Made by a program: the position numbers and the translations under genes. The notes beneath the pieces were generated by a model. That model was given only the letters and a program-made list of their open reading frames with translations. It had not been told where the DNA came from and searched no databases. From contig DYIZ01000001.1 in the NCBI GenBank assembly GCA_020723385.1, forward strand, positions 68,045 through 121,257: DNA of 53,213 bases, in the 5' to 3' direction. Origin of the DNA: Candidatus Aquidulcis sp. Lineage in GTDB: Bacteria; Chloroflexota; Anaerolineae; Anaerolineales; UBA4823. Shown in pieces: positions 1 through 53,213 of this stretch (the first letter of the stretch is position 1; every line of letters starts with the position of its first letter).

Positions 1-1
1 A

Positions 2-1852
2 CCGACCGAGGAGATCAGCCAGCTTGCCGACAGCCTGCCCCACCGCTGGTATGGCCCGCCATCCCGGCGCGGCAGCAGCGATGCGCCGTATGCCGAGCTG
101 GCCGAACGCTTCAATACGCCGCGCCACCAATCCATTTTCCGTGATGCGGCGGCGCTCATCGGGCTGCCGCATCACCTGTCGGTGCATCCCGGCGGGATGG
201 TGATTGCCCCCTCCCCGATGACGGATCTCGTTCCCACGCAGATGGCCGCCAAGGGGGTGACGATCACCCAGTTCGATCTGGAATCCATCGAGCGTATGGG
301 CCTTGTGAAGATTGATCTGCTCGGTATCCGCGGGCTGACCGTGTTGGGGGATGTGGCGGAGATGACCGCTGACCGCGGACGGATGACGGCGGTCAGTGGT
401 CGGCAGTCAGCGGTCCTCGATTGGTTGGACTCCATCCCCGAGGATGATCCCGTCACCCGTGAGACCATCCTGCACGGGCGCACTATCGGCTGTTTCCAGA
501 TTGAAAGCCCCGGGATGCGCGCCACGCTCAAGGAAATTCGCGCCCAGAGTGTGGACGATCTCATGGCAGCGCTGGCTCTCTACCGGCCTGGCCCGCTCAC
601 CGGCGGCCTCAAAGATGCTTTCGTGAGCCGACATCTGGCCGCCAGGGGCGAGCCGGGTCGGAGTGATACGGGCAAATTTCCCGACGAAAAGACTCGCCCC
701 TACGAATTGCACCCGGCGCTCACCCCGCTCCTGGCCGATACCTACGGAGTGATTCTGTATCAAGAACAAGTGCTGCGAATCGCCCACGATTTAGCGGGCC
801 TGTCGCTGGCCGACGCCGATCTGCTGCGCCGCGCCATGTCGCACTTCGACCCTGGCAAGCAGATGCAGACGCTCAAAGAGAAGTTCGTCGCCGGGGCCTG
901 GGAGCGAAACCAGGTGCCGGAGGCTATTGCTGTGCGGGTGTGGGAGCTGATGGCCGCTTTTGCCGGGTACGGTTTTCCAAAAGCGCACGCCGCCTCGTAT
1001 GCGCAGATCGGCTGGCGCTCGGCGTGGTGCAAGACCCATCACCCGGCGCTGTTCATGGCGGCAGTGCTGGCGAACTGGGGTGGGTACTACAGCCAGCGTG
1101 TCTATCTCACCGAAGCGCGCCGCCTGGGGTTGGCGCTGGAGTCGCCGCATGTCAACCATGCCGGGAGCCAGTTCAGCGTAGTCTATCTCGATGGCCGTCC
1201 GGTGCTGTTCATGGGTCTCGACCAGGTGCGCGAACTGACCCGCCGGACGCAGGCCTCCATCCAGCGGGAGCGGCCGTTCCGGTCGTTTGTGGATTTCCTC
1301 GCTCGTGTGGACCCCCGCCCGGTGGAAGCCGAAAACCTGGTCAAGGCCGGCGCGCTGCAAGGGTTTGGCCCCATTCCCGGCTTGCTGCGGCAATTGGCGC
1401 ACGGCGGCTGGCGCGGCGGGCAGATGTCGCTGTTTTCGTTGGATGAAATTCCCGAAGACGATTGGACGCTGGCCGAAAAGGTCGCTGCTCAGGAGGAAAT
1501 CCTGGGCACCGGGGTGATCGCCCACCCGCTGGAGCTGGCCGCCGCGCAAATTACTGCCGCCAACGCCCTGACGACACTCGAAGCAGCGTCCCGCCTCGGC
1601 CAGCGGGTGCGCGTCGCCGGGATGCGCCAAACCTGGCGGCGCAGCCAGACGATTCAGGGGGAGTATATCTACTTCATGTCGCTGGAAGATTTGGAAGGTA
1701 TGCTGGATGTGGTGATCCTGGGGGACGTGTACCGCCGCTGGCGGTCGGCGCTGTCTACCGCTGGCCCGTACGTCATCGAAGGGCAGGTGGAACTGGATCG
1801 CGAGAAAGGCGAACCATTCATCCGGGCCGAGAAAATCTGGCGGCTAGAATAG
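2..1852 (+). CDS. dnaE2: DNA polymerase III alpha subunit, DnaE2/ImuC-like (5' truncated by window)
   Basis: C-terminal 616 codons of a C-family replicative or translesion polymerase; the frame is open from base 2, so the true start lies outside the window and the internal ATG at 182 is not the start. Visible landmarks: HPGGMVIAP near residue 60, QFDLESIERMGLVKIDLLGIR (polymerase core), FQIESPGMRATL, GYGFPKAHAASYA (end of the catalytic core), and a C-terminal OB-fold around RVRVAGMRQTWRRSQT followed by YFMSLEDLEGMLDVVIL. The SVHPGGMVIAP and IESPGMR forms resemble the error-prone DnaE2/ImuC branch, but DnaE1 of an unusual lineage is possible. Odd: residues about 121-139 of the fragment (bases 364-415) are encoded by an in-frame palindromic repeat not expected in the family. 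Ends with TAG, 34 bases before tex. Confidence 0.88.
   Translation, partial: PTEEISQLADSLPHRWYGPPSRRGSSDAPYAELAERFNTPRHQSIFRDAAALIGLPHHLSVHPGGMVIAPSPMTDLVPTQMAAKGVTITQFDLESIERMGLVKIDLLGIRGLTVLGDVAEMTADRGRMTAVSGRQSAVLDWLDSIPEDDPVTRETILHGRTIGCFQIESPGMRATLKEIRAQSVDDLMAALALYRPGPLTGGLKDAFVSRHLAARGEPGRSDTGKFPDEKTRPYELHPALTPLLADTYGVILYQEQVLRIAHDLAGLSLADADLLRRAMSHFDPGKQMQTLKEKFVAGAWERNQVPEAIAVRVWELMAAFAGYGFPKAHAASYAQIGWRSAWCKTHHPALFMAAVLANWGGYYSQRVYLTEARRLGLALESPHVNHAGSQFSVVYLDGRPVLFMGLDQVRELTRRTQASIQRERPFRSFVDFLARVDPRPVEAENLVKAGALQGFGPIPGLLRQLAHGGWRGGQMSLFSLDEIPEDDWTLAEKVAAQEEILGTGVIAHPLELAAAQITAANALTTLEAASRLGQRVRVAGMRQTWRRSQTIQGEYIYFMSLEDLEGMLDVVILGDVYRRWRSALSTAGPYVIEGQVELDREKGEPFIRAEKIWRLE
364..415. 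repeat. Palindromic short-word element inside the dnaE2 frame
   Basis: The left part begins GACCGCTGACCGC and the right part ends GTCAGCGGTC, with further GGTCAG/GGTCGG words between, giving an imperfect inverted repeat of reiterated GGTCAG-like words. It has the same architecture as the intergenic arrays listed elsewhere (the one at 39761 even uses CGGTCAGCAGTCAGCAG). It keeps the reading frame and encodes an arginine/serine/alanine-rich stretch. Confidence 0.6.
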
Positions 1853-1873
1853 GATAGTTTTGTGATCCTGTCG

Positions 1874-1879
1874 TATAAT
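1874..1879 (+). promoter_or_regulatory. Putative -10 box of tex (leaderless start)
   Basis: Perfect TATAAT ending seven bases before the tex ATG at 1887, with no Shine-Dalgarno between them. Transcription would start at or next to the A of the ATG, giving a leaderless mRNA. No convincing -35 is seen. Confidence 0.4.
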
Positions 1880-1886
1880 CCACCCC

Positions 1887-4205
1887 ATGACCCACGTAAA
1901 TATCCTCGCCACCCAACTGAACGTCCGGCCTGAGCAGGTTGCGGCCACCATCGAATTGCTTGACGCAGACAACACTTTGCCATTCATCGCCCGCTACCGC
2001 AAAGAGGCCACTGGTGGGTTGGATGAAGAGCAAATCCGCCTGATCGAGACTGGATTGGAGAAATTGCGCGCCCTCGATGAGCGGCGCGCCACGATCTTGA
2101 AATCCATCGAAGAGCAGGGAAAACTCACCCCGGAGCTGGTCCACGCCCTCGATGCCGCCGACACGCTCACCGCCCTCGAAGATCTGTATGCCCCCTACAA
2201 ACCCAAGCGCCGCACGCGGGCCAGCATCGCCCGTGAGAAGGGCCTGCAAGGGCTGGCCGATATCATCTTACAGCAGCCTCTCACCAAAAACTCGCTTTCG
2301 CAAATCGCTAAACCTTTCCTCAGTGAGCAAGTCCCCACCGAAGAAGAAGCCTGGGCCGGGGCGCGCGACATCGTTGCCGAGACGATCAGCGACCATGCCG
2401 AGGTGCGCCGCGCCACCCGCGAGAAGGCGCTTAAGTGGGGAACACTGCGCTGCGAGAAGATCGAGGACGCCGCGGATGAACGAAGCGTGTATGAAACCTA
2501 TTATGAATTCGAATACCTGGTTGACCGCCTGCGCCCTCACCAGGTTTTGGCAATCAATCGCGGCGAGACCGAGAAAGTCCTGCGGGCGAAGGTGGAGGTG
2601 CTCGAACGGGATTGGCGCAACGCCATCTACGCCGTGTTTGTCCCTAACCGCCAGTCGCCGCTCGCCGCGCAGTTCGAAGATGCAATCGTTGACGCCGCCG
2701 AACGGCTGCTTCTGCCCGCCATCGAGCGGGATGTGCGCCGTGAGCTTTCTGAGAAAGCCGAAGCGCACGCGATCAGTGTCTTCGCCGCCAACCTGCGGGC
2801 GCTGCTCAGCCAACCGCCGCTGGCCGGGCAGACTGTGCTGGGCATTGACCCCGGCTTTCGCACCGGCAGCAAGGTAGCGGTGGTGGACCCGACTGGTAAA
2901 CTGCTCGATACGGCTACCATCTATCCCCACGAGCCGCAGCGCGAGCGCGACCGGGCGCTCAAAATCCTGGCGGCGCTGGTCATCAAACACAAGGTCACGC
3001 TGATCACCATCGGCAACGGAACCGCCTCTCGGGAGACCGAACAATTGGTAGCGGAATTGATTCGTACGGTAGGGGCGACCATCCAGAGCGCCGACCAGCA
3101 TGGAAATAGATCAGGGCGGGTCGTCCAAACCGTAGGGGCGACCCATCAGAGCGCTGAAAAGCACATAATAGGAGCAGAACGGGTCGCCCAAACCGTAGGG
3201 GCGACCCATCAGCGCGCCGAAAAGCACGTAATAGGAGCAGAACGGGTCGCCCCTACAGAATTGAAATATTTAATCGTCAACGAGGCTGGGGCCAGCGTTT
3301 ATTCGGCCAGCCCGCTGGCGCGCGCTGAAATGCCCGATCTCGACGTTTCGATCCGCGGGGCGGTCTCGATTGCCCGCCGTGCTCAGGATCCGCTGGCTGA
3401 GCTGGTCAAGATTGACCCGAAATCCATCGGCGTTGGGATGTACCAGCATGATGTGGATCAAAAGCAGCTTGCCGGCGCGCTGGATGGGGTGGTCGAGAGC
3501 GTGGTCAACGCAGTGGGAGTGGATGTCAATACCGCCAGCCCGGCGCTGCTGACCCATGTGGCGGGCATCGGCCCGAAGCTGGCGGAAAAGATTGTGTCGC
3601 ATCGCGATGAGAAAGGGCCGTTCTCCAGCCGAGAAGCGCTGCGTAAAGTGAGCGGGTTGGGGCCAAAAGCGTTCGAGCAGTCGGCGGGGTTTTTGCGGAT
3701 TCGTGGGGGCAGCAACCCGCTCGACGAGTCGGCCATACACCCGGAAAGTTACACGGTCGCCGAAGGGGTGCTCCAGTGGGCGGGGATTGACTCGCGGGTT
3801 CCAGCGGCCGCCCGCCAATCGGCGCTCGATTCCCTGCGGATGCAGATTCCCGTCGAGGATCTGGCATCCGAGCTGGGCGCAGGCGTTCCCACGCTGTCCG
3901 ATATCTTCGAGCAGCTTGTGCGCCCCGGCCGTGACCCGCGCGCCGACACGCCCCCGCCCATCTTGCGCTCGGACGTGCTTTCGATGGAAAACCTCGTCAC
4001 CGGGATGAAGCTCAAGGGTACAGTGCGCAACGTGGTTGATTTCGGGGCATTTGTGGACATCGGCGTCAAGCAGGATGGCCTGCTCCACCGCAGCCAGATG
4101 CCGCGCGGCGTCAATTTGCAAGTGGGCGATATCATTGACGTGGAAATTCAGAAAGTCGAGGTCGAGCGCGGGCGGATTGGGCTGGGGTGGGCAGCTAAAC
4201 CGTAA
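1887..4205 (+). CDS. tex: Tex-family S1 RNA-binding transcription accessory protein with in-frame repeat insertion
   Basis: 772-aa Tex/YqgF-like RNA-binding protein. N-terminal helical Tex region (IARYRKEATGGLDEEQIR at about 33-50), YqgF/RNase-H-like domain (VLGIDPGFRTGSKVAVVD near 320), the NEAGASVYSASPLA motif after the insertion, helix-hairpin-helix modules (HVAGIGPKLAEKIV and VSGLGPKAFEQSAGF), and a C-terminal S1 domain (KGTVRNVVDFGAFVDIG). In the family, AELI is normally followed within about 10 residues by LKYV/I-V-EAGASVYS. Here residues 394-456 are three 21-residue repeats encoded by a 63-bp DNA repeat. The frame is intact, so the protein may still be made. ATG 1887 starts directly after a TATAAT; no ribosome-binding site is visible. 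Probably acts on nucleic acid in the cytoplasm. Confidence 0.93.
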   Translation: MTHVNILATQLNVRPEQVAATIELLDADNTLPFIARYRKEATGGLDEEQIRLIETGLEKLRALDERRATILKSIEEQGKLTPELVHALDAADTLTALEDLYAPYKPKRRTRASIAREKGLQGLADIILQQPLTKNSLSQIAKPFLSEQVPTEEEAWAGARDIVAETISDHAEVRRATREKALKWGTLRCEKIEDAADERSVYETYYEFEYLVDRLRPHQVLAINRGETEKVLRAKVEVLERDWRNAIYAVFVPNRQSPLAAQFEDAIVDAAERLLLPAIERDVRRELSEKAEAHAISVFAANLRALLSQPPLAGQTVLGIDPGFRTGSKVAVVDPTGKLLDTATIYPHEPQRERDRALKILAALVIKHKVTLITIGNGTASRETEQLVAELIRTVGATIQSADQHGNRSGRVVQTVGATHQSAEKHIIGAERVAQTVGATHQRAEKHVIGAERVAPTELKYLIVNEAGASVYSASPLARAEMPDLDVSIRGAVSIARRAQDPLAELVKIDPKSIGVGMYQHDVDQKQLAGALDGVVESVVNAVGVDVNTASPALLTHVAGIGPKLAEKIVSHRDEKGPFSSREALRKVSGLGPKAFEQSAGFLRIRGGSNPLDESAIHPESYTVAEGVLQWAGIDSRVPAAARQSALDSLRMQIPVEDLASELGAGVPTLSDIFEQLVRPGRDPRADTPPPILRSDVLSMENLVTGMKLKGTVRNVVDFGAFVDIGVKQDGLLHRSQMPRGVNLQVGDIIDVEIQKVEVERGRIGLGWAAKP
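3069..3256. repeat. Triplicated 63-bp palindrome-ended element inserted in tex
   Basis: Three tandem units start at 3069, 3132 and 3195, each beginning GTAGGGGCGACC and ending in a GGGTCGYCC(AAACC) complement. The last unit closes with GGGTCGCCCCTAC, so the whole tract also has inverted ends. The unit is exactly 63 bp (21 codons), so every copy is in frame. Units 2 and 3 are nearly identical; unit 1 is more diverged. Confidence 0.9.
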
Positions 4206-4221
4206 TGTCTGAGGAGGCGAG

Positions 4222-5379
4222 ATGAGTAATCCGACAGTGTCATCAGCGTTGTCGTTTGGGCAGGAAGTTTTACCTGCTTCGGTGGGGATGAGCGAGGCGG
4301 GCAAACAGCGCATCGTTTCGATCTTCGACCGTTTTCTTGCTGAAGATTGGCATCCGGGGGCGCAATTGGTGGTGCTGCGTCACGGGCAGGTGGTGATAGA
4401 TCGCTCTGCCGGATGGGCTGATACGGCCCGCCGGAGGCCGGTGACCCCGGAGACGCAATTCCTGACTTACTCGGTTACCAAAGCCTTCACAGGGATGTGC
4501 GTCCACCGGTTGATCGAGTCCGGCAAGGTCGAGTGGGATGCGCCAATCGCCCGCTACTGGCCGGAGTTCGGCTGCAAGGGCAAAGAAAAGGCCACCATCC
4601 GGCAGGCGTTTTTGCATCAAGCGGGCATCCCGATGCGCGGGCTTAACGGTGAGGCGATGTTGTGTTGGAACTGGAATTTGGTTGAGCGCTACACAGCCGC
4701 CCTCGAAGCGGAGTTCGAGCCGGGGACGAAATGCGCCTATCATTTGGTGAATTACGGTTTCATCCTGGGCGGGGTGATCCACCGTGTCACCGGGCTGCGT
4801 CCGGACGTATTTATGCGACAGGCATTTTTCGATCCCCTGGGGATGGTACATTCATCCCTGGGATTGACCCTCAGCGGTTCGAGACGGGCATCTCGAGTGT
4901 ATTCCGGCCATCCTTCGCAGCAACAGGCGGTTTATATGTTCGACAGTTTGGGCCTGCGCCGGGCGGTCATCCCAGCGGCTTCGTTGAACAGCACGGCGCG
5001 CGATATCTCTGTGTTCTATCAAATGCTGCTGAATGGGGGAACTTACGCTGGGAAGCAGATCGTACGTCCCGAAACGATCGCCGCCGCTACCCGCGTAGGA
5101 TACGAAGGTCTGGATGCCGGTATCGGTTTTCCCATTCGGTGGGCGCATGGCTTTCAACTCAGTGGCAAGTTGACGGACGATCCAAAAGAATCGCTGGTGA
5201 TGGGCAAGGGCAGCACGCAGCGCACTTTTGGGCATTTTGGGCAGGGAAGCTGCATGGCCTGGGCTGACCCAGATGCGGGTGTGGTGGTCACGTTCACCTG
5301 CAACCGGTTATTGGACAATGACCGGGTGAGCGCACGCTGGCGGCAGCTTTCGGATGCGGTGTGGGAGGCGATTGGCTGA
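4222..5379 (+). CDS. Serine hydrolase, class-C beta-lactamase / CubicO-like
   Basis: 385-aa serine beta-lactamase-superfamily hydrolase. The active-site SxxK is SVTK (residues about 91-94: TYSVTKAFTG). The second-motif region is YHLVNYGFILGG, where the usual Y-x-N third residue is Leu. The C-terminal KTG/HxG-type motif appears as HFGQGSC. This pattern fits esterases or D-aminopeptidase-like CubicO proteins rather than true beta-lactamases. No signal peptide is seen, so a cytoplasmic location is likely. The start at 4222 is preceded by GAGGAGG at 4211-4217. It begins 17 bases after tex and may be cotranscribed. Substrate unknown. Confidence 0.85.
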   Translation: MSNPTVSSALSFGQEVLPASVGMSEAGKQRIVSIFDRFLAEDWHPGAQLVVLRHGQVVIDRSAGWADTARRRPVTPETQFLTYSVTKAFTGMCVHRLIESGKVEWDAPIARYWPEFGCKGKEKATIRQAFLHQAGIPMRGLNGEAMLCWNWNLVERYTAALEAEFEPGTKCAYHLVNYGFILGGVIHRVTGLRPDVFMRQAFFDPLGMVHSSLGLTLSGSRRASRVYSGHPSQQQAVYMFDSLGLRRAVIPAASLNSTARDISVFYQMLLNGGTYAGKQIVRPETIAAATRVGYEGLDAGIGFPIRWAHGFQLSGKLTDDPKESLVMGKGSTQRTFGHFGQGSCMAWADPDAGVVVTFTCNRLLDNDRVSARWRQLSDAVWEAIG

Positions 5380-5391
5380 AATTCATCCGCG

Positions 5392-5436
5392 GATGGCGCG
5401 GATTTCACCGATTTGGATGCTAGAATCCGCGCCATC
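5392..5436. repeat. Palindromic array between convergent genes
   Basis: Perfect 13-bp arms GATGGCGCGGATT (5392-5404) and AATCCGCGCCATC (5424-5436), flanked by further GCGGAT/ATCTGCG words. It lies between the converging hydrolase and radical SAM genes, so it could act as a bidirectional terminator, though it lacks a strong T-run. Confidence 0.6.
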
Positions 5437-5469
5437 TGCGTAATCGGGGGATATATTAGCCTCGGCTGC

Positions 5470-6492
5470 TCAATTAGTTCGTAATCTAAGGAAAGGCTCT
5501 TCGGCATCCAGCGCGCCGTAGCACGCCTGGGCGGCGGCCTTGCACCCACCCTGACAGGTGAGACGGTGTTCGCATTCGACACAGAAGGACGGCGCGGCTG
5601 CGACGAAATCTGCCAGCCGTTCGGGGGCGATGAGATCGGCGAAGTGCTCGTCGAACAGGTTGCCGAGGATGGTGGGAGTATGATTGCATGGCCGCAAATT
5701 CCCCAGCGGGTCGAGGGTGTAGTAGGCGCGGTCGCTCCCGGCGGCGCAAAAGCCAAAGCCCAGGTGATCGAAGGGGGTCGTGTCAATCAAGCAAGGCTGG
5801 ATGGGAATAGAACACGATATGGGGATCTTGAATTCTTGCGAGGCAGCGTTAGCGACTTCGAGCGCGGCGCGCATCTGGACGACGGTGGGCAGCAGCCTCT
5901 CGATGTTAGCGCAGCCTCGCCCGCCGGGGTTGAAGCGGTTGAGCATGATGCTGCGCGCCCCAAAGGCGAACGCCAGCCGGATGGTGTCGTACAAATCAGC
6001 GATATTCAACCGGGTGGCAATGAAAACGGCCACGAACTGGCTGCGCTGCCGCCGGATGCGCGCCATGGCAGCCAGCGCGGCGTCGAAAGCGCCTTCTGCG
6101 CCGGAAAGCTGATCGTGAACGGCGCGTTGGAAGCTGAGCAGCGGCAGCTCGAAGAGTGAGACGCCGCGTTGGAGCAGATTCGCCAGGATGGGTTGGGTGA
6201 GCAGCCGCCCATTGCTGATGATCGTCGCCGGTACGCGGCGGGCTTGCAGGAATTCGAGAATTTGAGAGAGATCATCACGCAGCAGCGGCTCGCCGCCAGT
6301 GAGGGTGACGTGCTGGCAGTCGGTTTCGTCGAGGGCTTTGGCGAGGAGGGCGAGCGTGCGGGAAGTATCCAGTTCCCCGAGGGGATAGCTTCCTCCGTGG
6401 GAATTCCAAACGTTGTAGCAGTGCAGGCAGGCGTGATTGCAACGCTGGGTGACTTCGAAGATCAGGGATTGCAGGCGGGGGCGGAGGGTCAT
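5470..6492 (-). CDS. Radical SAM protein with SPASM-like domain
   Basis: 340-aa radical SAM enzyme. The 4Fe-4S/SAM motif CNHACLHC (CxxxCxxC) is at residues about 18-25, and TLTGGEPLL follows as the GGE motif. The C-terminus carries a SPASM-type cysteine set (LRPCNHTP, then CVECEHRLTCQGGCKAAAQAC), expected to bind auxiliary Fe-S clusters. SPASM enzymes mature peptides or proteins or act in cofactor synthesis. The start at 6492 overlaps the stop of the upstream Tat-signal gene by ATGA, so translation is probably coupled. The operon context (FmdB-like protein, exported protein, rSAM) suggests the exported partner as a possible substrate or client; that is inference. Confidence 0.88.
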   Translation of the reverse strand: MTLRPRLQSLIFEVTQRCNHACLHCYNVWNSHGGSYPLGELDTSRTLALLAKALDETDCQHVTLTGGEPLLRDDLSQILEFLQARRVPATIISNGRLLTQPILANLLQRGVSLFELPLLSFQRAVHDQLSGAEGAFDAALAAMARIRRQRSQFVAVFIATRLNIADLYDTIRLAFAFGARSIMLNRFNPGGRGCANIERLLPTVVQMRAALEVANAASQEFKIPISCSIPIQPCLIDTTPFDHLGFGFCAAGSDRAYYTLDPLGNLRPCNHTPTILGNLFDEHFADLIAPERLADFVAAAPSFCVECEHRLTCQGGCKAAAQACYGALDAEEPFLRLRTN

Positions 6493-7229
6493 TGACCGGT
6501 CAATACATCTGCCAGGAATTGCGCGGCTTTTTCCATTTCTGGGGTGACGGTCAATTCCACCTCCTCGAATGGTGGGATGTCCGATGGATTTTGCTGAGCC
6601 TCGGCGATGATTTTCTCGTATAGCGCGGAAACCTCTTCATAGGTGAGCGCTTCGAAGGCCAGGTCGTGCTCGATCGTCTCGCGGGCGAGGGCCACCGTAT
6701 CGGGATCCAGATTCCCCGTCTGTGCCAGGTCGGTCAGGGTCTCTGCCTGCCGCACCAGTTGTTCGGCGCTGGTCGGAGCGTAATCCACCATCATCGCCTC
6801 ATAGCAGGTGATAGGCGTATTCGAGCGCCATACGTGGAAGACGGCCGCGCCGAAGGCGTCTTGAACAAGATCGGCTACGTTGGATTCCAGCTCTTCGGCT
6901 TCCACCAGCTCATCGAGGGCGGCGCGGTGATCGGCGAGCATCTGCTGGCCGAAGGGGTCATCCCAGCTATCGCTGCCCTGGTTTTGCCCGCTGAGGGTGG
7001 CCGCGGCAAGCTGGTCGAAGCGCCCCCAGCACAGGCGGATGCGTTCTCTTGGAGCAAAAGATGATGGCAACGGCGTGGGGAGCGGCGGCGGCTCGGGGGT
7101 GATTGGTGCGATTGTGTAGCAAGTGACAACAGACGGCGTGGGTGTGCTGAAGGTTCTACAGCGCAGGAGCATCAGCGAAGCCAGCCCTACGCCAAACACT
7201 TTGATGGCTTCTCGGCGCGAGACACTCAT
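6489..7229 (-). CDS. Tat-signal exported protein of unknown function
   Basis: 246-aa protein starting MSVSRREAIKVFGVGLASL: a twin-arginine signal followed by a hydrophobic stretch and LLRC (a possible, atypical lipobox), then a Pro/Thr-rich segment (TPTPS, PEPPPLPTPLP). The mature part is mainly acidic and helical, with cysteines in VTCYT, RLCWG and ITCYE. I do not recognise a family. The start at 7229 is chosen for the AAGGAGG eight bases upstream; the longer in-frame extension lacks a site. It lies between fmdB-like and radical SAM genes on the same strand and overlaps the latter by 4 bases. The Tat signal implies export of a folded or cofactor-bearing protein. Confidence 0.8.
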   Translation of the reverse strand: MSVSRREAIKVFGVGLASLMLLRCRTFSTPTPSVVTCYTIAPITPEPPPLPTPLPSSFAPRERIRLCWGRFDQLAAATLSGQNQGSDSWDDPFGQQMLADHRAALDELVEAEELESNVADLVQDAFGAAVFHVWRSNTPITCYEAMMVDYAPTSAEQLVRQAETLTDLAQTGNLDPDTVALARETIEHDLAFEALTYEEVSALYEKIIAEAQQNPSDIPPFEEVELTVTPEMEKAAQFLADVLTGQ

Positions 7230-7270
7230 TGGGGCCTCCTTCATAAAGCGTGATGTTATTGGGTTAATGA

Positions 7271-7495
7271 TCAGTGACCGCAGGTGGAACAGGTTCCGCC
7301 CGCGCAGCCAGCGCAGCCGGTGTTGCCGCCAGCCACCACGCGCCCGCCGCTCTGAGCGTAGAAGACCGAAATCTGGCGGGTGGTGTGTGTCCCCTGGCAT
7401 TGCTGGCAAGCGATGGGGGCGTCGGCGTCTTTCATCGAGCGGATGGCATCGAAACGCGTGTTGCAGTCAGTGCAAACGTACTCGTAGATGGGCAT
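7271..7495 (-). CDS. FmdB-family zinc-ribbon protein with Cys/Gly-rich tail
   Basis: 74-aa small protein starting MPIYEYVCTDCNTRFD, typical of FmdB/putative regulatory zinc ribbons (CxxC at about 8-11 and CQQC at about 30-33). The C-terminal tail NTGCAGCAGGTCSTCGH adds four cysteines in CxxC pairs. The start is set at 7495 because the family begins MPxYEY; the preceding in-frame ATG (7504) would overlap the GCGAGA used for translation. First gene of the fmdB/Tat/radical SAM operon, with a good promoter just upstream. Confidence 0.87.
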   Translation of the reverse strand: MPIYEYVCTDCNTRFDAIRSMKDADAPIACQQCQGTHTTRQISVFYAQSGGRVVAGGNTGCAGCAGGTCSTCGH

Positions 7496-7520
7496 AGTTA
7501 TCATCTCGCTTTCTATTGTG

Positions 7521-7549
7521 CTTATAAATCATTTTGCCGCGTTTGTCAA
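7521..7549 (-). promoter_or_regulatory. Sigma-70-like promoter of the fmdB-rSAM operon
   Basis: On the minus strand, TTGACA (7549-7544), a 17-base spacer and TATAAG (7526-7521). The predicted start of transcription is about 20 bases upstream of the FmdB start codon. Confidence 0.65.
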
Positions 7550-7684
7550 AGGGTTGGCGGGCGCTGAAAACAGAATCTCTGCTACAATCAGAACAATACT
7601 TGGTCATTTCTCTTTCTGGAAGATTTGAGAAAATGGGATGGATTTCATTCTGGCTATGAGCGGCGGCTGGAAGGGGCTTTCAAA

Positions 7685-10081
7685 ATGTCTAGAAACCACA
7701 AGGTATCCTATCGTTTTCTGGTTGTGCTGCTATTGACATCGTGGATTTGCACAACCCAAACCATCAAGAATACTCCAGCAATTGCTTCTGCTGCCGAAAG
7801 GGCGGTTACGCCTGAGAGTATGAGCTTCGAGCAGGTCGGTCATTTGGGCGGTGCAGCTACAAATGTTGTCGTTCAGGGACAATATGCCTATCTCGCCATC
7901 GGTGCGGAACTTGCGGTGATGGACATCAGTGATCCGACTGATATGAGGCGGGTGGGGTATGTCTTGTTTTCTGATGAAATTGCAGATGTGGCAATAAAAG
8001 ACAATTATGCGTATGCCGTGGGGATTGGCATTTATGTTGTTGATGTTTCCAATCCTGCCCACCCCAACGCCGTTGATGTCGTTTTGAAGGGAGAAGCCTT
8101 TTGCCGTGTGAAGATTTCGGGAGCTTATCTTTATGCTGTACGCTGCAAATCCTATTACGATCCCTCACCATTGGTTGTGATGAAAATTTCTGAACCTGCC
8201 AATCCGATCATCTTCGATCGGCAGTCACTTACCGATAATTTGCCCGGCGGCTCAGGGGATAACCCGGATGAAGCTGCTCAGGATTTAGAAGTGGTTGATG
8301 ACTTTGCTTATGAAGCGATTGGTTTTTGTAATAAAAGTGGATGTTTCGGCTACCTTGATATTTATGATATTCAGAATCCGGACGAGCCTTTGTATGTTGG
8401 AACATTTCACGAGGATGTGAGATTCACCGAACTGAATATCGTCGGTTCATATGCGTATCTTTCGTCGAATAGGGGATTGTTCACAGTTGATCTGACTAAC
8501 CCCTCAGAGCCAATCCAGGCAGGTTTGTGCTCGACTTGCGCCAATGGGATACCTTACCCGGCCGATGGTCATTCTTATTTGGTGGGAAGCCAGGTCATTG
8601 AGATAACCGCGCCATTATCCCCAACTATCGTCACAGCTTGCAGCGAGTGTGGTGACTATGGCGTCATTGATAATACGGTCGCTTTTTTCCCCATGGGTTT
8701 TGACGGCCTGCGGGCGGTCAATATCGCGGATGTTTCCCAACTTAGCGGACTGGGCGTATATCGAACATTCGATCCGTCCACATTTGCGATTCAGGGGCAT
8801 CACGCCTTCGTGCTCTCGGGATCTACAATGCTTGTCGTTGATGTTCGAAATCCGAAAAACCCTGCTGTTATTGGCATCCCGTTTGGACTGCCTCATGGCG
8901 GTTATAAGATTGCCCTGACGGCGGACTATGCATATATCACCGATGGCTTTGGTCTGGTTATCGTCAACATTTCTGATCTGGCCCATCCTTACCAGGCATC
9001 CTCTATCGAAGTGGAAGGCGCAAGCGGTTTCGAGCTGGCCGGGAATTATGCCTATGTGGCTGGCTCGAACGGTTTGAGCATCCTCAATATATCGAACCCC
9101 TTCCAACCGATTCTTGTTTCTACCTTTCCCGCGGGAGGCTCAGCGAAGGATGTGGCTTTGGCGGGATCGAATGTGCTATTGGTTGATTCGAATCCACCTC
9201 AATTTGAAAACCTGTGGGTGATCAGTGTCGCCGATCCTTACCACCCAGCCATTGGTGGATTTTGTTGGTATTGCGGCGGTGAACAAATCGAGGTTATGGG
9301 CAATTATGCTTACGTTACCCCTGGAACAATTCAAGTTAAAGTGATTGATATCAGTAATCTTAACCAACCGGTTCTGGCAACAACTCATAATTTCCCTGAG
9401 GCGATAGCGGATATTGACGTCGAATGCGATTATGGGTATTTTGCAGGTATGAATGGCGGCGGCCTGACCGTTTATGATCTGGCTGACCCCTTGCATCCTG
9501 TCGAGATCGCCCGTCAAAACCTGTCCCTGTGGATGATGGAAGTAAGCCTGAACAATGGTCTGATCTATACCCTTCATGCGGCTCCAGATCGGGGTTTGAG
9601 TATCTATCAGCCATTGGTCTCCGCTGAGTTTACTCCGGCTGAAGGCGGTACGCTGACCTATACGGGGGAGCGCTGCCTGCGAACTCGCCTTCAAATTGCC
9701 CCTTCTACTTTCATCACCGATACGGTTGTTACTTATGCGCCCCTGGTGGATTTCAGCACCCTGGTCAATGGGATGGCTTTTACCGACCATGCGTTCGATG
9801 TCCAGGTCGCTCAAAATGGAATACCACAACCCGAGCTTACGTTCAATTTGCCGGTGACCGTGACTATCGAGTATGATGACGCTGATGTCTGGTCGGTTCG
9901 TGATGCCAACCAGCTTTCGCTATTTTATTGGGATGGCAGCGCTTGGGGCTTGCCAATGCTTGCGTCCTCTCTGGATCGCTGGAGCACTTTTACCGGCCAG
10001 ATTACTCGGGTGGGAAAATACGCCTTGTTCGGCCCAACGAATAACCTCTACTTCCCGGTTATCCAGGGAAACAACGAGTAA
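7685..10081 (+). CDS. Secreted LVIVD-repeat (beta-propeller-like) surface protein
   Basis: 798-aa protein with a Sec signal (SYRFLVVLLLTSWICTT, likely cleavage after IASA) followed by about 13 LVIVD-type repeats of the form YAYLAxG-LxVxDISDPxxPxxVG (e.g. YAYVAGSNGLSILNISNP). Such repeats occur in extracellular bacterial and archaeal proteins and probably form propeller blades. The C-terminal domain contains FTPAEGGTLTYTGE and DANQLSLFYWDGSAWG, then ends NNLYFPVIQGNNE. The start at 7685 is supported by GGAAGGGG upstream and by the signal peptide; the in-frame TTG at 7625 would add a non-signal leader. Lower GC than its neighbours. Paralogous to the broken gene at 22272. Confidence 0.85.
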   Translation: MSRNHKVSYRFLVVLLLTSWICTTQTIKNTPAIASAAERAVTPESMSFEQVGHLGGAATNVVVQGQYAYLAIGAELAVMDISDPTDMRRVGYVLFSDEIADVAIKDNYAYAVGIGIYVVDVSNPAHPNAVDVVLKGEAFCRVKISGAYLYAVRCKSYYDPSPLVVMKISEPANPIIFDRQSLTDNLPGGSGDNPDEAAQDLEVVDDFAYEAIGFCNKSGCFGYLDIYDIQNPDEPLYVGTFHEDVRFTELNIVGSYAYLSSNRGLFTVDLTNPSEPIQAGLCSTCANGIPYPADGHSYLVGSQVIEITAPLSPTIVTACSECGDYGVIDNTVAFFPMGFDGLRAVNIADVSQLSGLGVYRTFDPSTFAIQGHHAFVLSGSTMLVVDVRNPKNPAVIGIPFGLPHGGYKIALTADYAYITDGFGLVIVNISDLAHPYQASSIEVEGASGFELAGNYAYVAGSNGLSILNISNPFQPILVSTFPAGGSAKDVALAGSNVLLVDSNPPQFENLWVISVADPYHPAIGGFCWYCGGEQIEVMGNYAYVTPGTIQVKVIDISNLNQPVLATTHNFPEAIADIDVECDYGYFAGMNGGGLTVYDLADPLHPVEIARQNLSLWMMEVSLNNGLIYTLHAAPDRGLSIYQPLVSAEFTPAEGGTLTYTGERCLRTRLQIAPSTFITDTVVTYAPLVDFSTLVNGMAFTDHAFDVQVAQNGIPQPELTFNLPVTVTIEYDDADVWSVRDANQLSLFYWDGSAWGLPMLASSLDRWSTFTGQITRVGKYALFGPTNNLYFPVIQGNNE

Positions 10082-10100
10082 CGAAATGGAGACTCCAGAT

Positions 10101-10145
10101 ATTGGGTCAGCGTGGGCAACGAAGTTGACTGCGCTGGCCCAATTT
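10101..10145. terminator. Hairpin downstream of the LVIVD gene
   Basis: ATTGGGTCAGCG (10101-10112) pairs with CGCTGGCCCAAT (10132-10143) with one mismatch; an inner CAAC-GAA-GTTG stem closes on a GAA loop. It is followed by TTTCT. Confidence 0.55.
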
Positions 10146-10177
10146 CTGATAGGCCTCAGCCAACCTCAAAATGCTGG

Positions 10178-10206
10178 TTGACAGCCGGGTGGGCTGATAG
10201 TAAACT
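10178..10206 (+). promoter_or_regulatory. Sigma-70-like promoter of the ABC-2 exporter operon
   Basis: TTGACA (10178-10183), a 17-base spacer and TAAACT (10201-10206), giving a predicted leader of roughly 40 bases before the permease ATG at 10255. Confidence 0.62.
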
Positions 10207-10254
10207 GTGCGCTTCATCGCCCTTACGCCTTAAACTCATCGAGCAGCCCATTCC

Positions 10255-11046
10255 ATGCGCCTCTTCTTCGAGCTTGCCCGGCGTTCCTTTCAACGCCAGT
10301 TGACTTACCGCGCCGCCACAATCGCTGGCCTGGTGACAAATTTCTTTTTCGGCGTGTTACGCGTCGCGGTGTTGACGGCTTTCTATGGTGTGCAGGCCGA
10401 GGTCAATGGGCTGTCGCTGCAAGGGGCGATCACCTTCACCGGTCTGACCCAGGCGATCATTGGCTACCTCAGCCTGTTCGGCTGGTATGAGGTGATGAAT
10501 TCGATCTATACCGGGGCGGTGGCAACGGATCTGCTCAAACCGATGGGGTACTATCGCTTTTGGATGGCGCAAGACCTCGGGCGGGCGGTGGCCCAATTGG
10601 TAATGCGCGCCTTGCCGATCATGTTGGCCTACGCGATTTTCTTTCCCATCACCTGGCCGAAAAGTGTGGGGCAGTGGCTGGCTTTGGTTGTCGCGATGGC
10701 GTTGGCCTGGATGATCAGCTTTTCGGTGCGCTTCCTGGCAAACCTGGCGGGGTTTTGGACGCCGAATGCCCTGGGTTTCGTGCGCTTTGCCTTTATCTTG
10801 ATGTATTTTTTGACCGGCTTCCTCATGCCGCTGCGTTTCTTCCCGGATTGGTTCGTGCGGCTGTGTAACTTGACTCCTTTCCCGTACATCATCAATACTG
10901 TCGTCGAAATTTTCCTGGGAGTGCTGACCGGCCCTCAGATCGTCGTCGCGCTGTTGAGCCAGTTGGGGTGGGTCGTTATCCTGGGAGTCGCCTGCCAGTT
11001 GATTTTGCGGGCAGGCGTCAGGCGATTGGTGATCCAGGGAGGTTGA
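10255..11046 (+). CDS. ABC-2 type exporter permease (DUF990-like), first subunit
   Basis: 263-aa polytopic membrane protein with about six hydrophobic segments (e.g. AIMLAYAIFFPITW, ALVVAMALAWMISFSV, FAFILMYFLTGFLMP). The N-terminus RLFFELARRSFQRQLTYRAATIAG and the motif LTPFPYIINTVVEIFLG resemble the DUF990/ABC-2 permease family that pairs with a second DUF990 subunit and an ATPase, as here. Member of a three-gene exporter operon, 3 bases before the second permease. No ribosome-binding site is obvious before ATG 10255. Cargo unknown; the family is often annotated as a daunorubicin-resistance-like exporter, which the sequence alone cannot prove. Confidence 0.85.
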   Translation: MRLFFELARRSFQRQLTYRAATIAGLVTNFFFGVLRVAVLTAFYGVQAEVNGLSLQGAITFTGLTQAIIGYLSLFGWYEVMNSIYTGAVATDLLKPMGYYRFWMAQDLGRAVAQLVMRALPIMLAYAIFFPITWPKSVGQWLALVVAMALAWMISFSVRFLANLAGFWTPNALGFVRFAFILMYFLTGFLMPLRFFPDWFVRLCNLTPFPYIINTVVEIFLGVLTGPQIVVALLSQLGWVVILGVACQLILRAGVRRLVIQGG

Positions 11047-11049
11047 GCG

Positions 11050-11859
11050 ATGCGACATGGGTTGATGCTCTACTTCCGGCTGGTTGGCGTGCAGATACGG
11101 TCGCAAATGCAGTATCGCATTCCTTTCCTGGTCGAGATGGCATCTACGGGATTGATCACCTTTGCCAGTTTTGCCACACTGGCGCTCGTGTTTCAGCGAT
11201 TCGAGCATATCGCCGGATGGAATCTCGGGGAGGTGGCCTTCCTCTATGGGATGGTGGAGACCTCCTTCGGGGTGATGGATATGCTCTTCAGCGGATTCGA
11301 CCCGCAAAACTTCGGCAGGCAGACCCGCCTGGGGCGGTTCGACCAATTGATGCTGCGCCCGGTCAACCTCACCGTGCAGGTGCTTGGCTCCGAGTTCATC
11401 TTGCGGCGGTTGGGGCGCATCGCCCAGGGGACGCTGGTGCTGGTGATCGCGTTGAATTGGGTTGATATCCATTGGACGCTGGCGAAACTCTGTTACCTGC
11501 CGTTTGTGTTCATCGGGCAGATATGTTTCTTCGGCGGGTTGTTCATCATCGGCGCGACGATCTCTTTCTGGACATTGGAATCCATCGAATTTATGAACGT
11601 ATTCACCTACGGCGGCACGGAGATGATGTCGTATCCTGCGACGATTTACCAGGATTGGCTGCGTAAGTTCTTTACGTATATCCTCCCCGCTGTATTTATC
11701 AACTACTACCCGGCGCTATTCATCCTCGATAAGCCCGATCCCTTTCACATGCCAGCCTTCGCGTCCTACCTGGCTCCCGCGGCGGGCTTTGGCGTGCTGG
11801 CTGCGGCGCTGGCCTTTTGGCGATTTGGTATACAACATTATCAGAGCACGGGAACGTAA
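11050..11859 (+). CDS. ABC-2 type exporter permease (DUF990-like), second subunit
   Basis: 269-aa membrane protein beginning MRHGLMLYFRLVGVQIRSQM, with several hydrophobic spans and the family-typical segments DMLFSGFDPQNFGRQTRLGRFDQLMLRPVN and FFGGLFIIGATISFWTLESIE. It is the heterodimer partner of the preceding permease, from which it is separated by 3 bases including a GGAGGTTGAGCG ribosome-binding region. It sits in the cytoplasmic membrane. The ATPase gene follows after a 107-base gap containing two perfect hairpins. Confidence 0.85.
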   Translation: MRHGLMLYFRLVGVQIRSQMQYRIPFLVEMASTGLITFASFATLALVFQRFEHIAGWNLGEVAFLYGMVETSFGVMDMLFSGFDPQNFGRQTRLGRFDQLMLRPVNLTVQVLGSEFILRRLGRIAQGTLVLVIALNWVDIHWTLAKLCYLPFVFIGQICFFGGLFIIGATISFWTLESIEFMNVFTYGGTEMMSYPATIYQDWLRKFFTYILPAVFINYYPALFILDKPDPFHMPAFASYLAPAAGFGVLAAALAFWRFGIQHYQSTGT

Positions 11860-11871
11860 ATAATTCGAGCC

Positions 11872-11890
11872 TTCCCGCCTTTGGCGGGAA
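11872..11890. repeat. Small perfect hairpin between exporter permease and ATPase genes
   Basis: TTCCCGCC (11872-11879), loop TTT, GGCGGGAA (11883-11890). It lies 13 bases after the permease stop and just before a larger hairpin. No T-run follows. Confidence 0.7.
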
Positions 11891-11895
11891 ATATC

Positions 11896-11948
11896 CCGGA
11901 TTTGGGGTATGGGAGTGGGCGAAGCCCACTCCCATACCCCAAATCCGG
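11896..11948. repeat. Perfect 25-bp inverted repeat with GAA loop
   Basis: The left arm 11896-11920 starts CCGGATTTGGGG and ends GAGTGGGC; the right arm 11924-11948 is its exact complement, leaving a 3-base loop. The apical part GTGGGC-GAA-GCCCAC matches, in inverse orientation and with one or two changes, the tip of the hairpin at 34600-34654. Confidence 0.9.
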
Positions 11949-11966
11949 CCTCTTCTCTAATTGCTT

Positions 11967-12977
11967 ATGACCCCTATCATTCGAGTGCATCATCTTCACA
12001 AGCATTTTAGATTGACCCGAAACCGGCATGGATTATTGGGCGCGGTGCGGGGCTTGATCGCGCCGGAATATCGAACGGTGCGCGCCGTAGATGGGATCAG
12101 CTTCGACCTGGCGCGCGGCGAGCTGGTGGGGTATCTTGGTCCCAATGGAGCCGGAAAATCAACGACGATCAAGATGCTCGCCGGGCTGTTGGTCCCCACT
12201 TCGGGCGAGATCGTCGTCAATGGTCACGTCCCCTGGCGGGAGCGGCAAGCCTACGTCGCCAGGATCGGCGCGGTCTTCGGTCAGCGCACTACACTGTGGT
12301 GGGATCTGCCGGTAAGCGAATCGCTCGACCTGCTGCAACATATCTATAAAATTCCCGCCCAGCAGTTTCAGCGAAACCTGGACGAATTTCGCCAGTTGCT
12401 CGGGCTGGATGCATTCATCAATACCCCGGTGCGGGCTTTATCGCTCGGCCAGCGGATGCGCGCCGATTTGTGCGCCGCCTTGCTCCACGACCCGGATTTG
12501 TTGTTCCTCGATGAGCCGACCATCGGGCTGGACGTGGTCGCCAAAGAGCGCATCCGGCAATTCATCCAGCATGTCAACCGGGTGCGGGGCACAACCGTCA
12601 TCCTCACCACGCACGATCTATCGGATGTGGAAAAACTGTGTGAGCGGGTGATGATCATTGACCATGGTCGGCTTTTATACGATGGTAAATTGGAATTCCT
12701 GCGCGAAAAGTTTGGCGGTAAACGCCAGTTGGTGGTAGACTTTGCGGAGAATTATTCCGATGCCCCTGTGGACGGCGCCGAGATCGCCGGGCGGGATGGT
12801 AATCGTGTCACTTACGAGTTCGAGCGGCGGGTGATCGCCGCATCTGAATTGATCGGTCGTCTTTCATCCCAATATCGAATTAATGATCTTGAGGTTCGTG
12901 AGCCGGATATCGAATCCACGATCCGGCGGATATACGAGGAGAAATTATTGGAAAACGCCTCGGATGCAGCTAATTGA
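11967..12977 (+). CDS. ABC-2 exporter ATP-binding protein
   Basis: 336-aa ABC ATPase: Walker A GPNGAGKST (about 60-68), Q-loop region FGQRTTLWWDLP, signature ALSLGQRMRADL, Walker B LLFLDEPTIGLD and H-loop TTHDLSD. The C-terminal extension (about 240-336) is typical of NatA/DUF990-partner ATPases. It powers the two upstream permeases. The start is placed at ATG 11967 (MTPIIRVHHLHKHF); the in-frame TTG six bases earlier is less likely. No Shine-Dalgarno is seen, and the upstream 107 bases hold two strong hairpins, so expression relative to the permeases may be modulated. Confidence 0.93.
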   Translation: MTPIIRVHHLHKHFRLTRNRHGLLGAVRGLIAPEYRTVRAVDGISFDLARGELVGYLGPNGAGKSTTIKMLAGLLVPTSGEIVVNGHVPWRERQAYVARIGAVFGQRTTLWWDLPVSESLDLLQHIYKIPAQQFQRNLDEFRQLLGLDAFINTPVRALSLGQRMRADLCAALLHDPDLLFLDEPTIGLDVVAKERIRQFIQHVNRVRGTTVILTTHDLSDVEKLCERVMIIDHGRLLYDGKLEFLREKFGGKRQLVVDFAENYSDAPVDGAEIAGRDGNRVTYEFERRVIAASELIGRLSSQYRINDLEVREPDIESTIRRIYEEKLLENASDAAN

Positions 12978-13016
12978 CGAAAAAGCCACAGTCAAGTCGC
13001 CAGATAAATGTGATCC

Positions 13017-14291
13017 ATGCAAACAGCCGAATTGATCTTACAGCACATTGTTCGACCGCCAAAAACTGGCATTGACAAGCCGCCCTTGTTGATCTTGTTG
13101 CATGGGCAGCGCGGCAGCGAGACCGATTTCTTCGAGCCTGCCAGTAAATTCGATGATCGCTTGTTCATCGCCAGCCTGCGCGCGCCGTTTTCGATCTCGG
13201 CCAAAAGCCATGTGTGGTTTCACAGCGAGCCGGCCAGGGGAGATTTGCTCATAAGCCCGGCCCACATCGAGTACAGCCGCCAGCGCATCTCGAAATTTAT
13301 CCAAAAGGCTCCCGCTCTATTCGATACCGACCCGACTCAGGTTTATCTGATGGGATTTGACCAGGGAGCTATCATGAGCCTGGGCATGATGTTGTCTGAG
13401 CCGCAATCCCTGGCGGGGGTCATTTCTCTCAGCGGGCTGGTCGTTCCGGAAGTCAAAGCCGTCCTCACCCAACCCGAAAGACTCAAGAACTTCCCGGTGA
13501 TGGTCACGCAGGGCACCTTCGACGAAGTGTACACACCGGCGCAGGGTCGCGCCACACGCGATTTTTTGCTTTCACTGGTGGTCATGCTGAATTACCGTGA
13601 GTATCCCATTGGTCATCACCTCACTCAGGAAAGCCTGGCCGACGCCCGTATTTGGCTTTCTAAGCGGCTGGACCTGGCTCTGCCGCCGGCGCCTGCCAAA
13701 CCGCAGGCTGCTACAGCCCCTGCTCCTGCTTCTGCGTCTTCAACTGCCGAATCGGTTACAGTCGCAGGCGCTACCGCGCACGCTATCCCGAGAAAGACAA
13801 CCGCATCGCCGGCTCCTTTGCCTTACACAGTGAGGCTGAGCCGGGTGCATTTAAAAGTTCGCGATCTGGAGCGCGCTATCACATTTTATTCGCGTTTTCT
13901 CGGTCTGCGATTAGTCGAGCGGGTCGGTAATGTGTTCGCCTTCATGACCAGCAGCAGCCAGCATCACGAAGTTGCCCTCCAGCGTGTTGGCGCCGATGCG
14001 CCGCGCCCCCATCCTGACAGCACCGGGTTGCACGCTGCCGGCTTCGAGGTGCCAGATCAGGTTTCGTTTGCCAGAGCTTACCGGCTGCTGACCGAAGCCG
14101 GCATCAAAGTCAAGGCAACAGACCAGATTATCGGGTGGGTCATGCAGTTCAACGATCCCGATGGCAATGGGATCGAAATCCATTGGGATACCCGCAACCT
14201 GCCGGGTAAGGCGGATTTCTGGCAAGGACGAGAGCTGCCGCTCGAACCGGACAGGATTTTAGAAATATTACGAGGCACTCAGAAAAGTTGA
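13017..14291 (+). CDS. Alpha/beta-hydrolase (nucleophile Ser replaced by Asp) fused to a VOC/glyoxalase domain
   Basis: 424-aa fusion. Residues about 20-220 are a phospholipase/carboxylesterase-type alpha/beta hydrolase: LLILLHGQRGSETD oxyanion region, nucleophile elbow GFDQG (D115 where relatives have GFSQG), acidic-residue loop TQGTFDEVYTP, and histidine in YPIGHHLTQESLADARIWL. An Ala/Pro/Thr linker (about 222-272) leads to a VOC domain (about 275-405: RVHLKVRDLERAITFYSRFLGLRLVER, FNDPDGNGIEIHWD) of the glyoxalase/extradiol dioxygenase type. Function unknown: either a non-classical Asp-nucleophile enzyme or a dead hydrolase serving as a binding domain. Start ATG 13017 has no clear ribosome-binding site. 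OsmC follows. Confidence 0.85.
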   Translation: MQTAELILQHIVRPPKTGIDKPPLLILLHGQRGSETDFFEPASKFDDRLFIASLRAPFSISAKSHVWFHSEPARGDLLISPAHIEYSRQRISKFIQKAPALFDTDPTQVYLMGFDQGAIMSLGMMLSEPQSLAGVISLSGLVVPEVKAVLTQPERLKNFPVMVTQGTFDEVYTPAQGRATRDFLLSLVVMLNYREYPIGHHLTQESLADARIWLSKRLDLALPPAPAKPQAATAPAPASASSTAESVTVAGATAHAIPRKTTASPAPLPYTVRLSRVHLKVRDLERAITFYSRFLGLRLVERVGNVFAFMTSSSQHHEVALQRVGADAPRPHPDSTGLHAAGFEVPDQVSFARAYRLLTEAGIKVKATDQIIGWVMQFNDPDGNGIEIHWDTRNLPGKADFWQGRELPLEPDRILEILRGTQKS

Positions 14292-14301
14292 GGTGTTGTT
14301 T

Positions 14302-14727
14302 ATGGCAACCATATCCAGTACCGTTTCACTCAAGTGGATCAGTGCGACGCTCATGGCCGGAATGGATTCGCGCGGGCGGACGATCGTGATCGGAGCCGAT
14401 AGAGAATCGCAGCCCGAGTGGCTGGGACTCAAGGCCTCTGACTTGCTCATGCTGGCGGCAGCTTCCTGCTCGACTTATGATGTCGCCTCCATTATGCAAA
14501 AGCAGCGCGAGCCGCTCGAAGATTTGACCGTCACATGCACAGGCGAGCAAGATACCGAGCCGCCCAATACTTTCAAAAGCCTTCACCTTCATTACCATGT
14601 CAAGGGCGCGGTCAGCCGTGAAAAATTGGAGCGAGCGATCAACCTTTCGGAAGACAAGTATTGCTCCGTTATCAACACCCTCCGGCCCACCGTCACGATC
14701 ACCCACGATTACGAGATCTCGAACTGA
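14302..14727 (+). CDS. osmC: OsmC/Ohr-family peroxiredoxin-like protein
   Basis: 141-aa OsmC family protein. The two peroxidatic/resolving cysteine sites are seen in AAASCSTYDVASIM and DKYCSVINTL, and the alpha/beta OsmC fold signature GLKASDLLMLAAASC is clear. It probably reduces organic or fatty-acid hydroperoxides in the cytoplasm. The start is set at ATG 14302 with GAGGTG 7-12 bases upstream. It begins 10 bases after the hydrolase-VOC gene, suggesting cotranscription, and is followed by a strong terminator at 14736-14767. Confidence 0.9.
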   Translation: MATISSTVSLKWISATLMAGMDSRGRTIVIGADRESQPEWLGLKASDLLMLAAASCSTYDVASIMQKQREPLEDLTVTCTGEQDTEPPNTFKSLHLHYHVKGAVSREKLERAINLSEDKYCSVINTLRPTVTITHDYEISN

Positions 14728-14735
14728 CGTTGACC

Positions 14736-14767
14736 GCCGCGCGCTCACAGGCACGCGGCTTTTTTTT
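14736..14767 (+). terminator. Intrinsic terminator after osmC, abutting the next start codon
   Basis: GCCGCG (14736-14741) pairs with CGCGGC (14754-14759), followed by eight T residues (14760-14767). The T-run runs straight into ATGATGATG of the next gene. Confidence 0.75.
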
Positions 14768-15355
14768 ATGATGATGACACATCTCACCTCACGCTTTGAA
14801 GAAGCATTGGTGTACGCCGCCCACCTTCACGCCGGGCAGCAGCGTAAAGCGACGGAAATCCCTTACGTTGCACATCTGCTCAGCGTGACGGCGCTCGTTT
14901 TGGAAGATGGCGGCGACGAAGATCAGGCGATTGCTGCCCTCCTGCACGATGCGGTCGAAGATCAGGGGGGGCTGCCCACCCTGGATGAGATTCGCTGCCG
15001 GTTTGGCGACCGGGTTGCCGATTTCGTAGACGCATGTACCGACACCTATGAGACGCCTAAGCCGCCCTGGCGCGGGCGCAAAGAGACCTACATCGCCCGG
15101 CTGCGTCTGGCCTCCCCCGAAGTGCGCCGGATTTCACTGGCCGACAAGCTGCACAACGCCCGCACCATCCTGGCAGCCCTGTCACAGGGCAAGCACGATA
15201 TTTGGGCGCGCTTCAACGGCGGCGAGGAAGGCACATTATGGTATTACCACACTTTGGTCGAGGTCTATCGCCATACAGGCGATGATTGGATGACCAATGA
15301 GCTGGCTCGCACCGTCGAGGAGATGACCCGCCGGGCGGGTGAGGCGGCCCGATGA
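14768..15355 (+). CDS. HD-domain phosphohydrolase, MESH1/SpoT-hydrolase-like
   Basis: 195-aa HD hydrolase with the ppGpp-hydrolase pattern: AAHLHAGQQRKATEIPYVAHLLSV, ALLHDAVEDQGG (HD) and SLADKLHNARTI. This matches single-domain RelA/SpoT-like (MESH1/SAH) hydrolases that remove the 3'-pyrophosphate of (p)ppGpp; the substrate is inferred. ATG codons at 14768, 14771 and 14774 are possible starts, all directly after a terminator T-run with no room for a Shine-Dalgarno, so translation may be leaderless or depend on readthrough. The stop overlaps the histidine kinase start (ATGA). Confidence 0.82.
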   Translation: MMMTHLTSRFEEALVYAAHLHAGQQRKATEIPYVAHLLSVTALVLEDGGDEDQAIAALLHDAVEDQGGLPTLDEIRCRFGDRVADFVDACTDTYETPKPPWRGRKETYIARLRLASPEVRRISLADKLHNARTILAALSQGKHDIWARFNGGEEGTLWYYHTLVEVYRHTGDDWMTNELARTVEEMTRRAGEAAR

Positions 15356-16551
15356 AATCTTCCTGGCCCCGCCGCAGCTTCGAAAGCAGTGATATTGCCA
15401 TCTACGTGTTGGTGGTAGTTTCATACATTGCCATGTTTGCAGTGTATGGCAATGACCTTTCACTGCTGACCAAAGTAGTGGCGCTTGGCCTCGGTATTCC
15501 ATATCTTTTGATCGGCGTTTGGGGAATAGATTTTGCCGAGCATACCGGGCGGATTTTTGTCAAAATCCTGTTGTTCCTGGCTCAGTTAGTCATCGCCTGC
15601 ACAGTTTTTTACCTGGGCTTTGGCACCACATGGTTGCTCTTACTGCCATTAGCCGCGCAAACGGTCTACTTGTTCTCGACACGCGGCATGATCATCGCGA
15701 ATTTATTGATTTTTGCCGCATCGTTATGGGTCGTAAAACTGCTCTCGGGTGATTGGTCGGGAATGGTTCAATCGGGGGTGGCTTTTATCGCCGCCCAGGT
15801 GTTTGTTGTCATCTTCACGCAGATTGCCCGCCGGGAGCAGCAAACCCGCCGGGAGAGCGAGCGCCTGACTATCGAGTTGAACGAAGCCAACCATAAACTG
15901 CGCCAGTACGCCGCTAAAGTCGAGGATCTGGCTACCGCGCAGGAGCGTAACCGCCTGGCGCGGGAGATTCACGATGGGCTGGGCCATTATCTGACTGCCA
16001 TCAACATGCAAATCAAGGCTGCCCAGGCCGTGCTGGAAGCCAATCCCAGTCAGGCCGGCGATGCCCTGGCTAAAGCGCAGGCTTTGGCGCAAGACGCCCT
16101 GTCCGATGTGCGCCGCTCGGTGGCTGCGCTGCGTGACGAGCCGTCGCTGGACCGCCCTTTGCCCGATGCATTGCGCACTCTGTTCGACGAGTGCCGCTCG
16201 GCCGGGATTGTCGTCGAGTTCTCACAGATTGGCAAGACCACGGCGCTGTCCCCGCAGGCCAGCCTGGCGTTGTATCGCGCCGCCCAGGAGGGGTTGACCA
16301 ACGTGCGCAAGCATGCCCTAGCCAGCCGGGTGGATATCCGGCTCTTGTATGCCGCTGATGCTGTGCGTCTCGAAATCGGCGATAACGGCGTGGGCGCACG
16401 GCAAACCGAGAATGGCTTTGGCCTTTTCGGCTTGCGTGAGCGGGTGCAATTGCTCGGCGGCGAGATCACAATCCACACCGCGCCGGGTGAGGGGTTCCGG
16501 TTGGAAATAGCGATCCCCACAGAATCTTCCGGAAAAAGCAGTGCGTTATGA
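15352..16551 (+). CDS. Sensor histidine kinase, NarL-system (HisKA_3) type
   Basis: 399-aa membrane kinase. Five to six N-terminal hydrophobic segments (about 15-155, e.g. YVLVVVSYIAMFAVYG, VKILLFLAQLVIACTVFYLGF) form a sensor with no large extracytoplasmic loop. A coiled linker follows, then the HisKA_3 dimerisation motif ERNRLAREIHDGLGHYLTAIN (phosphoacceptor His in EIHDGLGH) and the HATPase_c domain (IGDNGVG, GLFGLRERVQLLGGEI, TAPGEGFRLEI). Overlaps the HD gene by 4 bases upstream and the response regulator by 4 bases downstream, so all three are translationally coupled. Signal unknown; probably membrane-derived. Confidence 0.93.
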   Translation: MKSSWPRRSFESSDIAIYVLVVVSYIAMFAVYGNDLSLLTKVVALGLGIPYLLIGVWGIDFAEHTGRIFVKILLFLAQLVIACTVFYLGFGTTWLLLLPLAAQTVYLFSTRGMIIANLLIFAASLWVVKLLSGDWSGMVQSGVAFIAAQVFVVIFTQIARREQQTRRESERLTIELNEANHKLRQYAAKVEDLATAQERNRLAREIHDGLGHYLTAINMQIKAAQAVLEANPSQAGDALAKAQALAQDALSDVRRSVAALRDEPSLDRPLPDALRTLFDECRSAGIVVEFSQIGKTTALSPQASLALYRAAQEGLTNVRKHALASRVDIRLLYAADAVRLEIGDNGVGARQTENGFGLFGLRERVQLLGGEITIHTAPGEGFRLEIAIPTESSGKSSAL

Positions 16552-17207
16552 CCATCTCCCAAATCCGTATCCTTTTGGTTGACGATCAGCAGTTGTTCCG
16601 CGAGGGGCTTCGCACCCTCCTCTCGGTTCAGCCGGGCTTCGAGGTCGTCGGCGAAGCCGGGAATGGCGAAGAAGCGCTGCGGCTGGCCGCGATGCTGCAC
16701 CCGCAGGTTGTGCTGATGGATGTGCGTATGCCGGTATTGGATGGGGTCGCAGCCACCCGGCGGTTGCGCGCCGCCCTGCCTGAGTGCCGCGTCATTGTAT
16801 TGACCACATTCGACGATGATGAATATGTATTCGAGGCTCTGCGAGTGGGGGCAGTGGGCTATTTGCTCAAAGATGCGCCTTCCGAAAAGTTGTTCGAGGC
16901 AATCCGCCTGGCGGCGCGCGGCGAGTCATTTTTGCAGCCCTCGGTGGCAGCCAAAGTCGTCGCCGAATTTGCCCGTCTCGCCGGGCAGGCTCCCGCGCGC
17001 TCGCAGCCCCTCCCCAGCCCCCTCTCAGACCGGGAGCTGGATATCCTGCGGTTGTTGGCGACCGGGGCCAGCAATCGTGATATCGCCGCCCAGCTCGTCA
17101 TCACCGAAGGCACGGTGAAAAATCATATCACCAATATTCTGGTCAAGTTGGGGGTCAGCGATCGTACCCAGGCAGCGTTAAAAGCCAAAGATTTAGGGCT
17201 TGTCTGA
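16548..17207 (+). CDS. NarL/FixJ-family response regulator
   Basis: 219-aa DNA-binding regulator. The receiver domain (about 5-125) has acidic residues LLVDDQQ, phosphoacceptor Asp in VVLMDVRMPVLDG, Thr in VLTTFDDD and Lys in YLLKDAPSEK. The C-terminal LuxR-type HTH (about 155-215) contains LSDRELDILRLLATGASNRDIAAQLVITEGTVKNHITNILVKLGV. Partner of the overlapping histidine kinase. It ends five bases before the stop of the convergent sigma factor gene, leaving no space for a terminator between them. Confidence 0.95.
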   Translation: MTISQIRILLVDDQQLFREGLRTLLSVQPGFEVVGEAGNGEEALRLAAMLHPQVVLMDVRMPVLDGVAATRRLRAALPECRVIVLTTFDDDEYVFEALRVGAVGYLLKDAPSEKLFEAIRLAARGESFLQPSVAAKVVAEFARLAGQAPARSQPLPSPLSDRELDILRLLATGASNRDIAAQLVITEGTVKNHITNILVKLGVSDRTQAALKAKDLGLV

Positions 17208-17211
17208 TTTT

Positions 17212-17808
17212 TTAGCTGCCATTTCGGCGGTTGTGTCTTGCCGGGTCTTCGACTAACCGGCGAAGCGCGGTCAGGGCGCGGAATTGAATCGCTTTGACGG
17301 CGTTGATATTTTTCCCTATGATTACCGCTGTTTCTTCCAAACTATAATCATTGCCGAACCGCAACGTCAGCACATTTTGCTGTTCTGGCGTCAACTTTTG
17401 AATGGCGACTTTCACCTGCTGGAGATGATCTTTCCCCTCGGCGACCTCCGATGGGTCATCGGATGGCAGGCGCCAATCCTCCGGCAGGCTTTCGGTCGGG
17501 TGGGCATATTGTTTCCGATAGTGATCGGTCACGAGGTGTGATGCTGTGCCGAGCAGCCAGCCCCGCAGGTTGCTGTGCGGCCCATTGCCGCGATTAACTG
17601 CTTCGAGCAATATAACAAAGACCTCCGAGGCAACATCCTCCGCAATCGCCGAATCATCCAGGCGATAGCTGGCGTAACGGTAGACCTCGCCGTAGTAGCG
17701 GTTATGAATCATCGTAACCGCTTGCGGGTCTAACGATTGCAATTGACGCAAGTCAATTGAATCGTTGGGTTCTTTGGAATTGCCTCGAAAGGGAGATTTG
17801 AATGACAT
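17212..17808 (-). CDS. ECF-like RNA polymerase sigma factor
   Basis: 198-aa sigma-70-family factor with region 2 (MIHNRYYGEVYRYASYRLDDSAIAEDVASEVFVILLEAV, then LRGWLLGTASHLVTDHYRK) and region 4 (LTPEQQNVLTLRFGNDYSLEETAVIIGKNINAVKAIQFRALTALRRLV). No region 1.1 or 3, as in ECF factors. No anti-sigma gene is adjacent, which is unusual for the class. ATG 17808 is preceded by GAGGTGTA. A TATACT -10 box inside a CTCGAT/ATCGAG inverted repeat lies upstream and may mediate regulation. Confidence 0.9.
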   Translation of the reverse strand: MSFKSPFRGNSKEPNDSIDLRQLQSLDPQAVTMIHNRYYGEVYRYASYRLDDSAIAEDVASEVFVILLEAVNRGNGPHSNLRGWLLGTASHLVTDHYRKQYAHPTESLPEDWRLPSDDPSEVAEGKDHLQQVKVAIQKLTPEQQNVLTLRFGNDYSLEETAVIIGKNINAVKAIQFRALTALRRLVEDPARHNRRNGS

Positions 17809-17819
17809 TACACCTCAAA

Positions 17820-17845
17820 CTCGATACGATGAGTATACCATCGAG
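17820..17845 (-). promoter_or_regulatory. Sigma factor promoter region with inverted repeat
   Basis: Inverted repeat CTCGAT (17820-17825) / ATCGAG (17840-17845) encloses a minus-strand TATACT (17837-17832), about 25 bases upstream of the start codon. No good -35 is seen, so an activator or alternative sigma may be needed. Confidence 0.4.
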
Positions 17846-17957
17846 TGGGATTGCGCCTCGGGCAGATGGGTTAAGGGCTTATGAAAAACGGCTCCTCTGC
17901 CTTCAACGGAAAATACCCCAAATCTAGGGATTCTTCAACTGACGTTGCGCTGAAAAC

Positions 17958-17985
17958 GGGCGACCAGCCTCGAGGCTGGTCGCCC
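17958..17985. terminator. Perfect 28-base palindrome downstream of the 7-heme cytochrome gene
   Basis: GGGCGACCAGCC, TCGA, GGCTGGTCGCCC. It lies 38 bases beyond the stop of the minus-strand cytochrome gene. No T-run on the minus strand, so the termination role is uncertain. Confidence 0.5.
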
Positions 17986-18022
17986 ATTTACTATCGTCTT
18001 GCAACGGTCCGGTGAATATAGG

Positions 18023-19498
18023 TTATTGATGAGGTCCGCCAAAGGAGGGTTGAGTCAGATGGCAAACCGTACATTCGGACAGCGTGCCTGCGTAACCTTG
18101 CAGGTTGATGAATTTGATGGCGTCGCGCGGCTCGCTGCTGGGGGCGATGCCGTGCGTGCTGTCGTGGCAGGCTTCGCAGTAAACCCCGCCGTGCCCGGTA
18201 GACATCCGGAACAGGGGATTGTTCTGCTCGTAGCCAGGATCCGTATGGCAATCGTCGCAGCGCGGCTCGTTCAGCCACGGGTTGGGATTGTTTTTGACCT
18301 CGCTCATGCCGCCGTGACATGAGGTGCAGCCCATTCCATATTCGTTGGACATCACATCGCGCAAGCACAGGGTAGATGGGCCGGGGTGGCAGTTATAGCA
18401 GCCGTCGGTCGTATCAGGAACTTCACCATCGTGTTTGCTGTGCATGGCTCTGGATAGATTCGGCACACCGGATACACCCGGCGCACCCAGCGCGTTCGAT
18501 GCATGGCACTCGGCGCACAAGATTGGGCGGCGGTCCATCAGTGGGCCTTCATGACCCGATGGGTAATCATTCTGGTTCTCTTCATCGTGAAGCGTGAGAA
18601 TATTGGTCTCCACCCGCCCGGTGCTGATCCCAAACGCGCCATCGGAGTGGCAATTGTCGCAGCGCATCTCGGTCGAGACCGGCGCGACGACCTGGTTGCT
18701 CGCCAAAACATTGCCGAACTGATCTTTGGCGACGATCGAGGCAAGCTGGTAAGGCTGGCGGTTGACCCAATCGCTGTCGTCGAATTCGGTGAGCGGGATG
18801 CCCTCGGCGACGAAATGATCCCCGGTCGGGTCCATATCGCCCGACAGCCCCCTGCCGGTCAGACCGACATTGGGAGGCAGGTCAACCCCGAACAGTTGAA
18901 CATCGTATTCCCAAAAATTGGATTTCCCGACCGAATAGGTATTATCGGGAAAACTGTAGCTGACCGTGATGCCGGTTGTCACGATCTGGGGTGGGTCGCC
19001 CCGCTGGATAACCTGAACCCACAGGTTGTTGTAAGGCGGCAGTACCGCCAGGTCTTGAAAATCCCGGTTGTAGCAGTGCATCCCCAGGTCGTTCCAGCCG
19101 AGCAAAACGTACTCGGCGGCCAGCGCGGTGGCTGTTGGCGTCCGCGTTAGTGTGGGTGAGGGGGTTATAAATGGCGTCAAGGTGGGCGTCCAAGTCAACG
19201 TCCAAAATGGGGTTAATGTGAAAGTCGGCGTCAGGGGTGGTATAAATGTGCCCGTCACCGTAGATGTTCCTGTCGGCGTGGTGGTCATTGTCGAAGCCTT
19301 TGAAGTAGGTGTGAAAGTTTGTGTGGCATGACCTCCAAAATCGCGTTGCCCTAAGGGAAGATAGACAACATCTTTGACCATTTCTGTCGCCAGGGCGACG
19401 ATGGTGTTGGCGCTGGCATAGATTGGGCGTGCTACCAGGATCATCACCAGAATGATCACGATGCCGCTGCCAATAACTTTCCAGGTGTTTTTACCCAT
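18023..19498 (-). CDS. Exported 7-heme c-type cytochrome with Thr-Pro linker
   Basis: 491-aa protein. N-terminal hydrophobic signal or anchor (IGSGIVIILVMILVARPIYASA), VVYLPLGQR, then a Thr/Pro/Ser linker (about 60-125, TPTLTPFITPSPTLT-type) and the motif LGWNDLGMHCYNRDFQDLAVLPPYNNLW known from multiheme proteins. Seven CxxCH sites follow: CDNCH, CAECH, CYNCH, CTSCH, CDDCH, CEACH, CTVCH. Probably an extracytoplasmic electron carrier. The start at 19498 is chosen for AAGGAGG eight bases upstream; a longer reading from 19534 lacks a site. Divergent from glmS. Confidence 0.88.
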   Translation of the reverse strand: MGKNTWKVIGSGIVIILVMILVARPIYASANTIVALATEMVKDVVYLPLGQRDFGGHATQTFTPTSKASTMTTTPTGTSTVTGTFIPPLTPTFTLTPFWTLTWTPTLTPFITPSPTLTRTPTATALAAEYVLLGWNDLGMHCYNRDFQDLAVLPPYNNLWVQVIQRGDPPQIVTTGITVSYSFPDNTYSVGKSNFWEYDVQLFGVDLPPNVGLTGRGLSGDMDPTGDHFVAEGIPLTEFDDSDWVNRQPYQLASIVAKDQFGNVLASNQVVAPVSTEMRCDNCHSDGAFGISTGRVETNILTLHDEENQNDYPSGHEGPLMDRRPILCAECHASNALGAPGVSGVPNLSRAMHSKHDGEVPDTTDGCYNCHPGPSTLCLRDVMSNEYGMGCTSCHGGMSEVKNNPNPWLNEPRCDDCHTDPGYEQNNPLFRMSTGHGGVYCEACHDSTHGIAPSSEPRDAIKFINLQGYAGTLSECTVCHLTQPSFGGPHQ

Positions 19499-19555
19499 GA
19501 ATTGCCTCCTTGTTTTGGACTGTAGGTTTTGCATTACAGAAATTCAGGCCGGTGA

Positions 19556-19592
19556 ATTATATTTCCCTAATACTATTCTAATAGTCGTATTA
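19556..19592 (-). promoter_or_regulatory. Cytochrome promoter with nested operator-like inverted repeat
   Basis: Minus-strand TATAAT at 19561-19556. The -35 position lies inside a nested inverted repeat, TAATA-CTATT-CT-AATAG-TCG-TATTA (19568-19592), in place of a TTGACA. This fits a regulator-controlled promoter for the 7-heme cytochrome gene. Confidence 0.4.
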
Positions 19593-19637
19593 ACTTCGTA
19601 AAAGTTACGCCCAACCGAGAAATTCACAAAATCTGAG

Positions 19638-19646
19638 TGGTATAAT
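19638..19646 (+). promoter_or_regulatory. Extended -10 promoter of the glmS ribozyme/mRNA
   Basis: TGGTATAAT (extended -10: TG-n-TATAAT). It is embedded in a GAGTGG/CCACTC inverted repeat (19635-19654). Transcription would start at about 19653, some 55 bases before the ribozyme cleavage site. Confidence 0.55.
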
Positions 19647-19708
19647 ACCCACTCGTTGTCCAATTTCAACCAGGAGGTGTACGGCTTACTACATAATTTG
19701 GGAAAGAC

Positions 19709-20000
19709 AGCGCAAGGGCTTTAGTCGAATTGTCATTTTGATTAAAGTTTACGAGGATGAGGGTTTCCCACGGCGACGTGGGATTAACCGGTCAGGGCCG
19801 CAGGGGGTACGGCCTCCCCAAGAGGGCTGCCAGCCCTGGGGCCGGGAAAATCGAAGACCGGTGTTCGGGCGGTTTGAGCCCGCCTTTACCGGCGATCTGC
19901 GGAAGCCCTCCGGGTGCGCCACACCCCGATATCTTTCCCTCCGAAGATAGAGCTTCACTTTCAATGCTGGCCGGGCGACTGGCCGGACAAAGGGTGAAGC
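19709..20000 (+). ncRNA. glmS ribozyme/riboswitch with enlarged peripheral domain
   Basis: Self-cleaving glucosamine-6-phosphate-responsive ribozyme upstream of glmS. The cleavage-site context is A19709|GCGCAAGGGCU (family: GCGCCAGAACU). P1 is CTTTAGTC (19719-19726) with GATTAAAG (19740-19747). The catalytic-strand match is ACGAGGATGAGGG, and P2 pairs GAGGG (19759-19763) with CCCTC (19906-19910). GCGGA (19899-19903) precedes it; P3 is GGGTG/CACCC (19912-19926). P4 pairs GCTTCAC (19952-19958) with GTGAAGC (19994-20000), enclosing a CTGGCC-GGGCGACT-GGCCGG hairpin and the hallmark ACAAAG (19987-19992). About 85 extra bases (19764-19846) with a GCGA-capped hairpin enlarge the usual roughly 150-170-base fold. 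Confidence 0.85.
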
Positions 20001-20020
20001 GGGGCGTTTGAAACTAAAAT

Positions 20021-20096
20021 GTAAAACGTAAAACGAAAAAACGTAAAACGTTAAGTGGTTTTTACGGATTACGTTTTACGAATTTCGTCTTACGTA
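20021..20096. repeat. Palindromic array of ACGTAAAACG words
   Basis: The left part reiterates GTAAAACG (20021-20050) and the right part carries ACGTTTTACG and CGTCTTACGT (20071-20096). AT-rich, between the ribozyme and the glmS ribosome-binding site. Confidence 0.7.
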
Positions 20097-20128
20097 TCTG
20101 TTAACTCTAACATTTGGAGGAACCCCCC

Positions 20129-21970
20129 ATGTGTGGAATCGTAGGTTACATCGGCCCGCAAGATGCGACGCCGATTATTCTCAACGGCCTGAAACGGTTG
20201 GAATATCGCGGCTACGACTCGGCGGGTTTGGCCGTCGTCGAGAACAGCCATATCGAAGTGCGGCGGGATGTTGGCAAGCTGTCTCGCCTGGCTGCCCTGG
20301 TGGGCGAGGCGCCCGTTCACGGCCACATCGGGATCGGTCACACCCGCTGGGCCACTCACGGTGAGCCGAGCGCACGCAATGCCCATCCTCACATCGGCAT
20401 GACCGGCGACGTGGTCGTTGTCCACAACGGCATCGTCGAGAATTACCTCGAGCTGCGCGAGGAATTGATCGCCGAGGGCGCTGTCTTCAACTCGGACACC
20501 GACACCGAGGTGATCGTTCACCTCGTCGAGCGGTACCTCTCGGACGACTGCGGCCTGCCCGAAGCCGCCCGCAAGGCGCTCGGACATCTGAAAGGGGCGC
20601 ACGGCATCGTGCTGCTTTCATCGCGGGAGCCGGACAAGATCGTCACTGCCCGCATCGGCAATGCCGGCGGTATCGTGATCGGCCTGGGAGAAGGCGAGAT
20701 GTTCATCGCCTCCGATCTGCCAGCCATCCTGGAGCATACCCGCCGGGTCGTATTTCTCGAATCCCGTCAGATCGCCGTGGTCAACCGCGAAGGGCTGGTG
20801 GTCAAATGCCTGGATGGGATGCCAGTCAACTATCAGGTGCATACGGTCGCCTGGGACCCCATCGCCGCCGAAAAGGGCGAATACCGCCATTTCATGCTCA
20901 AAGAAATCCACGAGCAGGTGCGCTCGCTGACCGACACGATTGCCGGGCGGGTGGATTTCGAAGACGGGCGGGTACGCCTGCCGGAGCTGCGTCTGACCGC
21001 GGCGCAGGCTGGCCGCATCCAGAAGATCTTCATCACCGCCTGCGGGACGGCTGCCCACGCCGGGATGGTTGGCAAAGTGCTTATCGAGCATATTGCCCGC
21101 ATCCCGGTGGAAGTGGATATCGCCTCCGAGTTCCGTTACCGTAACCCGATTGTGGATCCCAACACCGCGGTGCTCGCCATCAGCCAATCGGGCGAGACCG
21201 CCGACACACTGGCCGCGATGGAAGAGGCCCGTCATAAGGGCGCCATCCTGTGGTCAATCGTCAACGCTATCGGCTCCCAGGCCATGCGCATCGCTGATGG
21301 GTTCATCTCGATGCAGACCGGCCCGGAGATCGGCGTGGCATCCACGAAGGCGTTTACTGCGCCGTTGGTGGACCTCTACATGCTGGCTATCCTGCTGGCA
21401 GACCTGCGCGGGACGCTCGACGCCAAAACCCGCCGCCAGTATCTGTCGGACTTGCGGCTGATACCCGATCTGGTGGGGCGCTGCCTGGACCGTGAAGAGC
21501 AGGCGATTGCCGTGGCGCGTACCCTTAAGGATACCAGCCACTGCCTGTACCTGGGACGCGGTATCAATATGCCCATTGCCTACGAAGGGGCGCTCAAGCT
21601 CAAGGAAATTTCGTATATCCATGCCGAAGGCTACCCGGCAGGCGAGATGAAACACGGCCCAATTGCGCTGATTGATCGCACTATGCCGGTGATCGTGCTG
21701 GCTCCGCGTGACCCGTGGTATGACAAGATGTTCAGCCAGATCCAGCAAGCCAAGGCGCGCGGCGGGATGGTGGTGGCGGTCGCTACCGACGGCGACACCC
21801 TCATTCCGAACGAATCCGACCACATCCTGTGGGTTCCCGAAACCCCCTGGCTGCTCAGCCCGGTGGTGACGGTCATCCCACTGCAAATGTTAGCCTATCA
21901 CATCGCCGCCCTGCGCGGCCTGGACGTGGATCAGCCGAGGAATCTGGCAAAGAGTGTGACGGTGGAGTGA
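20129..21970 (+). CDS. glmS: Glutamine-fructose-6-phosphate aminotransferase (isomerizing)
   Basis: 613-aa GlmS, which makes glucosamine-6-phosphate for peptidoglycan. It begins MCGIVGYIG, so Cys2 becomes the N-terminal nucleophile of the class-II glutamine amidotransferase domain (1-230, with GHTRWATHGEP and HNGIVENY). Two SIS domains follow (ACGTAAHAGMVGK, SQSGETADTLAAM; EGYPAGEMKHGPIALID) and the C-terminal LAKSVTVE tail. The start at 20129 is supported by the family N-terminus and TTTGGAGG at 20114-20121. The upstream glmS ribozyme implies feedback by its product. A terminator follows. Confidence 0.97.
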   Translation: MCGIVGYIGPQDATPIILNGLKRLEYRGYDSAGLAVVENSHIEVRRDVGKLSRLAALVGEAPVHGHIGIGHTRWATHGEPSARNAHPHIGMTGDVVVVHNGIVENYLELREELIAEGAVFNSDTDTEVIVHLVERYLSDDCGLPEAARKALGHLKGAHGIVLLSSREPDKIVTARIGNAGGIVIGLGEGEMFIASDLPAILEHTRRVVFLESRQIAVVNREGLVVKCLDGMPVNYQVHTVAWDPIAAEKGEYRHFMLKEIHEQVRSLTDTIAGRVDFEDGRVRLPELRLTAAQAGRIQKIFITACGTAAHAGMVGKVLIEHIARIPVEVDIASEFRYRNPIVDPNTAVLAISQSGETADTLAAMEEARHKGAILWSIVNAIGSQAMRIADGFISMQTGPEIGVASTKAFTAPLVDLYMLAILLADLRGTLDAKTRRQYLSDLRLIPDLVGRCLDREEQAIAVARTLKDTSHCLYLGRGINMPIAYEGALKLKEISYIHAEGYPAGEMKHGPIALIDRTMPVIVLAPRDPWYDKMFSQIQQAKARGGMVVAVATDGDTLIPNESDHILWVPETPWLLSPVVTVIPLQMLAYHIAALRGLDVDQPRNLAKSVTVE

Positions 21971-22001
21971 TCCGTTCGGAACTCAGTCAGCCATTGTTAG
22001 T

Positions 22002-22038
22002 AAAAAAGCAGCCCTTGCGTCATGAGGGCTGCTTTTTT
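22002..22038. terminator. Bidirectional intrinsic terminator after glmS
   Basis: AAAAAAGCAGCCCT (22002-22015), a 9-base loop, AGGGCTGCTTTTTT (22025-22038): perfect stem with A and T runs. Confidence 0.88.
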
Positions 22039-22142
22039 ATGCACCCATCGTTTTTGACTGAAGATCAAGGTGCTCCAAGTGTAGTCGAAAAACAGTGGTT
22101 CATTGGAAATTGCTGTGATAAGCCAGCATTTGGCGGCACAAT

Positions 22143-22169
22143 GTAGGTCGGATTGGCAATCCGACCTAC
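22143..22169. repeat. Perfect 13-bp inverted repeat (GTAGGTCGGATTG family)
   Basis: GTAGGTCGGATTG, one central G, CAATCCGACCTAC. A REP-like palindrome in the 300-base gap between glmS and the LVIVD gene. The rest of the gap (22039-22142, 22170-22211) shows nothing I recognise. Confidence 0.75.
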
Positions 22170-22211
22170 TGCTGGCGGTACATCACGGCAAATCCGAGAG
22201 AGCCAAAACAG

Positions 22212-22241
22212 TTGCAATGACAAAGACTTTCGTGCTACACT
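22212..22241 (+). promoter_or_regulatory. Possible promoter of the split LVIVD gene
   Basis: TTGCAA (22212-22217), 18-base spacer, TACACT (22236-22241); 30 bases upstream of the ATG, which has its own GAGGAGG. Confidence 0.4.
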
Positions 22242-22271
22242 GCTTATTGCAGTAACGAAGAGGAGGCGGTT

Positions 22272-24347
22272 ATGAAAGCTCTTGTGTTTCTCTATGAAAA
22301 TCTCTGGAAAGCCGCTCAGTTATCGCTTGTCGTGCTTTGCGGGGTGGTGCTCATGGCGGTTCCTAACGCGCTCAACAGTCAGGCTGCCAACAACGTTGAT
22401 TCGAATTCCAAGTTGATTTTACAAACCCCTGAGCAGGCTTCGGTATCACAGGGGAATATATTTTCTATCGTCAACAGCTTACAGGGCGGCGTTTATGCGT
22501 TCGCGGTAACCGATCATTATGCTTACCTCGGGCAGGGAACTGGATTGCTCGTGCTCGACTTGCAGAATCTCGCTCAACCGGTAGCAGTGGCTCGCGTTCA
22601 CCTGCCGGGGATCGTTACCTGGGTGGCGGTTGATCCAACCCAGCCGTATGTCTATGTCGGATCGAGGGAGCACGGATTTCAGATCATTGACGTGACTGAT
22701 CCGCTGAATCCTATATTGCGCGGTCGCTTTTCGATCTAAACGTTAATGGATGTAGATGATTTTAATGTCTATTCCGCCGCTGGTAACCTGGCGCTGCTGG
22801 AATCCAGGTATTCGGGGTTATACCTGGTTAAGTATAACAACCCTGATTTCCCTTTCCTGACCAGCTACTTGGCTGACCGAGAGTGGTTACGAGTTCTCGA
22901 TATAGACATGGTAGGCAATCAAGCTTATCTATTGGATGGATGCGGTTGGCGCGTGGTTGATATTTCCACTCCGAGCAGCCCGGAGGTGGTCAGCGAATAC
23001 ACGACAGATAACCCGGATTGCTCGCAAGATCACCGCTACACCCGAATCCGGGTTATTGATGATACGGCTTATGTGATCCGTCTCGAGCCAAATCATCCCA
23101 ATCCATACGATCATTCTTCGAAAACGATCCTCGATATTTTCGATCTCTCAACCCCTATCACTCCCACGCTTCTCTCATCGTACCAGGTTTTATCGAACAA
23201 CGCTTCCGAGTTTGCGGAGTTCGAAGTGGAGGGCGCAAGAGCAACGATCGTTACCGATGGGCAGCTTATTATTTTGGATGTCAGTGATCGGGAAAACCCT
23301 GTACTCTTGGGTGAAACAGATCCTTGCGGTGCTTGGTATTCCAATATTGCTGTATTGGGTTTACATGCCTTCTCCCTTATGGGTGACGAGTGGAGTGTGC
23401 TCGATGTATCTGAACCAACCCAAATCTCTGTCATCGGCAGCTATTCCTTCCTTCCACAATTTTCATGTGCCAACCAACTTGCCAATTACCTGTACCTCAA
23501 GGCGCCTGGTGAAGATGTGTATCTTGATGTGACTGTCCCGAGTGATCCCCAGATCGTTTTCCAGCGGACAGTCATAGGCAATGATGAGAATTGGTGCGAT
23601 ACCGTGGTAGATGGTTCTTACGGTTATATGCCCAATTGGGATGGATTGAGAATCCTGGATATGAGCGATCCCTTTTTCCCCGTTCAGGTTGGTCATTGGT
23701 CGGGTGGTGAGTATTTGAACAAGGTCGTTATCCAGGGAGAATCGGCATATCTGCTTTATCGAAATTTGTTCGAGATTTTGGATATCAGCGACCCTGCTAA
23801 TCCATCTCTGATTGGCGCTTATGATGAGCCTGGGGGGTATGAGGGCTTTGCATTGGACAATGGATTTGCTTATCTTGGTGAGAGTAATGGCGTTGATTTT
23901 ATTGATATTCGTCAACCAGAAACGCCAACGCTCATTTTAAGATACCAGTATATTAATGGCGCGACCAATATGTTCGTTCTGGATGGTTACCTGGTGATCA
24001 GCTCCGATAACATGACGATTCTCAATGTACGCAATCCTTATCAGCCGACATTAGTGGATCAATGGACCGGTGACACACAGAGCGCGATACAAGGTGATCG
24101 CCTGATCTATGAACTTTCATGGCGCAAATATATTTCCTATTTGGATTTCCGCACCCCCGGTTGGCTGGTTATGGAAAATCCAAGCATCTCGATACCGGGT
24201 TTTTCAGACGACATGGCGCTTGTCCAGGATTATCTGTATGTCATTGGAAGTGACAACGGCTTGCAGATCGTTCACCTGAATCTCAGCCAGCTTCCTGAGC
24301 CATTTGCGATTAATAAGTTCTTCATGCCGTTTGTCGCGTTTCCCTGA
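22272..24347 (+). pseudogene. Secreted LVIVD-repeat protein gene split by an in-frame TAA
   Basis: One 691-codon frame interrupted only by TAA at 22737-22739 (codon 156). The first part (155 aa) has a signal peptide (LSLVVLCGVVLMAVPNALNSQA) and the first repeats (HYAYLGQGTGLLVLDLQNLAQPV; YVYVGSREHGFQIIDVTDPLNP). The second resumes in the same frame two codons later (MDVDDFNVYSAAGNLALL, 533 aa) with about nine more LVIVD repeats and ends INKFFMPFVAFP. The repeat register runs across the stop, so this was one gene. An ATG at 22746 could restart translation, but that product would lack a signal. The start at 22272 is backed by GAGGAGG. Alternatives: nonsense mutation, sequence error or readthrough. 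Confidence 0.82.
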
Positions 24348-24369
24348 AACCTGAGAATTACTGATTTGC

Positions 24370-24398
24370 TTGACAATCGCTATACCGAACGGTATAAT
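24370..24398 (+). promoter_or_regulatory. Consensus promoter of the TetR gene (leaderless)
   Basis: TTGACA (24370-24375), exactly 17 bases, TATAAT (24393-24398): a perfect sigma-70 consensus. The ATG follows 7 bases after the -10, so the transcript should begin at or beside the start codon. Confidence 0.75.
24381..24396. promoter_or_regulatory. TetR-type operator overlapping its own promoter
   Basis: Perfect palindrome TATACCGAACGGTATA occupying the spacer and part of the -10 box. Position and symmetry fit autorepression by the adjacent TetR protein. Confidence 0.7.
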
Positions 24399-24405
24399 AC
24401 CCGGC

Positions 24406-24972
24406 ATGGAAAACCGCGATACGCTTCTCTCTTGCGCCCTGGACCTCTTCGCTTCCCGCGGCTACGATGCGGTCGGCGTGCAGGAGATTGTCGAGGCGGC
24501 GGGCGTTACCAAGCCGACGCTGTATCACTACTTTGGCAGCAAGCAAGGGCTATTGAGGGCGCTCCTGGCGCAATATCACGATGAGCTGCTCGCCGCGCTC
24601 CAGCAGGCCGCCGATTATCACGGCGACTTGCCGCTGACCCTCACACAGATTACTTCGGCTTATTTCCAGTTCGCCCAGGCGCATCCCACGTTCTACCGCA
24701 TGTTGATCTCGATGTGGTACGCTCCCCGCCAGAGCGAGGCATTCCAGGCGGTAGCCAGTGTGGACAGGCAGCAATTCGAGTTGATCGAGGCGATGTTTGT
24801 CCAGGCTGCAAGCAATCACGGGAATATGCGCGGACGCCACCGGCACTACGCAACTTCGTTCATGGGCATGATCAACAGCTATATTGGTATGTTTCTGAAT
24901 GGCTACGTCACACTGGACGACACACTGATGTATCAGGCTGTTCATCAATTCCAGCACGGAATCTATTCGTAA
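24406..24972 (+). CDS. TetR/AcrR-family transcriptional repressor
   Basis: 188-aa regulator. The N-terminal HTH (about 5-50) contains LLSCALDLFASRGYDAVGVQEIVEAAGVTKPTLYHYFGSKQGLLRALL, the classic TetR signature. The C-terminal helical domain (about 60-188) is of the ligand-binding type and unspecific. The start at 24406 is chosen because the upstream in-frame TTG at 24370 is the T of the -35 box; from 24406 the mRNA would be leaderless. The operator TATACCGAACGGTATA overlaps its promoter, and a near-copy precedes the next gene, an alpha-amylase homologue, suggesting sugar-linked regulation. The ligand is unknown. Confidence 0.92.
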   Translation: MENRDTLLSCALDLFASRGYDAVGVQEIVEAAGVTKPTLYHYFGSKQGLLRALLAQYHDELLAALQQAADYHGDLPLTLTQITSAYFQFAQAHPTFYRMLISMWYAPRQSEAFQAVASVDRQQFELIEAMFVQAASNHGNMRGRHRHYATSFMGMINSYIGMFLNGYVTLDDTLMYQAVHQFQHGIYS

Positions 24973-24988
24973 AACTGACACTCCCGCC

Positions 24989-25037
24989 ATTGGGGCGGCG
25001 GATTGTCATCCGCCGTGGGCCGCCCAATGATTTTTTT
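24989..25037 (+). terminator. Terminator-like compound hairpin after tetR
   Basis: ATTGGGGCGGCGGAT / ATCCGCC-GTG-GGCCGCCCAAT (24989-25028) with a TGTC apex, followed by A and seven T (25031-25037). The apex GGAT-TGTC-ATCC resembles that at 52811-52830. Confidence 0.6.
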
Positions 25038-25047
25038 GTCGAGAAAC

Positions 25048-25063
25048 TATACCTAACGGTAAG
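25048..25063. promoter_or_regulatory. Second, imperfect TetR operator upstream of the amylase gene
   Basis: TATACCTAACGGTAAG matches 13 of 16 positions of the tetR operator TATACCGAACGGTATA. It lies just before the GGAGG ribosome-binding site of the amylase gene. Confidence 0.5.
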
Positions 25064-25081
25064 TATACCATTGGAGGAAAA

Positions 25082-26418
25082 ATGACACACTGGGCTTTTG
25101 ACTCGATTTTCTATCACATTTACCCGCTGGGATTTTGCGGCGCGCCGGAGCGCAACGATTTCAATGCATCGCCCACGCCGCGCCTGGAGCAGGTCTACGC
25201 CTGGCTCGACCATATCCAGTGGCTGGGGGCGAATGCGCTGTATCTCGGCCCGCTGTTCGAAGCGACCGCGCATGGCTACGATACCGCCGATTATTTCTAC
25301 GTGGATCGGCGCCTTGGGACGAACGAGACCCTCTCCCGGTTGAGTGCGGAGATGCACCGCAGGGGGATGCGGCTGGTATTGGATGGGGTCTTCAACCATG
25401 TGGGGCGGGATTTCTGGGCCTTTAGGGATGTGATCGCCAACCGGGAAAGCTCGCCCTATCCTTCGGGGGGCGCAGTCCCTACGGGGACACGTTTTCCTAC
25501 GAGGGATGGAACGGCAACTTCGATCTGGTCAAGCTGAATTTGCACCATCCGGAAGTTCGCTCACATCTCTTCGAAGCCATTTCCTTCTGGGTGCGGGAAT
25601 TCGATATTGATGGGCTGCGCCTCGATACCGCCGACCACCTCGCCCCTGATTTCCTGCGGGATCTGTCATCGTTTTGCCGGTCGCTGAAGCCAGATTTCTG
25701 GCTGATGGGGGAGGTGGTGGCGGGGGATTACCGGCGTTGGGCGAACGGCGATATGCTGGCCTCGGTGACGAATTACGAATGCTATAAAGGGTTGTATTCC
25801 AGCCACGTTGACCGCAATTATTTCGAGATTGCCTATGCCCTCAACCGGCAGTTTGGCCCCGGCGGGATTTACCGCGAACTGCCGCTGTATAATTTCGCCG
25901 ACAATCACGATGTCAACCGGGTTGCCAGCAACTTGAGCAGCTCCGCACATTTGTACCCGCTCCATTGTTTATTGTTCACCATGCCGGGTGTGCCTTCGGT
26001 GTATTACGGCAGTGAGTGGGGGATCGAGGGTGTGCGGAGCTATGGCAACGATTACCCGCTCCGCCCGCATCTCGATCTGGCTGATGTTTCTCAACGCAGC
26101 CCGAACCGTGATCTGGCGCAAACGATTTCCCGGCTGGCGTCAATTCGTCATCATTGCCCGGCGTTACGTTACGGCGATTATATCCAGCTTCACGTCGGCC
26201 CCGAACAATTTGCGTTTTGCCGGGGGTCGGCTGATGGCGCTGCGGTGGTAATGGTGAATGCTGCCGATCAGCCTGCGGAGTTGGCGCTGCGCCTGCCCGG
26301 TATTAACGATGCCAGATTGTTAGATTTATTGAACCCAGGCGAGGCGTTTAATTGTGAACATGGACAGGTGCGAATCCCCATTCCACCCTGTTGGGGGAGA
26401 ATCCTGGTCAGGGATTGA
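25082..26418 (+). pseudogene. Alpha-amylase family glycosidase (GH13-like), frameshifted
   Basis: All four GH13 motif regions are present but in two frames. The first frame (25082 to about 25460) has SIFYHIYPLGF and VLDGVFNHVG (region I). The second (from about 25471 through RSPYGDTFSYEGWNGNFDLVKLNL to 26418) has GLRLDTADH (region II, nucleophile Asp), WLMGEVVAGDY (region III, acid/base Glu) and YNFADNHDVNR (region IV), then VYYGSEWGI and a C-terminal beta domain. Family members carry about a dozen residues between the two SPY words; here that segment is deleted and the frame shifts. The start at 25082 has TTGGAGG upstream. Cytoplasmic maltodextrin-type enzyme in the ancestral state; inactive unless the break is an assembly error. 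Confidence 0.82.
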
Positions 26419-26537
26419 GCCAGCGAGACCAATCGAAAAGAAATATCCGCTTAGGAAGGCAGGAAACAAGGAAAGAGCATTGCGCCATCAAATAAGCCGG
26501 TTTGTCACGGGGATTCCTGATGAGCCGAATTAGTATA

Positions 26538-27974
26538 TCAATCGCCTTCCTGCCCGGTGGGATGGCAGCGGGTGCAGTCGGTAAAATCCGTTATCCCCTC
26601 TTCGCGATGCTCGCTGGCGATATTCTGCGCCGTGTGCTCGTGACAGCCGTAGCAGGTGTAAGTTTGTAACGTATCAGAATGGCACACCCGGCAAGCGCTC
26701 ACGCCCGATTCGCCGTGATTCATGGGGAAGAGATGCGCCTGATCGAATTCCGCCGGCGTCCAGGCGGTCGTCGTGTGGCAGGCGGCGCACTCGCTGTCAA
26801 AAAGGCCGGTGTGATAGGCTGGCTCGGCATGGCAGGCCGCACACGCCGTGGGTGTGCCGGCGAAGATCATTCCTGACGGCCCATTGGTATGACATCCGGC
26901 GCAAGTTACCTCTAAATGTGCGCCCGTCAGCGGGAAGGCGGCCAGCGAGTGGTCGAAGCTGGCGTCTTCCCAACTGTCCGTGGTATGGCATTGGGCGCAG
27001 TCGGTTCCGAATTGGCCGCCATGCTCGTCGTCGGCGGCATGGCAGGCATTGCAATCTTGCGGGGTACCGGCAAACACATCGTTGACGTGACAATCCTCGC
27101 AAGCAACGGTGACGTGCCTGCCGGTGAGCGGGAAGGCTGCCAGCGAATGATCGAAAGTGGCATCTTCCCAACCGTCGGTGGTGTGGCATTGGGCGCAGTC
27201 GGTTCCGAATTGGCCGGCGTGTTCGTCGTCGGCGGCATGACAGGCGTAGCAATCTTGCGGGGCGGCTGCCAACTCGGAGATTGACCGCGCCCCCAGGTGG
27301 CATTGGTCGCAGCCTAACGGGGCGTGTTTCCCACCCAGGGAGAAGGCCACCCGGTTGTGATCGAAAACCTCCCCGTAGCTGTCCAATCCATCGTGGCAGT
27401 CCAGGCAGACAACTCCAAACGTATCGGTGTGAGATTGGGTAAAGGCTGCATCCAAATCAGCATGGCAGGAAGCGCAAATAGCCGGGTCGAAGGAGGCCAC
27501 ACCGTTGCCGTGACAATCCGCACAGACGAACAACGCGCCATCGGCCATTTTTTGGTGGGCTTTCAACGAATAGCCCACCGCCTCGTGAGGGAAATTCTCC
27601 ATACCGGCGATGGTCAGGGATGCCTGCGCCCCGTTGTGGTCGGTGTGGCAGGCGTGGCAGCCAATATCCTGCCCCTGGGCGATCATCACGTTATGAAAAT
27701 TGTGGGGATCCTGGGTGAGGTCGGTGTGGCAGGCTACGCAGCGGTCAGCCATTTTCGATTGTCCCACCGGCGGGGTGTGGCAGTCACCGCAGGCGTTGAT
27801 CTCGGCATGTGAGCGCACGCCTCGCAGGGTGACGCCGCCGACCTGGGCGTTGAGCGCCCCCGGGCTGAACAAAACGCCGCCGCGCAGCAATCCGATGACA
27901 ACGATCGCGACCAGCGCTAAAGCAGTGGTAACGAGACCGGAGGTGGTGATACAACCGGGATGATTGGTTTTCAT
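26538..27974 (-). CDS. Membrane-anchored 18-heme c-type cytochrome
   Basis: 478-aa protein with an uncleaved-type N-terminal hydrophobic segment (GLVTTALALVAIVVIGLLRGG), then LFSPGALNAQVGGVTLRGVRSHAEINACGDCH. I count 18 CxxCH sites from CGDCH to CTRCH. An internal duplication of about 55 residues contains ADDEHxGQFGTDCAQCHTTDxWEDAxFDHSLAAFPLTGxH, giving cytochrome-c7-like heme clusters with extra histidines as likely sixth ligands. Extracytoplasmic electron transfer is expected. The start at 27974 is preferred over 27986. Last gene of the minus-strand redox locus, separated from the membrane protein gene by a repeat-rich 276-base gap. The N-terminal motif is shared with the 18-heme protein at 32837. 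Confidence 0.92.
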   Translation of the reverse strand: MKTNHPGCITTSGLVTTALALVAIVVIGLLRGGVLFSPGALNAQVGGVTLRGVRSHAEINACGDCHTPPVGQSKMADRCVACHTDLTQDPHNFHNVMIAQGQDIGCHACHTDHNGAQASLTIAGMENFPHEAVGYSLKAHQKMADGALFVCADCHGNGVASFDPAICASCHADLDAAFTQSHTDTFGVVCLDCHDGLDSYGEVFDHNRVAFSLGGKHAPLGCDQCHLGARSISELAAAPQDCYACHAADDEHAGQFGTDCAQCHTTDGWEDATFDHSLAAFPLTGRHVTVACEDCHVNDVFAGTPQDCNACHAADDEHGGQFGTDCAQCHTTDSWEDASFDHSLAAFPLTGAHLEVTCAGCHTNGPSGMIFAGTPTACAACHAEPAYHTGLFDSECAACHTTTAWTPAEFDQAHLFPMNHGESGVSACRVCHSDTLQTYTCYGCHEHTAQNIASEHREEGITDFTDCTRCHPTGQEGD

Positions 27975-28047
27975 GCAGCCGCCCAAAGATCAATGAAGAA
28001 TTAAGTAGCTTACGAATCGGATCTATGCTTTTTGTGCAAGGATTTTG

Positions 28048-28144
28048 AAACACAAAGGTGACAAAGGGTGCCACGATGGGCACGAAGGGTTAAATTGTGT
28101 TTCTTTGTCCACCTTCGTGATGTCCTTGCGTGCCCTTTGTGTTT
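28048..28144. repeat. Palindromic array of CACAAAGG / CCTTTGTG words
   Basis: Outer arms AAACACAAAGG (28048-28058) and CCTTTGTGTTT (28134-28144). Inside, GGTGACAAAGGGTGCC and GGCACGAAGG face TTTGTCCACCTTCGTG and CCTTGCGTGCCC: an imperfect long hairpin made of related short words. Confidence 0.75.
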
Positions 28145-28182
28145 AAATCTATTCCGGCTTGTCCGGGTTGGGGAAACACAGT

Positions 28183-28232
28183 CTTCGACTGCGCTCAGAC
28201 TGCCTGTGGAAGCACCCTGAGCGCAGTCGAAG
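28183..28232. repeat. 16-bp perfect inverted repeat CTTCGACTGCGCTCAG
   Basis: CTTCGACTGCGCTCAG at 28183-28198 and its exact complement at 28217-28232, 18-base spacer. Lies 18 bases downstream of the membrane protein stop (minus strand); possible 3' hairpin or REP-like element. Confidence 0.8.
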
Positions 28233-28250
28233 GGCGCTTTCGCTCAGTTG

Positions 28251-28934
28251 TTAGCGAAGTAACGTCGCGTAATAGAATGCTGCGCCCGCGTGAATGAAGG
28301 CTGATGTGAATAATACCATACCAATTGGGATGTGAACGGCGTGCCAGAGCGCCAACATGCGCCGGGCGGTGGCGAGCGACCCCAATTGGCGGCGCAAGCG
28401 CTGCTGCTGCCGGACCAGTTGCTTGATCTGCCGGTTGACCTGCTTGCTGGCGGCGGCGTTGGGCGGCGCGCCGCGTTTCTCCATCTCGGCGCCAATCGCC
28501 AGGATTTGTTGTTTGATCTCATCGGCTTCGAGGGTGATGCCATCGGCTGTGCGGGGGACGGCCGTGTAGATGTATCGCCCGATAAAGCCGCTGGCGACGA
28601 TAATAATTGTAAGCAGCAGCGCGATTCCCGCCAGCCCGTTGAATTTCCATGACGTGTGGAGCAGCACCATAAAGGGGCCAACAATCCCGGTGAAGATATG
28701 AAAATCAAGCCAGGATGACATTTTGCCCCAACGGGCGCGCCGGCTGCGCTTGCGAATGGTGTAAAGCGTTTCGGTCATCAACATCAGAATGAAGCCGAGC
28801 ACACCGATGCTATGACCGAAGAACCCGCTGGCCGCAGGCACGCCAGCGAGAGTGATGGTTACAAACAGATAAACCAGCGTAATAATGACGACGGCGATGA
28901 ACGCCATCCACAATTCACGATTGCTTTGACGCAT
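28251..28934 (-). CDS. Cytochrome b561/ferric-reductase-like membrane protein
   Basis: 227-aa protein with about five membrane segments: LWMAFIAVVIITLVYLFVTI, GHSIGVLGFILMLMTETLYTI, FHIFTGIVGPFMVLLHTSW, GIALLLTIIIVASGFIGRYIY and AVHIPIGMVLFTSAFIHAGAAF. Histidines lie in the membrane spans (GHSIG, DFHIFTG, LLHTSW, LWHAVHIPIG, FIHAG), as needed to bind b hemes. A charged cytoplasmic loop (about 135-185) sits between spans 4 and 5. It probably passes electrons between the cytoplasmic oxidoreductase/ferredoxin and the extracytoplasmic cytochromes. The start at 28934 overlaps the upstream FAD oxidoreductase by 20 bases, showing tight coupling. Heme binding is inferred. Confidence 0.8.
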   Translation of the reverse strand: MRQSNRELWMAFIAVVIITLVYLFVTITLAGVPAASGFFGHSIGVLGFILMLMTETLYTIRKRSRRARWGKMSSWLDFHIFTGIVGPFMVLLHTSWKFNGLAGIALLLTIIIVASGFIGRYIYTAVPRTADGITLEADEIKQQILAIGAEMEKRGAPPNAAASKQVNRQIKQLVRQQQRLRRQLGSLATARRMLALWHAVHIPIGMVLFTSAFIHAGAAFYYATLLR

Positions 28935-30243
28935 CAGTTGTTTTCCACCTCGTCCAAAAATCTGCAATCAAATCGCCGAGCGGAACGCCAGGGGTGAGCA
29001 GATGCTGCCGGATCGGGGTGATATCCACCCGGTTGGCGACGATAACCTGGATTGCTTTGGATAAAGTCTGGTCGCCCATAACGATCCCGCCGATCAAAGT
29101 ACTCGTCCCGACGAGCACCCGCAGGCGGTTTACATCGAAATTGGATTGCGCCGCGATGGCATCCGGGAGCTGCCGGAAGGTCTCCGAGTCGCCGCGGGCG
29201 ATCCCTAAAAGGTCGGGATCATCGCCGCGTCCCACCGCGCCGATGATGGTCGTGGTCAGGCAGGCCAGACGCGTCACATTGAAAGCCGGTTCTTTGTGAA
29301 AAAACGTGGTTTGTCCGGCCATATTCAACCCGGCAACGTAGCCCTGGTCGCGGGCTGGCGCCCACAGCGTATCGAGAATGGATTTCCCGGTCAGTGGATC
29401 GTACACCTGGGCGACATCACCCGCCGCGAAAATATCTGCGTCGCTGGTTTGCAGTGCATCGTTGACCACAACCCCACGATCTGTTTTCAAGCCCGAAGCC
29501 TCAGCCAACTCCTTACGCGGGCGGACACCGATGGCAACCGCGACGAGATCACATTTGAGCATCTCACCTTTTGTGGTTTTCACCCCCGCCACCCGCCCGC
29601 GGTTGCCGATGATCTCAGCCAACTCTGTGTGAAAATGGATATGCACCCCTTCGTCCACCAGGCGCTCTTCGATCACCCGCGACTCGGTCTCATCGAGCAC
29701 GTTGCTCCAATAGCGGTCGCCGCGCAGGAAATAATGAACTTTGACGCCGCGTGAGACCAGCCCTTCGACGATTTCCAGGGCGGTAATACCGCCGCCTACG
29801 ACGAGCGCGGTTTTTGCCTTGCGGGCAAGCTTGATGATGCGGCGGGCATCGTCGAGATTGTCGAGTTTCACCACCCCTTCCAGCTCGCAGCCGGGATTCG
29901 AGATACGCATGGCGGTCGAGCCGGTGGCGATCAGGAGACGATCGTAAACAACCGGGTGGGTGGTATGATTTTGGACGATAACAGTGTGATCTGCGGGCTG
30001 AATGCGGTTGGCGCGCCCGTGAAGGAATTTGCTCCCCAGGTGGCGATAATCCTCCTGGCTGAAAGGGAACAGATTTTTCTCCGAGATTTCCCCGGTCAGA
30101 AGGTATGCTAACCCTGGGCGGGAATAATACCCGTAAGGTTCATCCCCGATGACGACAATCTCGCCCGAGGCATCGTGGCGGCGGATGGCCTCACATGCGG
30201 CAATCCCGCCCGGCCCGCTGCCGATTATGACATAATGTCTCAT
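28915..30243 (-). CDS. FAD-dependent NAD(P)H oxidoreductase (NirB/rubredoxin-reductase-like)
   Basis: 442-aa pyridine nucleotide-disulfide oxidoreductase-fold flavoprotein. FAD-binding YVIIGSGPGGIAACEAI (1-20), second dinucleotide motif TALVVGGGITALEIVEGL (about 145-165), and FAD-ribityl motif SDADIFAAGDVAQVYD (about 270). No CxxC redox disulfide, as in nitrite reductase/NADH oxidase-like members. The C-terminal extension (about 370-442) ends in a region overlapping the next gene. Gene order (ferredoxin, this, membrane cytochrome-like, flanked by multiheme cytochromes) suggests it oxidises NAD(P)H or ferredoxin and feeds a membrane heme protein. It starts at 30243, 9 bases after the ferredoxin stop. 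Confidence 0.9.
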   Translation of the reverse strand: MRHYVIIGSGPGGIAACEAIRRHDASGEIVVIGDEPYGYYSRPGLAYLLTGEISEKNLFPFSQEDYRHLGSKFLHGRANRIQPADHTVIVQNHTTHPVVYDRLLIATGSTAMRISNPGCELEGVVKLDNLDDARRIIKLARKAKTALVVGGGITALEIVEGLVSRGVKVHYFLRGDRYWSNVLDETESRVIEERLVDEGVHIHFHTELAEIIGNRGRVAGVKTTKGEMLKCDLVAVAIGVRPRKELAEASGLKTDRGVVVNDALQTSDADIFAAGDVAQVYDPLTGKSILDTLWAPARDQGYVAGLNMAGQTTFFHKEPAFNVTRLACLTTTIIGAVGRGDDPDLLGIARGDSETFRQLPDAIAAQSNFDVNRLRVLVGTSTLIGGIVMGDQTLSKAIQVIVANRVDITPIRQHLLTPGVPLGDLIADFWTRWKTTDASKQS

Positions 30244-30252
30244 ACAATAATC

Positions 30253-30576
30253 TCAGTGATGTTCGACCAGCAGACTCTGTTGTGCTGCTTCGAGAAGCCC
30301 GCGGAAATCGAGCTTCTCAGGCTCGAAAAGATTGGTGCGCTCGAAACGTAAAACCCCACGCGGGCAGCGCGCCACGCACTCGCCGCAGGTCAAACAGCGG
30401 CTGTCTTTGACCGGCTCACCCCGCCAGGCATGACGGCGAACGTCTATCCCAATGGGGCAGTTAAAGGAGCAGATACCGCATTGAACGCAGCGAGCTGCAT
30501 CTGGAACCACGTAACTCGTCACCAGAACCTCGCGGCGGGTATTTTCTTGTTTGAGAATATTTTTTAGGGCGGGCAT
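30253..30576 (-). CDS. 2x[4Fe-4S] ferredoxin-like protein
   Basis: 107-aa protein starting MPALKNILKQENTRREVLV, with two cluster motifs: CVQCGICSFNCP (about 30-41) and CLTCGECVARCP (about 60-71). The region between them (IGIDVRRHAWRGEPVKDSRC) resembles HdrC or quinone-reductase-linked ferredoxin subunits. It probably docks on the downstream FAD oxidoreductase. The start is set at 30576; the longer frame from 30645 would run through the inverted repeat at 30592-30680, which forms its 5' region. No strong ribosome-binding site is seen. Confidence 0.87.
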   Translation of the reverse strand: MPALKNILKQENTRREVLVTSYVVPDAARCVQCGICSFNCPIGIDVRRHAWRGEPVKDSRCLTCGECVARCPRGVLRFERTNLFEPEKLDFRGLLEAAQQSLLVEHH

Positions 30577-30591
30577 AGTTTGGCATCCAAT

Positions 30592-30680
30592 GTATGATCT
30601 CAAAAAGAGGGGTGTGGGGTGTATTGAGCGGGCAAAGCCGTTCAATACACCCTACCGCTCCCGTTATTTTGAGATCATAC
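30592..30680. repeat. Nested inverted repeat upstream of the ferredoxin gene
   Basis: Outer perfect arms GTATGATCTCAAAA (30592-30605) and TTTTGAGATCATAC (30667-30680); inner hairpin GGGTGTATTGA (30617-30627) / TCAATACACCC (30642-30652) with apex GCGGGCAAAGCCGT. It begins 16 bases upstream of the ferredoxin start, between it and the 24-heme gene. Confidence 0.85.
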
Positions 30681-30762
30681 TATCCAACTTATTGTCACTC
30701 AGATTCTATATCCATAGCTTCAGGCAAGCAAGCAAAACGGGTGAGAGTATGGTGAAAATCCA

Positions 30763-32835
30763 TCAATCATCGCCGCCGTCGTGACAATCCAGGCAGCGGC
30801 CATTAATATCCGTGATGCCTTTTTCCCGGTGATGCTTTTCGGTTTCTGACTGATCGTGGCATCCATAACACGTCCAATCCGAACCTCCCGAGGGGTGGCA
30901 GGCAGCGCATTCGCCGTTTGCATCGCCATGGTTCATCGGGAAACTATGGTCGAAGCTGGCATCACCCCAGGATGTGGTGTTATGGCAATCGGAGCACTGC
31001 CCTTCGAAGTGATTGGCGGGCCGGGTATGGCAAGATTGACAATCGGTCAGACCGGTGTGGTCGAAGCTGGCATCGCCCCAGGAAGTGGTGTTGTGACAGG
31101 TCGAACACTGTCCTTCGAAATGGTTGGCCGGTTTGTCGCCGCTGTGGCAGGCCTGGCAGTCGGTAAAACCGGCATGGTCGAAGCTGGCGCCGCTCCATGA
31201 ACCGGTGCTATGGCAGTTCGAACACTGGCCCTCGAAATGATTCTCGGGTTTATCGCTGCTGTGGCAGGCCTGGCAGTCGGTAAAACCGGTGTGATCGAAA
31301 CTGGCGCCACTCCAGGAGCTGGTGCTGTGGCAGTTCGAACACTGGCCTTCGAAATGGTTGGCAGGTTTGTTGCTGCTGTGACACGCTTGACAGTCGGTAA
31401 AGCCGGTATGGTCGAAACTGACATCGCTCCAGTTGGTTGTGTTGTGACATTTCGAGCATTGGCCTTCGAAGTGGTTGGCGGGTTTATTGCTGTCGTGGCA
31501 GGATTGGCAGTCCGTGGCGCCCATTGCCGAGTGGTTAAAGGTGGCGTCACTCCAGGCAGTCGTGTTATGACAACTCGAACATTGACCTTCGTAGTGATTG
31601 GCCGGTTTGTTGCCGAGGTGGCAAGAGATGCAGTCTGTTGCGCCCATCGCGGAGTGGTTAAAAGTCGCGGGTGTCCAACCAGAAGTCGAATGACAGCTTG
31701 AACACTGGCCTTCGAAGTGATTGGCTGGTTTGTTGCTGCTGTGGCAGGAGAGACAATCGGTCGCCCCAGCCGCAGAATGATCGAATGTGGCTGGCGTCCA
31801 GGCGGATGTCGTATGACAACTCGAACACTGACCTTCGAAGTGATTCTCAGGCTTATCGTCAGTGTGGCAGGACAGGCAGTCGGTTGCTCCGGCGGCGGAA
31901 TGGTCGAAAAAGGCAGGTTTCCAGGCGTTGGTCGTATGGCAGCTTGAACATTGGCCTTGAAAGTGATCGGCAGGTTTATCAACAGTATGACAGGAGATGC
32001 AATCGGTTGCCCCAACTGCGGCGTGATCGAATACAGCCGGTTTCCAGGCCGTGGTTGTATGGCAGGTTGCGCAGTCGCCCTCGAAGTGGTTTACTGGTTT
32101 ATCGGCGGTGTGGCAGGCAATACAAGCCCGGGGTGTGCCGGTATAGATGCCGGATGTGTGGCAGGCGGTACATTCAATCTCGCCATGCCTGCCGGTCAGG
32201 GGGAAGAAAGTATGTTGCGCCCCGGCGCTGCCAGGTGCAAACGGGACCACGTGAGGCGGGACGGTCGGTACTCCGCTCGATGGGAGAACTGGTTCACCCT
32301 CTAATGCGAAGGGGACAAAAGATGTGCTGGCGGTCGCTGCAAAACTGCTGAGCGGCTCGGACGAGTCGTTGACCATCTCGAGCAAGGTGGTGATTTTTAC
32401 CCGGAAAGCTTCGAAATCGTCAGGATTTTCCAATGGTGTTCTTGCTAAAAATGGCAGCAGCTCCTTGATCTTGGACAACAGAGCGCCAAGATCGGCCCGC
32501 AAAACCGGCGCATCCGCTTCGGCAGCTTTAGAAACTGCTAGGACGGCTCGATCCAACGCCTCATTCAGGTAATCCAGAGCCAGGGCCTCGTTATCGGTCC
32601 CAGCAAGATAGGCAAGATTATCAGCGCGCCGCCCGGCAAGGCTGATCCAATATTGAGCCTTCCCGGTTTCGGAGCGAACAAGTCTGGCGCGCTGCTGTTC
32701 GGCGAAGCTCTGCAAAGGAAAGAAGATACTTCCCGGCCGGAATGGTCCAACCGCTGCAAGCGTATAGCCTCCGATAATTCCCAAAATTATCATCACTAAT
32801 ACACTGATTCCTGCATAAATCAAGAAGCGGCGCAT
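30763..32835 (-). CDS. 24-heme c-type cytochrome with ten tandem diheme modules
   Basis: 690-aa protein. N-terminal hydrophobic anchor (FLIYAGISVLVMIILGIIGGYTLAAVG) followed by GSIFFP, then a helical region without heme (about 35-160, RLVRSETGKAQYWISLAGRRADN). I count 24 CxxCH motifs. The core is ten tandem modules of 39-41 residues, CxxCHxxxKPANHFEGQCSxCHxTxxWxxAxFDH. Each has two CxxCH plus two isolated histidines (NHFEG and FDH), exactly enough for bis-His ligation of both hemes. Five N-terminal modules end GATD (41 aa); the later ones end GFTD (39 aa). An extended extracytoplasmic heme wire is plausible. The start at 32835 overlaps the upstream stop (TGATATG); AGGA precedes it. Confidence 0.93.
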   Translation of the reverse strand: MRRFLIYAGISVLVMIILGIIGGYTLAAVGPFRPGSIFFPLQSFAEQQRARLVRSETGKAQYWISLAGRRADNLAYLAGTDNEALALDYLNEALDRAVLAVSKAAEADAPVLRADLGALLSKIKELLPFLARTPLENPDDFEAFRVKITTLLEMVNDSSEPLSSFAATASTSFVPFALEGEPVLPSSGVPTVPPHVVPFAPGSAGAQHTFFPLTGRHGEIECTACHTSGIYTGTPRACIACHTADKPVNHFEGDCATCHTTTAWKPAVFDHAAVGATDCISCHTVDKPADHFQGQCSSCHTTNAWKPAFFDHSAAGATDCLSCHTDDKPENHFEGQCSSCHTTSAWTPATFDHSAAGATDCLSCHSSNKPANHFEGQCSSCHSTSGWTPATFNHSAMGATDCISCHLGNKPANHYEGQCSSCHNTTAWSDATFNHSAMGATDCQSCHDSNKPANHFEGQCSKCHNTTNWSDVSFDHTGFTDCQACHSSNKPANHFEGQCSNCHSTSSWSGASFDHTGFTDCQACHSSDKPENHFEGQCSNCHSTGSWSGASFDHAGFTDCQACHSGDKPANHFEGQCSTCHNTTSWGDASFDHTGLTDCQSCHTRPANHFEGQCSDCHNTTSWGDASFDHSFPMNHGDANGECAACHPSGGSDWTCYGCHDQSETEKHHREKGITDINGRCLDCHDGGDD
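30940..32110. repeat. Tandem coding repeats of the 24-heme cytochrome
   Basis: About ten copies of a 117-123-bp coding unit on the minus strand. The nucleotide sequences of neighbouring units are still very similar (recurring CACTTCGAAGG, read from NHFEGQ), indicating recent duplication or gene conversion. Confidence 0.85.
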
Positions 32836-32836
32836 A

Positions 32837-34324
32837 TCATTTTCCTGTTTCTGCTTCACCTGCCGCGCCAGTTGGGTGGCAGGTGAAGCAATTCGGTAAT
32901 TCATCCGGTGTAACCCCGAATGACTGGTGACTCTCGGCAATGAGGTCAGCCTGGTGATCATGGCAGCCATAACAAGTAACTGTCACATAAGATGCCGGGT
33001 GGCAGACCTGGCAGGAAATTTCACCCTGCCCGCCGTGATCGAGTGAGAAAGTGTGGATTTTTAAAAATGCCGGCGTCCAGGCAGTTGTCGTGTGACAATC
33101 CTGGCATTCCAGGCCAAAGAACCCGGCATGGATTTCTGGTTCTGCATGGCATTGGACACATTCCACTGGCGTGCCGGCGAACCGTTTTTCAGCATGACAG
33201 GCGGCGCAATCAGCCACTGCATGCTGACCATCCAGAACAAAGGCATTCGCATGGTCGAAGTCGTGCATCCGGTCAATGCCGTCGTGGCATTGGGTGCAGG
33301 CATCGCCAAACTGCTGGCGGTGGTTGCTGATGAATTCGGCATCGTGCTGGCTGTGGCAGGTGATGCAGGTAGACAAATCGAATTGCCGGATATCTTCAAC
33401 GTGACAGGTGGTACAAGTCATCGTTTCGTCTTCGTAGGATGTTGTATGTCGAACCAAGCTGAACCCGGTGTGGGTTGTGTGATCGAATTGCTCGCCATTC
33501 AACCGGGCGGGGATCCACCCTGCGGGAGTATGGCAATCCCCACAGGCCGAGGTGAAGACCCCCAGGTGGGCAGCCGGCTCCGCATGGCACGCGGCGCAAT
33601 CGTCCGGCATCCCCGCGTAACGCCCATCGGGATATTCCGGTGGATTATGACAATCCACACAAAATATCTGATTATGTTTGCCCTCCAGCGGGAAACTGGT
33701 GGCATAATGATCGAAACTTTGCATCCGATCTCCGCCGTCGTGACAGGCCAGGCAGTTGTCCCCAACTTGTTGGATGTGCTGCTCCGTAAAGGCCGAATCA
33801 TGATTGGCATGACAGGTTTCGCACGCCTGATTGGAAACCGCGAAATCCTGCTGGCGGTTGGCATGGCAGGTTTCACAGGCAATCGGGGTGGTGTCATAAT
33901 TCACCTGATGCCAATCCAGGCTGAAGCGGGTCACCGAATGATCAAAGTGTGTTAATGCTGACGTGGTCGGATCGAACTCACTACCCTGATGTTCGGTGTG
34001 GCATGAGGCGCAGTGATTGGCATTAGTCAATTGACCGTGTACTCCCGTTTTGTCTGCAATCTGACTTCGAATGGCCGTATGACAATCCTGGCATTGGCTT
34101 GACTGTTCGACATTCAACGGCTGGTGGCATAGGGCGCACTGCGCTTCGAATTCGGCGTGCGACGCAAACCCTTCCAAAATGACGCCAGATTTCTTTTTTG
34201 CGCTAACCTGTCCGGGACTGAAGATTGATCCACCCCTGAATCTGATAGATAGACCCAGCCCAATCATCATAATGCATGTTGCCAGCACGCTGGCGATAGA
34301 AATCAAAGATACGTGTCGTCTCAT
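32837..34324 (-). CDS. Membrane-anchored 18-heme c-type cytochrome
   Basis: 495-aa protein with an N-terminal anchor (VSLISIASVLATCIMMIGLGLSI), then RFRGGSIFSPGQVSAKKKSGVILEGFASHAEFEAQCALCH. I count 18 CxxCH sites, from CALCH to CFTCH, with intervening F-D-H and FPLEGKH/FSLDHG-type histidine motifs as in c7-like and NrfB-like cytochromes. It shares the N-terminal block (GGxxFSPG, VxLxGxxSHAE) with the 18-heme protein at 26538. First gene of the redox locus; one base separates its stop from the 24-heme start. The start is placed at ATG 34324; the TTG at 34330 is less likely. No ribosome-binding site is visible. Confidence 0.92.
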   Translation of the reverse strand: MRRHVSLISIASVLATCIMMIGLGLSIRFRGGSIFSPGQVSAKKKSGVILEGFASHAEFEAQCALCHQPLNVEQSSQCQDCHTAIRSQIADKTGVHGQLTNANHCASCHTEHQGSEFDPTTSALTHFDHSVTRFSLDWHQVNYDTTPIACETCHANRQQDFAVSNQACETCHANHDSAFTEQHIQQVGDNCLACHDGGDRMQSFDHYATSFPLEGKHNQIFCVDCHNPPEYPDGRYAGMPDDCAACHAEPAAHLGVFTSACGDCHTPAGWIPARLNGEQFDHTTHTGFSLVRHTTSYEDETMTCTTCHVEDIRQFDLSTCITCHSQHDAEFISNHRQQFGDACTQCHDGIDRMHDFDHANAFVLDGQHAVADCAACHAEKRFAGTPVECVQCHAEPEIHAGFFGLECQDCHTTTAWTPAFLKIHTFSLDHGGQGEISCQVCHPASYVTVTCYGCHDHQADLIAESHQSFGVTPDELPNCFTCHPTGAAGEAETGK

Positions 34325-34599
34325 TTTCAAAAGTAATGTGTTGATGCAACAGCAATCTCACCTGGGTGCGCGAGTGCAACACTCCGGTGTGAGGGCTTTA
34401 TTGGTTCGATGGAATGACTTATGTTCCTAGCCAAACCCTATTCAGTTAGTCGGTTTTCTTATTCAAAAGTTACGGGTATTGGAACCCCTATATCTATACT
34501 AAATTTACCCGGAAATTTATCTTCAAACATTTGGATTAATTTGAATTCATTGGGATTTTGATATTATTGATCTTCCGCTTTGATGTTGATAGAAGAATC

Positions 34600-34654
34600 C
34601 CCTGATGAGAGGTGTGAGAGTGAGCTTTGCCCACTCTCACACCTCTCATCAGGG
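34600..34654. repeat. Perfect 23-bp inverted repeat upstream of the cytochrome locus
   Basis: The left arm 34600-34622 begins CCCTGATGAGAGG and the right arm 34632-34654 is its exact complement. The apex AGCTTTGCC extends by a GC pair. The tip GTGAGC-TTT-GCCCAC parallels that at 11896-11948 although the outer stems differ. Confidence 0.9.
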
Positions 34655-34718
34655 AAAGATCGCACCGAAGGTGGGCGAGGAACGACCACCTTGCAGTGTT
34701 TCATTCGAAGCCTAATGC

Positions 34719-34758
34719 AAAAGGTTCAACCAGAGCGATGCTCTCGTTGAACCTTTTT
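34719..34758 (-). terminator. Intrinsic terminator of the PEP/pyruvate-binding protein gene
   Basis: AAAAGGTTCAAC (34719-34730) pairs with GTTGAACCTTTTT (34746-34758), with an inner AGAGC-GATGCTCT stem. T-runs lie on both strands. Together with 34600-34654 it accounts for the structure in the 536-base gap 34325-34860; the AT-rich stretch 34440-34590 probably holds the cytochrome promoter, but I cannot assign it. Confidence 0.78.
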
Positions 34759-34860
34759 GGGATTGGTGAATAAAATTATCCCTAACCCGCATAAGGCGGA
34801 CCAGCCATAACCGGCTCTCGGAATTTGTGCTTTTTTTCCACAGAACGCATTGGTTAGTCA

Positions 34861-37419
34861 TTAACTTGTGGAAAGAAACGCGACGGCCTGCCCCTTTTCG
34901 TCATCCATCACAAGGTCAATATGGTGTTCAGGACGAAAATCAACGACTTCGATCAACCGCAGGCATTCACGGGCGCATTCATCGAGCTGGATTTCATCGG
35001 GTGAGAGCCACTGACTCAGCCGGTTCGGCGTTTCATAGAAGAATTTACGGTTGAAAAAGGCATCCGCCTCATCGAAGGAGACCGCGATGGGGTAAATTTG
35101 CGCCTCCATCAAATCCTGGAAGAAATGGGTTCCGAAAGAAGGCTCGGGAGCAATTCCCACACCCTGACCCGACAACTCGACCAGCGCGCCAGAATTGCAC
35201 ACGTCTGCGTAGAGTACGTACACGCCCAAATCGGTGTTGGTAGTCCCCCAGCGTCCTGGCCCAACGCAAATGAATGATTTGGGGGGCAGTTTGGCATTCA
35301 ATTTGCTGACGATACGGCCGAGTTGATTTCGCCCGGAGGCCGACGGAATCGAGTAGTATCCTTCGGGTGTGATGAAAATCACGTAGCGAATCCCTGGCAG
35401 GTATCCTTGGGGTACCATGAAACGCGTCGAAAAGATGATCTCCTCGTGAGGCAGCTCTTTCGGCAGGCGGACGACTTTGGTCGTTTGCAGATGGCTTTGC
35501 GGTCGGCATTGCAGCAGCGTGATCAATGCTTCGGGTTTGAGGGCAAAAGGATCGGGAATCTGGACGGTGAATTCCATATCCACCGCGGAATGGTAATTCT
35601 CCTCCAGGAGCTTGAGAATCTTCGAGAAACGCCCTGCAAACGGCGTGCGGCGTAAAAACTCATCGAAGGTGAGGCAAAGCCTGGGAATATCGGCTTCCCC
35701 CACTCGGGTGCGCGGCGTCGTGAGCACACCATCTTGCTCCAGTTGTGCAATATAACGGATTGCCGGGTAGCGCGAGGTGAGCACCTGGCCGATAGGCAGC
35801 GTCTTGAAGGTGTTATCCTCCAGGTCAATCACATCCACAAACTGCTGTGAATAGCGCTGGATGGCATCAACATCGTCGTCAGGCTGGAGCGTGGGGTGGC
35901 TGAGCGCCACCAGGCGCGGGTAATCATTGCCCACGCGCTCGACGGCGCGCGTCCCCAGGCCCCACACCAGCCGCACGAAGCCATCTTCTTTGCGTATTTG
36001 CGGCGACCAGCGGTATAGGTTGCGGCTGAAGGCCACACCCGCTCCGTGCGGGAGGTAGTATCGTCCCCAGATCTCGCCTTGCACTACCTGGATGAGCACC
36101 GCCATGCGTTCATCGTAATCCTGCAACCCCTTGCGCCGCCGGTAGAGCAGCGCATCGGGTTTGAAGGTGCTGGCGTAGGTACGAGCGATGGCGCGGGTCA
36201 GCGCAGCCAGGTTTTCTGCGGGCGTGCCCTGGTTGGGACAGAAGTGGCTGTCATATTTCCCGGCGAACGAGGTGCCGAAGTTGTCTTCGAGTTGGCTGGA
36301 TGAGCGCACGATCACTGGCTGGCGGCCCAGCTTTACCAGCAACGCTTGCAGCTTTTCGATCACTTCGGGTGGGAATTGGCCTCCCTGGAATTCTTCGACA
36401 ATCTGCGGGTATTCGGCGCGGATTTCTTCTTCGGGCTTGTATTTCTGGTTGTTGCGGTGCATCAGCCCGTTCATCGCCATGAAGATATACATCAGGTCAG
36501 AGCCGAGGAAGTATGAATCCGGTGTTTTGATCCAATCCCGGATGGAATCGTCGGCGACTTCGTTCAGGATGCGGGCGGCCAATAGCATCCCTGCCGATTT
36601 ACCGCCGATCTTTCCATAACCGATTTTTCGCCGGTGGATATCTTCCAGATCGGCGATGGTGAACCAGTCTTTGGCGATTTGGATGTAAGCCAGTTGGTCG
36701 CTGATGATCTTGCGCAGGAGCGAGACTTTCAATTCTCGGATGCGATGATCGAGAGCTTCCCGTTCGTCGAACGGCAGCGCTTCGATGGCGCGCGCTTGCT
36801 CGAAGAGCATCTCCTCCGGGGCGAACTCGGGATCGAAGGGTACCAGCGCGTCACGCGCTCCCACTTTGTCGCCGGCCCCTTGCGGTTCGAGACTCTCGCC
36901 GCGTGACCAGACTTGCACTGAGCGCACGTACATACTGTTGACGATCACGCCAAAGCCGCGCCGGTCCTGCACATCGCGGTCATCCACCATTTGGATGCCG
37001 AGTGTGTAACAGGCCGGCGTGGCATTGGCGCAGCCGAAACGGCGGCGGGCCTCAGAGATGGCAGTTTCGAGCGTCGAACCCAGGGCAGTCAGCGCGGCGC
37101 TCTTGCGGTCCACCCATGCCACCACGTTGATGCCTTTCTTCCGGCCGGATGCGGTTGTTACGCCCGCGTGGGGGCGCAGCGATGAGTGCTCCGGCTCGAA
37201 CTCGAAGACGGCCTTCACCGTACGATCCATCTGGCCCAGGTATTCGCCAACCTGCTTGACGAGGCTGTTGGACACATAGGCGCACACATCGCAGCGGCCC
37301 TGGCGCAGCGCCATCGTCGCGGCCTGGGTGTCGCCGTTGAAGCGCCGTTCCGCGCAGAACGTAACGGCCTTTTCGACCATTTGATTGGCGAGAGCGGGGT
37401 CGAGCTGGAGGGTGGTCAT
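34861..37419 (-). CDS. PEP/pyruvate dikinase-like ATP-binding protein
   Basis: 852-aa protein. The region about 260-480 carries the PPDK/PEP-synthase ATP-grasp-like N-domain features: KIGYGKIGGKSAGMLLAARIL (compare GGKGAGL), RQPVIVRSSSQLEDNFGTSFAGKYDS (RSSxxxED, SFAG), and later GVAFSRNLY and EFTVQIPDPFALKPEALITLLQCRPQS. I see no TSHAA-type phosphohistidine domain and no PEP-binding barrel, so it is not a complete PPDK or PpsA. The N-terminal 200 residues (RRFNGDTQAATMALRQGRCD...) are unassigned. It lies downstream of the GltB-like operon on the same strand, across a roughly 100-base repeat array. No ribosome-binding site before ATG 37419. Reaction unknown. Confidence 0.8.
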   Translation of the reverse strand: MTTLQLDPALANQMVEKAVTFCAERRFNGDTQAATMALRQGRCDVCAYVSNSLVKQVGEYLGQMDRTVKAVFEFEPEHSSLRPHAGVTTASGRKKGINVVAWVDRKSAALTALGSTLETAISEARRRFGCANATPACYTLGIQMVDDRDVQDRRGFGVIVNSMYVRSVQVWSRGESLEPQGAGDKVGARDALVPFDPEFAPEEMLFEQARAIEALPFDEREALDHRIRELKVSLLRKIISDQLAYIQIAKDWFTIADLEDIHRRKIGYGKIGGKSAGMLLAARILNEVADDSIRDWIKTPDSYFLGSDLMYIFMAMNGLMHRNNQKYKPEEEIRAEYPQIVEEFQGGQFPPEVIEKLQALLVKLGRQPVIVRSSSQLEDNFGTSFAGKYDSHFCPNQGTPAENLAALTRAIARTYASTFKPDALLYRRRKGLQDYDERMAVLIQVVQGEIWGRYYLPHGAGVAFSRNLYRWSPQIRKEDGFVRLVWGLGTRAVERVGNDYPRLVALSHPTLQPDDDVDAIQRYSQQFVDVIDLEDNTFKTLPIGQVLTSRYPAIRYIAQLEQDGVLTTPRTRVGEADIPRLCLTFDEFLRRTPFAGRFSKILKLLEENYHSAVDMEFTVQIPDPFALKPEALITLLQCRPQSHLQTTKVVRLPKELPHEEIIFSTRFMVPQGYLPGIRYVIFITPEGYYSIPSASGRNQLGRIVSKLNAKLPPKSFICVGPGRWGTTNTDLGVYVLYADVCNSGALVELSGQGVGIAPEPSFGTHFFQDLMEAQIYPIAVSFDEADAFFNRKFFYETPNRLSQWLSPDEIQLDECARECLRLIEVVDFRPEHHIDLVMDDEKGQAVAFLSTS

Positions 37420-37429
37420 GGAGGGGTAT

Positions 37430-37521
37430 TCAGGTAAGAAGGTATCAGGTATCAGGTATCAGGTAAACAGGTATCAGGTAGACAAGTACCCGTTTACCTG
37501 TTTACCCTTTTACCTGTCTAC
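37430..37521. repeat. Palindromic array of GGTATCAGGTA / TACCTGTTTACC words
   Basis: The left half reiterates GGTATCA/GGTAAACA/GGTAGACA; the right half carries TACCTGTTTACC and TACCTGTCTACC. It abuts the stop codon of the FMN-domain gene and precedes the next start. Confidence 0.8.
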
Positions 37522-39081
37522 CTATTTATGCCCATTCCCGTTGCCGCCCATCGCTTCCCAGATTGGCAGGGGGCGTTCGTAACCGACCAGCTTGAGGCCG
37601 GTGATGGCGGCGGTGTTGAGATCCATCGCCCGCAGGTCTTCGGTCGAAAGCTCCTTGATGCTCTTGTGACCGGAGAGCATGGTCAGGATTTTGACTTCCT
37701 CGGTGCAGGCGTGGATGAAGTTGCCCAGGCGGTGACCAGCTTCGATTGGGTCAAGGCGGGCGCGCATTTCGGGTTTCTGGCTGGTGATGCCGTAGGGGCA
37801 GTTGCCTTTCTGGCAGGCGTAGCACACCCGGCAGCCCATGGCGACCTCCGCGGCGGAGCCGAACCCGGCGGCGTCGGCGCCCATGGCCATCGCTTTGAAG
37901 GCGTCCAGCCCGTTGCGGATGCCGCCCAGGGCGATCAATTTGACCTTGCGGTGGACGCCATAATCCTTGAGCGCCTGGACCGCAGGCGGGATGCAGGCGA
38001 TTGTGGGGATGCCCACCCCCTGGGTGACGATGTCGGGCGAGCAGCCTGTGCCGCCCACCAACCCGTCAATGCTGATGGCGTCCGCCCCAGCCTCGATGCA
38101 AGCTGCCACATCGGCATATGGGCGGGATGGGCCGAGTTTGAAGAAGATGGGGACTTTGTACTCGGTGACGTCGCGCAGGAATGCCACCATGTGCTTCATG
38201 TCATCGAGTGTGTGGACATCGTAATAGCGGCAGGGGCTGAGCGCATCCGACCCGACCGGTACGCCGCGCACGCGCGAGACATCCTCGGTGACTTTCGCTC
38301 CCAGCAGGTGGCCGCCCATGCCGGGCTTAGCGCCCTGGCCGATCTTGACCTCCACGGCATCGCCGCTGTTGAGATAGTCTACCGACACGCCCCAGCGGCC
38401 GGTGGACCATTGGATGATGAGGTACCCGCCCTGGTGCTTCTTGTGGGTTCTCTCTTTGTCGGTGTAGCCGTTCGCCAGCCAGGGTTCCTCTGCGACAAGA
38501 CCGCCTTCGCCGGTGTTGGTGGCGATGCCGGCTTCCGCCGCACCGATGGCGAGCGCCAGCTTGGCTTCCTTGCTCAACGCGCCAAAGGACATGGCCGCCC
38601 AAACGAATGGCGCTTTCAGCACAACGGGATTCTCGCAAGTATCCTCGCCCACGACGACTTGCAGGTCGCACGCTTCGCGATACTTATCGAGCGGGGCGGC
38701 GCTGGCAATCTGGCTCGGCACGACCGTGATCATGTCGAAGTTGGGGGTCTGCCCGGTGGTGCCGAAGCCGCGCAGCAGATATTCACCCGTTTGGGCTTTG
38801 TAGTGAACTTCCTCGACGGCTGAGAGCGTCCATGGGTAGCGGGTGATGTATTCTGGCTCAGCCGGGTTGATGCGGATAGCATTGGTTGGGCAGAATTCGG
38901 CGCAAATGCGGCAACCCACGCAGGTGTTGAAGTTGACGACATTCATTTCGCCGGTCAAAGTATCCAGCGCGTACACGGCATGAGGACAAACCTCGGCGCA
39001 GGTAGCGCATTTGCCGGGCATACGCGCATTCAAGCAAACTTCTTTGTTGACACTGACACAAAAGGCGCCTATGACAGCCAT
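37522..39081 (-). CDS. Glutamate synthase-like FMN-domain protein with N-terminal 2x[4Fe-4S]
   Basis: 519-aa protein of the split (archaeal-type) GltB2 kind. N-terminal clusters are CATCAEVCPHAVY and CVGCRICAEFCPTNAI (about 20-70). The FMN/alpha-subunit-like TIM barrel contains APFVWAAMSFGALSKEAKLALA, GQGAKPGMGGHLLGAKV, ISIDGLVGGTGCSPD, LIALGGIRNGLDAFKAMAMGAD and the Fe-S cysteine set MGCRVCYACQKGNCPYGI. No glutaminase (GATase-2) domain is present here or elsewhere in the operon, so glutamine-dependent glutamate synthesis is not assured. The start at 39081 has GGAGG upstream. Follows the GXGXG-domain gene by 11 bases. Confidence 0.9.
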   Translation of the reverse strand: MAVIGAFCVSVNKEVCLNARMPGKCATCAEVCPHAVYALDTLTGEMNVVNFNTCVGCRICAEFCPTNAIRINPAEPEYITRYPWTLSAVEEVHYKAQTGEYLLRGFGTTGQTPNFDMITVVPSQIASAAPLDKYREACDLQVVVGEDTCENPVVLKAPFVWAAMSFGALSKEAKLALAIGAAEAGIATNTGEGGLVAEEPWLANGYTDKERTHKKHQGGYLIIQWSTGRWGVSVDYLNSGDAVEVKIGQGAKPGMGGHLLGAKVTEDVSRVRGVPVGSDALSPCRYYDVHTLDDMKHMVAFLRDVTEYKVPIFFKLGPSRPYADVAACIEAGADAISIDGLVGGTGCSPDIVTQGVGIPTIACIPPAVQALKDYGVHRKVKLIALGGIRNGLDAFKAMAMGADAAGFGSAAEVAMGCRVCYACQKGNCPYGITSQKPEMRARLDPIEAGHRLGNFIHACTEEVKILTMLSGHKSIKELSTEDLRAMDLNTAAITGLKLVGYERPLPIWEAMGGNGNGHK

Positions 39082-39092
39082 AAAAACCTCCG

Positions 39093-39743
39093 TTAGTTGT
39101 AGAACGGCTTCATCGAAGCAGCCACGATCTTGCGGAACTTCGCCAGGTCGGCTTCGATGCCATAAGTCTCGAAGTAGGCCTTGAGTTTGGCCTTGTCTTC
39201 GTCGGTGAGCGGCTCGATCTTGGTATTGTTGCCGATGGATTTCCACTGCCCGCCGATGTACACATTGCCGCGAATCAGGTAGTTGGCAAAGTTCTCGCCG
39301 GCATCCCCAACGATCACCAGATCACCCTTGAGCATGTAGGTTCCTACTTCGTTGCCCACGTTCCCGGCGATGATGATCGTCGCGCCTTTGTTCATCGTGG
39401 CGGTGAAATCCCCGGCGTTGCCTTTGACTACGACCGTCCCGCCATAGCAATACTGGCCTACGCCGTAATCGGCATTGCCTTCGATGATGATCGTCCCGGC
39501 AGTCATATTATCGGCAGCATAATTGGCGGCGTTCTTCTGCACCTTGATGGTTGCCCCGGCGTTGAGTACGCCAACATAGTCGCCAGCGTCGCCCAGGATG
39601 ACGATCTCGCCATGTTTGAACCCGGCAGCCAGGCCGCTCAGATGAGAGGCATTCTTAATTTTCACCGGTACGCCGTTCACGCTCTCGCGCAGTGCGCTGT
39701 TGACAGCCTTGAGATCCTTAGTTTTTGCGTCTATCGTTTTCAT
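39093..39743 (-). CDS. GXGXG-motif protein (glutamate synthase C-terminal domain, GltB3-like)
   Basis: 216-aa right-handed beta-helix protein corresponding to the C-terminal domain of large glutamate synthase or to FwdC-like GXGXG proteins. It has repeats of the type GEIVILGDAGDYVG, GTIIIEGNADYGVG, GTVVVKGNAGDF, ATIIIAGNVGNEVG and DLVIVGDAGENFANYL. Structural partner of the FMN-domain protein encoded next. ATG 39743 is preceded by GGAG. It lies downstream of the FrhB-like gene across a repeat array at 39761-39878. Confidence 0.9.
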   Translation of the reverse strand: MKTIDAKTKDLKAVNSALRESVNGVPVKIKNASHLSGLAAGFKHGEIVILGDAGDYVGVLNAGATIKVQKNAANYAADNMTAGTIIIEGNADYGVGQYCYGGTVVVKGNAGDFTATMNKGATIIIAGNVGNEVGTYMLKGDLVIVGDAGENFANYLIRGNVYIGGQWKSIGNNTKIEPLTDEDKAKLKAYFETYGIEADLAKFRKIVAASMKPFYN

Positions 39744-39760
39744 AAGTTGTCTCCGTTTTT

Positions 39761-39878
39761 CAGCGGTCAGCAGTCAGCAGTTGTCAGTTATTCGTTATCG
39801 CGATCGTCCGTCACTATCCATTATTCACTGATCACTGATCACTGCTCACTGATTACTGATCACTAATCACTGGTAACT
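39761..39878. repeat. Palindromic array of GTCAGCAG / CACTGATCACTG words
   Basis: The left part CAGCGGTCAGCAGTCAGCAG faces a right part that reiterates CACTGATCACTGATCACTGC and CACTGATTACTGATCACT. It occupies the gap between the FrhB-like and GXGXG genes. A related single arm is at 52652. Confidence 0.8.
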
Positions 39879-41043
39879 AGCATCCCGTACACCCGCTTCT
39901 GACTTCCTTCAGCACGCCCGGCCGGACTGGGGTCCGGTAGAGACGGGTGAACTGCTGAATGGCTTCGCCGCGCTTGAGCGGGTCGGCCAGCGCATCGAGC
40001 ATGAGAATTTGCAGGTCTTTGAAGGCCTGGGCGCGCGCACGGCGGTCTTTCTCCTCGGCGGCGGCGGCCAGGGCGGCCTCGTCCACCCGGTGGGTGGTCT
40101 CCAGCAGATTCATCTGGATAGCGTTGCGCACGAAAATGTCGCCGGTGCGGGAGCGGATGATGAGGGTGGAAGTCCCCTCGGGTGCGCCCAGCGTCCCAAT
40201 GGCGATATCAGCCGACTCGCCCAAATAATCGTCGCAGCTCCCGCAGCCGGTGCGGGTGAAGCTCTCGGCTTGCTGGCGCGGGATGGTGCGCACGCTGCCA
40301 TCCCACAGGACGGCGCGCATCCATTCGCGGTCGGGTGAGATTTCCAGCCGCTTGACCTGCTCGGGGGCGACATCCATTCGTTTGACCAGGACTTCTTCGA
40401 CAACCTCGGGCTTATAAATACCGGTGCAGAATATGGCGACCGTCAGGCGGATGACCTCCTGATAAACCTGCAAGCGGGGGTTGGTGGATGATTTCAACTT
40501 GCGGATGGCCTGGGCGGCGCAGGGTGTGGCGACCACCGCCAGGTTTTGGAAACCGCCCTCGAAAACGGCCTCGTTGAGTGCATCGAAGACCGGCGCCCAC
40601 AGATATTGCGGCCCCATGGCGCTGACGATTTCCTCGACGGTCGTAACGACGCGCGCCACCGGTTCCAGGCTCCACGGGTTCACATCCAGCATGATCACCC
40701 CGTCCAGCAAGCCAGAACTGCGCCCGGCGGTCAGGATGGCGCGAATGACATCGTTCGGCGCGCCAGATTTGACCGGGCCGCGTGCTGATGCGGCCAAAAC
40801 TGAGCGCGACTCAAGCGGCGCCCAGCGCTGCAGACGCGGGCAGGCTTCCTCGCAGAAGTGCTGGCAGAACGTGCAGCTATCGAAATTGGTTTTTGTGTAT
40901 CCCACGGTTTTAGTGCGCTTCTCCACGACCGGATGATCCCCTTCGGCCCAGGCGAGAACCTGCTTCGAGCAGGCTGCCACGCACAGGCCGCACCCGGCGC
41001 AAGTGTCGAGCGACCAGACCTCTGTTTCTAAGCGTTTCGACAT
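39877..41043 (-). CDS. FrhB/FdhB-like iron-sulfur flavoprotein
   Basis: 388-aa protein of the coenzyme F420 hydrogenase/dehydrogenase beta-subunit family. The N-terminal cluster motif is CAGCGLCVAACSKQVLAW, followed by a second cysteine set CTFCQHFCEEACP. The family middle region includes VVATPCAAQAIRKLK and FCTGIYKPEVVEE, and cysteines in RTGCGSCDDYLGESADIAIG. It ends SGCTGC. In this family FAD and [4Fe-4S] clusters connect F420, ferredoxin or other carriers. The start at 41043 has AGGAGG upstream. Between HdrA-MvhD and GltB3-like genes, so probably an electron-wiring subunit of the same complex. Confidence 0.85.
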   Translation of the reverse strand: MSKRLETEVWSLDTCAGCGLCVAACSKQVLAWAEGDHPVVEKRTKTVGYTKTNFDSCTFCQHFCEEACPRLQRWAPLESRSVLAASARGPVKSGAPNDVIRAILTAGRSSGLLDGVIMLDVNPWSLEPVARVVTTVEEIVSAMGPQYLWAPVFDALNEAVFEGGFQNLAVVATPCAAQAIRKLKSSTNPRLQVYQEVIRLTVAIFCTGIYKPEVVEEVLVKRMDVAPEQVKRLEISPDREWMRAVLWDGSVRTIPRQQAESFTRTGCGSCDDYLGESADIAIGTLGAPEGTSTLIIRSRTGDIFVRNAIQMNLLETTHRVDEAALAAAAEEKDRRARAQAFKDLQILMLDALADPLKRGEAIQQFTRLYRTPVRPGVLKEVRSGCTGC

Positions 41044-41060
41044 AGTTCCTCCTGTTTGAG

Positions 41061-41140
41061 AGTAAACATGTAGGCAAGTAGGCATGTAGACGGGTTTGCG
41101 AGCGCCTGTCTACCTGTTTACTTGTGTACTTGACTACTTA
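41061..41140. repeat. Palindromic array of AAGTAGGCATGTAGAC / GTCTACCTGTTTACT words
   Basis: AGTAAAC (41061-41067) faces GTTTACT (41116-41122), GTAGAC (41086-41091) faces GTCTAC (41108-41113), with intermediate GTAGGCA/TGTACTT words. It fills the HdrA-FrhB intergenic gap and overlaps the hdrA 3' end. Confidence 0.75.
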
Positions 41141-43193
41141 TTTCTTCCACAAAATCTGTCATTTTCTCGGCAAATTTCTTGCCGTCATCCACAGTCAAAA
41201 ATTCCAGTCTCAGGCGGCGGGGATCAACGCCGTGCGCCTTAAGCTCGGTTCTGAGTTTTTCGATGCGCTCCTGGGCGTACAGGTTGCCCGTGCCGTAGTG
41301 ACACTCACCGGGCGGGCAGGCGCCCAGGAAGACGCCATCCGCGCCGCTGATGAAGGCCCACAGGATGTGATAGGGGTCGAAGCGAGCCGAGCAGTTCATG
41401 CGCAGGATGCGGACGTTGGCCGGATAGGGGATGCGCCGCGAGCCGGCCATGTCGGCAGCGCCGTAGGCGCTCCACTCGCAGGCCAGGGCGATGATCTTTG
41501 GGCCGCCGTTTTGGCGGGTTTGCAGAGCCGCCGCAATTTGCGCTGGAATCTCGTGATTGTCCCAGCCCGGCAGGGTGATGGCTTTGACCGGGCATACGAC
41601 CACGCAGTTGCCGCAGCCGATGCAGCGCATCTCGTCCACTTCCGAGAGCGACAGAACGCCGTCACGTTTTTCCAGCCGGATCGCCTGCGTGGGGCAGACC
41701 TGCGGGCAGTTGCCGCATCCAGTACACAGCACGGCTTCGATTGCTGCCACTGGCGTGTCCACCGTCAGCTTATCCTGGCTGAGGAAGCGCGCCGCCCGCG
41801 AGCTGGTGAGGTAGGCCTGGAAGAGGGCTTCGGCGGTGTCGGCGGGCTGCTGGGCGCTGCCGAGCACGTAAATCCCGGGGTCGGCATACCGCCCGGGGCG
41901 CAGGCGCACGCGCGGCTCGGCCAGGAAACCAGCTTCGTCTTGCGGCAGGCCGAGCAGTGAGGCCAGGGCAGGCGAGTCGTCATGCGGGATGAGTGGCATG
42001 GTCAGCACCACCCGGTCGAAGGGAATGCGCACCGGCTCGCCGGTCAGCGTGTCGAGCACGTCCACCGATTGGTCGCCGATGACCGGCGGGCGGTCATGGC
42101 GGTAACGGAAGAAAGTGACCCCCTGCTTGCGGGCCTCCATGAATTCACCCTCGTAGCTCCCGCCAATGCCGCCCAGGTAGAGATCGCGAAACAACACGGT
42201 GACGTTGGCGTTAGGGTTGAGCTGTCTGACGCGCATCGCCTGCCGGATGCCTATGTTGCAGCACACGCGTGAGCAGCGCTGGCGCTGGCTTTCCTCGGCG
42301 CAGAAGATCATGACGATGTTTTCGAGTCCCAGCATTTTGCCCGGCGCAATGGCCTGTTCCAATTCCTTCTCGAACTCGGCCTGCGTTTTGACGCGGGTGC
42401 GGTCGAACCAACGTGAGACGCCCAGCGATTTGGGCTGTGCGCCGTTGTCCACCACAATCGAGCCGACAACGTAAGTGATGGATTGATCGCCCTGTTGGAT
42501 TTTGACTTCGTACTCGCCGGGATGCCCGCTGACTTCGGTCACCTGGGCGTTGAAGAGGGCGTCAATCATGGGGTGTTTGAGCACCAGGGTGCTCTTCTCG
42601 GCGAGCAGTTGGCGGGTGCGTTCCTGAAAGTCGGGGATCGAGCCGCCGAGGGCGCCCGACTTTTCGAGCAGGGTGACACGCATTCCGCTGTCAGCCAGCG
42701 CCAGCGCCACGGTGAGGGCGCTCAACCCGGAGCCGATCACCAGCGCGGCTTTGACCACGCGCCCGTGATGCGAAGGTGTAGGGGATGTCGTCGCCAGGCG
42801 GGCTACGCCCATCTCGATGAGGCCAGCAGCCTTGAGGAGCGCCAGCTTGTCCCCGGCGTGAACATAAGCCACTTGCTCGCGCACATCGGCGACGTTGAGA
42901 TAGCCGGGTTCGAGCGCGGGCTGTACGGCCTGGCGGAATAGCTTTTCGACCAGGCGAGGGGAGCAGCCCGCAATGAGCACGCGATCCAATTTTTGTTCGG
43001 CAATTGCCTGGCGGATGCGCGCCTGCCCGTCTTTCGAGCACGGGTAAGACTCGCGGGCTGCGTAAACCACCTCGGGAATAGCGCCCGCATCCTGGCGCAG
43101 CGCCTCGGTGTCCAGCGTTCCCGAAATCTTCCCGCCGCAGTCGCAAATGAATACGCCTACTCGTGGTACGGTTTTGATCATTTCATCTGTCAT
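41118..43193 (-). CDS. hdrA: HdrA-like bifurcating flavoprotein fused to an MvhD domain
   Basis: 691-aa protein. N-terminal HdrA-type segment VGVFICDCGGKISGTLD and ESYPCSKDGQARI/LIAGCSPRLVEKLF, FAD-binding ALVIGSGLSALTVALALADSGM, then CSRVCCNIGIRQAM. Two [4Fe-4S] motifs are CTGCGNCPQVCPTQAI and CIGCGNCVVVCPVKAI. The C-terminus (about 565-691) is an MvhD domain: IIALACEWSAYGAAD, RILRMNCSARFDP and GADGVFLGACPPGECHYGTGN. HdrA is the flavin-based bifurcation subunit of heterodisulfide reductases, and MvhD is its electron-entry partner. With NuoEF encoded upstream, NADH/ferredoxin-linked bifurcation or confurcation is likely. It starts 5 bases after the preceding gene. Confidence 0.93.
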   Translation of the reverse strand: MTDEMIKTVPRVGVFICDCGGKISGTLDTEALRQDAGAIPEVVYAARESYPCSKDGQARIRQAIAEQKLDRVLIAGCSPRLVEKLFRQAVQPALEPGYLNVADVREQVAYVHAGDKLALLKAAGLIEMGVARLATTSPTPSHHGRVVKAALVIGSGLSALTVALALADSGMRVTLLEKSGALGGSIPDFQERTRQLLAEKSTLVLKHPMIDALFNAQVTEVSGHPGEYEVKIQQGDQSITYVVGSIVVDNGAQPKSLGVSRWFDRTRVKTQAEFEKELEQAIAPGKMLGLENIVMIFCAEESQRQRCSRVCCNIGIRQAMRVRQLNPNANVTVLFRDLYLGGIGGSYEGEFMEARKQGVTFFRYRHDRPPVIGDQSVDVLDTLTGEPVRIPFDRVVLTMPLIPHDDSPALASLLGLPQDEAGFLAEPRVRLRPGRYADPGIYVLGSAQQPADTAEALFQAYLTSSRAARFLSQDKLTVDTPVAAIEAVLCTGCGNCPQVCPTQAIRLEKRDGVLSLSEVDEMRCIGCGNCVVVCPVKAITLPGWDNHEIPAQIAAALQTRQNGGPKIIALACEWSAYGAADMAGSRRIPYPANVRILRMNCSARFDPYHILWAFISGADGVFLGACPPGECHYGTGNLYAQERIEKLRTELKAHGVDPRRLRLEFLTVDDGKKFAEKMTDFVEEISSQVHK

Positions 43194-43198
43194 AAGTT

Positions 43199-43894
43199 TT
43201 ATCCTTCATCCTCCGGCGTACTCATCAAGCCGGCGATGTCTTGGACAAAATTGGGCCGTAAGTCAAGCTCCCCGCCCAGCCGGTAATAGCCGAGGTGGTA
43301 AGCTGATTCTTTCGGGGATACATACTGGAACCCGGCGACATTCTCGAATTTGAACGCCCCGGTCGGGCAGATGAGCACGCACGTTCCGCAACCGATGCAG
43401 CGCGAGGAGGTCACCTGGAATGGCGTGGCGACTTTCTTGGCAATGCCGCGCTGGATGACGCTGATGGCGTTGACCCCAACGATCTCGTCGCAGGCGCGCA
43501 CGCACAGGCCGCACAGCACGCAGGCGTTCTCCTCCTCCAGCTTGAAGCGCACGTCTTTCACGCCCAGCTCCTCGCCCAGGGCCAGGATTTCGGGGGTGTT
43601 GTACGATCCGGCCAGGATCAGCTCGGCGGTCATGCGCCGGCTGCGAACGACCATCTCGCTGTTGGTTTTCACCACTGCGCCTTCTTCACATGGGTAAACG
43701 CAGGAGGCGACGATGCGGGAACGGCCATTCGGGAAGATCACCTCGACCACGCACAACCGGCAGCCGCCGTAAGGCTCGAGCGCCGGGTGATAGCACAACG
43801 TGGGAATGTGGATGCCATGCTCGCGGCAGGCTTCCAGCAGTGAGCGGCCCTCTTGAACTTCGATGGGTTTGTCGTCAATGGTTAGATGGATCAT
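43199..43894 (-). CDS. HoxU/NuoG N-terminal-like iron-sulfur subunit
   Basis: 231-aa protein. N-terminal plant-type [2Fe-2S] domain (TLCYHPALEPYGGCRLCVVEV, then VASCVYPC), the NuoG-type linker with EGAVVKTNSEMV, and two [4Fe-4S] motifs, CVLCGLCVRACDEIVG and CIGCGTCVLICPTGAF. No molybdopterin or H-cluster domain follows, so it is the short diaphorase-type subunit (HoxU-like). It wires NuoEF to HdrA-MvhD. The start at 43894 is supported by GGAGGTG inside the end of the upstream gene, 2 bases away. Confidence 0.92.
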   Translation of the reverse strand: MIHLTIDDKPIEVQEGRSLLEACREHGIHIPTLCYHPALEPYGGCRLCVVEVIFPNGRSRIVASCVYPCEEGAVVKTNSEMVVRSRRMTAELILAGSYNTPEILALGEELGVKDVRFKLEEENACVLCGLCVRACDEIVGVNAISVIQRGIAKKVATPFQVTSSRCIGCGTCVLICPTGAFKFENVAGFQYVSPKESAYHLGYYRLGGELDLRPNFVQDIAGLMSTPEDEG

Positions 43895-43896
43895 GG

Positions 43897-45756
43897 TCAA
43901 TTCACCTCCACCGCGTCGAATTTGCACACGTTCATACAAACGCCGCAGCGAGTACACAGCTCGTCGTCAATCACGTGCAGCTCGCGTTTAGCGCCGCTGA
44001 TAGCGTTGCTGGTGCAGTTGCGCAGGCAGACCATACAGCCGTTGCATTTTTCGGGGATGATGGAATATGTGATCAGCCCTTTGCACACTTTGGCGGGACA
44101 CTTCTTGTCGAAGATGTGCGCCTCGTATTCGTCGCGGAAGTAACGGATGGTGGTCAATACCGGGTTAGGAGCGGTCTGCCCCAGGCCGCATAGGGAACTG
44201 CTCTTGACCGCCGAGGCCAGCTCGAGCAGGTAATCCACGTCGCCGGGCTGGCCTTTCCCGGCGCAGATGCGCTCCAGCGTCGAGAGCATGGCCTTCGTCC
44301 CGATGCGGCAGGGTACGCACTTCCCGCAAGATTCCTCCTGCGTGAAGTTCATAAAATAGCGGGCGAAGTCCACCATGCAGGTGTCCTCGTCGGCTACCAC
44401 CAAACCGCCGGAGCCGACGATCGCTCCCAATGCAGTGAGCGACTCGTAATCAATGGGCACATCGAGGTGCTCGGCGGGCAGGCAGCCGCCCGACGGGCCG
44501 CCGATCTGGGCAGCTTTGAAGGCTTTTCCATTGGGGATACCGCCGCCGATGTCGAAGATCAACTGGCGCAGCGAAATCCCCATGGGGACTTCGGCCAGGC
44601 CGGTGTTGTTGATCTTGCCGACGACGGAAAAGATCATTGTGCCTTTGCTCTTCTCGGTGCCGATGGCGGAATACCATTCCGCACCCTGCCGGATGACGAT
44701 GGGGATTGATGCCCAGCTTTTGACGTTGTTGATATTGGTGGGCTTGCCCCACAGACCCTCCTCAGCGGGATACGGGGGACGCGGGCGCGGCTCGCCGATG
44801 CGTCCCTCGATGGATGCCATCAGCGCGGTCTCTTCGCCGCAGACGAAGGCCCCTGCCCCGAGGCGGACGCCTAACATAAAATCGAACCCGCTGCCGAGGA
44901 TGTCTTTACCCAGGAGACCGGCGGTTTCCGCTTGTTTGATGGCGAGCTTGAGATTCTCGACTGCCAGGGGGTACTCAGCCCGAATGTACACAAATCCCTG
45001 GTGGACGCCCATCGCATACGCGCCGATGACCATGCCCTCGATAACGGAATGAGGGTTGCCTTCCACCACCGAGCGATCCATGAATGCCCCCGGATCGCCT
45101 TCGTCTGCGTTGCAGACGATGAAGCCTGCGCCAACTTTCAGCACGTTATTGCGGCATAACTGCCACTTGGTCCCGGTGGAGAACCCGGCGCCGCCGCGTC
45201 CCCGCAGGCCGGAGGCCTTCACTTCGGCGATGACCTGCTCGGGTGTCATCGAGGCGAGCACTTTCTCCAGGGCGGTGTATCCCCCCAGGGCCGCGTAATC
45301 CTCGAGCTTGGTGGGGTCAATCCGCCCATTGAAATCGAGCACCAATCGCTTTTGCCGCTGGTAGAAAGGCAGATCCGGTTCGAGTTTGATGTGTTCGCCC
45401 GTGAGTGGATCGGTGTAAAGCAAGCGGTCCAGCACCTGCCCCTTAACGAGGGTTTTCTCGACGATGTCGGGCACATCCTGCACGCGGATTTTCTGGTACG
45501 AGATGCGCTGCGGGTAAACGGTGATGAGCGGGCCGCACTCGCAAAAACCAGGACACCCCGTGCCAACAACTTCGATCTGGGTGTCCAATTTGGTATTTTT
45601 GATTTCATCACGCAGGGCGGCCAGGACTTTCTGGCTGCCCAGGGCGCGACAGCCAGTGCCGTCGCACACACGCAGGCAGGGCTTGGTTTCGTCCCAGCCA
45701 GCGGCCATTGATTTTTGCCAGGTTTGGAATTCTGACACAGATTGTAAATGATTCAT
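43897..45756 (-). CDS. nuoF: NuoF/HoxF-type NADH-binding flavoprotein subunit
   Basis: 619-aa subunit. N-terminal thioredoxin-like [2Fe-2S] domain (CLRVCDGTGCRALGS, then GTGCPGFCECGP). The Rossmann-like FMN/NADH region contains GLRGRGGAGFSTGTKW, CNADEGDPGAFMDR and GAGAFVCGEETALMASIEG. The N3-type cluster is ESCGKCVPCRIGTK, followed by SLCGLGQTAPNPV. The C-terminal ferredoxin domain has CNGCMVCLRNCTSNAI and CTRCGVCMNVCKFDAV. This is the extended NuoF form common in bifurcating hydrogenases and dehydrogenases. It oxidises or reduces NAD(H) for the complex. ATG 45756 is preceded by AAGGAG. Confidence 0.96.
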   Translation of the reverse strand: MNHLQSVSEFQTWQKSMAAGWDETKPCLRVCDGTGCRALGSQKVLAALRDEIKNTKLDTQIEVVGTGCPGFCECGPLITVYPQRISYQKIRVQDVPDIVEKTLVKGQVLDRLLYTDPLTGEHIKLEPDLPFYQRQKRLVLDFNGRIDPTKLEDYAALGGYTALEKVLASMTPEQVIAEVKASGLRGRGGAGFSTGTKWQLCRNNVLKVGAGFIVCNADEGDPGAFMDRSVVEGNPHSVIEGMVIGAYAMGVHQGFVYIRAEYPLAVENLKLAIKQAETAGLLGKDILGSGFDFMLGVRLGAGAFVCGEETALMASIEGRIGEPRPRPPYPAEEGLWGKPTNINNVKSWASIPIVIRQGAEWYSAIGTEKSKGTMIFSVVGKINNTGLAEVPMGISLRQLIFDIGGGIPNGKAFKAAQIGGPSGGCLPAEHLDVPIDYESLTALGAIVGSGGLVVADEDTCMVDFARYFMNFTQEESCGKCVPCRIGTKAMLSTLERICAGKGQPGDVDYLLELASAVKSSSLCGLGQTAPNPVLTTIRYFRDEYEAHIFDKKCPAKVCKGLITYSIIPEKCNGCMVCLRNCTSNAISGAKRELHVIDDELCTRCGVCMNVCKFDAVEVN

Positions 45757-45771
45757 GCTTCTGGCTCCTTA

Positions 45772-45855
45772 CACGAAAAATGGCGAAAGGGCGCGAAATA
45801 GATCGCTCAGCGATTCTCTTCGCGCACATTTTCGTGTGCTTTCGTGTATTTCGCG
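45772..45855. repeat. Palindromic array of ACACGAAAA / TTTTCGTGT words
   Basis: ACACGAAAA (45772-45780) faces TTTTCGTGT (45830-45838); GCGCGAA (45792-45798) faces TTCGCGC (45820-45826); a further TTTCGTGTATTTCGCG follows. Located between the nuoE and nuoF genes. Confidence 0.75.
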
Positions 45856-45857
45856 TC

Positions 45858-46334
45858 TCATTCTTTCGCTTCTGTGCGCAGGACGGTTTTGAGCAGCGCA
45901 TCAACCTTTTGGGTGGTCATCTGCCCCGAATATTCCCCATCGGTAACGACGATGGGGCCGAGAGCGCACGCCCCCAGGCAGTTGACCGTCTCGAGGGTGA
46001 AGAGGTGGTCGCGGGTGGTGTCGCCGGCTTTGATGCCGAGCTTGGATTCGAGCCGGTCGAGCACCTGCGGGCTGCCGCGCACGTGGCAGGCGGTACCCAT
46101 GCACACATGCAGGCAGTGCTTGCCTTTGGGCTTGAGGCTGAAGGCGTTGTAGAATGTGGCGACGCTGTAAGCTTGTGAGAGCGGCACGCCCAATCGCTCG
46201 CTGGCAAGGATGAGCGCTTCGGGAGGCAGGTAACGGTAACGCTCCTGAATTTCTTCCAGCGCGGCGATGAGCGAACCGTCGCCCATGGCTTCCTTGTTGA
46301 TGATGTCGTTGATTTCGCTGACGGATACTTGCAT
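45858..46334 (-). CDS. nuoE: NuoE/HoxE-type [2Fe-2S] subunit
   Basis: 158-aa thioredoxin-like ferredoxin. N-terminal helical domain (INDIINKEAMGDGSLIAALEEIQERYRYLPPEAL), then FYNAFSLKPKGKHCLHVCMGTACHVRG and ETVNCLGACALGPIVVTDGEY, with the four cluster cysteines in CxxxxC and CxxxC arrangement. First gene of the seven-gene electron-transfer operon and partner of NuoF. The start is set at ATG 46334 with GGAG 7 bases upstream; the GTG two codons earlier is less likely. Confidence 0.95.
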   Translation of the reverse strand: MQVSVSEINDIINKEAMGDGSLIAALEEIQERYRYLPPEALILASERLGVPLSQAYSVATFYNAFSLKPKGKHCLHVCMGTACHVRGSPQVLDRLESKLGIKAGDTTRDHLFTLETVNCLGACALGPIVVTDGEYSGQMTTQKVDALLKTVLRTEAKE

Positions 46335-46700
46335 AGGCACGCTCCGGGAAATGGGTTGAATGTTGGAAGGTTGAAAGTTGCAAGTGAAAAACGAATACTA
46401 TCCGCGGGGGAAGCGGGGTATTTATAGTTTAGCGATAAGCGGGTGGGAATGTCATAAAAATGTGGGTCGAGAATGTGAAAGACGCGTGAAAAATAAGGGC
46501 GGATGGCAAATTCTTTTGGTCACTGAACCTCATGCGGAAGTTGTCAGTATGACTCTAAGTATAGATACAAGTTCATGTCAAGCTATGCGATGGGTTCGAT
46601 ATATAAAGGCGTGATAAAATGGGGCTGAATGGATCTGCTCATGATCACAGGTAGGGTATCTATTCTCATTTACATTCGTTGACTGGGGTTCACTGACTTT
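46335..46700. other. Divergent intergenic region with a half-array
   Basis: 366 bases between nuoE (-) and the permease gene (+). It contains a single-sided word array TTGAATGTTGGAAGGTTGAA... (46354-46385) near nuoE. Promoters for both directions should be here, but I see only partial matches (e.g. TATAAA on the minus strand near 46424). No ORF with coding character. Confidence 0.4.
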
Positions 46701-49700
46701 ATGACGACTGACACAGAATTCGAACGCGTTCGAAAAGTTCTCCAAAATGCCGAGGAAGCTTTCCGGCGCGGGGATCATCCTGCAACTCGCTCCTGGGCGC
46801 AACAGGCCGTAACCTTGGCTCCCAATCTGGAAGAACCCTGGCTTTGGTTGGCTTCCGTTTCGAATCCTCGGGCCAGTATTGGTTATCTCAAATGTGCGTT
46901 AGAAATCAATCCGCAAAGCCCACGCGCCCGACTAGAGATGCATCGGGCGATCCAGAGTTTGCGGAAAACCAATGGGGCGCCTCGTCTTCCACCAGTCAGT
47001 GATATGACTTTGATTTCATTTTCCAAACAGGAAGATCACACCCCAGAGTGGTCGAATAATGGCAAGTTGGATAATGAAAACCTGCCAGCCTCTCGGCCAT
47101 TTCTCCGGGCAGCGAGGTATTTGCTGGTTCGGCTCATTGCCATTCTATTGACGATCGTGATTGGCGTGTTTGCTACCGTGGTAATCGCCAACCGGGGAGG
47201 CATGATTGATTCCATTGCCAGGGTCAAAGTTGAACGTGAAATAACGGCTCAACGACGGCTAAGAATGATTGACATGAGTCTGCCTCCATTGGATATCGAG
47301 GCATTCCGGTGGGAACAGGAAGAAATCAACGGATTGCATCTTTCATATATTCCTCGCCATTTGCTTTGGACATATAATGCATTGACGATTAATTGGGGTG
47401 AGATTTGGGATACAAAAAGCTTTAGATCTTTTTACGGAAGATCAATTGATCGCACTGACAGCCGGTTGATAATTCTCCAGCGTTTACCCAATACACTGCT
47501 CTTGATTGGCACTGCCTACCTGATTCTATTTTGCGTTGGGATTCCGTTAGCGCTTAACCTGTCTCAGCGGCGCAATAACTGGCTGGACCGGCTGATTGGC
47601 GCATTGACGCCGTTGTCTTCGGTTCCAAGTTGGGTGATCGGCGTTTTGTTAGTGATGATCTTTGCAGCCGAATTGCGTCTTCTGCCAGTAGCCGGTATGT
47701 ACGATCAAATACCTCCAGATACGAAGTGGGGTTATATCCCGATCGTTGCCAGGCATATGGTTTTGCCGGTATTGGCGATTCTACTGAGTATGATTTTTCA
47801 CCTGGTGTACACCTGGCGCACTTTCTTTACAATCTTCTCGAACGAAGATTACGTTGAGCTGGGACGCGCGAAGGGATTACCGCCCCGCACATTGCTAAAT
47901 ACCTATATACTCAGGCCAAGCTTGCCGTACATTATGACAAGTTTTGCCCTGACATTGGTGACTTTTTGGCAGACGATCACTGCGTTAGAATATTTCTTCG
48001 CCTGGCCTGGAATTGGCCAGATGTACGTTAAATCGCTTCCGAATTTCCTCGGAGAAACGATGTATCCGGGTGAAATGTCCCTCTTGGTGGGTATTGTTGT
48101 ATTGTTTGCATACCTGCTCGGCGCTACTGTTTTCATCCTGGATTTCGTTTATGTGCTGGTAGATCCACGTTTACGGATTGGTAATCAACAGCAAACGGTG
48201 GAATTGTTTGCCATAAAGAAAAGGAAAAAAGTTTCTTCCAGGCAGGAGAAGAATGCCTGGAAATCGCTTCCGCGTAAGGTATTAACGCCGGTCGAGATTC
48301 CGGTGAGAACTCCGGATCGCTCGCGGCCCGTTTTATCTCGGTTTGTTGAAGGGGTGAGGACATCTATTAAACAAGCCAGGCTGGCTTCCGGCGTCGCCTC
48401 GCCGGCCGTTATTATTGGACCGCTGCTTGTTTTGCTTCTGGTGGGTGGCTCCATTGCGACGGTACTTATATTTCCTTATGACCAGGTAGGCAGTTCCTGG
48501 TACACTGGCAACATTGGGAAGAAGCCACTTGTTCCAAAGCTGGCTCTGCCAAGCTGGGTCAATTGGTTCCGAGCGGTTGACCTGCCCTCGACGATCATTC
48601 TCGACACCCGAGACGGCACAGCCGGAAAACAGGTGCAGCCTTCTGCGAACGGTATGACCAATGTCACTCTGACCTATACGATAGATTTCCCCTATCAAGG
48701 GTTTCCTAAAGATATTGCAATCTATTTCGAGCCGGACTACATTGAGAAGCTGCCATTTGCATCTTTTACGTGGATCACCCCAGATGGCAGAGAATTCAAT
48801 CTAAAAAACGCCACCGTAAACAAGGACTTTGCATATAATTTTTCTGAAAATGTGCCATTTACGCGGCTTGTTTCACAGAACAAGCACTGGCAGAAATGGT
48901 TCGTTAGTGGTACTGACTATCCCACGCCATCTTTCTATACACTTTTTGCACCCCAGGATGCTGAAGAAGCTGTAGCCTTGCCAGGCCAGTATACTTTGCG
49001 GATTGATGGAATTTTATTCGAAGACGGCGCAGATCTGGATGCCCAGCTTGTGGTATTCGGGCAGGTGCATGGATGGGCGGGAACGGATTATATGCGCCGC
49101 GATTTATTGGTGCCATTGTTGTGGGGCATGCCCTTTGCTTTGGTGATCGGTTTGTTGGGGACAATTGTCACCACCCTGGCCTCGCTGACGCTGGCTGCCG
49201 CGGGGGTTTGGATAGGCGGATGGTTAGATGCCCTGATACAGCGGATAATCGAGGCGAATTTGATCTTGCCCACTTTGGCGGTGGGGGTCCTGTTTTACGC
49301 CTTCTACGGGATCAACCTGTGGGCAATCTTGATTTTCATTGTCTTGCTGAACACCTTCGGCAGTCCGACCAAATCCTTCCGGGCCGCCCTCTTGCAGGTT
49401 AAGGAATCCCCCTATGTCGAGGCAGCTAAGGCTTATGGGGCCAGCAGTTGGCGCATTATCACACGCTATCTCATTCCCCGGATTCTTCCAGTAATGGTCC
49501 CGCAAGTGGTGGCATTGATCCCCGGATTTGTCTTTCTCGAAGCAACGCTGGCGATATTTGGCGTGTTCGACCCCAAGTATCCAACCTGGGGCCGGGTGCT
49601 CTATTCCGCGATTGAAAATGGGGCGACCTATGGATCGCGCTTTTGGGTTCTCGAACCGATTGCGTTTCTGTTATTTACAGGGCTGGCATTCGTACTCTTG

Positions 49701-49748
49701 GGCTTCAGCCTCGAACAGATTCTCAATCCCCGCTTGAAGACAAAATAG
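46701..49748 (+). CDS. Single-chain DppB-DppC-like ABC permease with N-terminal TPR-like domain
   Basis: 1015-aa fusion. Residues about 1-95 look like TPR-type helices (ERVRKVLQNAEEAFRRGDHPATRSWAQQAVTLAPNLEEPWLWLASV). A DppB-like permease (about 135-500) has TM segments and the EAA loop EDYVELGRAKGLPPRTLLNTYILRPSLP near 381. A DppC-like permease (about 570-1012) has the EAA loop SPYVEAAKAYGASSWRIITRYLIPRILP near 902, with a roughly 190-residue extracytoplasmic insertion (about 605-790). DppB and DppC are normally separate proteins. No ATPase or binding-protein gene is adjacent. Probably imports peptides, nickel or similar. Ribosome-binding site weak. Lower GC than flanking genes. Confidence 0.9.
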   Translation: MTTDTEFERVRKVLQNAEEAFRRGDHPATRSWAQQAVTLAPNLEEPWLWLASVSNPRASIGYLKCALEINPQSPRARLEMHRAIQSLRKTNGAPRLPPVSDMTLISFSKQEDHTPEWSNNGKLDNENLPASRPFLRAARYLLVRLIAILLTIVIGVFATVVIANRGGMIDSIARVKVEREITAQRRLRMIDMSLPPLDIEAFRWEQEEINGLHLSYIPRHLLWTYNALTINWGEIWDTKSFRSFYGRSIDRTDSRLIILQRLPNTLLLIGTAYLILFCVGIPLALNLSQRRNNWLDRLIGALTPLSSVPSWVIGVLLVMIFAAELRLLPVAGMYDQIPPDTKWGYIPIVARHMVLPVLAILLSMIFHLVYTWRTFFTIFSNEDYVELGRAKGLPPRTLLNTYILRPSLPYIMTSFALTLVTFWQTITALEYFFAWPGIGQMYVKSLPNFLGETMYPGEMSLLVGIVVLFAYLLGATVFILDFVYVLVDPRLRIGNQQQTVELFAIKKRKKVSSRQEKNAWKSLPRKVLTPVEIPVRTPDRSRPVLSRFVEGVRTSIKQARLASGVASPAVIIGPLLVLLLVGGSIATVLIFPYDQVGSSWYTGNIGKKPLVPKLALPSWVNWFRAVDLPSTIILDTRDGTAGKQVQPSANGMTNVTLTYTIDFPYQGFPKDIAIYFEPDYIEKLPFASFTWITPDGREFNLKNATVNKDFAYNFSENVPFTRLVSQNKHWQKWFVSGTDYPTPSFYTLFAPQDAEEAVALPGQYTLRIDGILFEDGADLDAQLVVFGQVHGWAGTDYMRRDLLVPLLWGMPFALVIGLLGTIVTTLASLTLAAAGVWIGGWLDALIQRIIEANLILPTLAVGVLFYAFYGINLWAILIFIVLLNTFGSPTKSFRAALLQVKESPYVEAAKAYGASSWRIITRYLIPRILPVMVPQVVALIPGFVFLEATLAIFGVFDPKYPTWGRVLYSAIENGATYGSRFWVLEPIAFLLFTGLAFVLLGFSLEQILNPRLKTK

Positions 49749-49811
49749 TCGTGCGTTATCGGGGCTTTGCTCTTGATTTCCTGCATTCGGTCTTCAAACC
49801 CTCCCCCTTTG

Positions 49812-49820
49812 TGGTAAACT
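49812..49820 (+). promoter_or_regulatory. Extended -10 promoter candidate of ppdK
   Basis: TGGTAAACT (TG-n-TAAACT), about 78 bases before the ppdK ATG. The -35 (CTTCAA) is weak. It is similar in form to the glmS promoter. Confidence 0.4.
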
Positions 49821-49897
49821 TTACGCTTGGTATTTTCCGACCGGAAACTAATGACTGGACAACTGACAGTCATCATTAATTCTTCAGGAGAAAAAAT

Positions 49898-52651
<2,754 letters not shown>

Positions 52652-52677
52652 TCAGTGATCAGTGATTAGTGATCAGT
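52652..52677. repeat. Single-arm word array (TCAGTGATCAGTGAT...)
   Basis: TCAGTGATCAGTGATTAGTG ATCAGT directly after the ppdK stop. It is the complement of the words in the array at 39820-39870, here without a facing arm. Confidence 0.7.
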
Positions 52678-52716
52678 AAAAAGAACCCCGGCTTTCGATA
52701 AGCCGGGGTTCTTTTT
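52678..52716. terminator. Bidirectional intrinsic terminator
   Basis: AAAAAGAACCCCGGCTT (52678-52694), loop TCGAT, AAGCCGGGGTTCTTTTT (52700-52716): perfect 17-bp stem with A/T runs, serving ppdK and the convergent peptidase gene. Confidence 0.9.
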
Positions 52717-52810
52717 ATTTGGGGTTTTTTCGGTTTAGATTCAGCGGTTAAAAATTTCAGACTCCAAGGGGATGACGCGGTTGCAGAGCAACCGGCATAC
52801 CCGGTTCCGC

Positions 52811-52830
52811 CGGATTTTCATCCGGCGTGA
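52811..52830. repeat. Small hairpin near the peptidase 3' end
   Basis: CCGCCGGAT-TTTC-ATCCGGCG-type hairpin. Its apex GGAT-TTTC-ATCC resembles GGAT-TGTC-ATCC of the hairpin after tetR. A small GGTTGC-AGA-GCAACC stem lies just before it. Confidence 0.5.
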
Positions 52831-52856
52831 GCAAGAATTTTCATCCACTGAGTATC

Positions 52857-53213
52857 TTATGGCATCGCCTGCTGCATGAACTTCGCCAAATCTTCCTTTA
52901 GCTTTTCCAACGAAGGCATGTGGATGTACATCATGTGCCCGGCTTCGTAATAGGCCATCGAGATGTTGCCGCGCAGACTTTCGTCCAGGCTCAGGTGGTT
53001 GAAGGTATATTCGGTGGCGAGGAATGGCGTCGCCAGATCGTAATAACCATTGGCAACGAACACTTTAAGAAACGGATTGGTGGTGAAGGCTTTGCGCAGC
53101 GTCTCGGCCACGTAGACGTAGCGATTTTCGTGATCGCTGTAGCTCCATGGCCAGACTTTGGGGTTGAGAATCTCGTACGGCAGATCAGATTCGAACTTCA
53201 ACTCGCCGCGCAC
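52857..53213 (-). CDS. Serine carboxypeptidase (S10-like), C-terminal part
   Basis: 118 C-terminal residues; the frame is open to the window edge, so the start is outside. The segments VFVANGYYDLATPFLATEYTFNHL and MAYYEAGHMMYIHMPSLEKLKEDLAKFM carry the Asp (GYYDLATP) and His (EAGHMMY) of the Ser-Asp-His triad as arranged in S10 peptidases. The serine elbow is not in the window. It probably encodes an exported or cytoplasmic carboxypeptidase; localisation cannot be judged. Convergent with ppdK, sharing the terminator at 52678-52716. Confidence 0.85.
   Translation of the reverse strand: MRGELKFESDLPYEILNPKVWPWSYSDHENRYVYVAETLRKAFTTNPFLKVFVANGYYDLATPFLATEYTFNHLSLDESLRGNISMAYYEAGHMMYIHMPSLEKLKEDLAKFMQQAMP

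Follow-up and report, generated by a model that had tools for sequence, protein, structure and literature searches.

A conserved ferredoxin, flavoprotein, membrane protein and multiheme cytochrome cassette in Chloroflexota as a candidate route for extracellular electron transfer

The window, a 53,213-nt stretch of Candidatus Aquidulcis sp. DNA, carries six genes on the minus strand that encode three multiheme c-type cytochromes, a ferredoxin (Fd), an FAD/NAD(P) oxidoreductase (FADox) and a membrane protein (MP) (Table 1). A sequence-only reading of this DNA had placed 18-, 24- and 18-heme cytochromes at these positions, with 60 CxxCH motifs in total and a further 7-heme gene; our motif counts agree, giving 18 + 24 + 18 = 60 at the locus and seven more in a separate gene (18023-19534). 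As first counted, the ORFs of the three cytochromes extended over 26538-27986 (18 motifs), 30763-32970 (24) and 32837-34330 (18). For the 24-heme gene, ATG 32835 is the most likely start (690 aa); read from there, the gene no longer overlaps the cytochrome upstream of it. The ATGs at 27974 (MHC18a), 28934 (MP), 30576 (Fd) and 34324 (MHC18b), judged by eye, are likely starts as well; from its ATG, MP overlaps the stop of FADox by 20 nt.

Table 1 Features of the multiheme cytochrome locus in the window
Feature	Coordinates	Strand	Basis
MHC18a, 18-heme c-type cytochrome, N-terminal hydrophobic anchor, cassette core	26538..27974	-	18 CxxCH
MP, five-span membrane protein, predicted diheme b cytochrome	28251..28934	-	invariant His, AlphaFold2 helices
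FADox, FAD/NAD(P) oxidoreductase, Pyr_redox_2	28915..30243	-	PF07992 1.1e-55
Fd, 2x[4Fe-4S] ferredoxin	30253..30576	-	Fer4 dicluster PF13187 1.6e-09
24-heme cytochrome, two-heme repeats, N-terminal anchor and heme-free domain, accessory	30763..32835	-	24 CxxCH
MHC18b, second 18-heme cytochrome, MHC18a relative, accessory	32837..34324	-	18 CxxCH

The heme-free part of the 7-heme gene had no relative in the 80 loci compared. Genes further upstream (34861-45756) were considered as part of the system and left out, none of them being the best match of an ORF in loci L031-L080; only 23 of the 50 loci reach at least 17 kb, and these genes may be linked to the cassette elsewhere.

The cytochromes of the window match the cytochrome c7/c3 families PF14522, PF02085 and PF14537 in Pfam. 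The hydrophobic segment of MHC18a spans residues 10-45 of its TTG-started form. Across its family (41 sequences), 17 of the 18 motif histidines and 16 other histidines are kept in at least 80% of rows, and the supply of distal histidines is, as far as the sequences tell, sufficient for mostly bis-His hemes. The family alignment (A2) comprises 40 of the 48 listed downstream cytochromes, leaving out those of L032, L040 (first copy), L045, L048, L057, L065, L068 and L071, which are very long, cut off or of doubtful start. Its profile matches MHC18b at 4.2e-53 (G000:C236:101688-102365), the N-terminus of which is related to the MHC18a family. In the 24-heme cytochrome, CxxCH spacing mostly alternates 17/24 and then 17/22, and its N-terminus has a relative in a 30-heme protein of locus L035.

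Compared with solved structures at E<=1e-5, the MHC18a profile returned a single match, the 16-heme 1z1n (2e-7); the OmcS/E/Z filaments were not among the matches at this threshold. Close homologues in a known respiratory complex, which the sequence-only reading had named as evidence against its proposal, did not emerge from the models applied: the closest, the HmcA equivalog model, gave 37.6 bits for MHC18a and 32.7 for MHC18b against a cut-off of 400. The AlphaFold model of MHC18a was poor (pLDDT 72.1, pTM 0.40), and a fold search with it gave one match (E 3.3).

The ferredoxin and the oxidoreductase overlapping a five-span membrane protein, both recognised earlier from the letters, were borne out by the domain matches in Table 1, the AlphaFold2 helices and the gene overlap. 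The Fd translation contains two CxxCxxCxxxCP motifs. FADox belongs to the pyridine nucleotide-disulphide oxidoreductase superfamily, scoring 189.5 bits against a Pyr_redox_2 (PF07992) cut-off of 26.1, and its nearest solved structure is 8c0z_E (4.5e-44). All sequences compared (48/48) have R174, a residue which we take to mark NADPH as the donor, and this suggests NADPH as the electron donor of FADox.

The alignment of MP (A1) contains 49 of the 51 MPs of a 50-locus set of relatives sharing exact peptides with the window MP, the cut-off sequences of L076 and L078 being excluded. H79, H93, H201, H215 and H41 are invariant in 50/50 rows, and the first four form two H-x13-H pairs, as found in transmembrane diheme b cytochromes. 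These four histidines fall inside helices predicted by AlphaFold2 (mean pLDDT 82.5, pTM 0.63; helices 6-29, 38-63, 72-94, 101-125, 130-154 and 160-224), and from the model and hydropathy we read MP as having five spans and a helical cytoplasmic insert. The basic residues put H79/H201 inside and H93/H215/H41 outside in the predicted topology. The earlier suggestion that membrane histidines bind b heme thus holds at the level of the pattern: H79/H93 and H201/H215 are predicted candidate b-heme ligands, with their pairing likewise putative. H41, which would face outward, occurs in 70/70 close homologues versus 0/10 distant, cytochrome-less ones, a pattern confounded with ancestry (the latter are 26-33% identical).

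PF01292 (Ni_hydr_CYTB, cytochrome b561) is weakly matched by 45 of 50 MP members at E<=0.1 (best 1.4e-6); the window MP itself gives no PF01292 match, its best E being 0.09 in Pfam and 0.029 in NCBIfam. Ferric_reduct (PF01794) is touched by 2/50 MPs (best E 0.031), which does not place MP among the NOX/FRE ferric reductases. A Foldseek search of the MP model against the PDB gave no meaningful match (best E 0.11), and its VIA rows were generic helix matches, mostly over residues 97-227. The fold searches with MP and MHC18a brought no b561, ferric-reductase or nanowire chain to the fore, an outcome that we do not count against those folds.

The sequence-only reading had proposed a search for the same gene order in other Chloroflexota, and the order does recur. 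In the 50-locus set, a 14-41-heme cytochrome lies directly after MP in 47/47 cases with at least 1 kb of room. Where upstream room reached at least 1.8 kb, FADox lay within 900 nt of MP in 41/45 cases and Fd within 3 kb in 43/45; in L045 and L071, two of the four exceptions for FADox, the MP start is over-long and FADox in fact sits just upstream. A separate sample gave a cytochrome after MP in all 18 close loci L002-L019 (with 3 hemes up to the edge in L016), and an 8-heme cytochrome follows MP in L020. In L020 and L105 no FADox was found within 3.5-16 kb around MP, though the cytochrome is present. Since the same genes are found again in the same order across genomes, the gene set is not due to chance.

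Of 301 Chloroflexota genomes sampled, 19 carry the MHC18a family at E<=1e-40, and the same 19 carry a close MP at that threshold; within one family this presence is patchy. Where all four proteins were available (37 loci), their distances correlate (Mantel r 0.67-0.83, 0/999 permutations as high), a correlation that still contains shared species history. Together these observations support a conserved, co-inherited four-gene unit, Fd-FADox-MP-MHC. The idea that all genes of the locus form one system stands for this core; the 24-heme and MHC18b genes occur in a minority of loci and are accessory additions. One isolate of the 50-locus set, Levilinea saccharolytica KIBI-1, carries the cassette (L077). 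The one carrier in this set outside Chloroflexota, L068, is titled Actinomycetota and is the only match among 198 genomes of that phylum, so transfer and misbinning are indistinguishable.

Sense-strand families other than the four of the cassette each recur in at most 14 of the 50 loci, in a clustering that includes spurious antisense ORFs and merged starts. The ten median neighbour representatives were annotated as a PHP_C protein, a D-Ala-D-Ala ligase-like protein, an MFS transporter, ATP synthase alpha/beta and gamma, ETF alpha, MreB, an S24 peptidase-like protein and two without a match. No porin was among these ten general annotations. Cytochrome-assembly genes (PF01578) are present in 12 of 13 chosen carriers, a set made up of the genome of the window plus 12 from the 50-locus set.

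We consider it fairly probable that the cassette is a transmembrane redox conduit resembling NADPH oxidases and ferric reductases, with a protein-borne heme wire as acceptor. From the fold and R174, NADPH (or NADH) would reduce the FAD of FADox, and electrons would pass through the 2[4Fe-4S] Fd, which may also admit reduced cytosolic ferredoxin. Two b hemes of MP, held by H79-H201 on the cytoplasmic and by H93-H215 on the outer side, would carry them through the membrane; the histidine conservation is observed, and the hemes and their pairing are putative. Electrons would leave, perhaps aided by the outer-face H41, to the anchored cytochrome, usually of 14-21 hemes; its adjacency to and co-occurrence with MP are observed, and contact between the two is presumed. 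The 24-41-heme cytochromes present in some species may lengthen the wire across the wall. The final acceptor would most likely be extracellular (minerals, humics, electrodes or partner microbes), and in a fermenter the route would serve as an electron sink alongside H2. The function of the cassette is most likely extracellular electron transfer, with a presumed outward direction and surface exposure.

In NOX/FRE proteins, electrons pass from pyridine nucleotide to FAD and then over two stacked b hemes on paired helix histidines to an outside acceptor. MP shares the paired-His pattern and the cassette the proposed electron order, but the cassette has a separate Pyr_redox-type flavoprotein and a ferredoxin, and a c-heme wire as acceptor. 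Desulfovibrio Hmc (HmcA-F) combines a 16-heme c3-type cytochrome with membrane and Fe-S subunits; the cassette likewise joins a c3-type multiheme cytochrome with membrane and Fe-S proteins and differs in its flavoprotein and in the low HmcA score given above. By sequence, FADox is nearest to AorC/PadH-type ferredoxin:NAD oxidoreductase subunits (PadH 170 against a cut-off of 475 bits), but its pyridine-nucleotide site has Leu-Arg where 8c0z_E has Glu-Met, and no aldehyde or phenylglyoxylate enzyme is seen in the cassette. EetA, EetB, PplA and Ndh2 are absent from the general Pfam/NCBIfam matches of the locus proteins. In the Rnf-MmcA system, MmcA is fed by a cytosolic carrier via the membrane complex Rnf, an arrangement akin to the one proposed here. 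Methanosarcina acetivorans uses a membrane multiheme cytochrome for extracellular transfer (PMC6703419); the cassette is instead bacterial, with a diheme-b-like MP and 14-41 hemes, and no Rnf subunit is among the locus Pfam/NCBIfam matches.

That the wire is NADPH-driven and free of quinone, with FADox and Fd feeding the two-heme MP and then the 14-41-heme cytochromes, is a tentative proposal that we regard as possible. If true, it would provide an extracellular sink for single-membrane fermenters such as Levilinea without a quinone chain or porin. Quinone independence as a fact, first suggested by the scarcity of Men/Mqn genes, was set aside, weakened by NuoL, CydA and MenA. We judge it unlikely that MP is instead a b561-type quinone site, the wire being fed by menaquinol or FADox/Fd reducing quinone, which would add a new member to the inner-membrane quinol dehydrogenases, analogous to CymA, CbcL and ImcH. 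Such a role would suit the PF01292 matches, since this family has many quinone-reactive members. Complex I NuoL occurs in 13/13 and CydA in 11/13 chosen carriers, and MenA in the window's genome (L122) is far above its cut-off, so a quinone pool is possible, as is a reaction of MP with quinone. Six of 30 UbiA loci were classified, among which only L122 passed the MenA cut-off; two of six UbiA matches of Levilinea were classified, neither as MenA. Against a quinone link, the flavoprotein and ferredoxin are co-encoded in conserved order, and self-made quinone is uncertain in most chosen carriers given that MenB is above cut-off in only 3/13, MqnA/D (PF02621) is found in 0/13 and MqnC is above cut-off in 0/13 (any match in 2/13; G305, 371 versus 428 bits).

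Cytochromes confined inside the wall, acting as an electron store or reducing soluble nitrite, O2 or peroxide, are quite improbable. The sole solved relative, 1z1n, which we take to be of the periplasmic HmcA kind, and the lack of an identified surface-display part would be in keeping with such a role, but no terminal reductase is among the ten annotated neighbour representatives, and 14-41 hemes in long repeat proteins would fit distance better than catalysis. Inward uptake from reduced minerals, partner cells or a cathode, with the module making NADPH or reduced ferredoxin, is very improbable: every step is reversible in principle, but inward flow would need energy because the redox potential of NADPH lies below that of most c-heme wires, and the cassette contains no coupling device. 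Ardenticatena, another member of the Chloroflexota, gives anodic and cathodic current (PMC5808234), whereas Levilinea is listed as a carbohydrate and protein fermenter (PMC5481317).

Well-known extracellular electron transfer systems are fed by quinol dehydrogenases, and the outward conduit proposed here suggests another feed point, pyridine nucleotide or ferredoxin. Large cytochromes of the same phylum, long and variable in heme number, are already known from Anaerolineales (Arbour 2020, PMC7399161), as is a long 24-heme cytochrome from RBG-9 (Hug 2013, PMC3971608); unlike the cassette, both are given without a feeding module in the sections available. PMC7399161 reports no Mtr-type porin-cytochrome complex in its Anaerolineales genomes. 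Two published findings weigh against the extracellular reading: Anaerolineales were mostly planktonic in one bioanode study (PMC7399161), and a study of other Anaerolineae, in which five genomes had no MtrC/OmcA-type cytochromes, judged direct interspecies transfer rare (PMC4877987). A further study found a single polyheme cytochrome and left the transfer question undecided (PMC5481317). A search of titles, abstracts and passages of published open-access papers did not turn up an account of the Fd-FADox-MP-MHC cassette. Members of the Anaerolineae are frequent in digesters and sediments; direct exchange of electrons between them and methanogens has been suspected but has lacked a mechanism. 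The cassette is a specific marker that recurs across genomes and provides a route that can be tested, and a culturable isolate (L077) carries it.

A recount of CxxCH motifs along the direction of transcription gave 18 in the first cytochrome gene (MHC18b), 24 in the second and 18 in the last (MHC18a), reproducing the numbers of the sequence-only reading. The most likely start of the 24-heme gene, position 32835, gives a protein of 690 aa and leaves the gene without overlap with its neighbour. The genes of the Pyr_redox flavoprotein (FADox) and the five-span membrane protein (MP) overlap by 20 nt. The 24-heme cytochrome contains two-heme repeats of about 41 residues, and its N-terminal heme-free region matches DUF5667 weakly (E 0.04).

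Coordinates of the redox genes and modules (window positions unless a locus or contig is named)
Feature	Position	Strand	Remark
MHC18b, 24-heme cytochrome, Fd, FADox, MP, MHC18a, in transcription order	34324->26538	minus	Pfam/NCBIfam families
24-heme cytochrome	30763-32835	minus	
Separate redox cluster	34861-45756	minus	
7-heme cytochrome	18023-19534	minus	
Apparent sigma factor gene	17212-17808		adjoins 7-heme cytochrome
CxxCH-like DNA patterns	G000:C48:23215-24599	minus	window's genome
Cytochrome-less FADox-Fd-MP	L101 7134-10288		other Chloroflexota
Cytochrome-less FADox-Fd-MP	L102 5188-8297		other Chloroflexota
Cytochrome-less FADox-Fd-MP	L103 4917-8215		other Chloroflexota
Cytochrome-less FADox-Fd-MP	L104 7263-10395		other Chloroflexota
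Cytochrome-less FADox-Fd-MP	L107 5504-8355		other Chloroflexota

Named genomes were scanned once with MP; the scan recovers relatives only where they share exact peptides, omits records too close to the window's genome, and returned 50 loci with 51 MPs. By title, 49 loci belong to Chloroflexota, to which we presumptively assigned some genus-only titles, and one to Actinomycetota; the single isolate is Levilinea saccharolytica KIBI-1. In all 47 loci with at least 1 kb of downstream sequence, the next gene on the strand of MP encodes a multiheme cytochrome. Where at least 1.8 kb was available upstream (45 loci), FADox lies within 900 nt of MP in 41 and the 2[4Fe-4S] ferredoxin (Fd) within 3 kb in 43. 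Two FADox misses are over-long MP starts, FADox actually ending just upstream (L045, L071); in L032 the flavoprotein sits behind the cytochrome, and L059, which together with L076 also accounts for the Fd misses, has an inserted 35-heme gene. Other sense-strand neighbours are shared by at most 14 of the 50 loci. A 24-41-heme cytochrome occurs in 9 of the 50, and L035 repeats the window's six-gene order (18-30-Fd-FADox-MP-21). The observed grouping is real, and it is wider than could be known from the window. The locus titled Actinomycetota (L068) carries the cassette of Fd, FADox, MP and cytochrome on a 4.2-kb contig; since MP matches only 1 of 198 genomes in that phylum's sample, we attribute it to transfer or misbinning.

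MP and MHC18a also co-occur across genomes. Among 301 sampled Chloroflexota genomes, 47 contained MP homologues at E<=0.001, 19 of them at E<=1.5e-47, the next best match being 8.9e-22. A profile of MHC18a, built from 41 sequences, applied with a high cut-off to at most four candidates per genome and listing no weaker relatives, matched 19 of the 301 at E<=1e-40; these are the same 19 genomes that hold the MP matches at E<=1.5e-47. In the best-sampled family the distribution is patchy (11/17 among genomes listed), with MP and MHC18a both there or both missing. Over 37 loci, the distances of MP, FADox, Fd and cytochrome correlate with r of 0.67-0.83, a value that includes shared species history and was reached in 0 of 999 permutations.

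MP alone had no significant match in Pfam, NCBIfam or PDB. PF01292 (cytochrome b561) was touched at E<=0.1 by 45 of 50 alignment members (best 1.4e-6) and PF01794 (ferric reductase) by 2 (best 0.031). Counting from the ATG at 28934, histidines 79/93 and 201/215 are invariant in 50/50, forming in each of two predicted helices an H-x13-H pair four helical turns apart. Basic residues concentrate in loop 62-75 (mean 4.7 K+R, 0.1 D+E) and the insert 126-196 (7.2 K+R, 5.6 D+E), loops 30-37 and 95-100 having ~0.9 K+R. On this basis the amino end and the variable insert are assigned to the inside, with one histidine of each helix near either face. The predicted layout matches what a transmembrane b cytochrome with two hemes should have, and the same arrangement is known from bc1 and NOX/FRE. 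AlphaFold2 gave the helices fair confidence (pLDDT 82.5, pTM 0.63); fold searches with this model returned nothing informative.

On the input side, the nearest match to FADox was 8c0z_E, a subunit of an aldehyde oxidoreductase complex (4.5e-44); PadH is also near, below the cut-off. Where the second Rossmann strand ends, 8c0z_E carries Glu-Met; the FADox family has Leu (44/48) or Met (4/48) there, then Arg (48/48). In the classical comparison of glutathione reductase and lipoamide dehydrogenase such an arginine favours NADPH, and by analogy it favours NADPH as the nucleotide of FADox. The closest PDB relatives of Fd are domains of FwdF polyferredoxins.

On the output side, 17 of the 18 motif histidines of the MHC18a family, and 16 other histidines, each reach a conservation of 80% of rows or more, enough for mostly bis-His hemes. 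Among solved structures the profile finds, at E<=1e-5, 1z1n alone, a 16-heme protein (2e-7). A single hydrophobic segment stands at the N-terminus of each large cytochrome, which makes membrane anchoring likely. Of 13 chosen carriers, 12 have cytochrome assembly genes (PF01578, CcmF-/CcmC-like by size), among them the window's genome and Levilinea; G303 gave no match. In the 7-heme cytochrome, a long Thr/Pro-rich stretch behind the anchor suggests a wall-spanning stalk. Elsewhere in the window's genome, seven CxxCH-like DNA patterns, counted frame-blind on one strand over 1.4 kb, possibly mark another multiheme cytochrome.

Ten distant MPs (L021-L030, 26-33% identical) have an adjoining flavoprotein in 9/10 of their short loci and a ferredoxin-like ORF in 6/10, and no ORF there has three or more CxxCH. 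Stretches of 15-16 kb around four of the ten (L101, L102, L103, L107) and a further distant homologue (L104) carried FADox-Fd-MP in 5/5, and none of their ORFs holds more than one CxxCH. In L101 and L102, apparent histidine kinase and response regulator genes were seen nearby by eye. All four candidate ligand histidines are kept in the ten distant MPs. H41, predicted to lie on the outer face, occurs in 70/70 closer homologues (downstream cytochrome visible in 68; L076 and L078 stop at the contig edge) versus 0/10 cytochrome-less ones, and position 198 is His in 67 of 68 aligned closer homologues (one Gln) versus Arg in 10/10. The L020 MP (32% identical), followed by an 8-heme gene and without a FADox neighbour, has H41. 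This pattern, confounded with ancestry, suggests an older three-part module that was adapted to a heme wire, H41 being the hand-off residue.

The sequence-only reading had proposed a route from NAD(P)H or ferredoxin through the membrane to extracytoplasmic heme wires. Judged by conservation, co-occurrence and residue-level support, this is the best-supported explanation; we infer its extracellular end, electron direction and quinone role. Among the 13 chosen carriers, MqnA/D were found in none, MqnC over the cut-off in none and MenB over it in 3. NuoL was found in 13 and CydA in 11, and the window's genome has a clear MenA; we therefore make no claim of a quinone-free route, and these bacteria may have a quinone route that is hidden or salvaged.

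The literature searched yielded no description of the cassette. Anaerolineales are described with large multiheme cytochromes of variable heme number and without porin-cytochrome complexes (PMC7399161), RBG-9 with a 24-heme cytochrome (PMC3971608), and five Anaerolineae genomes and strain UNI-1 as lacking MtrC/OmcA-type cytochromes (PMC4877987). One polyheme cytochrome with low OmcS similarity is described in PMC5481317, where direct interspecies transfer is suggested, and for Ardenticatena a surface heme protein and current both ways are reported (PMC5808234).

The separate redox cluster encodes NuoF-like, HoxU/NuoG-like Fe-S and FrhB-like proteins, an HdrA2/FlpD fusion, GXGXG and Fe-S glutamate-synthase domains and a PPDK_N protein. 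It resembles a flavin-bifurcating complex linked to an enzyme of the glutamate-synthase kind.
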